From the IMG/VR virus record IMGVR_UViG_3300046820_001070, positions 1 to 49,761 of that record: DNA of 49,761 nucleotides. The stretch is one strand, 5' to 3'. The notes beneath the pieces were generated by a model, which had not been told where the DNA came from, did no database searches, and saw nothing but the letters and a program-made list of their open reading frames with translations. Of this stretch, positions 1 through 49,761 are shown in pieces. The first letter of the stretch is position 1; every line of letters begins with the position of its first letter. The stretch comes from a virus. The translations under genes were made by a program, and so were the position numbers.

Positions 1-837
1 GGATTTATATTTGAATTATTAGTAAGACAAATTACTTCCGAAATCATGTCTGCTAACAAATCAATTGCGGAAAAGATTTTAAAAGAACATTTTAACTCTA
101 AAAAAGAGTTATCTAAAGAATTAAAGTTATATCAATATTTGATTAACGAAAAATATAATTCGGAATCAAAAGCTGAACAATTTATCAATACGATATTAGA
201 AGCTCGTAAAAAAATTGATGAGAAAAAACTTACAAAAGAAAAGTATAATCTTATTAAAGAAATTAAGGAAACTTACAATTTAGATGAGTTTATTAAATCT
301 CCAATATCAAATTACAAAACTCTTGCATCTATCTATAAGATATTTGAAACGGTTACATCTAATGAACAATTTGACCCAACTGATATAGTATCGTCTAGAT
401 TCACTATTGCCGAAAATATTATCAATTCTTCTATTCAAAATAAAGAAGTAAAAGTAAAAGATGCGGTTTTAGAAGAATATAGAAAGCAAGATGAAGATTT
501 AAGAGCAGTATCATACAAATTATTAGTAGAATCTTTTAATACTAAATACAAAAATTTAACTGAAGACCAAAAAGGATTATTGAGAGAATATATTAACAAT
601 ATCAATAATACTGGTAAATTAAATCAATATGTTAATGAAGAAGTAACCAAATTAGTAAATTCATTAAAAGAAGTTGGTTCTAACATTAACGATAAGGTAA
701 CTAAAATTAAATTAGCAGAAACGATTTCAAATATTAAAAAAATAAAATCGGTTAAAAAAATCAAAGAACAACACTTATCAGCAATGATGATGACATATGA
801 GTTGTTAAAAGAGTTAAAAGAATCGATAAAAAAATAA
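1..837 (+). CDS. Hypothetical phage head-region protein, 5' end cut by the window
   Basis: I do not recognise a domain. The frame is open from base 1: fifteen sense codons precede the first ATG at position 46, and they read as plausible protein (Gly-Phe-Ile-Phe-Glu-Leu-Leu and onward). The true start therefore probably lies left of the window. The visible part (278 residues) is Lys/Glu/Asn-rich, almost certainly all helical, with coiled-coil-like stretches and no membrane segment or Cys. It sits directly upstream of small head genes and the prohead protease. In T4-like phages this is the stretch between portal and protease, so a structural or head-assembly role is inferred from context only. 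If translation does start at 46, the product is 263 residues. Confidence 0.7.
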   Translation, partial: GFIFELLVRQITSEIMSANKSIAEKILKEHFNSKKELSKELKLYQYLINEKYNSESKAEQFINTILEARKKIDEKKLTKEKYNLIKEIKETYNLDEFIKSPISNYKTLASIYKIFETVTSNEQFDPTDIVSSRFTIAENIINSSIQNKEVKVKDAVLEEYRKQDEDLRAVSYKLLVESFNTKYKNLTEDQKGLLREYINNINNTGKLNQYVNEEVTKLVNSLKEVGSNINDKVTKIKLAETISNIKKIKSVKKIKEQHLSAMMMTYELLKELKESIKK

Positions 838-841
838 AATT

Positions 842-1069
842 ATGAGTGCAAATTATAGAGCATATAACGCAAAATTAGTAACATCTGGCTCTGCCTCTTT
901 AATAGATAGAGTTTGGGGTGTTTTACCTGTAAATGGTGTGACTGGTACAATTACATTGGAAGGTAATACAACGATTTCATTAGCACATTTAGCAGCGGGA
1001 GAAGTATTTCCTTGCTATGTTAAAAGTATTTCAGTAACTAATGGTGGTTCTGTTTATGTATTAGCTTAA
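842..1069 (+). CDS. Small beta-rich virion protein (spike-base-like)
   Basis: A 75-residue protein starting four bases after the preceding stop. It is rich in Gly, Thr, Val and Ser with alternating hydrophobics, so it is probably a small beta barrel or sandwich. The pattern in the second half (TGTITLEGNTTISL, then LAAGEVFPCYVKSISV) resembles short phage proteins annotated as spike base protein or small capsid-associated proteins. That match is from memory and weak. There is no signal peptide or membrane segment. Its position in the head cluster suggests a minor virion component such as a decoration or vertex protein. Confidence 0.6.
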   Translation: MSANYRAYNAKLVTSGSASLIDRVWGVLPVNGVTGTITLEGNTTISLAHLAAGEVFPCYVKSISVTNGGSVYVLA

Positions 1070-1080
1070 ATTTATCTAAA

Positions 1081-1677
1081 ATGCCAGCAGTATCAAAAGC
1101 ACAACAAAGATTTATGGGTATGGTTCACGCCGCTCAAAAAGGTGATATGGAAAACCCATCACCGGAAGTTGCAAAAGTAGCAGCGGATATGTCTGACAAA
1201 GATGTTAAAGATTTTGCATCTACTTCTCATAAAGGATTACCTGATAAAAAGGAAGAACAAATTAAACAACTTAAAGAGAAAATTCGTCAAATTGTTAGAG
1301 AAAAAATGATTGATGAAATGAATGTAACCGGAAATGTACAAGGATACAACACACCAGCTGCATTTGGTAAACCTGAAAACGAAAAGAAAAAAGGTAAAAG
1401 ACAAGCTGATTTAACGGGATATAGTGTAGTAAGTGAAAATCGTTGGTTGGATTTGAAAAATGAGGAATCAACCGCACAGGCTAAAATTGGTAGAGGTATA
1501 TCCAATATCAACAAACAATTGAAAGAAATGGAAAGATTTCTTAATTGGTATGGTAAAATAAAAAATGAAAGTGGTGTTGATAATAAATCTTATTGGAAAA
1601 GGACAAATGGTCATATTTATAGTATAAAAGAAAGACTAATTAAATTAGACCAAAAAATCAGACAAATATCAGAATAA
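1081..1677 (+). CDS. DUF3008-like N-terminal domain protein
   Basis: A 198-residue protein. Residues 1-55 (MPAVSKAQQRFMGMVHAAQK, then VAADMSDKDVKDFASTSHKGLP) match the pattern of the short DUF3008 family that is frequent in marine phages and of unknown function. DUF3008 proteins are usually only about 60-70 residues, so this copy has an extra C-terminal part of about 130 residues. That part is charged and helical, with a segment around residues 58-75 (IKQLKEKIRQIVREK) resembling the leader helix of the next gene's product. The stop codon overlaps the next start (TAATGA), so the two are probably translationally coupled. Function unknown; a head or virion role is inferred from position. Confidence 0.7.
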   Translation: MPAVSKAQQRFMGMVHAAQKGDMENPSPEVAKVAADMSDKDVKDFASTSHKGLPDKKEEQIKQLKEKIRQIVREKMIDEMNVTGNVQGYNTPAAFGKPENEKKKGKRQADLTGYSVVSENRWLDLKNEESTAQAKIGRGISNINKQLKEMERFLNWYGKIKNESGVDNKSYWKRTNGHIYSIKERLIKLDQKIRQISE

Positions 1678-1985
1678 TGAAACATACAGAATTAAAAGAA
1701 CTTATTAGACAAGTTGTAAAAGAAGAAAATGATTATCAACAATTGTTTAAACATATGTTAGATAAAACCGGTAAATCATTGGGAGATATGTCTGATGATG
1801 AAAAGAAAGCATTTTTTAATGCGGTAGATAAAGCATCGAAAGCAAAATCAGAAGGTAGATTGAGGGGATATAACGAAGCAGAACTAACTGCCGGCCAAAA
1901 GAAAATTGATGTCGATAAGGATGGTGAAATAGAAGGTTCCGATTTAGCAGCATTAAGAGCTAAAAACGAAGAAAAAAAAAAGTAG
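1677..1985 (+). CDS. Small acidic protein with EF-hand-like loop; possible frameshift donor
   Basis: A 102-residue protein. The N-terminal helix (MKHTELKELIRQVVKEE) ends in a Val-Val-Lys-Glu motif like the putative capsid-targeting leaders elsewhere in this window. Near residues 78-92 there is a calcium-loop-like sequence (DVDKDGEIEGSDL) resembling an EF-hand or dockerin loop, a motif often seen at the C-terminus of small phage proteins. The gene ends in an A10 run whose last heptamer is A AAA AAG, followed at once by TAG. A -1 slip there would fuse this protein to the next one through VDENLILGVM. The start overlaps the preceding stop by one base. Confidence 0.7.
   Translation: MKHTELKELIRQVVKEENDYQQLFKHMLDKTGKSLGDMSDDEKKAFFNAVDKASKAKSEGRLRGYNEAELTAGQKKIDVDKDGEIEGSDLAALRAKNEEKKK
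1976..1982 (+). other. Candidate -1 ribosomal frameshift site (A AAA AAG)
   Basis: In the frame of the upstream gene the codons are AAA AAA AAG TAG, so the heptamer A AAA AAG lies immediately before the stop. This is the same heptamer as the E. coli dnaX slippery site. After a -1 shift the frame runs without a stop into the downstream protein, giving about 238 residues in total. No strong downstream hairpin is obvious by eye. A homopolymer error in the assembly would give the same appearance. Confidence 0.4.
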
Positions 1986-2008
1986 ATGAGAATCTTATAT
2001 TGGGTGTA

Positions 2009-2392
2009 ATGACCACAATTGGTTCTATACTCATTGGTAAGATTATCTTTTATTATATCGTAGATTTGGCACAAAAAGGAATGAAATATTTCCAAGGAAA
2101 ACCAAATTATAAAAAACAGGTTAAAAGTATTTTAGATTCGATTGCAGATAATAAAAATGTAATTGAAGATATATCTAAAATGATTGACCCGAAAAAAGGA
2201 ATTGACAATAATACCGCAGAGGATATTGTTAATATGGGGTATATTAAGACGCAGATAATTAAAATGGTGGATAGTACAAATGGTGAGCTAGATGAAACTG
2301 AATTGAAAAATCAATTAAAGACCATACTTATCAAATCTTGGACACCAATGAGTGGTTCGGCAATTGAAAAAGTTAAAAAGGATTTAAAATAA
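2009..2392 (+). CDS. Small membrane-anchored hypothetical protein
   Basis: I chose the ATG at 2009; a TTG three codons upstream (2000) is possible, and the frame is open back to a slippery A-run at 1976. From 2009 the product is 127 residues. It begins with a hydrophobic helix (TTIGSILIGKIIFYYIVDLA, about residues 2-21) that could span a membrane, followed by a charged helical domain. The stop overlaps the ATG of the prohead protease (TAATG), so the two are probably coupled. A membrane-anchored small protein beside the prohead genes could act in prohead initiation at the membrane, as T4 gp40 does, but I see no recognisable homology and this is speculation. Confidence 0.6.
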   Translation: MTTIGSILIGKIIFYYIVDLAQKGMKYFQGKPNYKKQVKSILDSIADNKNVIEDISKMIDPKKGIDNNTAEDIVNMGYIKTQIIKMVDSTNGELDETELKNQLKTILIKSWTPMSGSAIEKVKKDLK

Positions 2393-2982
2393 TGAATAAA
2401 GGATTATTAATAGAAACCCATCTGTTTGAAGCAAAACTTCAACAAGAAGAAAACGGAACTTATTTAGTTAAGGGAATCCTACAAAGAGCAGGTGCTCCAA
2501 ATCAAAATCATAGAAGATATCCAAAAGAAATCTTAGAAAGAGAGTGTAAGAAATACGAACAACTTATTAAGGAAAGAAGAGCTCTTGGTGAGTTAGACCA
2601 TCCAGATTCTCCCGTAATCAATTTAAAAAATGTATCTCATAACATTAGAGAAATCTATTGGGAAGGGGATGATGTATGTGGTGTGGTAGAAATACTTTCA
2701 ACTCCATCTGGAAATATATTAAAAGAATTATTGAAAAACAATATTCGTTTGGGTATTAGTAGTAGAGGATTGGGTTCAGTAAAAGAACTCAATGATGGTA
2801 CATTAATGGTTCAGGAAGACTTCGAATTGGTTGGTTGGGACTTTGTATCCAACCCATCAACACATGGTGCATTTATGGCTCCTATGAACGAATCAAAACA
2901 ATGGGCAAAAGTAGCAGAGGAATGTGGTAAGTGGTGTAAGTCACAAGATTTAATGAGAGAAATTATAATAGAATTAAACTAA
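2392..2982 (+). CDS. 21: Prohead core protease (T4 gp21 family)
   Basis: A 196-residue serine protease that matures the prohead by cutting scaffold, capsid and internal proteins. Hallmarks of the gp21 family are visible: N-terminal beta strands ending in a conserved NHRRYP motif (residues 39-44); the catalytic His in GELDHP (His70); the catalytic Ser in LGISSRGLGS (Ser123 or Ser124); and the downstream WDFVSNPS motif (Asp150), completing a herpes-assemblin-like triad. The length is close to T4 gp21 (212 residues). The N-terminus carries LLIE and LFEA, which fit a hydrophobic-x-Glu self-cleavage site. It lies upstream of scaffold and capsid genes as in T4. Its ATG overlaps the preceding stop. 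Confidence 0.93.
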   Translation: MNKGLLIETHLFEAKLQQEENGTYLVKGILQRAGAPNQNHRRYPKEILERECKKYEQLIKERRALGELDHPDSPVINLKNVSHNIREIYWEGDDVCGVVEILSTPSGNILKELLKNNIRLGISSRGLGSVKELNDGTLMVQEDFELVGWDFVSNPSTHGAFMAPMNESKQWAKVAEECGKWCKSQDLMREIIIELN

Positions 2983-2989
2983 TATAGAG

Positions 2990-3466
2990 ATGGTTAATGA
3001 AATGAGTTGGCATCAGTTTTCTACTTTGCCAGAAATGAATAAAGTCCCACAATATGAGGTTGAAAGACAATATAGAATATATCTAAATGAAATTGCAGAA
3101 CAAAGAATTGCAATACATTTAATACAAGAAGCAGCTAGGACACAGGCTGAAGCTATGGCAGTAGCAGCAAGTAATGGTGGTGGGGGAATTATCCAACAAG
3201 AACAAAGTGAATTACCATCCGGTTGTATTGAATTTGTAAACAACACAACCGATGGAAATGATTGTACATTTTGGATTAACACATCTGCACCAACTAACTA
3301 CACAATAGTTTGGGGTGATGGTGAAACTGAAACTGGTGAAGTAGATGGTGTAAACCAAGTTGAAATAAATCACAATTATCCAGATACAGATACAGAATAT
3401 ACGGTTAGATTATGTTTCGATGATATAAGTTTAGTAACCTATTTAGAATTCAACGGCGACGATTAA
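2990..3466 (+). CDS. PKD-like domain virion protein
   Basis: A 158-residue protein. Residues 1-65 form a helix rich in Ala, Glu and Gln that looks like an attachment or oligomerisation segment. A Gly-rich linker (GGGG) follows, then a beta-sandwich at about residues 75-155 with the PKD-type signature WGDGETETG and, further on, NHNYPDTDTEYTVRL. PKD/Ig-like domains in phages usually decorate capsids or fibres and bind glycans weakly. The next gene, a leucine-rich-repeat protein, is in the same frame 12 bases downstream, separated by two in-frame stops. An internal ATG five codons in (3002) is an alternative start. Role inferred: surface decoration or adhesion. Confidence 0.7.
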   Translation: MVNEMSWHQFSTLPEMNKVPQYEVERQYRIYLNEIAEQRIAIHLIQEAARTQAEAMAVAASNGGGGIIQQEQSELPSGCIEFVNNTTDGNDCTFWINTSAPTNYTIVWGDGETETGEVDGVNQVEINHNYPDTDTEYTVRLCFDDISLVTYLEFNGDD

Positions 3467-3478
3467 AAATAAAATATT

Positions 3479-4333
3479 ATGGGAGCAACAATAACTTCAT
3501 TTACAGGTTTACAAAACCTAACAAATATACAAAGTTTTCAAGCAGATTACAATAGTTTAACATCTGTTGATTTTTCTGGAATGTCATCACTTACTCTTAT
3601 TGATGTAGACCGTAACGATATACCCGGAACTGGTACCGATAGTTTAACATCTATTAATGTAAGTGGATGTACCTCATTACAAACACTTCGTGTTAGTGAT
3701 AGTAATTTTTCAGCAGGATTCCCTGATTTATCAGATTGTACATCGTTGGAATTTATAGATTTTGATGATTGCAATTTAACAGGTTCGGTAGATATAACTA
3801 ACTTACCTTTATTAACTACAATTGATTTTAGTGGTAATACCCAATTAACCGAATTAATAATATCTAGAACACAACCAATAGGATTTGATGGAAATGAAGT
3901 AATAGTTTCCAATTGTGCTTTTACTCAAACCACAGTTGATAACATTCTTTTAGAATTAGCTAGTGGTAGTGTGGAAGATGGATATGTAGAAATTCATGGT
4001 GGAACTAATTCGACACCCGGCGAAATAGGAAGAGATTCACTTTTTGTACTTAATTCAAGAAATTGGAGTTTTGATATTACAAATGGTAATCATACTATGA
4101 TAAACGTAGCATACGAACTACTTCAAACTAATATATGTGCTAGTAACTATACAGTAGACCGATATATTGCAAGTGGTTCGGCAATAGAAGTTGGTAATAG
4201 ATTATATCAAAATTCAGATGCATGGAATCCTGCAATCGATGGTTGGTATAGATTAGATGGAGATGGTTCAATTAAATTTGAAGTAAGTGGTAGTAGAGGT
4301 GAAATAATCTCAGTTGACCCTTGTGGAGTATAA
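3479..4333 (+). CDS. Leucine-rich-repeat protein, phage adhesin-like
   Basis: A 284-residue protein. Residues 1-150 contain about six leucine-rich repeats of the bacterial surface-protein type, with a recurring L-x-x-I/L-D-F/V-S-G/N-x-x-x-L spacing (for example SLTSINVSGCTSLQTLRVS). The remaining part is beta-rich, with a WYRLDGDG segment near the end. LRR proteins of this kind are common on Bacteroidota surfaces and unusual in T4-like phages. There is no signal peptide, consistent with a virion protein rather than a secreted one. It continues in the same frame from the PKD-like gene, and the pair resembles one PKD-LRR protein split in two. Role inferred: receptor or glycan binding on the capsid or tail. 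Confidence 0.75.
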   Translation: MGATITSFTGLQNLTNIQSFQADYNSLTSVDFSGMSSLTLIDVDRNDIPGTGTDSLTSINVSGCTSLQTLRVSDSNFSAGFPDLSDCTSLEFIDFDDCNLTGSVDITNLPLLTTIDFSGNTQLTELIISRTQPIGFDGNEVIVSNCAFTQTTVDNILLELASGSVEDGYVEIHGGTNSTPGEIGRDSLFVLNSRNWSFDITNGNHTMINVAYELLQTNICASNYTVDRYIASGSAIEVGNRLYQNSDAWNPAIDGWYRLDGDGSIKFEVSGSRGEIISVDPCGV

Positions 4334-4346
4334 AAAATAAAATAAA

Positions 4347-4598
4347 ATGGCAAAGTTAATAAATTTGATACCTGTTAAAGAAATAAAAAAAGAATCCATA
4401 GAAGATATGGATACTGCAATACCGGCTAAAGTTGAAAGATTTTTAGATAGAGCATTGCAAGTTATTAAATCATATAACTTATCCAGAAAAAAAGAACAAT
4501 TGGTGATTGCAAAATTAGTAGATGCATTGGGAATGACACCACAAGAATTATCAATTGCAGTTCAAAAATTAAAAAAGAATAAAATCGTAAAGAGATAG
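4347..4598 (+). CDS. Small head protein with putative capsid-targeting leader
   Basis: An 83-residue basic helical protein. It begins MAKLINLIPVKEIKKE, closely matching the start of the product encoded at 47064 (MKLVDLIPLKEIDF) 43 kb away. The leader ends in I/L-P-x-Lys-Glu, which fits the hydrophobic-x-Glu rule for T4 gp21 cleavage; cutting after Glu12 would leave a Lys-rich mature protein. The C-terminal half reads like a small helix-turn-helix or DNA-binding bundle (MTPQELSIAVQKLKKNKIVKR). Inferred role: internal head protein packaged with or bound to DNA. Four bases separate it from the next gene. Confidence 0.65.
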   Translation: MAKLINLIPVKEIKKESIEDMDTAIPAKVERFLDRALQVIKSYNLSRKKEQLVIAKLVDALGMTPQELSIAVQKLKKNKIVKR

Positions 4599-4601
4599 TA
4601 T

Positions 4602-5030
4602 ATGTTAAAGTTAAGAGATTTATTAAAAGAAACCGAAGAGTTTGAACAATTACCAACGGAATTGAAAAAACACTTTTTAGAAATTATTTCAACTTATAAC
4701 CAACATAGAGAAGGTATGAGTAGAAAATCCGATATTATGCAAATCGCAGAAACATTGGGTGGAATCGCAGACGCTGCACAAGAATATACTTTGAGAGAAG
4801 GTGGTGATTGGTTTGATAGAGTGACTATTAAAAGAAATATGAGTGAGTTAAAGAAATTACAAACCGCATTCGAAAAAGAAGCAGTAGAAGCTCAATCTCA
4901 ACAACAAAGATTGGAAGCACTTTATGAAGATATGGGTCACGTATTGGGTAGATACTTTGAGATAGCGGATTTATCCGAAGAAGTAATGAAACAAAGATTG
5001 GGATTACAAGAATGTAAAACTTGCAAATAA
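4602..5030 (+). CDS. Helical head-region protein with leader and C-terminal CxxC
   Basis: A 142-residue acidic, almost entirely helical protein. It starts MLKLRDLLKETEEFEQ, another leader with a hydrophobic-x-Lys-Glu motif at residues 8-10. The body has heptad-like stretches (residues 80-115) and ends in CKTCK, a CxxC pair that could bind a metal or form a disulfide. The stop codon is directly followed by the next ATG (TAAATG). I do not recognise a family; small proteins like this recur in the head cluster of marine T4-like phages. Inferred role: core or internal head component. Confidence 0.65.
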   Translation: MLKLRDLLKETEEFEQLPTELKKHFLEIISTYNQHREGMSRKSDIMQIAETLGGIADAAQEYTLREGGDWFDRVTIKRNMSELKKLQTAFEKEAVEAQSQQQRLEALYEDMGHVLGRYFEIADLSEEVMKQRLGLQECKTCK

Positions 5031-5402
5031 ATGGAACAATTAGCATCATTATTATTACATAGTAGAACGCAGGCGCATTCATTTCATTTAGGAGTTAAAG
5101 GTATAGGTGCACTATCTGCACATTTGGCATTGGGAAATTATTACGATTCAATTGGTGGAATATTGGACGGATTAGTTGAAGCATATCAAGGACAATATGG
5201 TTTAATTAAATTACAACCTGTTAGTGGTTTGGATACAAATAATGATATTAAAAATGTAATTGCATATTTTGATAAATTGATTGTAGCAGTTACAAAATTA
5301 AGACAAGAAGAAAAATTACAAATGAGTTGGTTACAAAACGATATAGATACGATTGTAACTTTACTATACTCAACAAAATACAAATTGGTTAATTTACAAT
5401 AG
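5031..5402 (+). CDS. Ferritin/Dps-like helical protein (DUF5856 type)
   Basis: A 123-residue protein predicted to be a four-helix bundle. It resembles the DUF5856 family of T4-like marine phages: an N-terminal LLLHSRTQAHSFHLGVKG segment, then HLALGNYYDSIGGILDGLVEAYQG and a final helix ending TKYKLVNLQ. The His and Glu/Asp placements (His10, His16, His19, Asp39, Asp46 by eye) recall the Dps/ferritin-like dinuclear site, but metal binding is not established for this family. It starts directly after the preceding stop codon and is followed four bases later by bS21. Role unknown; possibly protective or structural in the head. Confidence 0.7.
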   Translation: MEQLASLLLHSRTQAHSFHLGVKGIGALSAHLALGNYYDSIGGILDGLVEAYQGQYGLIKLQPVSGLDTNNDIKNVIAYFDKLIVAVTKLRQEEKLQMSWLQNDIDTIVTLLYSTKYKLVNLQ

Positions 5403-5406
5403 AAGA

Positions 5407-5583
5407 ATGTTAATAGTTAGTGTTAAAAACGGAAACATAGAGTGGGCATTAAAGGAATATAAAAAGAAAGTTCAGGCCACAAAACAAATAGAAGAACTTA
5501 GGGATAGAAAAAATTTTACTAAGCCTTCGGTAAGAAAACGTTTACAAAAAGAAGAAACTATAAGAAAAAACAAACTATTTTAG
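5407..5583 (+). CDS. rpsU: Ribosomal protein bS21 (phage-encoded)
   Basis: A 58-residue protein that matches the whole of bS21: MLIVSVKNGNIEWALKEYKK at the N-terminus (bacterial bS21 reads MLIINVKEGESIERALKRYK or similar), then the helix to EELRDRKNFTKPS, and a short basic tail. bS21 sits on the 30S platform near the 3' end of 16S rRNA. In Flavobacterium, bS21 with bS18 and bS6 hides the anti-Shine-Dalgarno sequence. Phage-borne bS21 genes are known from marine and Bacteroidota phages. The copy is intact and lies directly upstream of the scaffold and capsid genes, where it could tune late translation. It follows the preceding stop by four bases. Confidence 0.93.
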   Translation: MLIVSVKNGNIEWALKEYKKKVQATKQIEELRDRKNFTKPSVRKRLQKEETIRKNKLF

Positions 5584-5612
5584 TAGTTTTCTTTAGTTTT
5601 CTAAAAAATTTA

Positions 5613-5709
5613 GATATATATTATCAAATATCTCATTTTTATTATGAGATTACAAGACATCGTTGATTAATGAATACCCTTCTCTATAAGGTGTGACCGA
5701 ACAATCAAC
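5613..5709 (+). promoter_or_regulatory. Structured leader upstream of the scaffold gene
   Basis: The 184-base gap between bS21 and the scaffold gene holds several inverted repeats. ATCTCAT (5630-5636) pairs with ATGAGAT (5644-5650). GTTGATT (5662-5668) pairs with AATCAAC (5703-5709) and encloses CCTT/AAGG (5678-5681 and 5688-5691). A TATATATT-rich stretch near 5613-5622 could be a promoter. An eight-codon frame MRLQDIVD with stop (5644-5670) lies inside. The downstream scaffold gene has an AAGGA (5757-5761) six bases before its ATG, one of the few Shine-Dalgarno-like sites in the window. A 5' UTR regulatory structure is plausible but unproven. Confidence 0.4.
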
Positions 5710-5767
5710 ATAATTACATTGGAGTTCCCTACAAGAATAACTTCACAACAAAATTTAAGGAAAAAAG

Positions 5768-6979
5768 ATGGCAAATTCAAAATTATTGAAAGAAGCAATC
5801 GCTGATGCCAAAGCAGTTAAAGAAACAGCTTTAGCAAACGCAAAAATCGCTCTTGAAGAAGCTTTCACTCCTAGACTTCAATCTATTTTGTCTCAAAAAA
5901 TGAGAGCAGAAGCAGAAGAACAAGAAGTTAAAGATGATGAAATGAAAAATGAAGAGTTAGATTCAACAGGTATCGGGTCTAAAGTAGACGCAGGATACGC
6001 TGAGACTCCAGGTGCACAACCAAACTTAGATGCAATGACTGATTTATCAGTTGGTGTAAAGCAAGATAGTGGTAAACCTGAACAAGCTGGTACTGACTAT
6101 AAGAAAGTAGCAGACATTTCTGAAGAAGAAAATCCTTTTGCTGACAAAAAAGATGACAAAGATGCAGAAATTGCAGAATTGAAAGCTAGATTGGCAGAAT
6201 TAGAAGGAGAAGATTCTGAAGAAGAAATGGGAGATGACGAAGAAATGGACATGGATGACATGGATATGGATTCTGAAGATTCTATGGATATGGATTCTGA
6301 TGACGAAGAGTCGAAAGATGATATGGACTTAGAAGCAATCATCAGAGAATTAGAAGCTCAATTAGAAGGTGAAGATTCTGACGAAGAAGAATCATCTATG
6401 TATGAAGCTGAAGATGGTGATGATGAAAAAGAAGCTAAAAACGAAGAAGCTGACGAAACCGATAAGGAAAAAGAAGCTACTAACGAAGAAGCTGATGATG
6501 AGAAAAAAGACGATGTAATCGACTTAGAAGAAATTCTTCGTGAAATGGAAAAGGACATGAAAGATGATGAAGATGTAGTTAAAGAAGAAGAAGATAAGGA
6601 AGAAAAAGAAAAAGAACTTAACGAAGCTTACAAAACTATCAAATCTCTTCAAAAAACTATCAACGAAGTAAACTTATTAAACGCTAAGTTATTATTCGCA
6701 AACAAATTATTTAGAGCACACAACATGACTAACGAACAAAAAGTGAAAGTGATTGAAACTTTAGATAGAACAAATTCAGTTAGAGAAGTGAAATTGGTAT
6801 ACTCTACATTAGCAGAGAATTTCAAATACACATCTAACAAATCTACTAAAAAATCTATTTCTGAAGGTATTGCAAGCAAAGTAACAAAATCAACTAAGCC
6901 TGCAGCAGCTAAGCAAGTAATTGCTGAATCTACAAATTTCTCCGACAGATTTAAGAAATTAGCAGGTATTATTAAATAA
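5768..6979 (+). CDS. 22: Prohead core scaffolding protein (T4 gp22-like)
   Basis: A 403-residue scaffold that fills the prohead and is degraded by the gp21 protease. The N-terminus MANSKLLKEAIADAK contains an LLKE|A site of the protease type. Residues about 60-280 are extremely acidic (long Asp/Glu/Met and Glu/Lys tracts), as in core proteins. The C-terminal third (EVNLLNAKLLFANKLFRAHN, then EQKVKVIETLDRTNSVREVKLVYSTLAE) is the conserved gp22 helical region of marine T4-like phages. It is longer than T4 gp22 (269 residues) because of the acidic insertion. It lies directly before the capsid gene, as in T4. The start is supported by AAGGA six bases upstream. Confidence 0.9.
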   Translation: MANSKLLKEAIADAKAVKETALANAKIALEEAFTPRLQSILSQKMRAEAEEQEVKDDEMKNEELDSTGIGSKVDAGYAETPGAQPNLDAMTDLSVGVKQDSGKPEQAGTDYKKVADISEEENPFADKKDDKDAEIAELKARLAELEGEDSEEEMGDDEEMDMDDMDMDSEDSMDMDSDDEESKDDMDLEAIIRELEAQLEGEDSDEEESSMYEAEDGDDEKEAKNEEADETDKEKEATNEEADDEKKDDVIDLEEILREMEKDMKDDEDVVKEEEDKEEKEKELNEAYKTIKSLQKTINEVNLLNAKLLFANKLFRAHNMTNEQKVKVIETLDRTNSVREVKLVYSTLAENFKYTSNKSTKKSISEGIASKVTKSTKPAAAKQVIAESTNFSDRFKKLAGIIK

Positions 6980-7002
6980 ATTAACAAATAAATTCATTAA
7001 AA

Positions 7003-8616
7003 ATGGACTTAAAACAAATTATGACTGGCGCAAACCCTCAATCAGTAATGCTTGAGCAAACAAGAGGTTTGAAAGCTAAGTGGGAAAAAACAGGCTTGTT
7101 AGAGAACGCAGGTTCTGAAACAGCAAAGCATGGTATGGCAGTAATGTTAGAAAACCAAGCAAAACAATTATTAGATGAAGCTACAAGAACAGGTACATCT
7201 GCAGGTTCTGAAGAGTGGGCTGGTGTAGCGTTACCATTGGTAAGAAGAGTATTCGGAAGCATTGCTTCTAAAGAATTCGTTTCTGTACAACCAATGAACC
7301 TACCTTCAGGTCTTATCTTCTATATGGACTTTAAATATGGTACCGATGTAGCAGGTAATCCGTCTTTCCAAAACAATTCATTATTCGGTAATGGTGGTGA
7401 ATTTGGTAAAGATTCTTTATCTCCAGCAGGTAACAAATTAGGTTCTACTCAAGTAGCAGAAGGTGGTTTATATGGTGCAGGTAGATTTGGATACACAATC
7501 AATAACAAAACTGCAGCAATTACTGCAACTTTTGCTTCTGCATCTTTAGCAGATATTGATTACGATTTATCTTCAGGTTCAGTTTCTGCATCTTTTGCAG
7601 GTAACACTTTGAAGAAAGTTGTAGTTGCATTACCAGCTGACGCTGATTTCAATGGTGTAAGAGCTTTCGAACCAACTTTATTGACTGGTTCTGTAACTGG
7701 ATATTTCCCTCAATACACAACTAAGAATGGTTCAAATGTTGAGTTCGTAGTAGCTGCAACAGGTTTATCAAACTTAGCGAATGTTGGTGTATCTTTAGCA
7801 TACCACGCACAACCAACTGATATCTCAAGAGGTGATTTTGAAGATAGAGGTTCTGACTTAGCAATTCCAGAAATCGAATTAGAATTGAAATCTGAACCAA
7901 TTGTTGCTAAGACAAGAAAATTAAAAGCAATTTGGACTCCAGAATTAGCTCAAGACTTAAACGCATACCATAGTGTAGACGCTGAAGCTGAGTTAACTCA
8001 AATGTTGTCTGAGTACATCTCTTTAGAAATCGACTTAGAAATCTTAGAAATGTTACAACAAAATGCTTTCACAACTGAATACTGGTCTTCTAAAGTAGGA
8101 TACGATTGGAACGGAAACGGATTCTCAATTGATTCATCAGCAGCGGCAGCATCAGCTTATACAAAGAGTACTTGGTATCAAACTTTGGGTATTAAATTAC
8201 AAAAAGTTTCTAACAAGATTCATCAGTTAACAATGAGAGGTGGTGCTAACTTCGTAGTAGTATCTCCAAACGTTGCAACTATTTTAGAATCAATGAATGG
8301 TTTCTCTGCTAACCCAGGTAAAGACGCTTTATCTTTTGCAGCAGGTGTAACTAACATCGGTTCAATCTCTAACAGATATGACGTTTATAAAAACCCATAT
8401 ATGACAGAGAACGTTATCTTAATGGGCTTCAAAGGTTCTAACTTCTTCGAAACAGGAGCAGTTTACGCACCATATGTACCATTGATTATGACTCCATTAG
8501 TTTATGACCCAACTAACTTCACTCCAAGAAGAGGTGTTATGACTAGATACGCTAAGAAAATCGTAAGACCAGAGTTCTACGGTAAGATTATCGTTGATGG
8601 TTTAAACACTTTATAA
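7003..8616 (+). CDS. 23: Major capsid protein (T4 gp23 family)
   Basis: A 537-residue HK97-fold capsid protein forming the hexamers of the head. It aligns by eye with T4 gp23: the N-terminal WEKTGLLEN resembles T4 WKPLLEG; ENQAKQLLDEA (residues 50-60) matches the T4 ENQEKD region; and SVQPMNLPSGLIFYMDFKYG is the T4 VQPMNSPTGQVF region. The likely gp21 processing site is after Glu59 (LLDE|AT), giving a mature chain of about 478 residues. A Gly/Ser/Ala-rich stretch at about residues 130-270 fits the insertion domain. A perfect-stem terminator lies 44 bases after the stop. Codon use is smoother than in neighbours, as expected for the most abundant protein. Confidence 0.96.
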   Translation: MDLKQIMTGANPQSVMLEQTRGLKAKWEKTGLLENAGSETAKHGMAVMLENQAKQLLDEATRTGTSAGSEEWAGVALPLVRRVFGSIASKEFVSVQPMNLPSGLIFYMDFKYGTDVAGNPSFQNNSLFGNGGEFGKDSLSPAGNKLGSTQVAEGGLYGAGRFGYTINNKTAAITATFASASLADIDYDLSSGSVSASFAGNTLKKVVVALPADADFNGVRAFEPTLLTGSVTGYFPQYTTKNGSNVEFVVAATGLSNLANVGVSLAYHAQPTDISRGDFEDRGSDLAIPEIELELKSEPIVAKTRKLKAIWTPELAQDLNAYHSVDAEAELTQMLSEYISLEIDLEILEMLQQNAFTTEYWSSKVGYDWNGNGFSIDSSAAAASAYTKSTWYQTLGIKLQKVSNKIHQLTMRGGANFVVVSPNVATILESMNGFSANPGKDALSFAAGVTNIGSISNRYDVYKNPYMTENVILMGFKGSNFFETGAVYAPYVPLIMTPLVYDPTNFTPRRGVMTRYAKKIVRPEFYGKIIVDGLNTL

Positions 8617-8660
8617 TCTTTGAGTAGATTTTAGTAGTTAAAAACTAAAAATATAGAAAA

Positions 8661-8690
8661 AGGGAAAGTAGAAATACTTTCCCTTTTTTA
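8661..8690 (+). terminator. Rho-independent terminator after the capsid gene
   Basis: A perfect 10-bp stem (AGGGAAAGTA at 8661-8670, TACTTTCCCT at 8675-8684) with a GAAA tetraloop is followed by a T-run. It ends the scaffold/capsid transcript. Confidence 0.92.
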
Positions 8691-8695
8691 TTTTG

Positions 8696-8705
8696 TATAT
8701 TTATT
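8696..8705 (+). promoter_or_regulatory. Promoter-like box TATATTTATT
   Basis: One copy of the recurrent box, directly after the capsid terminator and 14 bases before the ATG at 8720. The placement after a terminator supports a new transcript start. Confidence 0.55.
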
Positions 8706-8719
8706 AGAAATTACATCAA

Positions 8720-9943
8720 ATGGCATATCCGGAAAAACAATATCATAGAGAAGAAACTGCAAAAGAATATACAAAAATTTATACATTAGAATCTACTGAT
8801 GAAGTTGTTATAAAGCAGGAGGATGGTATGATGGGATATATATCGGCGGGACAATTTGCAACAACTGGTTCAAACATATTTGATGGTGGGCAAATTATAT
8901 TTGGAAATTTAAATATTGATGGTGATATTATTGCAAATCAATTCATAGTAACAACATCATCGGTAAATCACTTTACTGCATCTACTAATTTTGGATTAGA
9001 TGAAGGAGATACTCACACATTTACTGGTTCGGTTTATATTACCGGTTCACTTAATGTAATTGGTGGTATCAATGGACAAATAAATGCAACTAATGGTGTA
9101 GTAAGTTCATCTGCACAAATAACTGCATTTGGTTTTGTTAGTGGTAGTTACGAAACAACTGGTAGAAGTATTCTAAGTTCATCTGCACAAATTAAAAACT
9201 ACGGAGATTTTGCAACAACCGGTTCTAATACATTCATAGGAAATCAAACTATTACGGGTTCATTTTTAGTAAGTGGTTCAACAACTCAAATCGGAAACAA
9301 TATTTTATTAGGAAATACTATAATGAGTGGAACATTAGATGTAAGTGGTTCAACTACATTCAGAGGAACAAATAAAATTAGTGGAGCATTTTATATTGAA
9401 AGTAGTAGTTTATTTTATCAAAATACGGGTTCAGCATTAGTATCATATGACCAAACAACGGGTGAGTTATTTCATACAACATATGCATCAGCATTACCAG
9501 CTATTTTTGCAGCTGGTGGATTTTATTCAACACAAACTCAAAGTGGAAGTGCAAATCAAAGTGGTTCATTTACATTTAATAACACTTTGGGTGTAAATGC
9601 AATTACAATTCAAAGTGGTTCTCATATAGTTTGTGATAGACCTGCTTTATATAATATTCAATTTAGTATTCAAATAGTTCAAGGTTCACAATCCGCCGAT
9701 TTAGCAGTTTGGTTAAAAAGAAATGGTGTGAATATACCAAATAGTGCAACATATGTTACAATTCCTTCAAACACTAAAAAAGTAGTAGCATTAAATTTAT
9801 GGGAATCTACGACAAATGTGGGTGATTATTTTGAAATAGCATATCAATCACAAAGGAGTGATACAACTTATGAATATATTGCAGCAACAGGAAATATTCC
9901 TGCATCACCATCTATCATTGTAACAATAAACCAAGTTAGATAA
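8720..9943 (+). CDS. Virion fibre with C1q-like C-terminal domain
   Basis: A 407-residue structural protein. Residues 1-45 form a charged N-terminal attachment region (MAYPEKQYHREETAKEYTK). Residues 50-260 are Ser/Thr/Gly-rich beta repeats carrying modules shared with the other fibres here (TTGSNTFIGNQTITGS, VVSSSAQI, THTFTGSVYITGS). The last 130 residues (YNIQFSIQIVQGSQSADLAV, then VVALNLWESTTNVGDYFEIAY) look like a C1q/TNF-type jelly roll, a common trimeric receptor-binding tip in phages. It has its own terminator upstream and promoter-like box. It sits between capsid and neck genes, so it may be a head fibre, whisker or collar fibre rather than a tail fibre. Confidence 0.75.
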   Translation: MAYPEKQYHREETAKEYTKIYTLESTDEVVIKQEDGMMGYISAGQFATTGSNIFDGGQIIFGNLNIDGDIIANQFIVTTSSVNHFTASTNFGLDEGDTHTFTGSVYITGSLNVIGGINGQINATNGVVSSSAQITAFGFVSGSYETTGRSILSSSAQIKNYGDFATTGSNTFIGNQTITGSFLVSGSTTQIGNNILLGNTIMSGTLDVSGSTTFRGTNKISGAFYIESSSLFYQNTGSALVSYDQTTGELFHTTYASALPAIFAAGGFYSTQTQSGSANQSGSFTFNNTLGVNAITIQSGSHIVCDRPALYNIQFSIQIVQGSQSADLAVWLKRNGVNIPNSATYVTIPSNTKKVVALNLWESTTNVGDYFEIAYQSQRSDTTYEYIAATGNIPASPSIIVTINQVR

Positions 9944-9960
9944 GATTCTTTTTTTATTCT

Positions 9961-9970
9961 TATATTTATA
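9961..9970 (+). promoter_or_regulatory. Promoter-like box TATATTTATA
   Basis: An exact copy of the recurrent box, 25 bases upstream of the neck-protein ATG at 9996. Confidence 0.55.
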
Positions 9971-9995
9971 GTAGTAAAACTATAAACTTTAAGTA

Positions 9996-11207
9996 ATGTC
10001 TGTAAATACATATTGGTCAGGTGCAACGGCAGCAGAATTTTCATCTTCGGTAGTAACGGCAACCGCAACTCCATTTGGAATATATGATAATGATGTTGAT
10101 TTTAAAAATGACGCACCTAAAACTTCAGTTTGGGTAGCAAAAAGATTGGGATATCCCATTGTTAATATTGAATTAGATAATCAACAAATTTGGGCATGTT
10201 TTGAAGAATCGGTATCAGAATATTCTGCACAAGTTAACCAATTCAATCTTAGAAATAATTTAGATATCCTCAGAGGACAACCAAAAGGTAAAGTTGCAAA
10301 CTATTCACAAACGCTTGTAGATGGTTCATTTTTACCAACAACTGTTCGTATGTCTCAACAATATGGAACTTTGGCAGGTGTCGGTGGTTCTACTGCAATT
10401 AAAAAAGCATATGTTAATTTGACGGCATCGGTTCAAATATACGATTTAATAAATCAGGGAATTGATGTTAAAACCGGAAATACAATATCATCTTCATTAG
10501 ACTATGCAACATCAACAATTGATGTAACAAGAGTATATCACGAAGCAATACCCGCTATTACAAGATTCTTTGACCCGTATTCAGTTGGTGCACAGGGAAC
10601 TTTAAATTTAATTTCCGAATTGGGATTTGGTAACTATTCACCTGCAGCACAATTCTTAATGATGCCACTTTATGAAGATGTATTGAGAATGCAACAGATT
10701 GAATTCAATGACCACATCAGAAAATCGGCACATACATTTAATATCGTAGATAATAAATTGGAAATATTTCCAGTTCCAACAGACAGTACGTTTAAGAAGG
10801 TATATTTTGAATATATGAATAGAGATGAATTTGAACACGATTCTCAAACCGTTCAATCCGATTCACTTTCCGACTATTCCGACATTCCATACGATTTTAT
10901 TCAATATTCAAATATAAATGAAGTAGGTAAACAATGGATTAGAAAATACACCCTTGCACTTGCAAAAGAATTATTGGGTGCAATTAGAGAAAAATATAAT
11001 TCAATTCCAATTCCAGATGGTGAGGTGACTTTGGATGGTGGGGCATTGAGAGCAGAAGCACAAGTAGAGAAAGACGCACTTATTACGCAATTGAGGGAAA
11101 ACTTGGAAGAGATGAGTAGAATAAAGGTGATGGAAAATAAAGCACATGAATCAACTCACCAACAAGAAATGCTAAGAAAAGTTCCACTTAAAATATATGT
11201 AGGATAA
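9996..11207 (+). CDS. Neck protein (T4 gp13-like)
   Basis: A 403-residue protein that resembles the neck/head-completion proteins of marine T4-like phages: an N-terminal region with WVAKRLGYPIVNIEL followed by the helix WACFEESVSEYSAQVNQF, a long variable middle, and a C-terminal helical segment (KYTLALAKELLGAIREKYNS) ending in a charged coiled coil. In T4, gp13 and gp14 form the neck that closes the filled head and joins it to the tail. The next genes (gp14-like and gp15-like) support this. It is longer than T4 gp13 (309 residues). One base separates it from the next gene. Confidence 0.7.
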   Translation: MSVNTYWSGATAAEFSSSVVTATATPFGIYDNDVDFKNDAPKTSVWVAKRLGYPIVNIELDNQQIWACFEESVSEYSAQVNQFNLRNNLDILRGQPKGKVANYSQTLVDGSFLPTTVRMSQQYGTLAGVGGSTAIKKAYVNLTASVQIYDLINQGIDVKTGNTISSSLDYATSTIDVTRVYHEAIPAITRFFDPYSVGAQGTLNLISELGFGNYSPAAQFLMMPLYEDVLRMQQIEFNDHIRKSAHTFNIVDNKLEIFPVPTDSTFKKVYFEYMNRDEFEHDSQTVQSDSLSDYSDIPYDFIQYSNINEVGKQWIRKYTLALAKELLGAIREKYNSIPIPDGEVTLDGGALRAEAQVEKDALITQLRENLEEMSRIKVMENKAHESTHQQEMLRKVPLKIYVG

Positions 11208-11208
11208 T

Positions 11209-11676
11209 ATGCCAAAGTTTATGTTAGGGAGAGACTTGCAACTCTTCAGAAGTATTGCAAGAGAATTAGTAGACAAAGTAATCGAAAATACTTGCGTATT
11301 ATTTAAAGTAAATTTAAATGAAACCAAAGTAAATATTTATGGTGAATCCACTAACAAAACTTGGTATCCCGGTGTTGAATTATTTGTATTGATAGATAAA
11401 GAGCCAGAAAATGTTCAATATGAAGGATTTGGTCCTGATAATACACAAAATATAACTTTCAAATTTGATAGATTATTGTGTGAAGAACGAAATATATATC
11501 CGGAAATTGGTGATGTAATCTATTTTGATAACTCTTATTATGAAATAGATAATACAAATGAAATTCAATTTGTGGGTGGTTTACCTGGTGAAAATAGTGA
11601 TAGAAATTGGAGTATCGTATGTTCTACATTTATGGTAAGTAAATCTAATTTAAACATAGAAGAAAGAATAAAATAA
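11209..11676 (+). CDS. Neck protein (T4 gp14-like)
   Basis: A 155-residue protein, mostly beta. The C-terminal half carries the pattern of gp14-type neck proteins of marine phages: IYPEIGDVIYFDNSYYEI, then IQFVGG, then a final strand pair ending NWSIVCSTFMVSKSNLNIEE. It is shorter than T4 gp14 (256 residues). It is placed directly between the gp13-like and gp15-like genes with one-base gaps, which is the main support. Role: head closure and docking surface for the tail terminator. Confidence 0.62.
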   Translation: MPKFMLGRDLQLFRSIARELVDKVIENTCVLFKVNLNETKVNIYGESTNKTWYPGVELFVLIDKEPENVQYEGFGPDNTQNITFKFDRLLCEERNIYPEIGDVIYFDNSYYEIDNTNEIQFVGGLPGENSDRNWSIVCSTFMVSKSNLNIEERIK

Positions 11677-11677
11677 T

Positions 11678-12793
11678 ATGTCTACAAATCCACTAAGACA
11701 AAATAATAATAGAGCAAACGAAATAAAATCTACAAAAGGAGATTTAAAACAAAGTATTTCTTTGTTTGATATCGACTATGCTATGATGTCATATTTGGAA
11801 GATACTGCATTACCCACTTTGGATGATAATGGAACTGCATTAAAAATTCCTGTGGTATATGGCAATTCAGAAAGATGGAATGGTTCTCGTAGAGAAGGTG
11901 TATTTAGAGATTCAAAGGGTAAAATACAATTACCGATAATGATGATACGAAGAACATCTATTACAAAAGATGAGACCATGCCAATGTTAAATCGACATGT
12001 ATCTTATTCGGGTATTACAAAATATTCAAAAGATAATAGATACGATAGATTCAGCGCACTAGGTGGAAACATTAAACCAAAATACGAAATATACAAAATT
12101 CAAATGCCGGAATATGTGGAATTGAATTACGATTGTATGGTTTGGACAAGTTATACCGAACAATTAAATGCAGTAATAGAACAATTACAATATACATCTT
12201 CATATTGGGGTGATAAAGAAAAATTTAAATTTAGAACAAGTTTAAGTGATTTTAATATAATAAATGAAGTTGGTGAAGGAACGGAAAGAATAAATAGAAT
12301 TGAATTTAGTTTATCGGTTAAAGCATATTTACTTCCTGAAAAATTTGACGGAGAGAATACAATTAAAAAATCAATGTCAACAAAGAGAGTTGTAGTTGCA
12401 ACCGAAGTAGATGTAACCGGAAATGGTAGATTGGAAGGAATGTTAACAACACCATCTCCATATTATGACAATAAAGATTTAATTGATTTCTTATCTTTAA
12501 ATAATAGTAAATCACAAAATCCAACAACAAATGATACTATAACATTTACAGGAATAAAGTTAATAAAAACACCTGCACAATTAGTATCTGTCGTATCATC
12601 TGGATTATTTATAGTTGATAACACATACGATATAAAAGTTTATATAAATGGTGTAAGATATTATCAATATACACATTTTACTACATCGTATGAAAATAAT
12701 GGATTAACTATTGATTTTAATACAGGATTATTTAGTGCACCTGTGAATTCTGGTGATGAAATTGTAATAACGGGTAAATTTATAGAACTATAA
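11678..12793 (+). CDS. 15: Tail terminator / sheath stabiliser (T4 gp15-like) with extra C-terminal domain
   Basis: A 371-residue protein. Residues 30-245 follow T4 gp15: IPVVYGNSERW near the start (T4 IPITYASKEHF), a run of PIMMIRRTSI, YEIYKIQMPEYVELNYDCMV, a helix TEQLNAVIEQLQYTSSYWGD and the closing INRIEFSLSVKAYLLPE. gp15 caps the tail tube and sheath and binds the neck. About 110 residues at the C-terminus are extra; their end (YDIKVYINGVRYYQYTHF, then GDEIVITGKF) matches the C-termini of the next two gene products. The stop overlaps the next start (TAATG). Confidence 0.78.
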   Translation: MSTNPLRQNNNRANEIKSTKGDLKQSISLFDIDYAMMSYLEDTALPTLDDNGTALKIPVVYGNSERWNGSRREGVFRDSKGKIQLPIMMIRRTSITKDETMPMLNRHVSYSGITKYSKDNRYDRFSALGGNIKPKYEIYKIQMPEYVELNYDCMVWTSYTEQLNAVIEQLQYTSSYWGDKEKFKFRTSLSDFNIINEVGEGTERINRIEFSLSVKAYLLPEKFDGENTIKKSMSTKRVVVATEVDVTGNGRLEGMLTTPSPYYDNKDLIDFLSLNNSKSQNPTTNDTITFTGIKLIKTPAQLVSVVSSGLFIVDNTYDIKVYINGVRYYQYTHFTTSYENNGLTIDFNTGLFSAPVNSGDEIVITGKFIEL

Positions 12794-13122
12794 TGAAAAG
12801 GAGTTTACTTGATATGACAAAAACCATTAGTAGAAATAATGGTCATACTAATTTAGTTGCAAAAAATTTAACGGACTCAACTTATTGGATTTATGAAGCA
12901 AATGGGTGGAGGTTTAAGGATATATTAAGAGAAATTGAATATAGAACGCAACAAGATAGAATACATTTGTATATAAACACACAAAGTATAAGTGCAAGAG
13001 ACTATATAGTCGAAGAAGGCCCGAATGGTTTATTGGTAAAGTTTATTAAAAGTAGATTTGAATACAATTTGGATAGTGATGATTTTATAGAAATAAAAGG
13101 AGATATAGAACAATATGCTTAA
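12793..13122 (+). CDS. Small virion protein sharing the gp15-tail C-terminal domain
   Basis: A 109-residue protein of unknown function. The second half (IHLYINTQSISARDYIVEE, then NGLLVKFIKSRF and DDFIEIKGDI) has the same strand pattern as the C-terminus of the gp15-like protein and of the next product, so it is probably a small beta sandwich. The ATG at 12793 overlaps the gp15 stop. An alternative ATG at 12814 is preceded by AAGGAG (ten bases spacing), one of the few Shine-Dalgarno-like sequences in the window. The end overlaps the next gene by eight bases. Inferred role: neck, collar or fibre attachment. Confidence 0.68.
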   Translation: MKRSLLDMTKTISRNNGHTNLVAKNLTDSTYWIYEANGWRFKDILREIEYRTQQDRIHLYINTQSISARDYIVEEGPNGLLVKFIKSRFEYNLDSDDFIEIKGDIEQYA

Positions 13123-13600
13123 TAGATTCAATTCAAATTCTAGAAAACTAAATAAAGTTGTTCCAAAGGTTAATATTAATAATCTTAGTAATAATGATTT
13201 GACCGGAAGTTTACAAAATATAGAAATTCCAAATAATACAAAATTTCAATCTAAAGTTCGTTCAAATCCAAATCCTATAAAATTAGTAAATAATAAAACA
13301 AAAATATCTAATTTTTATCAAGAAATATTACAAAATAGTGCAAGAATGATTCAAAAAGGAATTGATTCATTTGATAATAGTGGATTTGGTAGTTTAATAA
13401 TTTATAGTTCATCTTTAGATTATGGAACGGAAGGAGCAAATCCTGATAACTTTGATGTATTAGTTTATGGATTGCAAATACCAGGAGATTATTCAATAAA
13501 AGAAATTGAAAACAATGTTGTTGTAACTTTGAATAATGAATATATAGATTTTGATTCTGTAACGATAGATGATATTTATGTTATAGGTAAATTTAAATAA
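13115..13600 (+). CDS. Virion protein with Asn-rich N-terminus and shared C-terminal domain
   Basis: A 161-residue protein. The first 90 residues are Asn/Lys/Ser-rich, low in hydrophobics and probably extended. The C-terminal 60 residues (DNFDVLVYGLQIPGDYSIKE, then IDDIYVIGKFK) repeat the strand pattern found at the ends of the two preceding proteins. It overlaps the previous gene by eight bases and is followed by a LamG adhesin with one base between. The tight chaining from gp15 to the adhesins suggests that these proteins link an adhesin to the neck or tail top. Function unknown. Confidence 0.65.
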   Translation: MLNRFNSNSRKLNKVVPKVNINNLSNNDLTGSLQNIEIPNNTKFQSKVRSNPNPIKLVNNKTKISNFYQEILQNSARMIQKGIDSFDNSGFGSLIIYSSSLDYGTEGANPDNFDVLVYGLQIPGDYSIKEIENNVVVTLNNEYIDFDSVTIDDIYVIGKFK

Positions 13601-13601
13601 T

Positions 13602-14330
13602 ATGGGAATAGAATTCACAAACGGATTTAGTATAACGAAAAATAATAATTCAACACCAGCACCAGTTTCCGGATTGCAATTTTATTTACAAACCGCACCA
13701 TCTTCCGGAACAACTTGGACAGATGTGAGTGGTAATGGTAGAAATGCAACTTTATATGGAAGTACATCATATGTTTCTAATAATGGTGGTGGTATAAAAT
13801 TATTAAACTCATCATTTGGAGGAGATGCGTATATTAGCGTTCCATATAATATTGGTAGTAATACTTCAACCATTGAAATTGTAGCATCATTCAATACTAC
13901 ATCACATTGGGCAACTATTTGGGGTAATGAGGCATATAGTTTTAGTAAAGGATATTTTGCATATATGGGAACATCTACTTCAATGATTTGGGGTTCACCT
14001 ACATCAAATACCACAAATGTAACTATAACTGCTTCAAATGCAATAAGACATTGGATATTTGTAATAAATGGTACAAGTAAAATTTTATATTTAAATGGTA
14101 GTCAATTTGCAACAGCAACTACTAATGACCCAACTGGTGGGTATGCAACGTCTGAATTTCTTTTTGGTGCAAGACACACAAATGTAGGAATGGGTGCAAC
14201 AGATAAATTAAACAGTAGTATTTCTGCAAACCAACCTGTATTTTATCAAATGAGAGTTTATAATAAAGCATTGTCACCATCGGAAGTAACAACAAATTTT
14301 AACGAAATAAAATCGACATACGGATTATAA
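13602..14330 (+). CDS. LamG / concanavalin-like lectin adhesin
   Basis: A 242-residue protein. Residues 1-13 (MGIEFTNGFSITK) are a short tag shared with the next gene product. Residues 22-240 form a LamG/concanavalin-A-like domain: SGLQFYL, WTDVSGNGRNATLYGS, the strands IEIVASFNTTSHWATIWG, RHWIFVINGTSKILYLNGSQ, and the closing FYQMRVYNKALSPSEVTTNF. This domain binds carbohydrate in many secreted and phage proteins. The same domain occurs at the C-terminus of the Hint-domain fibre at 31725. There is no signal peptide. Inferred role: a virion adhesin recognising host polysaccharide. Confidence 0.85.
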   Translation: MGIEFTNGFSITKNNNSTPAPVSGLQFYLQTAPSSGTTWTDVSGNGRNATLYGSTSYVSNNGGGIKLLNSSFGGDAYISVPYNIGSNTSTIEIVASFNTTSHWATIWGNEAYSFSKGYFAYMGTSTSMIWGSPTSNTTNVTITASNAIRHWIFVINGTSKILYLNGSQFATATTNDPTGGYATSEFLFGARHTNVGMGATDKLNSSISANQPVFYQMRVYNKALSPSEVTTNFNEIKSTYGL

Positions 14331-14338
14331 TAATAAAG

Positions 14339-14348
14339 AATATTTATA
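14339..14348 (+). promoter_or_regulatory. Promoter-like box AATATTTATA
   Basis: A copy of the recurrent box lying in the 37-base gap between two adhesin genes, 19 bases before the ATG at 14368. Confidence 0.5.
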
Positions 14349-14367
14349 ACTAAATAAAAGCATTAAT

Positions 14368-14838
14368 ATGGGAATAGAATTTTCAAACGGATTCACAATA
14401 ACTAAAAATACTCTAAATGATAATATACCAGGAGTAGGAGAATGGTTCTTTTATAGTGATGAAGGTAATATAAATGCAGGCCCACCTGAAAATAATGGTA
14501 ATACAATATTCATAGTAGAAGGTATACCAAATATTGAAACATTTAATCCAAATGCAAGTAGTGGAACCGATTACATTTATTTTAACCCACTAGATGCGAC
14601 AGGTGCCGATTATTTTAACGATTTTCAACAATTGGTAGATGCAGGTGGAACACTTACACTTAATCAAAATGGAGATACTGCAATTTTTAATACAGTTGGT
14701 TCAATTGGTGGATTTGAAATGTTACCTATTAGCACATATTGGATTTTTAGAGTAAAATTATCCGTTGCAACTCAAACTAAAGAATCAAATGCACCATATG
14801 TTTATGCTGACCCAATTTCTTTAACATTTGGTGCATAA
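14368..14838 (+). CDS. Small adhesin-like virion protein with shared N-terminal tag
   Basis: A 156-residue protein that begins MGIEFSNGFTITKN, almost identical to the first 14 residues of the preceding LamG protein, while the rest is unrelated. The body is beta-rich and acidic (WFFYSDEGNINAGPPENNGN, a TDYIYFNPLDATGADYF segment, and a final YADPISLTFGA strand). I do not recognise a family. The shared tag with different bodies suggests a common docking peptide carrying interchangeable tips. Confidence 0.65.
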   Translation: MGIEFSNGFTITKNTLNDNIPGVGEWFFYSDEGNINAGPPENNGNTIFIVEGIPNIETFNPNASSGTDYIYFNPLDATGADYFNDFQQLVDAGGTLTLNQNGDTAIFNTVGSIGGFEMLPISTYWIFRVKLSVATQTKESNAPYVYADPISLTFGA

Positions 14839-14850
14839 TATCAATAAGTA

Positions 14851-15702
14851 ATGGCAAATTTAATTAGATTAAAACAAATTGAAAGTGGTTCACAGCTACA
14901 AACATCAGCCGAAGTTGGTTCTGACTTTAGTGGTGCCGTATATCAAATAATAGATGGTGCCGGTTTGTTTTCTTCATCGGCACAAGTTGATTTGGTTGAA
15001 GCATCTAATTATGACGGATTTGTTGTTCAATTGGATGTCACAATGAGTAGTGATTTGGAAGCATCAATAATAAGTGCATCTATTTCACAATCAATTTCAA
15101 TTTTGTCAAATACATATGTTACAACTGCTTCATTGAATACATTAAGTTCCTCAATTGCAAATACAGATAGTGCAAGTCAATATTTAATATCACAATTAAG
15201 TCAATCGGTTCAAGCAACTACTGGTGACTTTAGCGCATCGGTTGCAACGCAATTTAGCAGTTCTTATTCAACTATTTACTCAATTAGTTCTTCAACAAAT
15301 ACAACTATAAACAATTTAAGTTCTTCAATCAATACGTCAATTAGTGGTATTGATGCAAGATTTACAGGATTTAGTAGTTCAATTGATACTACAATATTGA
15401 ATAAGATAAATGCAGTTGGTGTAATTAGTTCTTCTGCACAATTAACAGGAGCAACATTGAAGGGTATTACAATTGCACCGGTGGATTCGGATTCTTACTC
15501 ATTAATTGTAAGTGGAGCAGTAGCAATAGTAAATGCAACCGGTTTACCAAATGGTAATTGGCTTGACGGAGACGTAGATACTACGGTTCCGGCACAATTG
15601 TATTTAGACGGAAATCCAACAACTGCATCGGTTCCACCACCGCCAGACCCGTCGACAAATAATCAACCAAACTCAAATATGATTGATATGGGTGAGTTTT
15701 AA
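14851..15702 (+). CDS. Ser-rich fibre protein, short
   Basis: A 283-residue fibre. The N-terminus MANLIRLKQIESGSQL is a variant of the attachment segment used by the other fibres. Residues 60-200 consist of Ser/Ile/Thr heptads (SASISQSISILSNTY, SSSINTSISGIDARFTGFSS) typical of a trimeric coiled coil or beta-helical shaft. SSSAQV/SSSAQL modules occur twice. The tail is a Pro-rich linker (SVPPPPDPSTNNQPN) ending MIDMGEF. The C-terminal Gly-Glu-Phe is also the end of the protein at 20700. It probably joins or extends other fibres, as there is no obvious receptor domain. Confidence 0.7.
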   Translation: MANLIRLKQIESGSQLQTSAEVGSDFSGAVYQIIDGAGLFSSSAQVDLVEASNYDGFVVQLDVTMSSDLEASIISASISQSISILSNTYVTTASLNTLSSSIANTDSASQYLISQLSQSVQATTGDFSASVATQFSSSYSTIYSISSSTNTTINNLSSSINTSISGIDARFTGFSSSIDTTILNKINAVGVISSSAQLTGATLKGITIAPVDSDSYSLIVSGAVAIVNATGLPNGNWLDGDVDTTVPAQLYLDGNPTTASVPPPPDPSTNNQPNSNMIDMGEF

Positions 15703-15751
15703 AAATAAAAAAATATTAATAGAATAAAATCAGGGATTTCATAATAAAACT

Positions 15752-15761
15752 CATATTTATT
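15752..15761 (+). promoter_or_regulatory. Promoter-like box CATATTTATT
   Basis: A near copy of the recurrent box in the 95-base gap before the giant fibre gene (ATG at 15798). Confidence 0.45.
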
Positions 15762-15797
15762 ACCGAATAACCTTAATTAAGAGAATAACATTAAAAT

Positions 15798-18700
15798 ATG
15801 GCACAAATCATTAGACACAGACGTGGTAGTTTAGAAGCCCTTTCGGCAGCAACCTCATCATTTCAAAAAGGTGAATTAATAATCGTATCAGGTTCCTCAA
15901 ACATTACCGCATCGAATGGTTCGGGTATGGTGTTTGCAGCCGTAGAAAGTGGTTCGATACAAGCAGTAAATAGATTTTTAGTTGGTAATAATGCACCAAA
16001 TGTATTTCCTGCAGGAACCTATAACGGATTAGTAAAAGGTGTTCCTTACTATGCAAGTGGTAGTTCTACCTTATATTTGTTAGGAGAAGGTGCAAATGAA
16101 ATACCTGATTTAACGGGTAACATTACCAACTTCAGTTCATCAGTTGTAACATCTTTCTCAGCAAGTAATGCAAGTATAACAGCATTATCTGCATCAGTTG
16201 CGTCTGTAACTGGTGATTTTAGTTCTTCGGTAGCAACTTCATTTTCTGCAAGTAATGCTAGTGTAGTTGCTTTATCAGCATCTGTTGCAAGTGTAACGGG
16301 TGATTTTAGTTCTTCAGTGGCAACTTCATTTAGTGCAAGTGCAGCAAATTTAACTGCATTATCTGCATCGGTTGCATCAGTAACTGGTGATTTTAGTTCT
16401 TCAGTAGCAACCTCATTCTCAGCAAGTGATGCAAGAGTGACTTCGTTATCTGCATCGGTAGCAACTTCATTTAGTGCAAGTGCAGCAAGTGTAACAGCAT
16501 TATCTGCATCAGTTGCATCAGTAACTGGTGATTTCAGTGCTTCCGTTGCACAAACATTTACAACTCAAAGCCAAAGAATTTCTTCATTAGAATCATTTAG
16601 TGCGAGCGTAAATACATCAGTTTCTAACTTAAACTCAACGACTGCAAGTTTAAATACTTCAGTTACAAACATAAATTCATTTACATCTTCTCAATTAACC
16701 CAAAATAGCGATTTAGCAACTATCACAGGTTCATTGATTAGTTCGGCATCAGCTGCAAAAACTACAAATGACTCACAAGATGTTTCAATAACAAACTTAA
16801 ACTCATTTAGTGGTTCACAATTAACTCAAAATACTGCATTAGCAACTATTACGGGTTCTTTAATAAGTTCAGCATCAGCTGCATCGGTAGCAATTGCAAA
16901 TTTAAATGCAAATAGTGGTTCTTATGCATTATTAAGTGGTTCAAACATATTCTACGGCACTCAGGTAATTACAGGTTCAATGTATATTACACAAGACTTA
17001 GTAGTATATGGTTCATCATCTTTATTTAATGTAACTGCATCTGCTTTAGATATCGGACAAAATACAATTGTATTAAATACAGCAACACCTGCAGTTAGAT
17101 TTGGTGGCATTTCGGTTGCAGATAGTGGTTCAGGAGCAGGAGCAAGTGGTTCATTATTCTGGGATTCATTAAATAATCACTGGTTGTATCAACATCCATC
17201 TGGTAGTGGAGAAGGGTATAACTCAGCAATATTAATAGCCGGCCCTAAAAACACTGGTTCATTGGGTGAGGAATTGACTTTGACTCCTGGAAAGATTATG
17301 GTTGCAACAGGTGAAGACCATATTGGTGATTCAATCATAACACAAGCGACTGATAATAGTAAAATTTCAGTAGCTGGTGGTATAATCGTAACTGGTTCAG
17401 TAACCGCAACATCATTCATAGGTTCGATTGCAGCAACAAATGGTGTAGTAAGTGGTTCATCTCAAATCACAATCTCAGATACAACTGGATATGGTGATTT
17501 TAGTGGTTCAATTTCAGCATCGATTGCAGCAGTGGTTGCAAATGTTGGTAGTGGTGTAGGAGTTTCTATAACAAACTTAAACTCATTTACAGCATCTCAA
17601 TTAACTCAAAATTCAGATTTAGCAACTTATACTGGAAGTGTTGAAACAAGATTGACTCAAATAGGTGTAGTAAGTGGTTCATTGATTAGTTCAGCATCAG
17701 CTGCTAAAACAACAAATGATTCACAAGACGTTTCAATAACAAACTTAAATACATTTAGTGCAAGTGTAAACACTTCGTTAAGTAATTTAAATAGTACAAC
17801 TGCAAGTTTAAATACTTCAGTAGCAGCGCTAAATAGTTCATCTGCATCTCAACAAGTTAGTATTGATGCATTAAACACATTTAGTGGTTCTTCTTTAACT
17901 AGATTATCTAACTTAGAATCTACATCTGCAAGTGTAAATGTATCAATCGCAGCATTAAATAGTTCATCTGCGTCACAACAATTATCATTAGATAACTTAA
18001 ACTCAAAGAGTGGTTCATACGCAACTACCGGTTCGAATGTATTTTATGGTACTCAAACCATAAGTGGTTCAGTTAATGTAAGTGGTTCTACCAACTTTGG
18101 TGGGGCAGTAGCAGTTAATGATTCTAATATGAACTTAACTAATAGTTCATCATTAAACTTAACAAATGGTTCTTCAATCTATGTTAATGGTAGTGGTGTA
18201 ATTAGTGGTTCTATCGTAGGAATTGGAAATGTAACAGCATTCAGTACATCGGTTGACGCAAGATTAAACGCATTATCAACTGATAGTGGTTCTCAAGCTC
18301 AAAGATTATCAAGTTTAGAAGCAACAAGTGCAAGTTTAAACACATCGGTAAGTAATTTAAATACAACTTCTGCAAGTGTAAACGCATCAATTGCAGCTTT
18401 AAACTCATATACTTCTTCAAACACATCTACAACTGCATTAAACGCATTCACCGCATCTGCAAACGAAAGATTTACAGAGATTGGTGTAGTAAGTGGTTCG
18501 TTGATTTCTTCAGCATCAGCTGCAAAAACAACAAATGATTCACAAGATGTAAGTATTTCTAACTTAAATACATTTAGTGGTTCACAATTAACAAAAGATT
18601 CTACATTAGCAACTTATACCGGTTCAGTTGAAACAAGATTAACTGAAATTGGAGTTGTAAGTGGTTCATTGATAGCATCAGCATCGACTGCAAAAACAAC

Positions 18701-20672
18701 AAACGACACACAAGATGTTAGATTAACAAACTTAGAATCTACTTCTGCAAGTGTTAATATTTCAGTTTCTAATATAAATTCATTCAGTTCGTCAGTTTTA
18801 ACTAGATTAACAGAAATTGGAGTTGTAAGTGGTTCATTAATCGTTTCAGCATCAACTGCTAAGACTACAAACGACGCACAAGATGTTTCAATAAGTAACT
18901 TAAATACATTTAGTGGTTCATCTTTAACTAGATTTACAAATTTAGAATCTACATCTGCAAGTGTAAATGTATCAATTGCAGCATTAAATTCTTATACATC
19001 TTCTAATACTTCTACAAACGCATTAAACGCATTTACTGCATCTGCAAACGAAAGATTTAGTGAAATAGCAATCGTAAGTGGAAGTTTGATAGCATCAGCA
19101 AGTGCAGCAGCAATCGCAGACGCAAATCAAAATACATTTACACAATCTGCAAATGTTAGATTAAGTAATTTAGAATCAACTTCTGCAAGTGTTAATACAT
19201 CGGTATCTAATATAAATGTATTTACACAATCCGCAAATGTTAAGTTAAGTAATTTAGAATCAACTTCTGCAAGTGTAAATACTTCATTATTCAATATCAA
19301 CTCATTTACAGAATCTGCAGATGTTAGATTGGATAATTTAGAATTAAAATCTGCAAGTGTAGATGTTTCAATATTCAATATTAACTCAGCAACTGCAAGT
19401 TTAAATACTTCAGTAAGTAATTTGAATAGTACAAGTGCAAGTTTAAATACTTCAATATTTAACATAAATGGTACAACTGCAAGTTTAAATACTTCGGTAG
19501 CAGCATTAAATACTTATTCGGCTTCATTAAAAACAGCATTTGAATTTACTGGTTCTAATGTAGTGGTAATTGGCGACTTAGTTGTTAAAGGTACAACTAC
19601 ATCGGTAGAATCTAATACAATTCAATTAGGTGATAACATTATTGAATTAAATGGTACAGGAGCAGCAAATGGTGGATTATTAGTTAAAGACCCAACTGCA
19701 CCTAATACGGTAAGTGGCTCTTTACTTTGGGATTCAACAAATGATTACTGGAAGGCGGGAGCAGCTGGAGCTGAAAGTAAAGTTCTTTTAGCAGGTGGTG
19801 ATGGTGTAGTAAGTGGTTCGTCTCAGATTACAATTTCTGATACAACCGGATACACATCATTCAGTTCTTCAATCGCAACTAATTTTAGTGCAAGTGTAGC
19901 AAGTGTAGACGCATTATCTGCAAGTGTATCAAGTGTAACTGGTCAATTTAGTTCATCGGTAGCAACTTCATTCTCACAATCGGCATATAATTTAAATCAA
20001 TTATCTGCAAGTGTAGCAAGTGTAACAGGAGATTTTAGTTCTTCGGTGGCAACATCGTTTAGTGCAAGTGCAGCATCTCAATTATTATTGAGTTCTTCAT
20101 TCGCAACTTCTCAAACTACACAAAATGGTAGATTAGATTTATTAGAAATTACATCTGGAAGTTTAAATTCATTTACTTCTTCGATTAACACTACTATTAA
20201 AACTAAATTAGACGCTGAAAATGTTGTAAGTGGAGCATCACAAATCAATATTGTAGATTTAGCTGGATATAGTGATTACAATGATAATATTTTATTAGAA
20301 TTTAGTGCAAGTAATGCAAGTATAACTCAATTATCTGCAAGTGTTGCAAGTGTAACTGGAGATTTCAGTTCATCGGTAGCAACTTCATTTAGTGCAAGTG
20401 CGGCAAGTTTAACATCATTAAGTTCTTCAATAAATGTATCATTCTCAGCATCACAAGCGGTACAAGATAGTAGATTGGGATTATTGGAAATATCAACTGG
20501 AAGTTTAAATTCATTCACTTCTTCAATTGATACTACAATCAAAACTAAGTTAGATGTTGAAACGGTTGTAAGTGGTTCATCACAAATTGATATAACTGCA
20601 ACTACTGGATTTACTACATTTAGTTCATCAATTGAGACAAGAATATCAATAATAGACGGAGGAACATATTAA
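15798..20672 (+). CDS. Giant Ser/Thr-rich tail fibre
   Basis: A 1624-residue fibre, the largest product here. The N-terminus MAQIIRHRRGSLEALSAATS with FQKGELIIVSGS is the fibre-anchoring domain shared with other fibres of the cluster. Residues about 110-275 and 1380-1560 carry repeats built on VASVTGDFSSSVATSFSAS. Two copies of a beta module (about residues 400-490 and 1255-1340) contain an N-x-I-x-L-N strand, a GGI/GGL-x-V-x-D strand and SGSLFWDS or SGSLLWDS. Between them run LNSTSASVNTSVSNLN-type heptads, predicting a long trimeric coiled coil. There is no recognisable receptor tip or S74 chaperone. Ser and Thr dominate the composition, making it a plausible O-glycosylation target of the nearby transferases. 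Confidence 0.85.
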   Translation: MAQIIRHRRGSLEALSAATSSFQKGELIIVSGSSNITASNGSGMVFAAVESGSIQAVNRFLVGNNAPNVFPAGTYNGLVKGVPYYASGSSTLYLLGEGANEIPDLTGNITNFSSSVVTSFSASNASITALSASVASVTGDFSSSVATSFSASNASVVALSASVASVTGDFSSSVATSFSASAANLTALSASVASVTGDFSSSVATSFSASDARVTSLSASVATSFSASAASVTALSASVASVTGDFSASVAQTFTTQSQRISSLESFSASVNTSVSNLNSTTASLNTSVTNINSFTSSQLTQNSDLATITGSLISSASAAKTTNDSQDVSITNLNSFSGSQLTQNTALATITGSLISSASAASVAIANLNANSGSYALLSGSNIFYGTQVITGSMYITQDLVVYGSSSLFNVTASALDIGQNTIVLNTATPAVRFGGISVADSGSGAGASGSLFWDSLNNHWLYQHPSGSGEGYNSAILIAGPKNTGSLGEELTLTPGKIMVATGEDHIGDSIITQATDNSKISVAGGIIVTGSVTATSFIGSIAATNGVVSGSSQITISDTTGYGDFSGSISASIAAVVANVGSGVGVSITNLNSFTASQLTQNSDLATYTGSVETRLTQIGVVSGSLISSASAAKTTNDSQDVSITNLNTFSASVNTSLSNLNSTTASLNTSVAALNSSSASQQVSIDALNTFSGSSLTRLSNLESTSASVNVSIAALNSSSASQQLSLDNLNSKSGSYATTGSNVFYGTQTISGSVNVSGSTNFGGAVAVNDSNMNLTNSSSLNLTNGSSIYVNGSGVISGSIVGIGNVTAFSTSVDARLNALSTDSGSQAQRLSSLEATSASLNTSVSNLNTTSASVNASIAALNSYTSSNTSTTALNAFTASANERFTEIGVVSGSLISSASAAKTTNDSQDVSISNLNTFSGSQLTKDSTLATYTGSVETRLTEIGVVSGSLIASASTAKTTNDTQDVRLTNLESTSASVNISVSNINSFSSSVLTRLTEIGVVSGSLIVSASTAKTTNDAQDVSISNLNTFSGSSLTRFTNLESTSASVNVSIAALNSYTSSNTSTNALNAFTASANERFSEIAIVSGSLIASASAAAIADANQNTFTQSANVRLSNLESTSASVNTSVSNINVFTQSANVKLSNLESTSASVNTSLFNINSFTESADVRLDNLELKSASVDVSIFNINSATASLNTSVSNLNSTSASLNTSIFNINGTTASLNTSVAALNTYSASLKTAFEFTGSNVVVIGDLVVKGTTTSVESNTIQLGDNIIELNGTGAANGGLLVKDPTAPNTVSGSLLWDSTNDYWKAGAAGAESKVLLAGGDGVVSGSSQITISDTTGYTSFSSSIATNFSASVASVDALSASVSSVTGQFSSSVATSFSQSAYNLNQLSASVASVTGDFSSSVATSFSASAASQLLLSSSFATSQTTQNGRLDLLEITSGSLNSFTSSINTTIKTKLDAENVVSGASQINIVDLAGYSDYNDNILLEFSASNASITQLSASVASVTGDFSSSVATSFSASAASLTSLSSSINVSFSASQAVQDSRLGLLEISTGSLNSFTSSIDTTIKTKLDVETVVSGSSQIDITATTGFTTFSSSIETRISIIDGGTY

Positions 20673-20699
20673 TAATAAATAAAGAATAAATAGAAATAT

Positions 20700-21260
20700 A
20701 TGGCAACAAATAATCCAACATCATCGATTTTACTGAAACGTTCAGGTGTAGCCGGTTCGGTTCCTACAACGGCATCGCTGCAGGTAGGTGAAATAGCGTT
20801 AAATACCTATGATGGTAAAGCGTTCTTACACAAGTCTGGTTCAACCGATGAGGTAGTAGAATTCGTAGTAGCTGGGGCGAAAGTAACGGGTTCAATTAGT
20901 CTTACTGGAGCAGTTAGTGCATCGATAGTATCGGCATCTTACTTAGTAGGTGATGGTGCAGGAATTACAGGGGTAACTGCATCGATGAGACCGGATGATT
21001 TCGATTTTAATTCGGAACCATTTGCAGGAACAATAGGATACATTCAAGGTAGTGGTTCTCTATACAAAGTTGCAACAACTGAAAACCAAATAGATTTCAG
21101 ATATAATGATGTAACTATTGCAACTATTACAACTGCACAAGGATTTAGTGGTTCATTATACGGAATTGGTGATGTATTAGCATTTAGTGGTTCGGTTCAT
21201 GGTAGATTATATCAATTAGAACTTTCAGCATCATTTGGCCCAGATTCAGGAGAATTTTAA
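20700..21260 (+). CDS. Short fibre/adaptor protein
   Basis: A 186-residue protein. Residues 8-52 are the fibre-anchoring domain (LLKRSGVAGSVPTTASL, then VGEIALNTYDGKAFLHKSG) shared with the product at 21377. The middle has TGSISLTGAVSAS and a YLVGDGAGITGVTAS motif typical of phage fibre shafts. The end is SASFGPDSGEF, with the same final GEF as the 14851 product. No receptor domain is visible. A strong terminator follows, so this ends the transcript that begins at the giant fibre. It may be a baseplate adaptor for other fibres. Confidence 0.75.
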   Translation: MATNNPTSSILLKRSGVAGSVPTTASLQVGEIALNTYDGKAFLHKSGSTDEVVEFVVAGAKVTGSISLTGAVSASIVSASYLVGDGAGITGVTASMRPDDFDFNSEPFAGTIGYIQGSGSLYKVATTENQIDFRYNDVTIATITTAQGFSGSLYGIGDVLAFSGSVHGRLYQLELSASFGPDSGEF

Positions 21261-21282
21261 TATTCATAAAAAATTATAATAG

Positions 21283-21312
21283 AAACCCCTCATAGTAGGG
21301 GTTTTTCTTTTT
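21283..21312 (+). terminator. Rho-independent terminator after 20700 fibre gene
   Basis: AAACCCCT (21283-21290) pairs with AGGGGTTT (21297-21304) around a CATAGT loop, followed by a T-rich tract. Confidence 0.9.
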
Positions 21313-21316
21313 ATAA

Positions 21317-21326
21317 TATATTTATG
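21317..21326 (+). promoter_or_regulatory. Promoter-like box TATATTTATG
   Basis: A copy of the recurrent box immediately after a terminator, 50 bases before the ATG at 21377; it should start the next transcript. Confidence 0.55.
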
Positions 21327-21376
21327 TTTGTAGTATATACTACATTTGTTGTTAAATAACTTAAATAAAAGGCCAC

Positions 21377-22207
21377 ATGGCATCAATTGTTCAACTGAAA
21401 CGTTCTGCGTTATCAGGAAAGGTACCTGGTACGGGTTCATTAGACTTAGGAGAATTAGCGGTAAATACCTACGATGGTAAAATTTACTTTAAAAAATCAG
21501 GTTCGGTTGAATCGATTCAAACTATTGTAACAACAAATGCAGTAATTACAGGTTCTATTATAGCGGATTCGTTTAGTGGTTCTATTGCAGCAACCAATGG
21601 TGTAGTTAGTGGTTCTTCACAAATAATATCGATATTAAATCCACTAAATTCATTTACTCAATCATATTTTACGGATAGTGCAAGTTTTGATAGTAGAATA
21701 CTTGCGGCAGTAAACCCAACGGATGCAGCAACTACGGGTTCAAATACATTTGTAGGAAATCAAACTATTAGTGGTTCTTTAAGAGCAACTTTAACTGGTT
21801 CATTTGGTTCATTACAAGTAAACGATACACTTACCGTTAATCATGGTATTAGTGTAATAAGTGGTTCTTTGGGTGTAACATCGGACTTAACAGTTTTGGG
21901 AGCAGTTAATGCAAGACAATTTAATATTTCTGTAATTTCATCATCTGTCCTTTTTGAAAGTGGTAGTTCTAATTTCGGTAATTCATCCGATGATACTCAC
22001 ACATTTACAGGTTCAGTTAATGTAAGTGGAAGTGTTACGGCAATAAGTTTCGTTGGTGATGGTTCCGGATTGACTGGAATGGTAGTAGATTTATCAACTG
22101 CACAATTAAATGATGTGGATGGAAATAACATCCCACCACGTTCATTTGCAGAATTATTTGTAGCATGTGCAGTTGCAGAAATAGTAGATTTAGATTTTGG
22201 AATATAA
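21377..22207 (+). CDS. Fibre protein with shared anchoring domain
   Basis: A 276-residue protein. Residues 3-48 match the anchoring domain of the 20700 product almost residue by residue (VQLKRSALSGKVPGTGSL, then LGELAVNTYDGKIYFKKSG). The shaft has the common modules ATNGVVSGSSQI, TTGSNTFVGNQTISGS and THTFTGSVNVSGSV, and a GDGSGLTGM motif. The last 45 residues (ARSFAELFVACAVAEIVDLD-like region ending DFGI) are distinct and may be a small tip or interface. A weak AAAAGG precedes the ATG. Role: tail fibre or adaptor. Confidence 0.75.
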   Translation: MASIVQLKRSALSGKVPGTGSLDLGELAVNTYDGKIYFKKSGSVESIQTIVTTNAVITGSIIADSFSGSIAATNGVVSGSSQIISILNPLNSFTQSYFTDSASFDSRILAAVNPTDAATTGSNTFVGNQTISGSLRATLTGSFGSLQVNDTLTVNHGISVISGSLGVTSDLTVLGAVNARQFNISVISSSVLFESGSSNFGNSSDDTHTFTGSVNVSGSVTAISFVGDGSGLTGMVVDLSTAQLNDVDGNNIPPRSFAELFVACAVAEIVDLDFGI

Positions 22208-22209
22208 TT

Positions 22210-22219
22210 GATATTTATA
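22210..22219 (+). promoter_or_regulatory. Promoter-like box GATATTTATA
   Basis: A copy of the recurrent box three bases after the preceding stop codon and 19 bases before the ATG at 22239. Confidence 0.55.
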
Positions 22220-22238
22220 AGAAATATAATATAAGTAA

Positions 22239-25169
22239 ATGGCAACATTAATATTAAATAGTACACAAACACCGGTAACTACACAAGGTCAGTTGGAATT
22301 CAATACAGACAAAAACACATTAGTTGTAGGTAATGGTGCAGCTGAAATCAGTATGGCCACAACCGGTTCTAACACATTTACGGGAAATCAAACAATAAAT
22401 GGTTCGGTAAATGTAACCGGTATAATAACTGCAAACGAATTTCATGTAACATATGTAACGGCATCTGCGGCATTTACTTCTGGTTCTACAAAGTTTGGAG
22501 ATACGGATGACGATATACATCAATTTACCGGAAGTGTTGACATAAAAGGTGATGTTAAAATAGCAACATTACCAACCGATTCAAATACAACAGTTGTAAC
22601 TTATAATACTACAACAAAACAATTAGGATATAACACAGTTGCAGGCCCACAAGGAGAAAGTGGTACAAGTGGAGTTAGTGGAACAAGTGGCACATCGGGA
22701 GTTAATGGCACATCGGGAGTTAGTGGAACGAGTGGTACATCCGCAATAGATGGTACAAGTGGCACTAGTGGAGAAAGTGGCACTAGTGGAACGAGTGGAG
22801 AAAGTGGCACTAGTGGAACGAGTGGCACGTCTGCAATAGATGGCACGAGTGGTACAAGTGGCACGAGTGGTATTGATGGCACAAGTGGAGTAAATGGAAC
22901 GAGTGGAGTAGATGGTACAAGTGGCACAAGCGGTGTCGATGGTACAAGTGGCACAAGTGGTGTCGATGGTACAAGTGGAGTTAGTGGCACGAGTGGAGAA
23001 AGTGGCACTAGTGGAGAAAGTGGAACAAGTGGTACATCGGGAGTAAACGGAACGAGTGGTGTAAATGGCACATCGGGAGTAAACGGAACAAGTGGTGTAA
23101 ATGGTACAAGTGGAGTTAGTGGCACGAGTGGCACAAGTGGTGTCGATGGAACGAGTGGTACGAGTGGCACAAGTGGTACGAGTGCAATAGATGGCACGAG
23201 TGGTACAAGTGGCACTAGTGGTATAGATGGAGTTAGTGATAGATTTGCAACTACATCAACTACAATAAATGATATATCAGTGGGTCTTAAAACATTTGAA
23301 ATAGAAACCGGATTACAATGGACACCTGGTCAATTAGCAATTATAGGTGTTGAAGACGATGGTACACGATTTATGAGAGCTATTGTTATATCGTATGATG
23401 ATACCACCGGTTATATTGAAGTTAATGTAACATCAATTGAAGAAGGTGCAGGCCCAACAGAGAATATATCAAACTGGCAAATAAATGTAACAACCGCAGC
23501 TGGTTCGGTTTTTGAAATACCAGGATTTGCAGATTACAATGATAGTTTATTAACTACGTTTGAAGGTAAAGAGGAAGTAGCTTCGGCAACCCATACATTA
23601 GTATCAGGTTCATCACAAATTGTATATACAGACATTTCTTCAATACCGGCCGGAATTATAAGTTCTTCGGCACAATTGAATAATACAACTATTACAAATT
23701 TAACTGTTACAAATTTGACAACCGTTAACCAAACATCAAGTATATTATTTACTAGCGGTTCAACTAGACATGGTGATTTTGGAAACGACACACATTCGTT
23801 CACAGGTTCACTTCAATTATCAGGTAGTTTATCGGTAATTATTTCAGAAGGTACGACTGAAACAAATATATTAGTAGCAGATGCAAGTGGTAATGTAAAA
23901 ACAAGAAGTAATTTAGATTTAACTGGTCAATCGGGTACAAGTGGCACATCCGGCGTTAGTGGTACAAGTGGTCATAATGGTGTAAATGGTACAAGTGGAG
24001 TTAGTGGCACGAGTGGCACAAGTGGAGGAAGTGGCACACATGGTACAAGTGGAGTTAGTGGCACAAGTGGTGTGGATGGTACAAGTGGAGTTAGTGGTAC
24101 AAGTGGCACCAGCGGTGTAAATGGCACAAGCGGTGTAAACGGTACAAGCGGAGTAAATGGAACAAGCGGTGTAAATGGTACAAGTGGAGTTAGTGGCACG
24201 AGTGGCACATCAGGAGTTAATGGTACAAGTGGCACATCGGGAGTAAATGGTACAAGTGGAGTTGATGGAGTTAATGGCACAAGTGGTGTTAGTGGTACAA
24301 GTGGAATAAACGGATTAAACGGCACTAGTGGAGTTAGTGGCACAAGCGGTGTAAATGGTACATCAGGAATTAATGGTGCACCAGGTACAAGTGGAGTTAG
24401 TGGCACATCGGGAGTTAATGGTTCACCGGGTACGAATGGAACATCAGGAGTTAATGGTGGAAATGGTACAAGCGGTACAAGTGGTGTTAATGGTACGAGT
24501 GGAGTTAACGGAGGAAATGGAACAAGTGGCACATCCGGAGTTAACGGAGGAAATGGAACAAGTGGCGTTAATGGTGGAAATGGTACAAGTGGCACAAGTG
24601 GTGTTAATGGTGCACCAGGTAGTAATGGAACAAGTGGTGTTAATGGTGCACCAGGTAGCAATGGAACAAGTGGTGTTAATGGTGCACCAGGTAGCAATGG
24701 AACAAGTGGTGTCAGCGGAACCAGTGGAGTAAATGGTGGATTTACCACCAATTCAAATGCACAAGTAAATTCATTGGGTGTTGGAACAGCAGCAACTACT
24801 AATGCTGGTGAAATCGTAGCTACCGGAAACATCACAGCATACTATTCAGATAGGAGATTAAAAAAGGATATAGAAAAGATATCAGATGCATTATCTAAAT
24901 TACAAAAAATAAATGGTGTATTCTATACTCAAAACGAATTAGCAGAGGAATTTGGATATAACGATTATTCTAAACAAGTCGGAGTAATTGCGCAAGAAAT
25001 TGAAGAAGTATTACCTGAAGCAGTTGCATTTGCACCATTTGATAGAGATGAAAATAATAATTCAAAATCAGGTGAAAATTATTTGACTGTTAGATATGAA
25101 AAAATAGTTCCACTTTTAATTGAATCTATAAAAGAATTATTAAATAGAGTAGAAAATTTGGAAAAGTAA
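22239..25169 (+). CDS. Collagen-like fibre with S74 self-cleaving chaperone
   Basis: A 976-residue fibre. Residues 1-35 are an anchoring domain ([20 protein letters not shown]). Residues 136-333 and 563-833 are uninterrupted Gly-X-Y triplets dominated by Gly-Thr-Ser, with Gly-Val-Asn, Gly-Val-Ser and Gly-Val-Asp: collagen-like but almost without proline. Between them is a beta domain (334-560) with [11 protein letters not shown] and SSSAQL modules. The C-terminus from Ser870 ([11 protein letters not shown], then [17 protein letters not shown] and [17 protein letters not shown]) is a peptidase S74 intramolecular chaperone; the Ser870 and Lys875/876 dyad is present, so cleavage should leave a trimeric fibre of about 869 residues. 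Thr/Ser density makes it a prime glycosylation substrate. Confidence 0.9.
22644..23237 (+). repeat. Collagen-like Gly-Thr-Ser repeat array 1
   Basis: About 66 Gly-X-Y codon triplets. The Thr-Ser codons vary (ACAAGT, ACGAGT, ACATCG, ACTAGT), so the DNA repeat is degenerate while the protein repeat is strict, which indicates selection on the protein. Confidence 0.9.
23925..24737 (+). repeat. Collagen-like Gly-Thr-Ser repeat array 2
   Basis: About 90 Gly-X-Y triplets. Near the end three almost identical units containing [12 protein letters not shown] occur in a row, with near-identical DNA, pointing to recent tandem duplication. The few prolines of the array are here. Confidence 0.9.
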
Positions 25170-25171
25170 GA

Positions 25172-25181
25172 TATATTTAGT
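25172..25181 (+). promoter_or_regulatory. Promoter-like box TATATTTAGT
   Basis: A near copy of the recurrent box directly after the collagen-like fibre gene and 14 bases before the first glycosyltransferase ATG (25196). Confidence 0.45.
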
Positions 25182-25195
25182 ATGTTTGTTACAAT

Positions 25196-26152
25196 ATGAG
25201 AAAAAAAAAGTTACTTTATGTGTGTCCACATCTTTCTACTGGTGGACAACCTCAATATACATACAAACAAATAAAACACTTTATCAATGATTTTGAAATA
25301 GAAGTTGTTGAAATAAATAATAGTGGTGGGGATACATATGTAGTTCAAAAAAATAGAATAAAATCAATAGTAAAGGTTTATACATTGGGAGATGATAAAT
25401 CGGAAATACTAAGTGTAATAAATCAAGCTAACCCTGACATCATACATTTTCAGGAAATACCAGAATTTCATTTAGCTCCTTTTATTTTAGACCAAATTTT
25501 TACAAAAAATAGAAATTACTTTATAGTAGTAACTACACATAGTTCATTTACAAATCCACATGAAATAATTTATCAACCCGATAGATATGTTTTGGTATCT
25601 GAATGGAGTAGGCAACAATTCATTGGTACTGGTGTTGAAACTATGTTATGGGAATATCCAATCGAAGAATATACATTTGATAAGGAAGTTGCACAAGTTG
25701 AATTAGAATTAGACCCAATTTGGAAGCATGTACTAAATGTAGGATTGTTTACACCGGGTAAAAATCAAAGTGAAGTATTTGCAATAGCAAGACAATTTGA
25801 AAAGTATAAAATTAAATTCCACTTTGTTGGTAACCAAGCTATAAATTTTGAAGATTATTGGAAACCATTAATGAATGATAAGCCTGAAAATTGTGTGATA
25901 TGGGGAGAACGTGATGATGTGGATACTTTCTACGTAGCATGTGATATGTTTTATTTTAGTTCTAAATTAGAATTAAATCCATTATCAATTAAAGAAGCAT
26001 TGAGTTATAAATTACCATCTATATTCAGGAAACTACACACTTATTTAAATACATATGATGATAATGATTTGGTAACTTATATTGATGATGATTTAAAATC
26101 AACTAAACAAATTATAATAGAAAAACTTAATCCTGAATTAAATGATATATGA
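25196..26152 (+). CDS. GT-B glycosyltransferase (family 4-like)
   Basis: A 318-residue glycosyltransferase. The N-terminus KKLLYVCPHLSTGGQPQYTY is the first Rossmann strand with the Gly-Gly loop of GT-B enzymes. The second half has VLNVGLFTPGKNQ (start of the donor domain), FHFVGNQ, and SSKLELNPLSIKEALSYKLP, the E-x7-E signature of retaining GT4-type transferases (both Glu present). It is shorter than typical GT4 (about 360-400 residues) because of a compact acceptor domain. It overlaps the next gene by 11 bases, so the two are an operon. Substrates cannot be read from sequence; fibre proteins or host glycans are candidates. Confidence 0.8.
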   Translation: MRKKKLLYVCPHLSTGGQPQYTYKQIKHFINDFEIEVVEINNSGGDTYVVQKNRIKSIVKVYTLGDDKSEILSVINQANPDIIHFQEIPEFHLAPFILDQIFTKNRNYFIVVTTHSSFTNPHEIIYQPDRYVLVSEWSRQQFIGTGVETMLWEYPIEEYTFDKEVAQVELELDPIWKHVLNVGLFTPGKNQSEVFAIARQFEKYKIKFHFVGNQAINFEDYWKPLMNDKPENCVIWGERDDVDTFYVACDMFYFSSKLELNPLSIKEALSYKLPSIFRKLHTYLNTYDDNDLVTYIDDDLKSTKQIIIEKLNPELNDI

Positions 26153-27272
26153 TAATTTAATAAAAAACAAAAATAACAAAATAAATATAGAAAACAAAGT
26201 TTATTATCACTTTGTCAATGGCCCTTTTGTAGAAATTAAAGGAAACAAAGAAGCTCAATATAGAGTTGAATTCATAGATACCGATACTGACAATATTGTT
26301 TATACAACAAATATTAAAAATAATTGTTGGTGTAAATGTAATAAAGAGTATTTTATTAATTGGAAAATCAAAATATATGAAAATGAAAACGTTTGGTTTG
26401 AACATTCATATAATGCGGAAAATAAAAAAGTCTATATTGCATTGGATTCTAAATCATTGGGTGACACTTTGGCTTGGTTTCCGTATTTAGAAGAATTTAG
26501 AAAAAAGCATAATTGTAAATTAATTGTATCAACTTTTATGAATGAATTATTTTTAGATGGTTATGCTAATATAGAATTTATAAAACCAGGTGATATTGTG
26601 TCCGATTTATATGCAATGTATTGTATAGGTGTATTTTACAATGATAATAGCTCTATTAATTTATTTAAAAATCCAACTGACCCAAAAAAGGTTACACTTC
26701 AAAAAATGTGTTCTGATATTTTAGGATTAGAATATATAGAAATACGTCCAAATATATACACATCTTATAAAAAACAAGTATGTATTGGTATTCATGGTAC
26801 CGCTCAATCTAAATTTTGGAATAACCCTAATGGCTGGCAAGATGTAGTAGATTGGTTGAATGGTAGAGGGTATAATGTAAAATTATTATCAAAAGAGGGT
26901 GATAACTATATGGGTAATAAACTTCCAGATGGTATAGTAAAACACCCAAATGGCCCTATTGAATTAGTTATGGATGAAATGTTAAAATCCAAAGCATTTA
27001 TTGGAATCGGTAGCGGGTTGAGTTGGTTAAGTTGGAGTTTAAATATCCCCACCATATTAATTAGTGGATTTTCATATGAATGGGCAGAAATGAAAGATTG
27101 TATTAGAATAACTGCACCCAATGAAGTATGTCAAGGATGTTTTAATAGATATAAATTGGATATTAATGATTGGAATTGGTGTCCGGAACACAAAGGAACT
27201 GAGCGTGAATTTGAATGTAGCAAACGTATCACATCAGAAATGGTAATAAAAGAATTGGAAAAGTTTTTATAA
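26142..27272 (+). CDS. Aah/TibC-type O-heptosyltransferase homologue
   Basis: A 376-residue protein matching the bacterial autotransporter heptosyltransferase family, which transfers heptose from ADP-heptose to serines of autotransporter passengers. Visible: an N-terminal beta domain (to about residue 95); SLGDTLAWFPYLEEFRKKH with the candidate catalytic Asp108; PLQK-like VTLQKMCSDILGLEY; GIHGTAQSKFWNNPNGWQDV with a conserved Lys224; FIGIGSGLSWLSWSL; and a C-terminal four-Cys motif (Cys330, Cys333, Cys347, Cys359; CQGCFN, then WNWCPEHKGTEREFEC), the iron-finger site of the family. All expected signature elements appear intact. It lies between a Thr/Ser-rich collagen-like fibre and a YadA-like fibre. 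Heptose itself is inferred from family; the sugar could differ. Confidence 0.87.
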   Translation: MIYDNLIKNKNNKINIENKVYYHFVNGPFVEIKGNKEAQYRVEFIDTDTDNIVYTTNIKNNCWCKCNKEYFINWKIKIYENENVWFEHSYNAENKKVYIALDSKSLGDTLAWFPYLEEFRKKHNCKLIVSTFMNELFLDGYANIEFIKPGDIVSDLYAMYCIGVFYNDNSSINLFKNPTDPKKVTLQKMCSDILGLEYIEIRPNIYTSYKKQVCIGIHGTAQSKFWNNPNGWQDVVDWLNGRGYNVKLLSKEGDNYMGNKLPDGIVKHPNGPIELVMDEMLKSKAFIGIGSGLSWLSWSLNIPTILISGFSYEWAEMKDCIRITAPNEVCQGCFNRYKLDINDWNWCPEHKGTEREFECSKRITSEMVIKELEKFL

Positions 27273-27293
27273 TTGTAAAAATCATTTATAAGT

Positions 27294-27303
27294 TATATTT
27301 ATA
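27294..27303 (+). promoter_or_regulatory. Promoter-like box TATATTTATA
   Basis: An exact copy of the recurrent box (followed by TAAAA), 16 bases before the ATG at 27320. Confidence 0.58.
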
Positions 27304-27319
27304 TAAAATAACATTATAA

Positions 27320-27739
27320 ATGGCACTACCATACGGAGAAATATCATTTAGAGATTTCAATTTAGATAGAAGTTTACCACCTTCACAAACAATTACCATG
27401 ACAAATGCAGCTGCAGCATATGGTGTTTCATATGGTGTAGACGGTTCAAATCCCATTTCAATGGATGAATTTTGGCAAGGACAAGTTATATTTAACACAT
27501 ATACTGGTTGTGGTAGAGGAAATACATTCGGTGAAGTTTGTGGTGATGCAACTATTGGCAATAGAACATTTTATTCAAACATCGGCCCCTTTGATTTTGC
27601 AGAAGGTGCATATGTTTATGTAGACCAATATCCCAATGTATTAATAGGATACGACTATGTATATATAAATGGTGCTACATGGAGAATTGATAATGCTCAA
27701 GGATATATAATAGAATATGCGGGAGATTTTCAATGTTAA
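27320..27739 (+). CDS. Small Gly/Tyr-rich virion-associated protein
   Basis: A 139-residue protein. It begins MALPYGEISFRDFNLDRSLP, with a later PISMDEFWQG; such starts are seen in small phage fibre-associated proteins, but I cannot name a family. The body is rich in Gly, Tyr and Asn with Cys at about positions 62, 72 and the last residue. Aromatic YVYVDQYPNVLIGYDYVYIN suggests exposed beta strands. It has its own promoter-like box and lies between the heptosyltransferase and the YadA-like fibre. A fibre tip, chaperone or cell-binding protein is possible. Confidence 0.62.
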   Translation: MALPYGEISFRDFNLDRSLPPSQTITMTNAAAAYGVSYGVDGSNPISMDEFWQGQVIFNTYTGCGRGNTFGEVCGDATIGNRTFYSNIGPFDFAEGAYVYVDQYPNVLIGYDYVYINGATWRIDNAQGYIIEYAGDFQC

Positions 27740-27779
27740 AATATAATTTTTAAAATTCATAACATTTACTAAACCTTTC

Positions 27780-27789
27780 TATATTTATA
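27780..27789 (+). promoter_or_regulatory. Promoter-like box TATATTTATA
   Basis: An exact copy of the recurrent box in the 99-base gap before the YadA-like fibre gene (ATG at 27839). A second AT-rich stretch (TATTATAAAATATTTTATAAA) follows it. Confidence 0.5.
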
Positions 27790-27838
27790 GTTGTATTATA
27801 AAATATTTTATAAACGTACTAAAAAAAAGGTAAACTAA

Positions 27839-30712
27839 ATGGGACTTAAATTTAGACGTGGGACAACCGCACAACAATCAGGTTCGTTAGCATTCGGAGA
27901 ACCATATGTGAACACCACATTGGGAACATTAGTAGTCGGCGGCCCCAACGGCGACATCGTATTAGGAGCTTCTGGAACAGGAAGCACAGGAAACTTTGGA
28001 GCAATTTCAGGTTCCGGTTTAGACATCACAGGAAATGCAAATATTGCGGGTAATTTAACTTTAGGTGGAAAATTAACAATCGGTGATAATACATCCGACA
28101 CTGTTAATGTAGTTGCATCTTTAAGTTCATCACTTATACCTTCAGTAACAAATGCATTTGATTTAGGTTCTGAAGATTATTTCTGGAGAGACCTTTACAT
28201 CTCAACTGGTTCAATTAAATTTGTTGGAGCAGCAGGAACGGTAGTAGGTACATTATCTAATGCAGCTAATGGGATGGTATTGGATTCAGGATTGATTGCA
28301 AATGGTAATAGTTCATTTGGAACATCATCTTTAGCAATAACATCTGTAACTGGTTCATTAAGAATCACTGGTTCATTAAGAAATGGTGGTGAAGATTTGG
28401 TAGCAACCGGTCAAATATCTCATGCCGAAGGACTTCGTGCTAGAGCAACTGGAGTTGCATCTCATGCCGAAGGACATAATACGCATGCACATGGAGAATA
28501 TTCACACGCAGAAGGAGATAGTACGAGTGCATCGGGTTCTTCATCTCACACTGAAGGTGGATTTACTAGAGCAACAGCAACTGCAGAATATGCACACGCC
28601 GAAGGATATGCTACATACGTTGAAGCTATAGCAGGACACGTTGAAGGACAATCTACGGTAGTATATGCAAATGCACGTGGCGGACACGCTGAAGGTAACC
28701 ACACTGATGTTTATGATGAATATGGACACGCTGAAGGTGAATTTACAATGACAAATGCAAGAGGTGCCCACTCTGAAGGTTGGTATTCTATGGCAACTGG
28801 TCAACACGCTCATGCTGAAGGTAGTAGAACAATTGCACAAGGAACAGGTTCACACGCCGAAGGTAGTGGTTCTTGGGCTGAAGCACATTATTCACATGCA
28901 TCTGGCATCGGAACAAAGGCATCGGCAGTTGGTCAATCGGTAGTAGGTAAATTTAACGTTGTTGATAATACAACATCTTTATTTGTAATAGGTAATGGTA
29001 CAAGTGATACTAATAGAAGTGATTTATTTTTAGCAGAGGCAGGTGGTATACAAATATCTGGGTCATTAACAATGAGTGGTTCGATTTTACCATCAGTATC
29101 TAATGCATTTGATTTGGGTAGTTCGACTAAATTTTGGAGAGATTTATTTATTTCAACCGGTTCAATTAAATTCGTTGGAGCAGCAGGAACGGTAGTAGGT
29201 ACATTAACTAATGTTGGTAATGGATTGAGTTTAGATAGTGGTATAATCGCAAATGGTAATAGTTCATTTGGTACATCATCTTTAGCAATAACATCTGTAA
29301 CCGGTTCATTGGCGGTTAATGGTAGAATAATCGCAACTTCTATTACTGGAGCAATTGCAGCAACAAATGGTGTAATTTCTGGTTCTTCTCAATTAACAAG
29401 CTCACTTGATGATAGATATTTAAATGTAGGAGGAGACTCAGTAGTAAGTGGTTCATCTCAAATAACATTGAGTTCAACAACCGGATTCTCAGATTATTCA
29501 ACATCAGTAGATAGTAGAATTACAACCGAAAAAGGTAGAGTAGACGCAATCTTATTAGCAGCAGACGCAGATAAGGATACATTTGCAGAAATCGTAACCT
29601 TAATTAATTCGGTAGATACTACAAACGATAATGCATTTGCATCATTCTATACTGCAAGTGTTGGTAGATTAAATAATTTAGAATCAACTTCTGCAAGTGT
29701 AAACATTTCGGTAAGTAATTTAAATACATTTAGTGGTTCAGCATTAACAAGATTATCGGCATTAGAAGTTGAAACGGCTAATTTGGAATCATTCACATCT
29801 TCAATCAACACAACTATTAAGAGTAAGTTGGATGCAGATGGTGTAATTAGTGGTTCTTCACAATTAACTACAACATTCGATGCTAGATACCTAAATACAG
29901 GTGGTGATTCAGTAGTTTCTGGTTCATCACAAATAGCACACGATTCAACAACTGGATATTCTGCAAACAGACATATCGACCACACCGCAGTATCAATTTC
30001 AGCAGGTAGTGGTTTAACAGGTGGTGGTGATATAAGTGCAACTAGAACACTTTCTATCGCATCTGGTGGTGTTACAAATGATATGTTAGCTGGTTCAATT
30101 GCAAATGCTAAATTAACTAACTCATCAGTAACTGTAACTGCAGGAACTGGTCTGAGTGGTGGTGGAGCAGTTGCTTTGGGAAGTTCAGTAACTTTAAGTA
30201 ACGCCGGTGTAACATCAAACGTTGCAGGTACGGGTGTAACAGTAAGTGGAGCAACCGGAGCAGTAACAATCTCAATCGGCCAGGCAGTAGCTACATCTAG
30301 TGATGTTAGATTTGCTTCGATTGGTGTTGGCATGGCAGCAAGTGGAACATCTGGTAGAATTGACGCAGCAAATGATGTTGTGGCATACTCTTCTTCAGAT
30401 AGAAACTTTAAAGAGAACATCACTCCAATCGAAAATCCAATTGAAAAAATCAAAAAGATTAGTGGTAACACTTATGATTGGAAAGCAGAATTAAAAGATG
30501 TACACGGATATGAAGGAAACGATGTGGGTGTAATCGCACAAGAAATTGAAGAAGTATTACCTCAAATCGTAACTACAAGAGATAATGGATATAAGGCGGT
30601 TAAATACGAAAAATTAGTAGCATTATTAATTGAAGGTATTAAAGAGCAACAAATCCAAATCGATAATTTAACTGCACAAGTAGAAGAATTAAAGAAACAA
30701 AAAGGTTTATAA
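27839..30712 (+). CDS. YadA-head-like fibre with S74 self-cleaving chaperone
   Basis: A 957-residue fibre. Residues 1-35 are an anchoring domain (LKFRRGTTAQQSGSLAFGE). Residues about 193-365 hold twelve repeats on the pattern SHAEGxxTxAxG, the beta-roll repeat of trimeric autotransporter (YadA/Hia) heads. This block is flanked by two near-identical segments of about 77 residues. Then come VSGSSQI/L modules and coiled-coil heptads, a Gly-rich stretch (SAGSGLTGGGDISATRTLSI), and a peptidase S74 chaperone from Ser853 (SDRNFKENI, then [17 protein letters not shown]) ending in a coiled coil. Cleavage before Ser853 is expected. Its resemblance to autotransporters is notable beside a TibC-type glycosyltransferase. 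The next gene starts four bases later. Confidence 0.9.
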   Translation: MGLKFRRGTTAQQSGSLAFGEPYVNTTLGTLVVGGPNGDIVLGASGTGSTGNFGAISGSGLDITGNANIAGNLTLGGKLTIGDNTSDTVNVVASLSSSLIPSVTNAFDLGSEDYFWRDLYISTGSIKFVGAAGTVVGTLSNAANGMVLDSGLIANGNSSFGTSSLAITSVTGSLRITGSLRNGGEDLVATGQISHAEGLRARATGVASHAEGHNTHAHGEYSHAEGDSTSASGSSSHTEGGFTRATATAEYAHAEGYATYVEAIAGHVEGQSTVVYANARGGHAEGNHTDVYDEYGHAEGEFTMTNARGAHSEGWYSMATGQHAHAEGSRTIAQGTGSHAEGSGSWAEAHYSHASGIGTKASAVGQSVVGKFNVVDNTTSLFVIGNGTSDTNRSDLFLAEAGGIQISGSLTMSGSILPSVSNAFDLGSSTKFWRDLFISTGSIKFVGAAGTVVGTLTNVGNGLSLDSGIIANGNSSFGTSSLAITSVTGSLAVNGRIIATSITGAIAATNGVISGSSQLTSSLDDRYLNVGGDSVVSGSSQITLSSTTGFSDYSTSVDSRITTEKGRVDAILLAADADKDTFAEIVTLINSVDTTNDNAFASFYTASVGRLNNLESTSASVNISVSNLNTFSGSALTRLSALEVETANLESFTSSINTTIKSKLDADGVISGSSQLTTTFDARYLNTGGDSVVSGSSQIAHDSTTGYSANRHIDHTAVSISAGSGLTGGGDISATRTLSIASGGVTNDMLAGSIANAKLTNSSVTVTAGTGLSGGGAVALGSSVTLSNAGVTSNVAGTGVTVSGATGAVTISIGQAVATSSDVRFASIGVGMAASGTSGRIDAANDVVAYSSSDRNFKENITPIENPIEKIKKISGNTYDWKAELKDVHGYEGNDVGVIAQEIEEVLPQIVTTRDNGYKAVKYEKLVALLIEGIKEQQIQIDNLTAQVEELKKQKGL
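28131..28360 (+). repeat. Duplicated segment, copy 1, flanking the YadA-like block
   Basis: Encodes IPSVTNAFDLGS, WRDLYISTGSIKFVGAAGTV and ends in FGTSSLAITSVTGSL. The DNA is close to identical to copy 2 about 950 bases downstream in the same gene. Confidence 0.88.
29082..29311 (+). repeat. Duplicated segment, copy 2, flanking the YadA-like block
   Basis: Encodes LPSVSNAFDLGS, WRDLFISTGSIKFVGAAGTV and FGTSSLAITSVTGSL. The stretch GTTGGAGCAGCAGGAACGGT is identical in both copies. Confidence 0.88.
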
Positions 30713-30715
30713 TTA

Positions 30716-31720
30716 ATGTATGATGTATACTACACCACCGCTGGAGGACCCTGGTTCAACAGCGGTGCTGATATATGGGTAACTGATTGGATAAAAGAAG
30801 TGGCTCCTAACTTAGAAGTTAAGCCACTTCTTCTTTTCCATAGGAAGAAGCCAGATAATTACGAAGAATTTCCAATTGATATTGACCACATTTGGGAAAC
30901 AAATGAGTTAGTTATTGATGAAATTTTAAAAGGTGCAAGAAAAATTCATATATTACATGGTCATTATACTCCAACAACTGCCATACATAATAATTTAGAT
31001 AAAATCGATTCAATCGTATTTCATAATTTGACAAAGGTATCAATGTTGTCACAGATGGGTAAAGATGAATACCTTCATTGGTATGGTAATTGGGAATATG
31101 AAAATCAGTTAATAAATAAAATTAAAAATAAAGTTTGGGTAGGGTTGTATCATTTTCCATATGAAACAGAAAATTTACACCATATTCCAAATTATTATGA
31201 ATTTAAAAATAATAAAGAACTTTCTAACTCAACGGAGATAGGATATGCAGCAAGAGTAGAAGGTAGAAAGAATGTTGAATATATTGATGGAATGGGTGGA
31301 TACATTTTCACAAATTCAGAAACATTCAACAAATATTATAAAAAGAAATATGGATACAAATTTGAAAAATCAAAAGTTTACAAATTTGATTACAAACATA
31401 AAGAAAAGTTCTACGGACTTGATTGGGGAATATCTCATTCTTGCTTTGAATTTGAACCATTTGGATACGGAATTTTTGAAGCAGTGGATTGGGGTAAACT
31501 TCCAATACTACATGAAAGATGGCACGTACCACTTGATTATAAATACAAAGCGACTGACAAGGAAACATTTAAACAAGCCTACGAAACGATTTGTAACGAT
31601 GATTATGAAACCCGTAAAACGGAGTTTCAAAAACTGAAAGATTGGATGATACAATATTTTGGAAACAAAGATGTGTGGAAACAAAAACTTTTAGATATTT
31701 ATAGGGAGAATAATATATAA
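30716..31720 (+). CDS. Glycosyltransferase, GT4-like
   Basis: A 334-residue GT-B-type transferase. The N-terminus YDVYYTTAGGPWFNSGADIW has the Gly-rich first loop. The donor domain shows EIGYAARVEGRKNVEYIDG and the clear E-x7-E motif in FEFEPFGYGIFEAVDWGKLPI (Glu in EPFG and FEA), typical of retaining GT4 enzymes. It starts four bases after the YadA-like fibre stop, so fibre and transferase are co-transcribed, which argues that the fibre (or its glycan) is the substrate. Together with the two transferases upstream it could add further sugars to the first one. A promoter-like box lies inside its 3' end. Confidence 0.78.
   Translation: MYDVYYTTAGGPWFNSGADIWVTDWIKEVAPNLEVKPLLLFHRKKPDNYEEFPIDIDHIWETNELVIDEILKGARKIHILHGHYTPTTAIHNNLDKIDSIVFHNLTKVSMLSQMGKDEYLHWYGNWEYENQLINKIKNKVWVGLYHFPYETENLHHIPNYYEFKNNKELSNSTEIGYAARVEGRKNVEYIDGMGGYIFTNSETFNKYYKKKYGYKFEKSKVYKFDYKHKEKFYGLDWGISHSCFEFEPFGYGIFEAVDWGKLPILHERWHVPLDYKYKATDKETFKQAYETICNDDYETRKTEFQKLKDWMIQYFGNKDVWKQKLLDIYRENNI
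31694..31703 (+). promoter_or_regulatory. Promoter-like box GATATTTATA
   Basis: A copy of the recurrent box inside the 3' end of the transferase gene, 21 bases before the ATG at 31725. It also encodes part of the protein (Asp-Ile-Tyr), so this copy is less certain. Confidence 0.4.
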
Positions 31721-31724
31721 AAAT

Positions 31725-33443
31725 ATGCCAAGGACAAACTTATCATTAGGAAATTTATTTAGAGCCGTTAGTGGTTCTGCAAGAAGTGGACAAGTATCAT
31801 TAGGTGGACTATCAGGAACTGCTACAAATAGTTCTATGATAGGATTTGCAACCGATTCGATTACTGTAACACCTCCTACATTTACATATATAGTAGAAAG
31901 TACAACTGAGAATGCAAATTTTACGTTTGCATCTACGGGTTCTTTGTTTTATTCAAAAGTACAACAACAATATAATAACTATACTTGTTCTTTTAATAAT
32001 TCAAATTTTTCAACAGGTAGTAGAACTGTATTAAATGGCCCAACAATATTTCCAATAACTCCGGCAGCAGTAGGAACGACTACATATTCGGAAGCATCGG
32101 CTACTTTAACTATGGCATATGCTGATGGATATAATCTAAACGCTACTAACTATGGTTCGGCAACAACAAAAGTATTATACGCAGTAGATGTTTACAATAC
32201 TATTAACGAACCTGATTTTTGTTTATTATTCGGTACACAAATTGAATTGGCAAATGGTACAATGGTAAATGTTGAAGATTTGAATGTTGGTGACCAAATT
32301 AAATCTTGGGTACCTGCAGGACTACCGGATGAAACACAAGACCCGGAAAGTGATGAAGTTGAATGGAGATTTTATCATTCGGAAGTATTATCAGGTTCAG
32401 CACAAATTGTAACTGTTAGTGATTTGACTTTTAATTTCGCAGAAGGATATTTCTCACTTAATAATGGTCTAATTAAAGCAACCGAAACTCACCCATTATA
32501 TGTTTGGGATAATGAGATTGGAAAATATAAATTCAAAAATGTAGGTGATATATTGCCTGGAGATAGATTGGTAATGCAAGATGAAACCGAAGTTGAAGTT
32601 GTTGATATAGAAATAGTAAGAGAAGATGTTGAAATTGTAACTGTAAATGTGGAAAATGCCGATGTGTATATTTCAAATGGTTTAATTTCTCACAACAAAG
32701 GAACAACAACACAACCAGCAATACCTGCAAGTGGTTTAAGAATGTATTTAGACCCATCTAAAGCATTGTCAACTGGTGGAACAGATACTGCGGATTGGTT
32801 AGATTTAAGTGGATACAATACAGGTGTTAGACCTGCAGGTGTTTCAAATGCAGCGGGAATAAGTGGTGGTAATCCATCATATAATGCGGGAGCAAGTAGA
32901 AAAGAAAAGTATTGGTCATTATCATCAAATAAGTTTTGGTATAAAGATGGAACGACTAACATAAATGGTGGATATACACAATTCAATACATCGGCATATT
33001 CGGTTGTAGCTTGGGTTAGATTTACATCACATCCTGCAAATGGATATTATCAAATTTTTGGTAAACAAAATAGTGGTGGAACAAGAGAAATTGCATTGTA
33101 TTTAAATTCAAATGGTAGTGGTACTTATTTCATACATGATGGAACATCTGTACAATTTAATAGTAATACATTTACACTATCTACAAACGTTTGGTATATG
33201 ATTTCTTATACTGCAGCATTGAATGGTACAAACGTTGCTTATATGGATTCTACATCAAGAGGAACGGTATCAAATGGTTCAAAAGATTACACAACATCTG
33301 CTTTAATTCAAGTTGGTGGTGGGTATGGTGATAATAACTATTATTTCAATGGACAATTAGGACCTGTATTATTCTATAACACACAATTAAATTCGACAAA
33401 CATAACAAATATATACAACTATTTCTCACCAACCTACAAATAA
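31725..33443 (+). CDS. Adhesin with Hint (intein-like) domain before a LamG lectin
   Basis: A 572-residue protein in three parts. Residues 1-165: Ser/Thr-rich N-terminal virion-anchoring region. Residues 166-324: a Hint domain starting at Cys166 (CLLFGTQIELANGTMVNVED), with LNVGDQIKSW, the block-B TETHPLY (Thr253, His256), ILPGDRLV, and the end VYISNGLISHN (His323, Asn324). The next residue is Lys325, not Cys/Ser/Thr, so normal splicing is not expected; N/S-acyl shift at Cys166 and Asn cyclisation at 324 remain possible, as in bacterial intein-like domains. Residues 338-572: a LamG lectin (SGLRMYL, WLDLSGYN, LGPVLFYNTQLNSTNITNIY) like the stand-alone 13602 adhesin. Cleavage at Asn324 would free a 248-residue lectin. 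Confidence 0.85.
   Translation: MPRTNLSLGNLFRAVSGSARSGQVSLGGLSGTATNSSMIGFATDSITVTPPTFTYIVESTTENANFTFASTGSLFYSKVQQQYNNYTCSFNNSNFSTGSRTVLNGPTIFPITPAAVGTTTYSEASATLTMAYADGYNLNATNYGSATTKVLYAVDVYNTINEPDFCLLFGTQIELANGTMVNVEDLNVGDQIKSWVPAGLPDETQDPESDEVEWRFYHSEVLSGSAQIVTVSDLTFNFAEGYFSLNNGLIKATETHPLYVWDNEIGKYKFKNVGDILPGDRLVMQDETEVEVVDIEIVREDVEIVTVNVENADVYISNGLISHNKGTTTQPAIPASGLRMYLDPSKALSTGGTDTADWLDLSGYNTGVRPAGVSNAAGISGGNPSYNAGASRKEKYWSLSSNKFWYKDGTTNINGGYTQFNTSAYSVVAWVRFTSHPANGYYQIFGKQNSGGTREIALYLNSNGSGTYFIHDGTSVQFNSNTFTLSTNVWYMISYTAALNGTNVAYMDSTSRGTVSNGSKDYTTSALIQVGGGYGDNNYYFNGQLGPVLFYNTQLNSTNITNIYNYFSPTYK
32220..32696 (+). other. Hint / bacterial-intein-like domain coding segment
   Basis: Encodes residues 166-324: Cys at position 1, TxxH block B, and a C-terminal His-Asn. 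No homing endonuclease insertion is present. Its length of 159 residues is typical of mini-intein-like domains. Confidence 0.85.
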
Positions 33444-33470
33444 AATAATTGTTGTTTTGGGTTGAAATAT

Positions 33471-33480
33471 TATATTTATA
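33471..33480 (+). promoter_or_regulatory. Promoter-like box TATATTTATA
   Basis: An exact copy of the recurrent box in the gap before the tail sheath gene, 35 bases before the ATG at 33516. Confidence 0.58.
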
Positions 33481-33515
33481 TTGAGAATTAATAAATTTAA
33501 ATTAAAGCATATAAA

Positions 33516-35777
33516 ATGGCAGAAAAAATGGTATCACCAGGTGTTTTCACTAGAGAAAACGACCTTTCATTCTTACAACAAGGTGTAGCAGAAATAGGTG
33601 CAGCATTCATAGGCCCTTTCAATGAAGGACCAGTAGTTCCAACAATTGTAAATTCACAAGCTGAATTCGAACAATTATTTGGAGCAGCTGATGGAACATA
33701 TTATACCCCATTAGCAGTACAAAATTATTTAAGAGAAGCAGGAACTGCAACTATTTGTAGAGTAGCCGGAGTTGGTGGATACACCGAAGTAGCACCGTTG
33801 TTATTAAAAGCAACATCGGGTTCAGTATCAGCTAGTTTGGGTATTTTATTTAATACATCTACCAATAATAATGTTGGTTTTGGTGGAACTACACCAACCA
33901 CTGCAAATGATTTAGGAGATGGTACTTTTAAATTAGTAACGGATAGTGGAAGTTTATCAATATCGGCTTCTTTAGATTCATCCGATGGAAATGACATTGA
34001 AGCTGTATTTGGAACTTCTCCATTTGGCGCTAAAACGGCATATTCATACGCATTCTTCAAAAATAGTTCGGCTATAAATTTTGCAAGTGGAGTTTCAATA
34101 ACTGCATCTGTATTAGGAAACCAATCGTTCACAATGGATGCACAAGAAGCACAGACTCCAATAATCGAATCACAATTGATAAGTGGTCAAAGATTTAATC
34201 TTTTCCAATTTGAAACATTGGGTGTTGGTAATTCTACAAATACAAAAATAAAAGTTGGTATTACAAATATTAAAGCAGCTGGTAGTGTAAATGGTACCGA
34301 TTATGGAACATTTACGGTAGTTGTTAGAGCATATGGTGATACTGATAAGAAAAAGACTGTATTAGAAACTTGGTCTAACGTAAACTTAGACCCTAATTCT
34401 CCAAACTTTATTAGTAGAGTGATTGGTGATAGAAAATTATCAATTGATTCTTTCGGTAAAATAACAGAAACAGGTGATTGGGTTAATAACTCAAAATATA
34501 TTAGAATTAAAGATTTAAATGTAAATGCACCGGTTCAAGCCGTTCCATTCGGACACGAATCATATCATTCAATCGTATCAGGTTCAGCTGGAATGTTATC
34601 ATTGATACCACCTGTATCATTCTCAACTGGTTCAGTTGCACAATCTGGTTCAACATTATTCCCTGGTATAGATTTGGATAATAATAGTGATAATAAACTA
34701 TATATGAGACCGATTCCAAATGGTGCATCAAACGCAGTTAATCCAGAATTTGGATTAGATACGGTTTCTCAAAATAATTTAGTAGTTGGTGATTCTAGAG
34801 CACAATTTGTTGTAGCATTTCAACATGGATTTGACGGAATGAGTCCAGCAACTCCAATTTACAAAGGTTCAGACATTTCTGCAGGAAACACACAAGGATT
34901 TAATTTATCATCACCATCTGCATCCGGTTCAATTGCATATATGAAAGCAATCAACGCTTTATCAAATGCAGATGAATTTGATATCAATATGGTTGTAGCA
35001 CCTGGTGTTACGAAGAATGACCACTCATATATACATACTGCAATTGTTGATATGGTTGAACAAAGAGCAGACGCATTCTTCATTACCGAAATGGGTGATT
35101 CTGATTTAGCGTTATCTACAACAATCACTAAAGCAGGTGAATTGGACACAAACTACGCAGCAACTTATTATCCTTGGGTTAAAACAATCGATATTAATAC
35201 AAATAAATTAATCACAGTTCCACCATCAGTATTACTTCCAGGTGTATTCGCAGCAAACGATAGAGTAGCAGCAGAATGGTTCGCACCGGCAGGTTTGAAT
35301 AGAGGTGGATTGGTAGGAGCAGTTAGTGTATTGAATAGATTAACTCAATCTGAAAAAGATGAATTATATGAAGGTAAAGTAAACCCAATCGTACAATTCC
35401 CAGGACAAGGTATCGTAGTATTTGGACAAAAAACATTACAAGACAAACCATCAGCATTAGACAGAATCAATGTGAGAAGATTGTTGTTAACTGTAAGAAA
35501 ATATATCGCATCTACTTCAAGATATTTAGTATTTGAACAAAATACTTCTGAAACAAGAAATAGATTCTTAAATATCGTTAACCCTTATTTAGAGTCAATT
35601 CAACAAAGACAAGGTTTGTACGCATTCCGTGTTGTAATGGATGATTCAAATAATACTCCTGATGTAATTGATAGAAACATTATGAAAGGTGCTATCTACT
35701 TACAACCAACTAAGACCGCTGAATTCATTCAAATTGATTTCAACATCTTACCAACCGGAGCAGCATTTAACGCATAA
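33516..35777 (+). CDS. 18: Tail sheath protein (T4 gp18 family)
   Basis: A 753-residue contractile sheath subunit. The N-terminus VSPGVFTRENDLSFLQQGV and AAFIGPFNEGPVVPTIVNSQ is the conserved start of gp18-type sheaths. The C-terminal core has PWVKTIDINTNKLITVPPSV, LPGVFAANDRVAAEWFAPAG, NRGGLVGAV, RINVRRLLLTVRKYIASTSR and the final IMKGAIYLQPTKTAEFIQID. The middle (about residues 90-420) is the variable outer domain. It is longer than T4 gp18 (659). It has its own promoter-like box and is followed by the tube gene. Contraction drives the tube through the host envelope. Confidence 0.95.
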   Translation: MAEKMVSPGVFTRENDLSFLQQGVAEIGAAFIGPFNEGPVVPTIVNSQAEFEQLFGAADGTYYTPLAVQNYLREAGTATICRVAGVGGYTEVAPLLLKATSGSVSASLGILFNTSTNNNVGFGGTTPTTANDLGDGTFKLVTDSGSLSISASLDSSDGNDIEAVFGTSPFGAKTAYSYAFFKNSSAINFASGVSITASVLGNQSFTMDAQEAQTPIIESQLISGQRFNLFQFETLGVGNSTNTKIKVGITNIKAAGSVNGTDYGTFTVVVRAYGDTDKKKTVLETWSNVNLDPNSPNFISRVIGDRKLSIDSFGKITETGDWVNNSKYIRIKDLNVNAPVQAVPFGHESYHSIVSGSAGMLSLIPPVSFSTGSVAQSGSTLFPGIDLDNNSDNKLYMRPIPNGASNAVNPEFGLDTVSQNNLVVGDSRAQFVVAFQHGFDGMSPATPIYKGSDISAGNTQGFNLSSPSASGSIAYMKAINALSNADEFDINMVVAPGVTKNDHSYIHTAIVDMVEQRADAFFITEMGDSDLALSTTITKAGELDTNYAATYYPWVKTIDINTNKLITVPPSVLLPGVFAANDRVAAEWFAPAGLNRGGLVGAVSVLNRLTQSEKDELYEGKVNPIVQFPGQGIVVFGQKTLQDKPSALDRINVRRLLLTVRKYIASTSRYLVFEQNTSETRNRFLNIVNPYLESIQQRQGLYAFRVVMDDSNNTPDVIDRNIMKGAIYLQPTKTAEFIQIDFNILPTGAAFNA

Positions 35778-35788
35778 TTTAGAAAACA

Positions 35789-35798
35789 GATATTTATA
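35789..35798 (+). promoter_or_regulatory. Promoter-like box GATATTTATA
   Basis: A copy of the recurrent box (followed by TAAAA) between sheath and tube genes, 25 bases before the ATG at 35824. The tube may need extra transcript relative to the sheath. Confidence 0.52.
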
Positions 35799-35823
35799 TA
35801 AAAGAATTAAAAAATAAAGTAAA

Positions 35824-36312
35824 ATGCCAGAAATATTAGAGTTTGATAAAATGTTCTATAAGAATTTTGAACCAAAGTTAGGTAATAGATTCATTATGGA
35901 AATAAATGGTATAGAATCATATATCATCAAAACTGCGAATAGACCTACATTCACATCGGAAGTTGTTGAATTAGACCATATCAATGTAAAGAGAAAGATT
36001 AAAGGAAAGTCTACATGGGATGATGTTACTATCACTCTTTATGACCCAATTGTACCATCTGGTGCACAGCAAGTTATGGAGTGGGTTAGACAATCACATG
36101 AGTCATTAACGGGTAGAGATGGATACGCTGCTTTCTATAAAAAAGATGTTACGTTCTTTTTATTAGGGCCAGTTGGTGATAAAGTAGAACAATGGACTTT
36201 AAAAGGTGCATTTATCAACTCAGCAAACTTTGGTGAATTGGATTGGGCATCAAACGACCCATTGTCAATTGAATTGACTTTATCTTACGATTACGCTATA
36301 TTAGAATACTAA
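35824..36312 (+). CDS. 19: Tail tube protein (T4 gp19 family)
   Basis: A 162-residue tube subunit, nearly the length of T4 gp19 (163). Conserved features: the FEPKLGNRFIMEINGIESYI strands, NRPTFTSEVVELDHINVKRK, the KGKSTWDDVTITLYDPI core, and the C-terminal LKGAFINSANFGELDWASND with a final strand SIELTLSYDYA. It polymerises into the inner tube on the baseplate under control of the tape measure. A strong terminator follows 20 bases after the stop. Confidence 0.95.
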   Translation: MPEILEFDKMFYKNFEPKLGNRFIMEINGIESYIIKTANRPTFTSEVVELDHINVKRKIKGKSTWDDVTITLYDPIVPSGAQQVMEWVRQSHESLTGRDGYAAFYKKDVTFFLLGPVGDKVEQWTLKGAFINSANFGELDWASNDPLSIELTLSYDYAILEY

Positions 36313-36332
36313 TCTAAATAAAATTATAAAAC

Positions 36333-36367
36333 AAAGGGGTACCCACAAAGTATCCCTTTTTTATTTT
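36333..36367 (+). terminator. Rho-independent terminator after the tail tube gene
   Basis: AAAGGGGTAC (36333-36342) pairs with GTATCCCTTT (36350-36359), one G-U pair, with a seven-base loop, followed by a T-rich tract. Confidence 0.9.
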
Positions 36368-36408
36368 TTGAAAAACATAATATATATAATAAAGACAAAA
36401 GTTATATT

Positions 36409-37227
36409 ATGGAACAACAAAATGTAGAACAACAAGTTACTAGAGGTTTAGGTGGATTTCAACAACAAGGACAAAAATCATACCCATTTCCAACCGAAGT
36501 TATTAGTTTACCATCAAAAGGATTAGTTTACTCAGAAACGTCACCATTATCAAAAGGTGAAGTTACTGTGAAACTATTAACTGCAAAAGAAGAAGATATT
36601 CTCACTTCCACTAATCTAATTAGAAAAGGAATTCAATTAGATAAATTATTAGAAAGCATTATAGTTGATTCATCTATCAATATTGGTGATTTAATCATTG
36701 GTGATAAAAATGCAATATTAATTGCAAGTAGAATATTAGCATTTGGCCCAGAATATACCATAACGGTAAATGACCCATCAGAAAATACTCCGGTAGAAGT
36801 AACTGTTGATATGTCAAAACTTTCTATAAAAGAAGTAGATGAAAGTAAACTAAATAGAAACAATGAATATGAATTTGTTCTTCCAAAAACAAATACTCCT
36901 ATTAAGTTTAAAATAATGACACATAGTGATGAATTGGTTATTGCAAAAGATGTGGAAGCAAGTGAAAAAATATCTAAACAAGGAAACGAAATTCAAGCTC
37001 GTTATAGGAGAATCATTACCGAAGTAAATGGTAATAGAGATTTAGGATATATAAGTAATTTTGTTGCAAATCAATTATTAGCAGCCGATTCAAAAGCATT
37101 GAGAAAATATATAAACCAAATATCTCCAAATATAGATTTAGTATTTAATTATACATCTCCATTTACCGGCGAAACGGAGGCGCTGAGTGTCCCAGTAGGG
37201 ATTGACTTTTTTTACCCTGCCGACTAA
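36409..37227 (+). CDS. Baseplate hub / tail-assembly protein (T4 gp26-like)
   Basis: A 272-residue protein of the T4 baseplate-hub assembly type. Visible: FPTEVISLPSKGLVYSETSP near residue 27 (the conserved start of the family), VKLLTAKEEDILTSTNLI, LIIGDKNAILIASRILAFGP, and a C-terminal SPFTGETEALSVPVGIDFFY. In related phages this gene is followed by a small gp51-like frame and the tape measure, matching the positions of tail-assembly chaperones in other tailed phages. Its end contains a T7 run, and the next frame overlaps by 26 bases, so a +1 frameshift could extend it. A TATATATAAT box lies at 36381-36390. Confidence 0.8.
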   Translation: MEQQNVEQQVTRGLGGFQQQGQKSYPFPTEVISLPSKGLVYSETSPLSKGEVTVKLLTAKEEDILTSTNLIRKGIQLDKLLESIIVDSSINIGDLIIGDKNAILIASRILAFGPEYTITVNDPSENTPVEVTVDMSKLSIKEVDESKLNRNNEYEFVLPKTNTPIKFKIMTHSDELVIAKDVEASEKISKQGNEIQARYRRIITEVNGNRDLGYISNFVANQLLAADSKALRKYINQISPNIDLVFNYTSPFTGETEALSVPVGIDFFYPAD

Positions 37228-37429
37228 TTATTCTCAATATTTACACAAAAAAATATTTAATTTAGTATATTCATCAAATGGTGGATTCAATTGGCATGAT
37301 GTTTATTTTATGCCAGTTAAATTAAGAGAATTTTATTGGAATGAGTTGTTATCCACTAAAGAATCAGAGGCATCTGCTATGGAAAAAATAACCAATTCAC
37401 CCAAAGCATCATCTACAAGAAGAAGATAA
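37202..37429 (+). CDS. gp51-like tail-assembly frame overlapping gp26-like gene
   Basis: A 75-residue frame whose only start inside the overlap is a TTG (37202), with no ATG, and no ribosome-binding site. It reads SQYLHKKIFNLVYSSNGGFN, WHDVYFMPVKLREFYWNELL, then a charged tail. The GGF-x-W-x-D-V-Y-x-M-P-V pattern recurs in small gp51-type proteins following gp26 in marine T4-like phages. An in-frame TAG at 37196 means translation must enter at or after this point. A +1 slip on the T7 run at 37207-37213 would produce a gp26-gp51 fusion through IDFFTLPTNYS. This resembles the chaperone pair before tape measures in other phages. Confidence 0.7.
   Translation: MTFFTLPTNYSQYLHKKIFNLVYSSNGGFNWHDVYFMPVKLREFYWNELLSTKESEASAMEKITNSPKASSTRRR
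37207..37213 (+). other. Candidate +1 frameshift site (T7) at the gp26/gp51-like junction
   Basis: The upstream frame reads GAC TTT TTT TAC. A P-site Phe-tRNA on the second TTT can re-pair perfectly one base downstream, which enters the overlapping frame. A one-base homopolymer error would look the same. Confidence 0.35.
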
Positions 37430-37441
37430 ACCATTTTATTT

Positions 37442-37451
37442 TATATTTATA
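37442..37451 (+). promoter_or_regulatory. Promoter-like box TATATTTATA
   Basis: An exact copy of the recurrent box (followed by TAAAAG), 17 bases before the ATG at 37469. Confidence 0.58.
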
Positions 37452-37468
37452 TAAAAGATTATAAAGTC

Positions 37469-37723
37469 ATGTCCAAATTAATATTCGAAAGAAATATATT
37501 TCAAAAATTATTAGATACTTTTTTTAAGGCTAAAACTAAAGGTAGTGAAGAAAAATTTATTTCTAAAATTAAATATGCAAATCCTGAATTAAGTAAAGCA
37601 TTTAAAGATTTGGATGACTCAATTGTATCAGGTCAATTAAAATTAAAATCCGTATTACAAAAAAGAGGATTAGATACAACTGAAATTGATGCATTTTTAG
37701 ATAAATACTACGACAAAGCATAA
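37469..37723 (+). CDS. Small helical protein before the tape measure
   Basis: An 84-residue Lys-rich helical protein (KLLDTFFKAKTKGSEEKFIS, PELSKAFKDLDDSIVSGQLK, ending RGLDTTEIDAFLDKYYDK). Similar small proteins lie at this position in T4-like marine phages, function unknown. It has its own promoter-like box and lies three bases before the tape measure start. A role in tail assembly is inferred from position. Confidence 0.65.
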   Translation: MSKLIFERNIFQKLLDTFFKAKTKGSEEKFISKIKYANPELSKAFKDLDDSIVSGQLKLKSVLQKRGLDTTEIDAFLDKYYDKA

Positions 37724-37726
37724 TAA

Positions 37727-40417
37727 ATGGCTACTAGTAAAAAATCACTTTCTAAATTAGAGCAAGAATATGCTAGAATAAATCAAGCGTCTGTAACGGA
37801 TGCTAATGATGTTGCGGAAAAACTCAAAGCATTAGATAGGATTACTAAAGAGATGAAGACGCAGACCAAGTTGATGGCCGACCAACTTGATGATGCAAAA
37901 GAATATAATGGTGTTTTAAAAAGTATTGCCGGCAAAGTTGGTGAAAATAATAATTTTTACAAAGAAACTGGTAAAATATTAAACTCAACCAAAATACAAA
38001 TGAATGGAATAGCATCCATTCTAAAAACAACAACAACTTTAACAAACGAACAAAAAGACGCTACATATAAAGTAGCAGGTGGATATAAAGATTCCGTATA
38101 TTCTGTAACAAAAATATTAGATTCATTAATTCCTGTTAAGAAAAATAACAACGAAATTAAGGATATAATACAAAAACAAATAGAAGAACAGAAAGCATTC
38201 ATAAAGACCATAGATACTACTACGGAAGATGGTAAAGACTTAAAAAAAGTATTAGAAGCACAGTTAGAAGTATTAGAAAAGATGGGCCCGGCAGCACAGG
38301 CGGCCGCACAAGATATGCAAGCTATGGGTGAAGCGGGTGAAATGTTGTCTAATACGGGATTTGGTAAAGGATTGGATAAGTTTCTAAGTGTAACTAAAAA
38401 ATTTAGAGGTGGAAAGGGTGCCGGTAGTATAGGTGAAGTTGTAGGTAATTTACAAAGCAAAAGAGGTGCAGCCGGTATGTTAGGACAGGCCGGTAAAGGT
38501 ATGGTTGGTATGTTGGGTGGTGTTGCACGATTCTTAGGCCCTATTGGATTAGCAACGGGTGCAATTATGGCAGCTGCAAATTTCTTTAATAGTGGAGGAG
38601 CTGCAAAAACTGCTATAAGAATGGCCGCATTGACCGGTGGAAATTTGGAAGAAGCTGGTAAAGACGCAATGAAGGGTTCTAAAGAATATAGAAATATAAT
38701 CACAGAATTCAACTATGGTTTACCAAGAAAATTACAAAGACAAGCCGCAGAAGATAATTTTGAATATAATAAAAGTTTAGCAAATGATGCTTTACAATAT
38801 GACCAGAGTTTAGTAAAGGATGGTATTAATTACGAAAATAGTTTACTAAAAGACCAAATCCAATTTAGACAAAACCAAGAATCACAAACATTAGATGCAA
38901 ATAATGCTCGAAGAAAAGCATTGTTTACGAGTGATATGGGTAGATTTAAATCATCTATATCAGTTTCAGAAAGAGCATTACAGGCAATAGGTTCATCAAC
39001 CGAAGCAGTTTTGGATACTGTAAAAAATGTTGGTATTTCATTGGCAACTGGATTATCATCTCAAATTAAATTAGCAACTGCAGCAGCTGGACTTGCATCA
39101 CAATATAAATCATCGGCAGATGATGTATTATCAATGAGTAATACATTTCGTTTGATGGATAAATCATCTGCAGAAACTGGTGCAAATATGGCAGCAGGTG
39201 TAGGTGCATTTGCAAAGTTGAATGATATGTCACCAGCTCAGTTATTTAAGCAAATGGCTGACTCACAGGAAGAAATATTTAAATATTCAAACTTTACAAC
39301 TTCACAATTTGCATCGCAAGCCGTATTGTTGGCAAAAATGAATACATCTATGAGTGCGATGTCAAAAGCATCGGATTCTATGGTTTTAAACTACAAAGAT
39401 AGTATCAAAGCTGAGATGAGTTTGTCTGCAATGTTGGGTAAGAATGTAAACCTATCGGAAGTTAGAGCTAAATTGATGGCTGGAGATATGGCAGGTGGTG
39501 CATCTGCATTAAAAACGGCATTGGGTGGTGTTGATATAAATTCAATGAATGCATTCCAAAAACAGGCATTAGGACAGGCTACCGGTATGGATATTAATGA
39601 ATTGATGAATTTAACTCAATCCAAAGGTGGTAGTGTAGCGGGAACTATTTCGGAAAAGAATGCACAAAAAACAGGCGCAGCCATAGCAAATGGTGCACTA
39701 AATCAAGATATTGCAAATGAAGCAGCGAAACTTGCATTGGAACAAAAATTCAGAAAAGAAAGTTTAGAATTTGAACAAAAAGAAAGATTGCAAATGTTGG
39801 GAGTTGAACAACAAATGAGACTTCAAGGCCTTGCATTAGAACAATCTTTTAGAATAAAAGCAGCAACACTTGCGGCCGAAGAAGATATTAAAGATTTGCA
39901 AAATAAATTTGTAAAAGAAGTAATGGCCGAACAAATGATATCCGCATTAAGTAGTCAATATCAAAATAGTTTAAATGTTTCGGGAGTAGAATCAAAAACA
40001 CAGAGTATTGGTGTAAAAATGCCAGCAAGTGTAAGTGTTAAACCCATAGGTGCAGTTGCAAATAAAACACAAGGTGGTGGATTTATGTTTGGTCAAAAAG
40101 ACCCATTTGCAAAGGTAGTTGAAGTTAATAAAGCATCATCCGAAATTAATGTAGCTGCAATAAATACAAATGCAAAATTACAAGAGACAAAGTTGACACA
40201 AGGAATTGAAAAGCAAACTAAATTATTATCAGAATCTCAATATAGTATAAAGTTGCAAAATGAAATGATTGCATTATTAGGAATTAATGCTCAATTTTTA
40301 CAACAAATAAGTGATAATACTACAAATGATACACAAGTAAATATCAATGGTAAAGTATTACAACAATCGTTATTAAATCAGGCTCGTAGAAGTTATGGTG
40401 TAGCAAGAACTGCATAA
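37727..40417 (+). CDS. Tail tape measure protein
   Basis: An 896-residue helical protein that sets tail length and is likely ejected ahead of DNA. Residues 1-215 are coiled coil (KLEQEYARINQASVTDANDV and so on). Residues about 225-300 are Gly/Ala/Met-rich and hydrophobic (GMVGMLGGVARFLGPIGLATGAIMAAANFF), a membrane-active segment typical of tape measures. The rest is long helix, with EF/Q-rich repeats at about 335-385 and again near 665-720 (LEQKFRKESLEFEQKERLQM). It ends in a short conserved-looking tail (NGKVLQQSLLNQARRSYG). It follows the gp26/gp51-like pair, the classical order of chaperones then tape measure. T4 itself uses gp29 for this job; direct similarity is not visible. Confidence 0.85.
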   Translation: MATSKKSLSKLEQEYARINQASVTDANDVAEKLKALDRITKEMKTQTKLMADQLDDAKEYNGVLKSIAGKVGENNNFYKETGKILNSTKIQMNGIASILKTTTTLTNEQKDATYKVAGGYKDSVYSVTKILDSLIPVKKNNNEIKDIIQKQIEEQKAFIKTIDTTTEDGKDLKKVLEAQLEVLEKMGPAAQAAAQDMQAMGEAGEMLSNTGFGKGLDKFLSVTKKFRGGKGAGSIGEVVGNLQSKRGAAGMLGQAGKGMVGMLGGVARFLGPIGLATGAIMAAANFFNSGGAAKTAIRMAALTGGNLEEAGKDAMKGSKEYRNIITEFNYGLPRKLQRQAAEDNFEYNKSLANDALQYDQSLVKDGINYENSLLKDQIQFRQNQESQTLDANNARRKALFTSDMGRFKSSISVSERALQAIGSSTEAVLDTVKNVGISLATGLSSQIKLATAAAGLASQYKSSADDVLSMSNTFRLMDKSSAETGANMAAGVGAFAKLNDMSPAQLFKQMADSQEEIFKYSNFTTSQFASQAVLLAKMNTSMSAMSKASDSMVLNYKDSIKAEMSLSAMLGKNVNLSEVRAKLMAGDMAGGASALKTALGGVDINSMNAFQKQALGQATGMDINELMNLTQSKGGSVAGTISEKNAQKTGAAIANGALNQDIANEAAKLALEQKFRKESLEFEQKERLQMLGVEQQMRLQGLALEQSFRIKAATLAAEEDIKDLQNKFVKEVMAEQMISALSSQYQNSLNVSGVESKTQSIGVKMPASVSVKPIGAVANKTQGGGFMFGQKDPFAKVVEVNKASSEINVAAINTNAKLQETKLTQGIEKQTKLLSESQYSIKLQNEMIALLGINAQFLQQISDNTTNDTQVNINGKVLQQSLLNQARRSYGVARTA

Positions 40418-40430
40418 TATTTAGAATAAA

Positions 40431-40440
40431 GATATTTATA
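40431..40440 (+). promoter_or_regulatory. Promoter-like box GATATTTATA
   Basis: A copy of the recurrent box 21 bases before the ATG at 40462. Confidence 0.55.
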
Positions 40441-40461
40441 ACTAAATACTACTATTCATAA

Positions 40462-41904
40462 ATGGCAACAATACAGGATTTATTCAAATCACAAAAAAAG
40501 GAACTATACGGAAAAGAAAATATCCGAATAGAAAGTAGGGGATTTATAAATCCACCAAGAGCAGCTGCATTGATAACATCTTCACCAAATAAAATTGGAG
40601 ATATAATTGGAAATCAAGTAGGTGGTGCATTGGGTGGTTCGGCAAATAGACCATCGGATACAATATTTAAAGGAACTGCTTTTTTTAGAAAACCAATAAG
40701 TTTACCAGCAGTTACAACCGCATTATTAAGAGACTCAATTGAAGAGGGTAGAAAATATTTTGTAAAAGAAGCACCTTCTCCAAATTCTATCATCGGAACT
40801 ATAAAGCAAGGAGCATCATCACCTGCGGGAGTTGCAACAAACATAGCACAACAAACCTTAAATAAAGTAGGTTCCCCAGCTGCCATAAAAAAATTAGCAA
40901 AAGAGTTAAAAAAGAAACTACCAGCAAAGGGGTATGGTGATTTGTTTAACAGAACCGAATTAGGAGGAAAACCACTACAAACTACCAACAAATTTAGTGA
41001 ATATAAAGAAGTTACAACAACATCTCTTCCAAAATATCCAGCACCAGCAGTGGAACTTATTACCGGAGATATAAAGAAAACATTAAAATTGAGGAGTCCT
41101 GATGAAAAGGCAGGTTGGGATGGGGGAAATTCTTATATTAATACGGTAGAAAAATATGATACTATTACTGGTTTAGAAACCGATATAGAAAAGTTTAGAG
41201 TAGCAAATCAAGTTTGGGTATTATTTAGAAAACAAGGTAACTCAAGCACTATTCCATTTGCAGGTTCTGTTACCGGTTTAAGTGAAGACATTCAAACGGA
41301 ATGGACAAATTTTAGATATATAGGGTCACCTTTTAAAGTAAATAGATATCAGGGTGTAGAACGAAGTTTAAAATTTAATTTAAAATTACATTATACCACT
41401 GTAAAAGAAAAGGGAGTAATGATTAAAAAGATAAATTATCTTAAATCGTTAGCATTTCCATATGAAGAAATTTCCGAAATGAAATATGGTGGAGATACAC
41501 AAACATCACAATTTGCATTTTCTCCAAATTTAGTATATCTTACAATCGGTGATATGTATAAAAATGTTTATGGATATATAGAAAATTTATCGTTTTCGGT
41601 GGAAGATAATACGGTATGGCCATCCGCAGACCCAAATGGTGGGCAAGATGGTCGCGACCCATTACAAACCATTTTTGGTGTAAAAAATGATACTACATTA
41701 TATCCATCCGTAATAGATGTGTCAATTAGTATGAAAATCATAGAAAATCATAAAACGGAAACCGATAAAGGTGGTATTACTAGATACAAATATAATTTTG
41801 ATGGGATATCATATGAATCGGATGGCAAAACACCAAATAGTCAGTATAATAAAAATCGTGACATTAAAGCACCATTTGTAATTGAAGAAACCAAAGAGAA
41901 ATAA
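40462..41904 (+). CDS. Baseplate tube-cap/initiator protein (gp48/gp54-like)
   Basis: A 480-residue baseplate protein. The N-terminal 180 residues are Pro/Lys/Gly-rich and probably extended. The C-terminal 270 residues look like a tube-like beta domain: IPFAGSVTGLSEDIQTEWTN, FRYIGSPFKVNRYQGVERSL, KFNLKLHYT, a helix INYLKSLAFPYEEI, then SPNLVYLTIGDMYKNVYGYI with ENLSFSVEDNTVWP. This order (strand pair, helix, P-x-V/L-x-x-T-I-G-D-x-x, then W-P) fits the tube-initiation proteins gp48/gp54 of T4-like phages. The stop overlaps the start of the LysM gene. I cannot tell gp48 from gp54. Confidence 0.7.
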   Translation: MATIQDLFKSQKKELYGKENIRIESRGFINPPRAAALITSSPNKIGDIIGNQVGGALGGSANRPSDTIFKGTAFFRKPISLPAVTTALLRDSIEEGRKYFVKEAPSPNSIIGTIKQGASSPAGVATNIAQQTLNKVGSPAAIKKLAKELKKKLPAKGYGDLFNRTELGGKPLQTTNKFSEYKEVTTTSLPKYPAPAVELITGDIKKTLKLRSPDEKAGWDGGNSYINTVEKYDTITGLETDIEKFRVANQVWVLFRKQGNSSTIPFAGSVTGLSEDIQTEWTNFRYIGSPFKVNRYQGVERSLKFNLKLHYTTVKEKGVMIKKINYLKSLAFPYEEISEMKYGGDTQTSQFAFSPNLVYLTIGDMYKNVYGYIENLSFSVEDNTVWPSADPNGGQDGRDPLQTIFGVKNDTTLYPSVIDVSISMKIIENHKTETDKGGITRYKYNFDGISYESDGKTPNSQYNKNRDIKAPFVIEETKEK

Positions 41905-42206
41905 TGCCAAACAGATATCAATATACAAATACATTTACTACCAAAGGTACAAAGAAAAAATATTTAAGTAGTATCATTTATCCGAAAATAAAACCATCGG
42001 ATGACGATTTATATATAATATCAGAATCAAGTGATAGATTGGATATACTTGCATCAAAATACTATAATGATAAAACACTTTGGTGGATAATAGCAACTGC
42101 AAATAATTTAAATGATGCATCGTTATCAATCACACCTGGTACTCAAATGAGAATACCATCAAATTTATCAAAGATTTTGAATGACTTTGAAAAAATAAAT
42201 AAATAA
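41904..42206 (+). CDS. LysM-domain baseplate protein (gp53-like)
   Basis: A 100-residue protein. Residues 42-92 are a LysM fold: ISESSDRLDILASKYYNDKT, LWWIIATANNLNDASLSITP and GTQMRIP. In contractile tails a LysM protein clips tube, sheath and hub together; in T4 the LysM protein is wedge component gp53, which is twice as long. The N-terminal 40 residues (TKGTKKKYLSSIIYPKIKPS) are an arm. It overlaps the gp48/54-like stop by one base and lies six bases before the hub gene. Confidence 0.82.
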   Translation: MPNRYQYTNTFTTKGTKKKYLSSIIYPKIKPSDDDLYIISESSDRLDILASKYYNDKTLWWIIATANNLNDASLSITPGTQMRIPSNLSKILNDFEKINK

Positions 42207-42212
42207 TAGGTT

Positions 42213-44495
42213 ATGCCATTTCCATTTATAAAGCCACTTGAAGAGTGGACAGTAGAGAAATTAAAAGAAAGAGAATCGGATAGAAATTATATTACTACAT
42301 TATCTCCTTTTGCAATAATGTCTAGTGGTGCCGTTGTTTTAAAAAATAAGACTACTGAAGAAATTAAAAATTTATTTATAAATCAAGAATACGGAAAAGA
42401 CGCAACTACATATTATGGATGTGTAATTACAAATACCACAGATGTTTCGAAATTATATCAATCGGGAGAAACAATAGTTGGTTACGATTTAAACGGAAAA
42501 GAAATAAAGGTAGAAGGTGAAAAAAATAGAAGAGTATCTACACCAATTATAGAAAGTATAGAGATAGACACCGATGGTGGTAACAATACCTTAAAAACGG
42601 CACAAGTTAAAGTCAAAATATTTACATTAAAACAATTGGAAATGTTTGAATTGTTTTTTTTGAGACCATCTATGAATGTTGTATTGGAATACGGGTGGAG
42701 TAGTTCTACAAAAAAAGGTGCATTTTCTGGCGCTTTCAAAAATGTTACAATAGATAAAAATTTATTTGCAAAGAAAAATTTTGAAACTTATAAAAAAGAT
42801 TATTCTGATTTATTTTTAGAAAATACTAAAAAAGATAGTTATAAAAAAATACTAAAAGAAACTGAGGGTGAATATGATTATATGGTTGGTAGAGTAACAA
42901 ATTTCAATTATTCACCAACCGAAGATGGTACATATGAAGTAAGTATAGAAGTGTCTAGTGGAAATGAATTACAATTATGGCCCGCTTTAAAATCTGCAAA
43001 AGAATCGGCCCTTACATTGAAAAAAAATGAAAAAAAGATAACAACTTATAAATCCTTTATTTCAAAAATTGCAGCAGACTTTGGTAGACCTGATTTTGAA
43101 ACAAATATCTTTAAAGATGATAATATTTGGAAAAATGAATTCTTTAATTATGGTATAACAAATGAAAAACAAAGTAGTACCATAGTTTCAAAAATACCAT
43201 ATATTTCAATGAAAGTTATAATTGAAATAATAAATAACTTAAAATTAACAAATCCATTGTCAGAAATAATTTCGGTAAATTATGAATATGATGGAAAAAA
43301 AATAATTCCTGTAAATTCAAATCCAAATCTAATATCAACCGATGAATCTATTATATTTCCTGGTAAATTACCAGAAGTGAGATTGGCTAATGGTGGAAAG
43401 GAAAATAGAATTATATTAGCATATGATGAACCTGGAATTGATGGTAAAATAAACGAAAAATCTTTTAATCTAAGTGATTCTCAAATTTATAATTTTAGTA
43501 CCGGTGAAAGTATAAAAACAAATGATATAAAAATAAAAAATACAAACGATAATACGGAAATTGCAGTAAAATCAAACACAGGAAATTTATTAAATGTATT
43601 TTTTAATTATAATAGATTTATAGAAATATTTGATAATGCAAATAATATAGCAGATGTAATAAATTCGGTATTATCGACTATACAAAATTGTATGTTGGGG
43701 ATGTGTAATTTGGAATTACAAAAAAAAGAAGATGTACAAGGGCAAACTTCTTTGGAAATTATTGATAGAAAAATTTTTCAACCATTACCAAAAACCACAT
43801 CTTCATCGGAAAAACCAACAACACATAGATTTAAAATAGGTGCAAAAGAATCCATAGTTAAAAATTTTAATTTTAATATGGAAATGAGTACACTAATGCA
43901 AGCACAAGCATTATACTCAACCCAACTTGCAATTGCTAAAGGGAACAAAGGAACAAATACGGATGCATCGAAAGAAATAGATAATTATATATCGGCTGAC
44001 CTCTCATATGCAAAAAACGCAGATGGATATTTTTCAGTAAACGATATGGAAGTCACCATAGTAAAAGGTGGATTAAAGAAGGAAGAAAATAAAAAAAAGA
44101 ATCAATCTCCTGCCGAAAAGAAAAAAGAAGAAGAGGATAAGAAAAAATCCGATGAAGAACAAACTAAAAAATTAAAAGAATCTATAACCAGTAAATATGT
44201 AAAATTTAAAAATGCAAAGGGTATACAAAATTTAATATATAAAGATAGTGGGTTAATTCAATTATATTTACTACCAAAAACACCTGCCAATTCTACCGCA
44301 TTGACATATTTGGAAATAACATTAGAAATAGACGGAATGGCCGGATTTAGTTGTGGTGAATATTTTCAAATAGATGGTATACCGGAAATATACAATAGAA
44401 ATGGGTATTTTCAAATATTAAATGTAAAACAAGGTATTGATGAGAGTGGTTGGAAAACAACAATTGAAGCTGGTTATTTATTAAAAACAGAATAA
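42213..44495 (+). CDS. Large baseplate hub protein (gp27/gp5-region-like)
   Basis: A 760-residue protein. Residues 95-260 look like the first hub beta domain: IIESIEIDTDGGNNTLKTAQ, VKVKIFTLKQLEMFELFFLR, PSMNVVLEYGWSS, YDYMVGRVTNFNYSPTEDGT and YEVSIEVSSGNE. The centre is Lys/Asn-rich and variable, with a strongly charged coil at residues about 625-660 (many Lys/Glu). The C-terminal 100 residues (TYLEITLEIDGMAGFSCGEY, then QILNVKQGIDESGWKTTIEA) form the closing hub domain typical of phage and injection-system hubs. No lysozyme domain is seen. Position after tube-cap and LysM genes supports the hub role; exact T4 equivalence is uncertain. Confidence 0.72.
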   Translation: MPFPFIKPLEEWTVEKLKERESDRNYITTLSPFAIMSSGAVVLKNKTTEEIKNLFINQEYGKDATTYYGCVITNTTDVSKLYQSGETIVGYDLNGKEIKVEGEKNRRVSTPIIESIEIDTDGGNNTLKTAQVKVKIFTLKQLEMFELFFLRPSMNVVLEYGWSSSTKKGAFSGAFKNVTIDKNLFAKKNFETYKKDYSDLFLENTKKDSYKKILKETEGEYDYMVGRVTNFNYSPTEDGTYEVSIEVSSGNELQLWPALKSAKESALTLKKNEKKITTYKSFISKIAADFGRPDFETNIFKDDNIWKNEFFNYGITNEKQSSTIVSKIPYISMKVIIEIINNLKLTNPLSEIISVNYEYDGKKIIPVNSNPNLISTDESIIFPGKLPEVRLANGGKENRIILAYDEPGIDGKINEKSFNLSDSQIYNFSTGESIKTNDIKIKNTNDNTEIAVKSNTGNLLNVFFNYNRFIEIFDNANNIADVINSVLSTIQNCMLGMCNLELQKKEDVQGQTSLEIIDRKIFQPLPKTTSSSEKPTTHRFKIGAKESIVKNFNFNMEMSTLMQAQALYSTQLAIAKGNKGTNTDASKEIDNYISADLSYAKNADGYFSVNDMEVTIVKGGLKKEENKKKNQSPAEKKKEEEDKKKSDEEQTKKLKESITSKYVKFKNAKGIQNLIYKDSGLIQLYLLPKTPANSTALTYLEITLEIDGMAGFSCGEYFQIDGIPEIYNRNGYFQILNVKQGIDESGWKTTIEAGYLLKTE

Positions 44496-44496
44496 A

Positions 44497-44871
44497 ATGT
44501 ATAAAGATTTAATAAAGAATAAAGAATTGTATTCATTGGATTTTCCAAAAACGATTGTACCATCTCCAATTGATATTGATTACGAAAATGGATTTATAAA
44601 TAGATATTTTACACAAAGAGTAAATGATTCAAATTCTTTTGTTTTTGAAATAGATTTGGAAGAATATAATTCGTTATTAGAAAATCCATATTGGACATTG
44701 GAAGAAATACGATGGAGAATCACCGGCCCTAAATCGGCAGTATATTCGAATAATGGTACTATAACTGATATTGGTGTAGTAGCATCAAATGGTACATCGA
44801 TTTCAATAGCATCGGATAAAATTAAAAACATAGGTTTATATTTACCAAACTTATTACAATTCTATAAATAA
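44497..44871 (+). CDS. Hypothetical baseplate-cluster protein
   Basis: A 124-residue beta-rich protein, one base after the hub stop. It contains YENGFINRYFTQRVNDSNSF, LLENPYWTLEEIRWRITGPK and a closing strand IGLYLPNLLQFYK. I do not recognise a family by name, but small proteins with an FINRYF-x-R...W-x-I/T-GP pattern occur in the baseplate clusters of T4-like marine phages. A wedge or hub component is inferred from position. Confidence 0.62.
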   Translation: MYKDLIKNKELYSLDFPKTIVPSPIDIDYENGFINRYFTQRVNDSNSFVFEIDLEEYNSLLENPYWTLEEIRWRITGPKSAVYSNNGTITDIGVVASNGTSISIASDKIKNIGLYLPNLLQFYK

Positions 44872-44896
44872 ATTTGGAAAAATAAAAATAAAATCA

Positions 44897-44906
44897 TATA
44901 TTTAAT
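44897..44906 (+). promoter_or_regulatory. Promoter-like box TATATTTAAT
   Basis: A near copy of the recurrent box 18 bases before the oxygenase ATG (44925). Confidence 0.42.
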
Positions 44907-44924
44907 TATAAACAAAATAAAGTT

Positions 44925-45701
44925 ATGTCAAAATTTAAACATCTTACCGCCGAAGAAATCCAACAAATGACATTTGATTGGAGATATAGAGGTTGGACGG
45001 TATTGGAATTACTTACCGAATCAGAAGTTGATGAAGTTAATGAAGAATTAAATAGATTGCGTTTGGAAAGAAATGCAGCTGAACCTGAAAAATGGCAGGA
45101 ATATGAACCATTCATGTATCCACACAAATTATCTTCTAAATTAGAAGCATTGTTTGCACATCCTAAATTGATTGAAGCAATGGAATTTCTTATGGAAGGT
45201 GATATAGTGGGAATGCAAACTTGGGCATATTTCAAACCAAAAGGTGAATTAGGTAGAGACCAACATCAGAATGCATTCTACACAGGATGTGGCCACAACG
45301 AAATTATTAACACTGCATTGGCATTAGATAATCACGACCCTGAAAATGGGGCAGTATGGAACTATGAAGGTTCACATAGATTACCAGTTTTACCAATGGA
45401 AGATAATGAAGAAAGAAAAGCAACAAACACTGCAAATTGGAGAAGTGAGAGAGGTATCAGTTGTGTAATGCCAGAGGGTCATGATTTCCGTAAAGTAGAA
45501 GGACATTTGAAAAAAGGACAAGTTGCACTTTTACACTCACACGTTGTACATGGTTCTGACCCGAATAAAGATACTACAAGAATGAGAAGAAATTTCTTAG
45601 GTGGTTATTTAAAGAAAGGAGCATATTTCAAACCGGGTAACCAAATGAAGAGAGAACCGATTGATATTTACGAATTACGTGAAAAGCATTGGGGAGAATA
45701 A
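44925..45701 (+). CDS. PhyH-type Fe(II)/2-oxoglutarate oxygenase with altered metal site
   Basis: A 258-residue protein of the phytanoyl-CoA dioxygenase family. Visible: the N-terminal helix and GWTVLELLTESEVDEV; the metal motif region GRDQHQNAFYTGCG; ENGAVWNYEGSHRLPVLP, the family's conserved GSH(R) turn; and the distal part GQVALLHSHVVHGSDPNKD with His209 and Arg219. The usual HxD reads His114-Gln-Asn116, so the acidic metal ligand is replaced by Asn. Other family signatures are intact, so it may still bind iron weakly or have lost or changed chemistry. It is a moron-like gene between baseplate and polymerase genes, with its own promoter-like box. Substrate unknown. Confidence 0.8.
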   Translation: MSKFKHLTAEEIQQMTFDWRYRGWTVLELLTESEVDEVNEELNRLRLERNAAEPEKWQEYEPFMYPHKLSSKLEALFAHPKLIEAMEFLMEGDIVGMQTWAYFKPKGELGRDQHQNAFYTGCGHNEIINTALALDNHDPENGAVWNYEGSHRLPVLPMEDNEERKATNTANWRSERGISCVMPEGHDFRKVEGHLKKGQVALLHSHVVHGSDPNKDTTRMRRNFLGGYLKKGAYFKPGNQMKREPIDIYELREKHWGE

Positions 45702-45740
45702 ATTTTGTAAATCAAAATATTTTTAGTATATTAGTAGGGT

Positions 45741-47015
45741 ATGATTAATCTAATTGAAGATAAGTCTACCCTACTTTCTTTTTTGGGTGGAAATGTAAAT
45801 ATTGACCTTATAATTCCTGTGTGGAGTTCTCATAGAGCACATCCATTGGGTAGTCGTTTATCTTTTATATATTTTAGACAACCAAATGGTGAAGATGGTA
45901 TTATGAATTTCAATCACATAGATGCAAAAAAATTAGACAAATTCGACATATCAAAATTAGTGCACGTAAATACGTTAGTTTTAGACAATAGGTATTTAAA
46001 TACACAAGGATTGGATTATGAGTGGGTTTACTTTGAAGAGTATGGGAAACCATTTATATTTAATGAGGTCGTAGAATCGGTTTATAGGGGGTATAGAAAC
46101 GACTTTAAGGAGTTGAATGATTGTGTACCTTTAATGAAATGGTTGGAAATACTTAGGACAATCCCAAATATCAGTAAAAGACAAGAATGGTATAGAAAAT
46201 ATACATCAGCAATCACCATATTGGGAAGGTTGGAAGGGGCTGGGGTAAAAGTCGTTAGAGAAAAATTTATTGATAGTTTTAACTTCAACGAGCAATACCT
46301 GCGAAAAAACGATATCGTCTACACTCAGTACAATCCATACACTATTACAGGTAGGCCATCCAATCGTCATCTTAATGTCAATTACTCTGCGTTAAAGAAA
46401 TCCGATGGAACGAGAGAAATGTTTATTAGTCGTCATCCACACGGTACCCTAATTCAATTTGACTATGAGTCATATCACATTCGTTTGATTGCAAAGATGG
46501 TTGGGTATGAGTTTCCAAAAGGGACTACGGCTCACCAACACCTTGCAAATCTTTATGGGTGTGATGTGGAGACGGCAAAGAAAATAACCTTTACATACCT
46601 TTATGGGGGATTAGACGATAATGCTCGGGGGATTCCATTCTTTCAAAAGGTAGACGAATATATTAAGGGATTATACCAAAGGTTCGTCATTTCGGGAAAA
46701 CTTACGACACTCTTATACAAAAGAGAAATACCATTTGATAGAATCGAAACTCCCAACGAACAAAAGGTATTCAACTACTTATTACAATCCTTAGAGACTG
46801 AAATCAATTATATGAAGATTGGGGAAGTGTTGGAGTATTTGGAGGGGAAAATGTCAAAAATGATACTTTATACTTATGATGCCTTTCTTATAGACACACA
46901 TCCAATTGAAAGAGAAAATCTTTTAAACGACATTGGAGAGATAATGGAGAAGGGTGGTTTTCCGGTAAAAATCGAAGAAGGAGAGAATTATAACAATTTA
47001 GAGGTTATACATTAA
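45741..47015 (+). CDS. Divergent family A (Pol I-like) DNA polymerase
   Basis: A 424-residue protein with the Pol I palm and fingers. TITGRPSNRHLNVN (residues 201-214) matches TGRLSS...NLQNIP. Motif A is FDYESYHIRLIA with Asp241; the usual steric-gate Glu is His246. Motif B is AKKITFTYLYGG (Lys280, Phe284, Tyr288), preceded by AHQHLANLYGCDVET. Motif C is YTYDAFLID with Asp380; the usual His-Asp-Glu is Tyr-Asp-Ala. The N-terminal 190 residues lack a readable exonuclease active site. Both catalytic Asp residues are kept, so activity is plausible. Codon use (GGG, CGG, AGG and GTC more often) is unlike neighbouring genes, suggesting separate origin. T4-like phages normally carry a family B enzyme. 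Confidence 0.85.
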   Translation: MINLIEDKSTLLSFLGGNVNIDLIIPVWSSHRAHPLGSRLSFIYFRQPNGEDGIMNFNHIDAKKLDKFDISKLVHVNTLVLDNRYLNTQGLDYEWVYFEEYGKPFIFNEVVESVYRGYRNDFKELNDCVPLMKWLEILRTIPNISKRQEWYRKYTSAITILGRLEGAGVKVVREKFIDSFNFNEQYLRKNDIVYTQYNPYTITGRPSNRHLNVNYSALKKSDGTREMFISRHPHGTLIQFDYESYHIRLIAKMVGYEFPKGTTAHQHLANLYGCDVETAKKITFTYLYGGLDDNARGIPFFQKVDEYIKGLYQRFVISGKLTTLLYKREIPFDRIETPNEQKVFNYLLQSLETEINYMKIGEVLEYLEGKMSKMILYTYDAFLIDTHPIERENLLNDIGEIMEKGGFPVKIEEGENYNNLEVIH

Positions 47016-47020
47016 AAAAT

Positions 47021-47030
47021 TATATTTATA
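47021..47030 (+). promoter_or_regulatory. Promoter-like box TATATTTATA
   Basis: An exact copy of the recurrent box directly after the polymerase gene, 33 bases before the ATG at 47064. Confidence 0.57.
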
Positions 47031-47063
47031 TCATATAATTATATCTAAACGAAAGACTATACA

Positions 47064-47486
47064 ATGAAATTAGTAGATTTAATACCATTAAAAGAAATCG
47101 ACTTTGCATCAAAAAAAGCATTTGATACTTACAGTAAAAATCATAAGTTAAGACCTACGACAAAAGTAAAAATTGCAGGTAAAACTACAACTGCGGGCCA
47201 GGCCTCTAAAATTAAAGGAACATCTGTATTTGATGATAAAGAAAAATCAAAAGATTCAGTAGACCCAAAGATAAAAAAACAATTAGATACTCTCCATAAA
47301 CAAAAATTAGCTGCTCAAAGTAAATTGAATGCTTTTCGTAAATCGTACAAAGATAATTATAGTAAAGCGAGTAAGGAAAAACAGAAAAAAATGGATGCAG
47401 ATTTAAAAGCAGCTGAAAAAGAATTTGATAAAGTAGTGACTCCATTGGAAACTCAATCGAAGAAGTTAGAAAAAAAAGATAAATAA
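47064..47486 (+). CDS. Lys-rich internal-protein-like gene with capsid-targeting leader
   Basis: A 140-residue very basic protein. It starts MKLVDLIPLKEIDFASKKAF, with the IPLKE|I motif matching the 4347 product. The mature part is about one quarter Lys, with Ala, Ser and Thr (LRPTTKVKIAGKTTTAGQAS) and a helical C-terminal half. T4 internal proteins IPI-IPIII have the same design: a ten-residue leader cut by gp21, then a small basic protein packaged with DNA and ejected. This similarity is of architecture only. It is followed eight bases later by the 689-residue gene. Confidence 0.65.
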   Translation: MKLVDLIPLKEIDFASKKAFDTYSKNHKLRPTTKVKIAGKTTTAGQASKIKGTSVFDDKEKSKDSVDPKIKKQLDTLHKQKLAAQSKLNAFRKSYKDNYSKASKEKQKKMDADLKAAEKEFDKVVTPLETQSKKLEKKDK

Positions 47487-47494
47487 TATAAAAG

Positions 47495-49564
47495 ATGTCA
47501 ATAAATTTTCAAGAAATCCTTAAAGAATTGGAATATCGTGTAGAACATGGTATTATCGATTTAACAAAGGAGGAACAAGTTACAAAATTAACAGAAATCT
47601 TAAAAGAGAATGGTGTTTCCGATGCCAACGAAATGGCACAGAGAGCAAGAGTGTATTTTTCTTATTTGAACGAAGATGATGTAGTTAAGAATAAGAAAAC
47701 GGGTAATGTATATGTTGTAAAAAACTTTGATTCCACAAAACACGATAAACCAACACCTGCGGAAGTAGAAAAAGCTAAAAAAGCAAATGGTGGTAAATTA
47801 CCAACTACCGACAAACCTGCAGCTGGAAAACCGGCTGTAAAAGTTGGTGCACAAAAAACAGCACCTGCGGCAGATATTAAAGTAAGTGATGCCGAAAAGA
47901 AAGCAAATGCTAAGGCAGAAAAAGGTAAAAATCCACAAGAGATTAAAAAAGAAATAGATAGAATTAGTATAGAGGCAGGACAAAGTAGACAAATGTTCTA
48001 CAAAAAAGGATATCATAAAGCAGAAAGTGAAGACGATGCAGGCGCAGCTCCAGGTAATGCCGGTTCGATGTTAAATGAAAATGGTTCATGTGATGTATGT
48101 GAGTGGGCATTGGAAAATGATAAAACAGATTTAGTATCAGCAGTTTTACACTTATATGATAACTTAAAAGGTGGTGCACTATTAGAAGCAACGGATAAGA
48201 CTGGTATTGCAGGACAAGAAAAATCAGTCCCAAGTGTAAATGCAAAACAATTAAGAGATTTTAGAGCAGCGGGTAAAGGTAAGTTTGACAAATTATCAGA
48301 TGGTCAATTATCAAGACTAATGATGGCCGCTAATGGTGGATTAATTAAAGCTAGAAATATAAAGCAAGGTATTAAAAATAATGGTTGGAAAGAAGAAGAT
48401 TGTACGGTTAATGGTTTCTTTGGAGATGAAGGTGGTAAAGCACAACAAATGGATATGGTTAGACAATCCAACAAAATATTTGCACCAAACGGAAAAGAAA
48501 TACCAAAAGAAGTTGCATTGAAATTAGTTGCACAAGGTGGCGGAGGAGCTAACCCATCAGATACTTCTCAATTTGTATATAATTCAAAGACAGGAGATTT
48601 AATGATTAAGTTCACATCGGATAAAGATTCATTTGATGCAATCGTTGCACAATCATCATTCCAAAAGGAAGGACAAAATAAAAAAGTTGAAATAGATAAA
48701 TTGGTTAAAGAGGGTAAAATGAAACCCGCTGATGGTGAAAATTTGAAAAAAGTAATAGATAAACAAACCGCAACTTTAAATAAAATTGAAAATGAATTAA
48801 AGAGTGTGGTTGCCGAACCTGCAAAAGCCTTATCTAAAAAAAATCCAAAAGAACTTTCAAAAATTGCTTTGGATTTAAATAAATCAAATAGTGGTAAAGC
48901 AAGAATAGCAGCAATAGAAAAAAAATATGGTAAACTACCAGCTGGTATAGCAAACTTAATGAAAGTTGCACAAACTGACCCAGAATCATTATCAAGTGGA
49001 GATAGAAGAGTTGTAGATGATTTGAAAAACCATTATGGATTGGATTATTTAGTTGCTAAAAAGATTGATGATATTAGAAAACGTTCCGTTGCAGTTGAAA
49101 GAAAATTATTGAAACAACTCGACACTGTTCCAGTTAAACTTGAAGATGGTTCAAAAGTGGGATTGGGAACATATTTGGATGCTCAAAACTTTATAGAAAA
49201 ATTCCATATGGGTGGCTCAATGGGTGATAAACACGGTGTATTTGCATATCCTGGTTTGTTTGAAGTTGTGTGTGGTGTTGGTGTAATTAACGATAAGATT
49301 ATATCAAGTTGTATGAACACAAATAATATGAGTGATTTCATTAAAAAATTCGGTTCTACTGCAGAACAATTTCAGTTATCAAAAGAAAATCAAATTACAG
49401 GTTCAGTAAGAATTGCATATTTCTTAAATGATAAAGGTGAAAAAATTCGTATTGGTGAAAAAAGACAAAGAAGTAAAACCGGCGCAACTGGTAGATTTAA
49501 TACGGTATATAAGTGGGATAAGGATACAATAGAATGTTTCAAAAGAAAAAATGGAGTAGCATAA
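47495..49564 (+). CDS. Large unknown protein, possible head-packaged cargo
   Basis: A 689-residue protein I do not recognise. It begins MSINFQEILKELEYRVEHGI, with ILKE|L at residues 8-11, again of the leader type. Residues 80-165 are a Lys/Ala/Pro-rich linker. Residues 170-330 contain CDVCEWALENDKTDLVSAVL and SDGQLSRLMMAANGGLIKAR, then VNGFFGDEGGKAQQMDMVRQ. Residues 370-480 are helical and charged. The C-terminal 130 residues look like a compact alpha/beta domain (FIEKFHMGGSMGDKHGVFAY, GLFEVVCGVGVINDKIISSC, ending NTVYKWDKDTIECFKRKNG) that could be an enzyme such as a nuclease, but I see no definite active-site motif. It may be a structural or ejected protein. Confidence 0.65.
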   Translation: MSINFQEILKELEYRVEHGIIDLTKEEQVTKLTEILKENGVSDANEMAQRARVYFSYLNEDDVVKNKKTGNVYVVKNFDSTKHDKPTPAEVEKAKKANGGKLPTTDKPAAGKPAVKVGAQKTAPAADIKVSDAEKKANAKAEKGKNPQEIKKEIDRISIEAGQSRQMFYKKGYHKAESEDDAGAAPGNAGSMLNENGSCDVCEWALENDKTDLVSAVLHLYDNLKGGALLEATDKTGIAGQEKSVPSVNAKQLRDFRAAGKGKFDKLSDGQLSRLMMAANGGLIKARNIKQGIKNNGWKEEDCTVNGFFGDEGGKAQQMDMVRQSNKIFAPNGKEIPKEVALKLVAQGGGGANPSDTSQFVYNSKTGDLMIKFTSDKDSFDAIVAQSSFQKEGQNKKVEIDKLVKEGKMKPADGENLKKVIDKQTATLNKIENELKSVVAEPAKALSKKNPKELSKIALDLNKSNSGKARIAAIEKKYGKLPAGIANLMKVAQTDPESLSSGDRRVVDDLKNHYGLDYLVAKKIDDIRKRSVAVERKLLKQLDTVPVKLEDGSKVGLGTYLDAQNFIEKFHMGGSMGDKHGVFAYPGLFEVVCGVGVINDKIISSCMNTNNMSDFIKKFGSTAEQFQLSKENQITGSVRIAYFLNDKGEKIRIGEKRQRSKTGATGRFNTVYKWDKDTIECFKRKNGVA

Positions 49565-49565
49565 A

Positions 49566-49761
49566 ATGAATACACAATTACTTTGCCTTTTTACGACAAA
49601 AAATGAATTAGATAAGTCGGTAGATTTTATATTATCTAACTATACTCTAACTAATCCAAATGTTTTTATTTTAGAAAGTAAGATAAGACCCGAAGAGGCG
49701 TTCATTACTTTTAATGTCGAAAAAGGTTCAAATGCAATTCCTTCGGACTGGAAAACTATTC
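49566..49761 (+). CDS. Hypothetical protein, 3' end cut by the window
   Basis: The gene starts at the ATG one base after the preceding stop and is open to the window edge (65 complete codons). It reads MNTQLLCLFTTKNELDKSVD, then FILSNYTLTNPNVFILESKI and EEAFITFNVEKGSNAIPSDW. Small phage proteins with a CLFTTK-like start and an F-I-T-F-N-V-E-K strand are common beside structural genes in T4-like marine phages, with unknown function. The C-terminus is not visible. Confidence 0.65.
   Translation, partial: MNTQLLCLFTTKNELDKSVDFILSNYTLTNPNVFILESKIRPEEAFITFNVEKGSNAIPSDWKTI

Follow-up and report, generated by a model that had tools for sequence, protein, structure and literature searches.

Three glycosyltransferase genes are interspersed with fibre genes in the lake-type, T4-like phage studied here, raising the question of whether their products modify the fibres themselves or the surface glycans of the host. 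They lie in one run on a single strand of the 49,761-nucleotide stretch of IMG/VR record IMGVR_UViG_3300046820_001070 that was analysed (the window; Table 1). A sequence-only reading had recognised the three genes and the position of the third directly after a fibre gene, and both observations hold: the ORFs are confirmed, with family evidence for the first two (GT4a and the TibC-type gene, which overlap by 11 bp) and fold evidence for the third (GT3), which starts 3 bases past the stop of the preceding S74 fibre gene. Two of the neighbours are redescribed here. The fibre preceding GT3, previously taken to be YadA-head-like, has an S74 domain and HAEG repeats instead and matches no YadA-head model in Pfam at E 1, and of the Hint-LamG adhesin proposed after GT3 the LamG part stands, the Hint match being weak.

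Table 1. Fibre and glycosyltransferase genes of the window, with the evidence for each
Feature	Coordinates	Strand	Evidence
Collagen-like fibre, 976 aa, C-terminal S74 chaperone domain	22239..25169	+	Pfam Collagen 2.7e-60, Peptidase_S74 9.3e-15
GT4 glycosyltransferase (GT4a), 318 aa, TibC partner	25196..26152	+	Pfam Glycos_transf_1 8.5e-7
TibC/Aah-family O-glycosyltransferase, 376 aa	26142..27272	+	TIGR04414 290 bits; PDB 4rap E 1.4e-52; TibC_1st 5.5e-8
139-aa protein, downstream edge of variable slot	27320..27739	+	L123 and L125 have 38% relatives in this position; no match in Pfam or PHROG
S74 fibre, 957 aa, HAEG repeats, Mtd-like N-terminus	27839..30712	+	Pfam Peptidase_S74 3e-15; Mtd_N 2.9e-5, just below cut-off
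GT3, GT-B/GT4-fold glycosyltransferase, 334 aa	30716..31720	+	AlphaFold2 fold and motif
LamG protein, after GT3	31725..33443	+	Pfam Laminin_G_3 4.1e-12; weak Hint_2 0.022

The product of the TibC-type gene scores 290.4 bits against NCBIfam TIGR04414 (hepto_Aah_TibC, cut-off 200), matches crystallised TibC (4rap) across residues 19–368 and contains the N-terminal TibC domain PF21129 (33.2 bits, cut-off 27). The GT9 core PF01075 reaches 16.7 bits, under the cut-off of 22 that its relatives L041 and L045 do pass. The catalytic base of TibC, Asp110, and the donor contacts Thr226, Lys230 and Trp305, as given in PMC4358343, are all kept in the alignment (D108, T220, K224 and W295), and the four cysteines of the iron finger (C330, C333, C347 and C359) are invariant across 109 TibC rows. 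These features are held in common with the TibC/Aah heptosyltransferases (TIGR04414; PMC4358343). Enzymes of this kind are known for putting sugars on adhesins of gut bacteria. Unlike them, the enzyme of the window lies beside a collagen-like S74 fibre rich in Gly-Thr-Ser (GTS) rather than an autotransporter substrate, has a GT4 partner, belongs to a separate clade and has replaced the adenine-contacting Arg286 by Val276; the equivalent residue is arginine in 7 of the 37 rows of its clade compared to 72 of 72 outside, and we therefore call it TibC-like, of a divergent clade. In published work TibC modifies a beta-helical autotransporter rather than collagen (PMC4358343). Sequence comparison supports a TibC-type protein O-glycosyltransferase, heptosyl transfer and a dodecameric form, as in the family, being only predicted.

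GT4a is a GT4 enzyme by Pfam (Glycos_transf_1, 29.1 bits, cut-off 26.4), and its best NCBIfam matches are lipid glycosyltransferases with scores far beneath the cut-offs. Among 42 foreign loci found by the TibC search alone, it lies directly upstream of TibC in 33 and one gene off in 2; the locus starts at TibC in 3, a 295-aa fragment is all that lies upstream in 1, and GT4a is lacking in 3. Counted over distinct TibC sequences it is directly upstream in 65/67, a figure that is partly circular as 76 loci were drawn from the GT4a search. In L036 and loci of similar size GT4a is fused to methyltransferase and GT25-like parts (domains read in L036). The pair is missing from close relatives of this phage. 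Judged by gene order, GT4a and TibC are an exchangeable pair and only these two travel together.

The collagen part of the fibre upstream of GT4a comprises 154 G-x-y triplets, 80 of which are GTS, with 187 Ser/Thr within the triplets. Autotransporter-like repeats had been thought to link the fibres to TibC/Aah. The HAEG/YadA-like fibre, however, resembles a different autotransporter class and lacks the strand-loop-strand type of repeat that the TIGR04414 family name associates with TibC/Aah; the GTS collagen fibre is the likelier target. We compared 91 virus contigs with GTS collagen (92 loci with at least 10 GTSG from 120 stretches listed, every contig searched) with controls carrying GAQ/GTQ collagen (105 loci of 119 listed; 100 searched, L458–L462 being left out). 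Among the matches listed, TibC occurs in 30/91 GTS contigs compared to 2/100 controls (p 2.2e-9), and in 20/28 compared to 1/24 of contigs of at least 50 kb (p 4.8e-7), the contigs being partly related to each other. Many of the 61 GTS contigs without a TibC match among those listed are fragments. The two genes also tend to lie close together, the GTS gene being within ~10 kb either side of TibC in 12 of 16 first-batch contigs and near it in 9 of the 12 contigs > 60 kb where 3.2 are expected (p 5e-4; both among the matches listed); this expectation comes from a rough model (even placement, 10 kb on either side and a further 6 kb), and the limit of 60 kb is equally rough. PF00534 was found in 20/49 GTS contigs and 4/50 controls, but in only 5/33 GTS contigs without TibC (all among the matches listed), and the pairing is therefore not explained by transferases in general. 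Where a relative of this phage shows collagen in the stretch in view, the repeats are of the GxQ type (5/5 cases, two with identical counts), and the contigs of these five contain no TibC. Taken over many viruses and a few bacteria, the comparison suggests that the TibC enzyme type and Gly-Thr-Ser collagen repeats go together.

It may instead be that the transferases modify glycans on the host surface, such as the O-chain, perhaps to keep out competing phages, the fibre region being a hypervariable island. This is how the available text of PMC7029224 interprets the transferases of pelagimyophages, which likewise lie inside a fibre hypervariable region: they are assigned to modification of host LPS, with GT8 most represented and rfaE noted, and TibC is not mentioned in that text. 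The lipid glycosyltransferase matches of GT4a, weak as they are, point the same way. However, the TibC-type enzyme scores above the threshold for a family of protein O-heptosyltransferases and pairs with one collagen repeat type and hardly with another (among the matches listed), PF00534 is scarce where TibC is absent from GTS contigs (again among the matches listed), and TibC forms units with small repeat proteins in bacteria. We consider modification of host glycans an unlikely explanation.

On the TibC tree, all 23 rows labelled as having a GTS neighbour fall in one clade of 37 (SH-aLRT 100). Twelve viral rows entered the tree independently of their repeat type; six of them have such a neighbour (the window, L032, L037, L043, Mel-JY01 (L045), where GTS collagen lies next to a fusion of GT4 with TibC, and LR756501 (L210)) and six do not; in the large-phage group the TibC neighbours read are S74-ended or Thr-rich proteins. 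The label was taken from stop-to-stop frames of at least 120 aa and overlooked the repeat ORFs in L500 and L513, which are shorter. Bacterial-genome rows, with all 80 genome loci included, were scored by how many G-[TSA]-[TSAN] triplets follow one another without a break, at most, in stop-to-stop frames of at least 60 aa. At a threshold of 5, a GTS-type repeat is present in 6/8 of these rows within the clade compared to 1/72 outside (p 6.4e-7), and at a run of 8 in 3/8 compared to 0/72. By the same measure the longest run in the window is 4, under the threshold, and six viral rows (L002, L013, L029, L033, L038, L211) score 0–2; the TibC-GTS link is therefore not universal. Three bacterial units in the clade combine a small repeat protein with TibC: L504 (a GTS protein), L513, L500 (convergent order).

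The tree also bears on the possibility that TibC and GTS collagen co-occur simply by shared ancestry of related large aquatic phages, with no enzyme-substrate link. Clustering of the GTS label (12 changes compared to a mean of 21 after shuffling) and the non-independence of the contigs counted are consistent with such a history. However, the TibC of the 16 first-batch GTS contigs are 30–53% identical to that of the window or L036, fall into several sub-clades and differ in gene order and strand, the repeat type varies inside the window's own phage group, and the three bacterial cases lie outside phages; shared ancestry without a functional link is thus improbable.

Of 69 distinct TibC genes for which 1.5 kb or more of downstream sequence is present, 36 are followed by an HldE2-like gene (HldE-type nucleotidylyltransferase). 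Given these neighbours, the TibC-GTS pairing, the clade and the bacterial units, fibre glycosylation is well supported by genome evidence. The 101-kb twin contig of the window, itself incomplete, has no match to TIGR02199, TIGR00441 or TIGR01656, and no HldE-type gene was found in it; its CTP_transf match at 59070 lies within a large protein of a kind that occurs in other phages of the set too, and was discounted. Across 18 records TIGR02199 is matched in 7, none above cut-off, GmhA in 2 (LR756504 and the contig of L112), and the Histidinol-ppas model (for GmhB) in none. ADP-heptose, named as donor in the sequence-only reading, is a weak candidate because of the Arg286 replacement.

We propose, and think it fairly probable, that GT4a and the TibC-type enzyme constitute a fibre-modification module with the GTS shaft as acceptor and GT4a extending the glycan, GT3 being separate and coupled to the S74 fibre. 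The TibC-type enzyme would be made alongside virion proteins in the infected cell and would place an activated sugar (heptose or a related NDP-sugar) on Ser/Thr of the GTS shaft before or during assembly; GT4a would probably lengthen this sugar, and GT3 would act as a separate transferase with the fibre encoded directly upstream of it. In this scheme we infer which protein is the acceptor, which sugar it receives, in what order the steps run, when the genes are expressed and that virions carry the glycan. What survives of the earlier idea of fibre self-glycosylation is a TibC-type enzyme paired with a Ser/Thr-rich fibre, recurring in divergent phages, but not a single three-enzyme pathway. More broadly, we lean slightly towards a distinct TibC clade specialised for GTS collagen, with which large phages would make glycosylated fibres, partly using their own HldE-type genes and with a donor whose nucleotide has probably changed, and with which some bacteria would act on small exported GTS-type repeat proteins.

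Collagen-like proteins are glycosylated elsewhere: in BclA of Bacillus spores, threonine-rich collagen repeats accept sugars, through other enzymes and in a cellular setting unlike that of a viral fibre. Phage transferases are likewise held to modify virion proteins in mycobacteriophages (Freeman et al. 2023, cited in PMC12619734), where the targets, as cited there, are capsid and tail-tube C-termini, whereas here they would be a collagen-like fibre served by a TibC-type enzyme. The Moraphages of PMC12619734, large phages of aquatic origin, share four putative core glycosyltransferases, and virion glycosylation is raised there as a possibility; the main text of that paper contains none of the words TibC, heptos- or collagen. 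In the open literature searched, no paper was found that deals with phage-borne TibC-type enzymes or with the glycosylation of GTS collagen. If the proposal is correct, it provides a named enzyme-substrate pair for phage fibre glycosylation, a simple sequence rule (GTS collagen) predicting which phages have it, and a concrete alternative to the host-LPS reading of transferases in phage fibre islands. It would also extend the substrates of the TibC family beyond autotransporters to proteins of collagen type and offer minimal two-gene systems usable in laboratory E. coli.

GT3 itself has no useful match in Pfam, PHROG, NCBIfam or PDB sequences, and Glycos_transf_1 is found weakly in 6/55 of its relatives (best E 0.0011). 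An AlphaFold2 model from a 55-row alignment (pLDDT 90.6; an earlier model from 27 near-identical rows, pLDDT 49, was set aside) has a full-length GT-B/GT4 fold (Foldseek E 8e-10; VIA-align superposes 322 residues at rmsd 3.5, with Z up to 24.5), with an EPFG motif and R180/K185 invariant in the 55 rows. As the protein of the window lacks a Pfam match, only fold and motif mark GT3 as GT4-like. A single pathway that starts from a sugar attached by TibC and elongated on the fibres by both GT4-like enzymes would suit three genes in one run on one strand, all transferases by family or fold, but is very improbable given that 79 relatives preserve GT3 at 81–88% and show neither GT4a nor TibC in the stretch in view; 50 of them have no TibC match in their whole contigs (partly fragments, for which an empty result carries little weight). 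This distribution speaks against one three-enzyme cassette, and GT3 in those relatives is therefore independent of a TibC-attached sugar; its partner, there and probably in the window also, is the S74 fibre, apart from the TibC pair. In 70 of the 79 the gene immediately before GT3 is a relative of the S74 fibre (7 more are cut at an edge), and a LamG relative follows GT3 in all 79.

All three transferase genes lie where the sequence-only reading had placed them (see table). GT4a is a GT4 enzyme by family match, and the second gene belongs to the TibC/Aah family (TIGR04414, 290 bits against a cut-off of 200), its product aligning with crystallised TibC over nearly the full length (E 1.4e-52). 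According to the accessible part of the published work on TibC (PMC4358343), Asp110 is the candidate base, ADP-heptose is bound by Thr226, Lys230, Arg286 (which contacts adenine N1) and Trp305, and four cysteines hold an iron; the alignment shows the equivalents of Asp110, Thr226, Lys230 and Trp305 and the four cysteines kept in the window's enzyme, with Arg286 alone changed. GT3 gave no useful family match; its model, built from 55 relatives (pLDDT 90.6), is a full-length GT-B fold near GT4 enzymes (Foldseek E 8e-10; Z up to 24.5), and the alignment columns hold an EPFG motif and an R/K pair, which we take to be typical of GT4.

Features of the window and of related loci (L-numbers, loci of relatives; G-numbers, contigs)
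Sequence	Position	Feature
Window	22239-25169	Collagen fibre, Gly-Thr-Ser (GTS) repeats
Window	25196	GT4a
Window	26142	TibC
Window	27839-30712	S74 fibre
Window	30716	GT3
Window	31725-33443	LamG protein; weak Hint match (also L055-L133)
L036	1996-3444	Threonine-tract protein
L036	10695-13643	Large protein, N-terminal nucleotidylyltransferase domain
L045 (Mel-JY01)	2-3052	GTSG open frame
L045 (Mel-JY01)	739-2298	Antisense CDS of record
L045 (Mel-JY01)	11243-13162	Large protein, N-terminal nucleotidylyltransferase domain
L075	1960-5448	Slot genes beside collagen fibre
L112 (G011)	8642-9016 and 9984-10442	HldE2-like and GmhA-like genes
L492 (G031:C1)	17439-18635	Second TibC copy
L504, Methylococcaceae MAG		TibC and small repeat protein; neighbours chromosomal-looking by eye
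L513, Arenicellales MAG		TibC and small repeat protein
L500, Polaromonas MAG		TibC and small repeat protein; neighbours chromosomal-looking by eye

Among the best 80 of 221 relatives in a scan for GT3, one is the window's twin and the other 79 share 81–88% identity. In all 79 the LamG protein follows GT3, while upstream lies a relative of the S74 fibre (70 loci), another fibre (two) or a cut edge (seven); neither GT4a nor TibC is in view in any of them, and a TibC profile search of the whole contigs of 50 gave no match. GT3 also directly follows a Ser/Thr-rich or fibre-like ORF in 11 of 20 more distant loci drawn. Judged by gene order, GT3 and GT4a-TibC are two units, and the proposal of three enzymes in one cassette does not hold. 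GT4a lies directly upstream of TibC in 33/42 foreign loci found by the TibC search alone. Since the closest kin of GT4a (84%) and TibC (74%) lie in phages with flanks unlike those of the window, and their GC content is 0.28 compared to 0.33 for the window, the two genes look like an acquired pair. In relatives the slot between the collagen and S74 fibres is occupied by 2OG-Fe(II) oxygenases, FkbM methyltransferase with radical SAM, and TPR proteins; beside the collagen fibre in L075, L084, L124, L125 and L118 these are tandem oxygenases, FkbM/radical SAM fusions and TPR proteins, conceivably a collagen hydroxylation module.

In a large-phage group, represented by contigs of 266 and 274 kb, the gene order as worked out in detail for L036 is a GT4-methyltransferase-GT25-like fusion, TibC, an HldE C-domain-like nucleotidylyltransferase and an HldE N-domain-like kinase. 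Among all 69 distinct TibC followed by 1.5 kb or more of sequence, this nucleotidylyltransferase comes directly next in 36, and the kinase is no more than three genes away in 32. Large proteins lie upstream, with S74-like ends by eye in those read (L032, L141, L148) and a Hint-like stretch in that of L033, and some loci have Thr-tract proteins near TibC. Long, mucin-like threonine tracts (TTTTTTEAP) occur near the cassette in L036, L197 and L002, that of L036 adjoining a SPASM radical SAM gene. Not far from an intact TibC, L492 has a second copy interrupted by two stop codons, which hints that such genes turn over. In L112, from a relative of the window's phage (GT3 85%), the HldE2-like and GmhA-like genes lie close together, but a profile search of its 70 kb contig found no TibC.

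A GTSG-rich ORF adjoined several TibC loci that had been found without using the repeat as bait (Mel-JY01, LR756501, L037/L041, L043). This prompted a scan of virus contigs for DNA that encodes GTS-like triplets three in a row or, as a control collagen, three G-[A/T]-Q triplets; loci with at least ten repeats were kept, and their contigs were searched in full with a TibC profile of 12 rows. Among the matches listed, TibC was present in 30/91 GTS contigs (16/49 and 14/42) compared to 2/100 controls (1/50 and 1/50; Fisher p 2.2e-9), and in 20/28 compared to 1/24 of those of at least 50 kb (p 4.8e-7), statistics that shared ancestry inflates. In 12 of the 16 first-batch cases the GTS gene lies within up to ~10 kb each side of TibC. 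GT4 enzymes, found in 20/49 GTS and 4/50 control contigs among the matches listed, track with TibC, since within the GTS set they occur in 15/16 TibC-positive compared to 5/33 TibC-negative contigs. The frame in the Mel-JY01 record (PP395634.1) has 1016 aa and 63 GTSG repeats, lies at the record edge and is unannotated as such, the antisense CDS being given in its place; the GT4-TibC fusion there is named methyltransferase FkbM.

A quick TibC tree, a guide only given several long branches, combined 80 bacterial-genome loci (the best 80 of 234) with 29 viral rows (16 chosen by GTS, one by the control repeat, 12 otherwise). All 23 rows given the GTS-neighbour label, including six of the 12 viral rows not chosen by repeat, fell in one clade of 37 (SH-aLRT 100). 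For the bacterial rows alone, runs of at least five GTS-type triplets occur in 6/8 in the clade compared to 1/72 others (p 6.4e-7), of at least six in 5/8 compared to 0/72, and of at least eight in 3/8 compared to 0/72. By eye, the small proteins of L504, L513 and L500 contain GTS/GTT/GTA repeats and begin with a segment resembling a signal or lipoprotein sequence. Among the other bacterial-genome rows, L502 has the GT4, and L506 has a sheath and looks phage-like. In the other clade an ORF of 871–2613 aa lies directly downstream in 8/9 chosen loci, as expected of autotransporters. All 109 rows share Asp110, Lys230, Trp305 and the four cysteines, while the Arg286 column is R in 72/72 other-clade but 7/37 GTS-clade rows; as this adenine-contacting residue is mostly replaced, enzymes of the GTS clade may rely on a different nucleotide. 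The HldE2-like neighbour is similar to heptose-phosphate adenylyltransferases and cytidylyltransferases alike, with a C-terminal STS/STT stretch in the eight inspected. Related enzymes make CDP- or UDP-heptose.

On the family, residues, fold, gene order and pairing demonstrated here by comparison, we propose that the transferases are expressed together with the fibres, that Ser/Thr of the GTS triplets would be the acceptor, that GT4a may be an extender and that GT3 would act on the S74 fibre. The acceptor of published TibC is a beta-helical autotransporter (PMC4358343, accessible part), whereas here it would be a collagen strand; such transfer, which might precede trimerisation, would be new. 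Earlier papers already describe transferases in the fibre regions of phages and the glycosylation of phage virions (PMC7029224; PMC12619734); the open literature searched yielded no account of TibC-type enzymes in phages or of their occurrence alongside GTS collagen. It is possible that GT4a and GT3 instead modify host O-chains, as fibre-island transferases are read in the accessible part of PMC7029224, although this would leave both the repeat-type specificity and the bacterial units unexplained. That shared ancestry is the whole cause of the pairing, for all that kinship of contigs inflates the statistics, is argued against by TibC diversity in the first-batch GTS contigs (30–53% to the window's or L036's TibC) and by the bacterial cases L504, L513 and L500.

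The window, an IMG/VR virus record of 49,761 bp, is identical to its 101,470 bp twin across the 17 kb compared, and its major capsid protein and sheath mark the phage as T4-like; the tail-tube label was assigned by position only. The nearest capsid matches, all near 54%, are Flavobacterium phage immuto, Microcystis phage Mel-JY01 and one uncultured phage. A large protein upstream of terminase has an N-terminal nucleotidylyltransferase domain in L036 and Mel-JY01, with L050 also listed; the twin too has a large protein with this domain, and the annotation of immuto includes a NadR protein.
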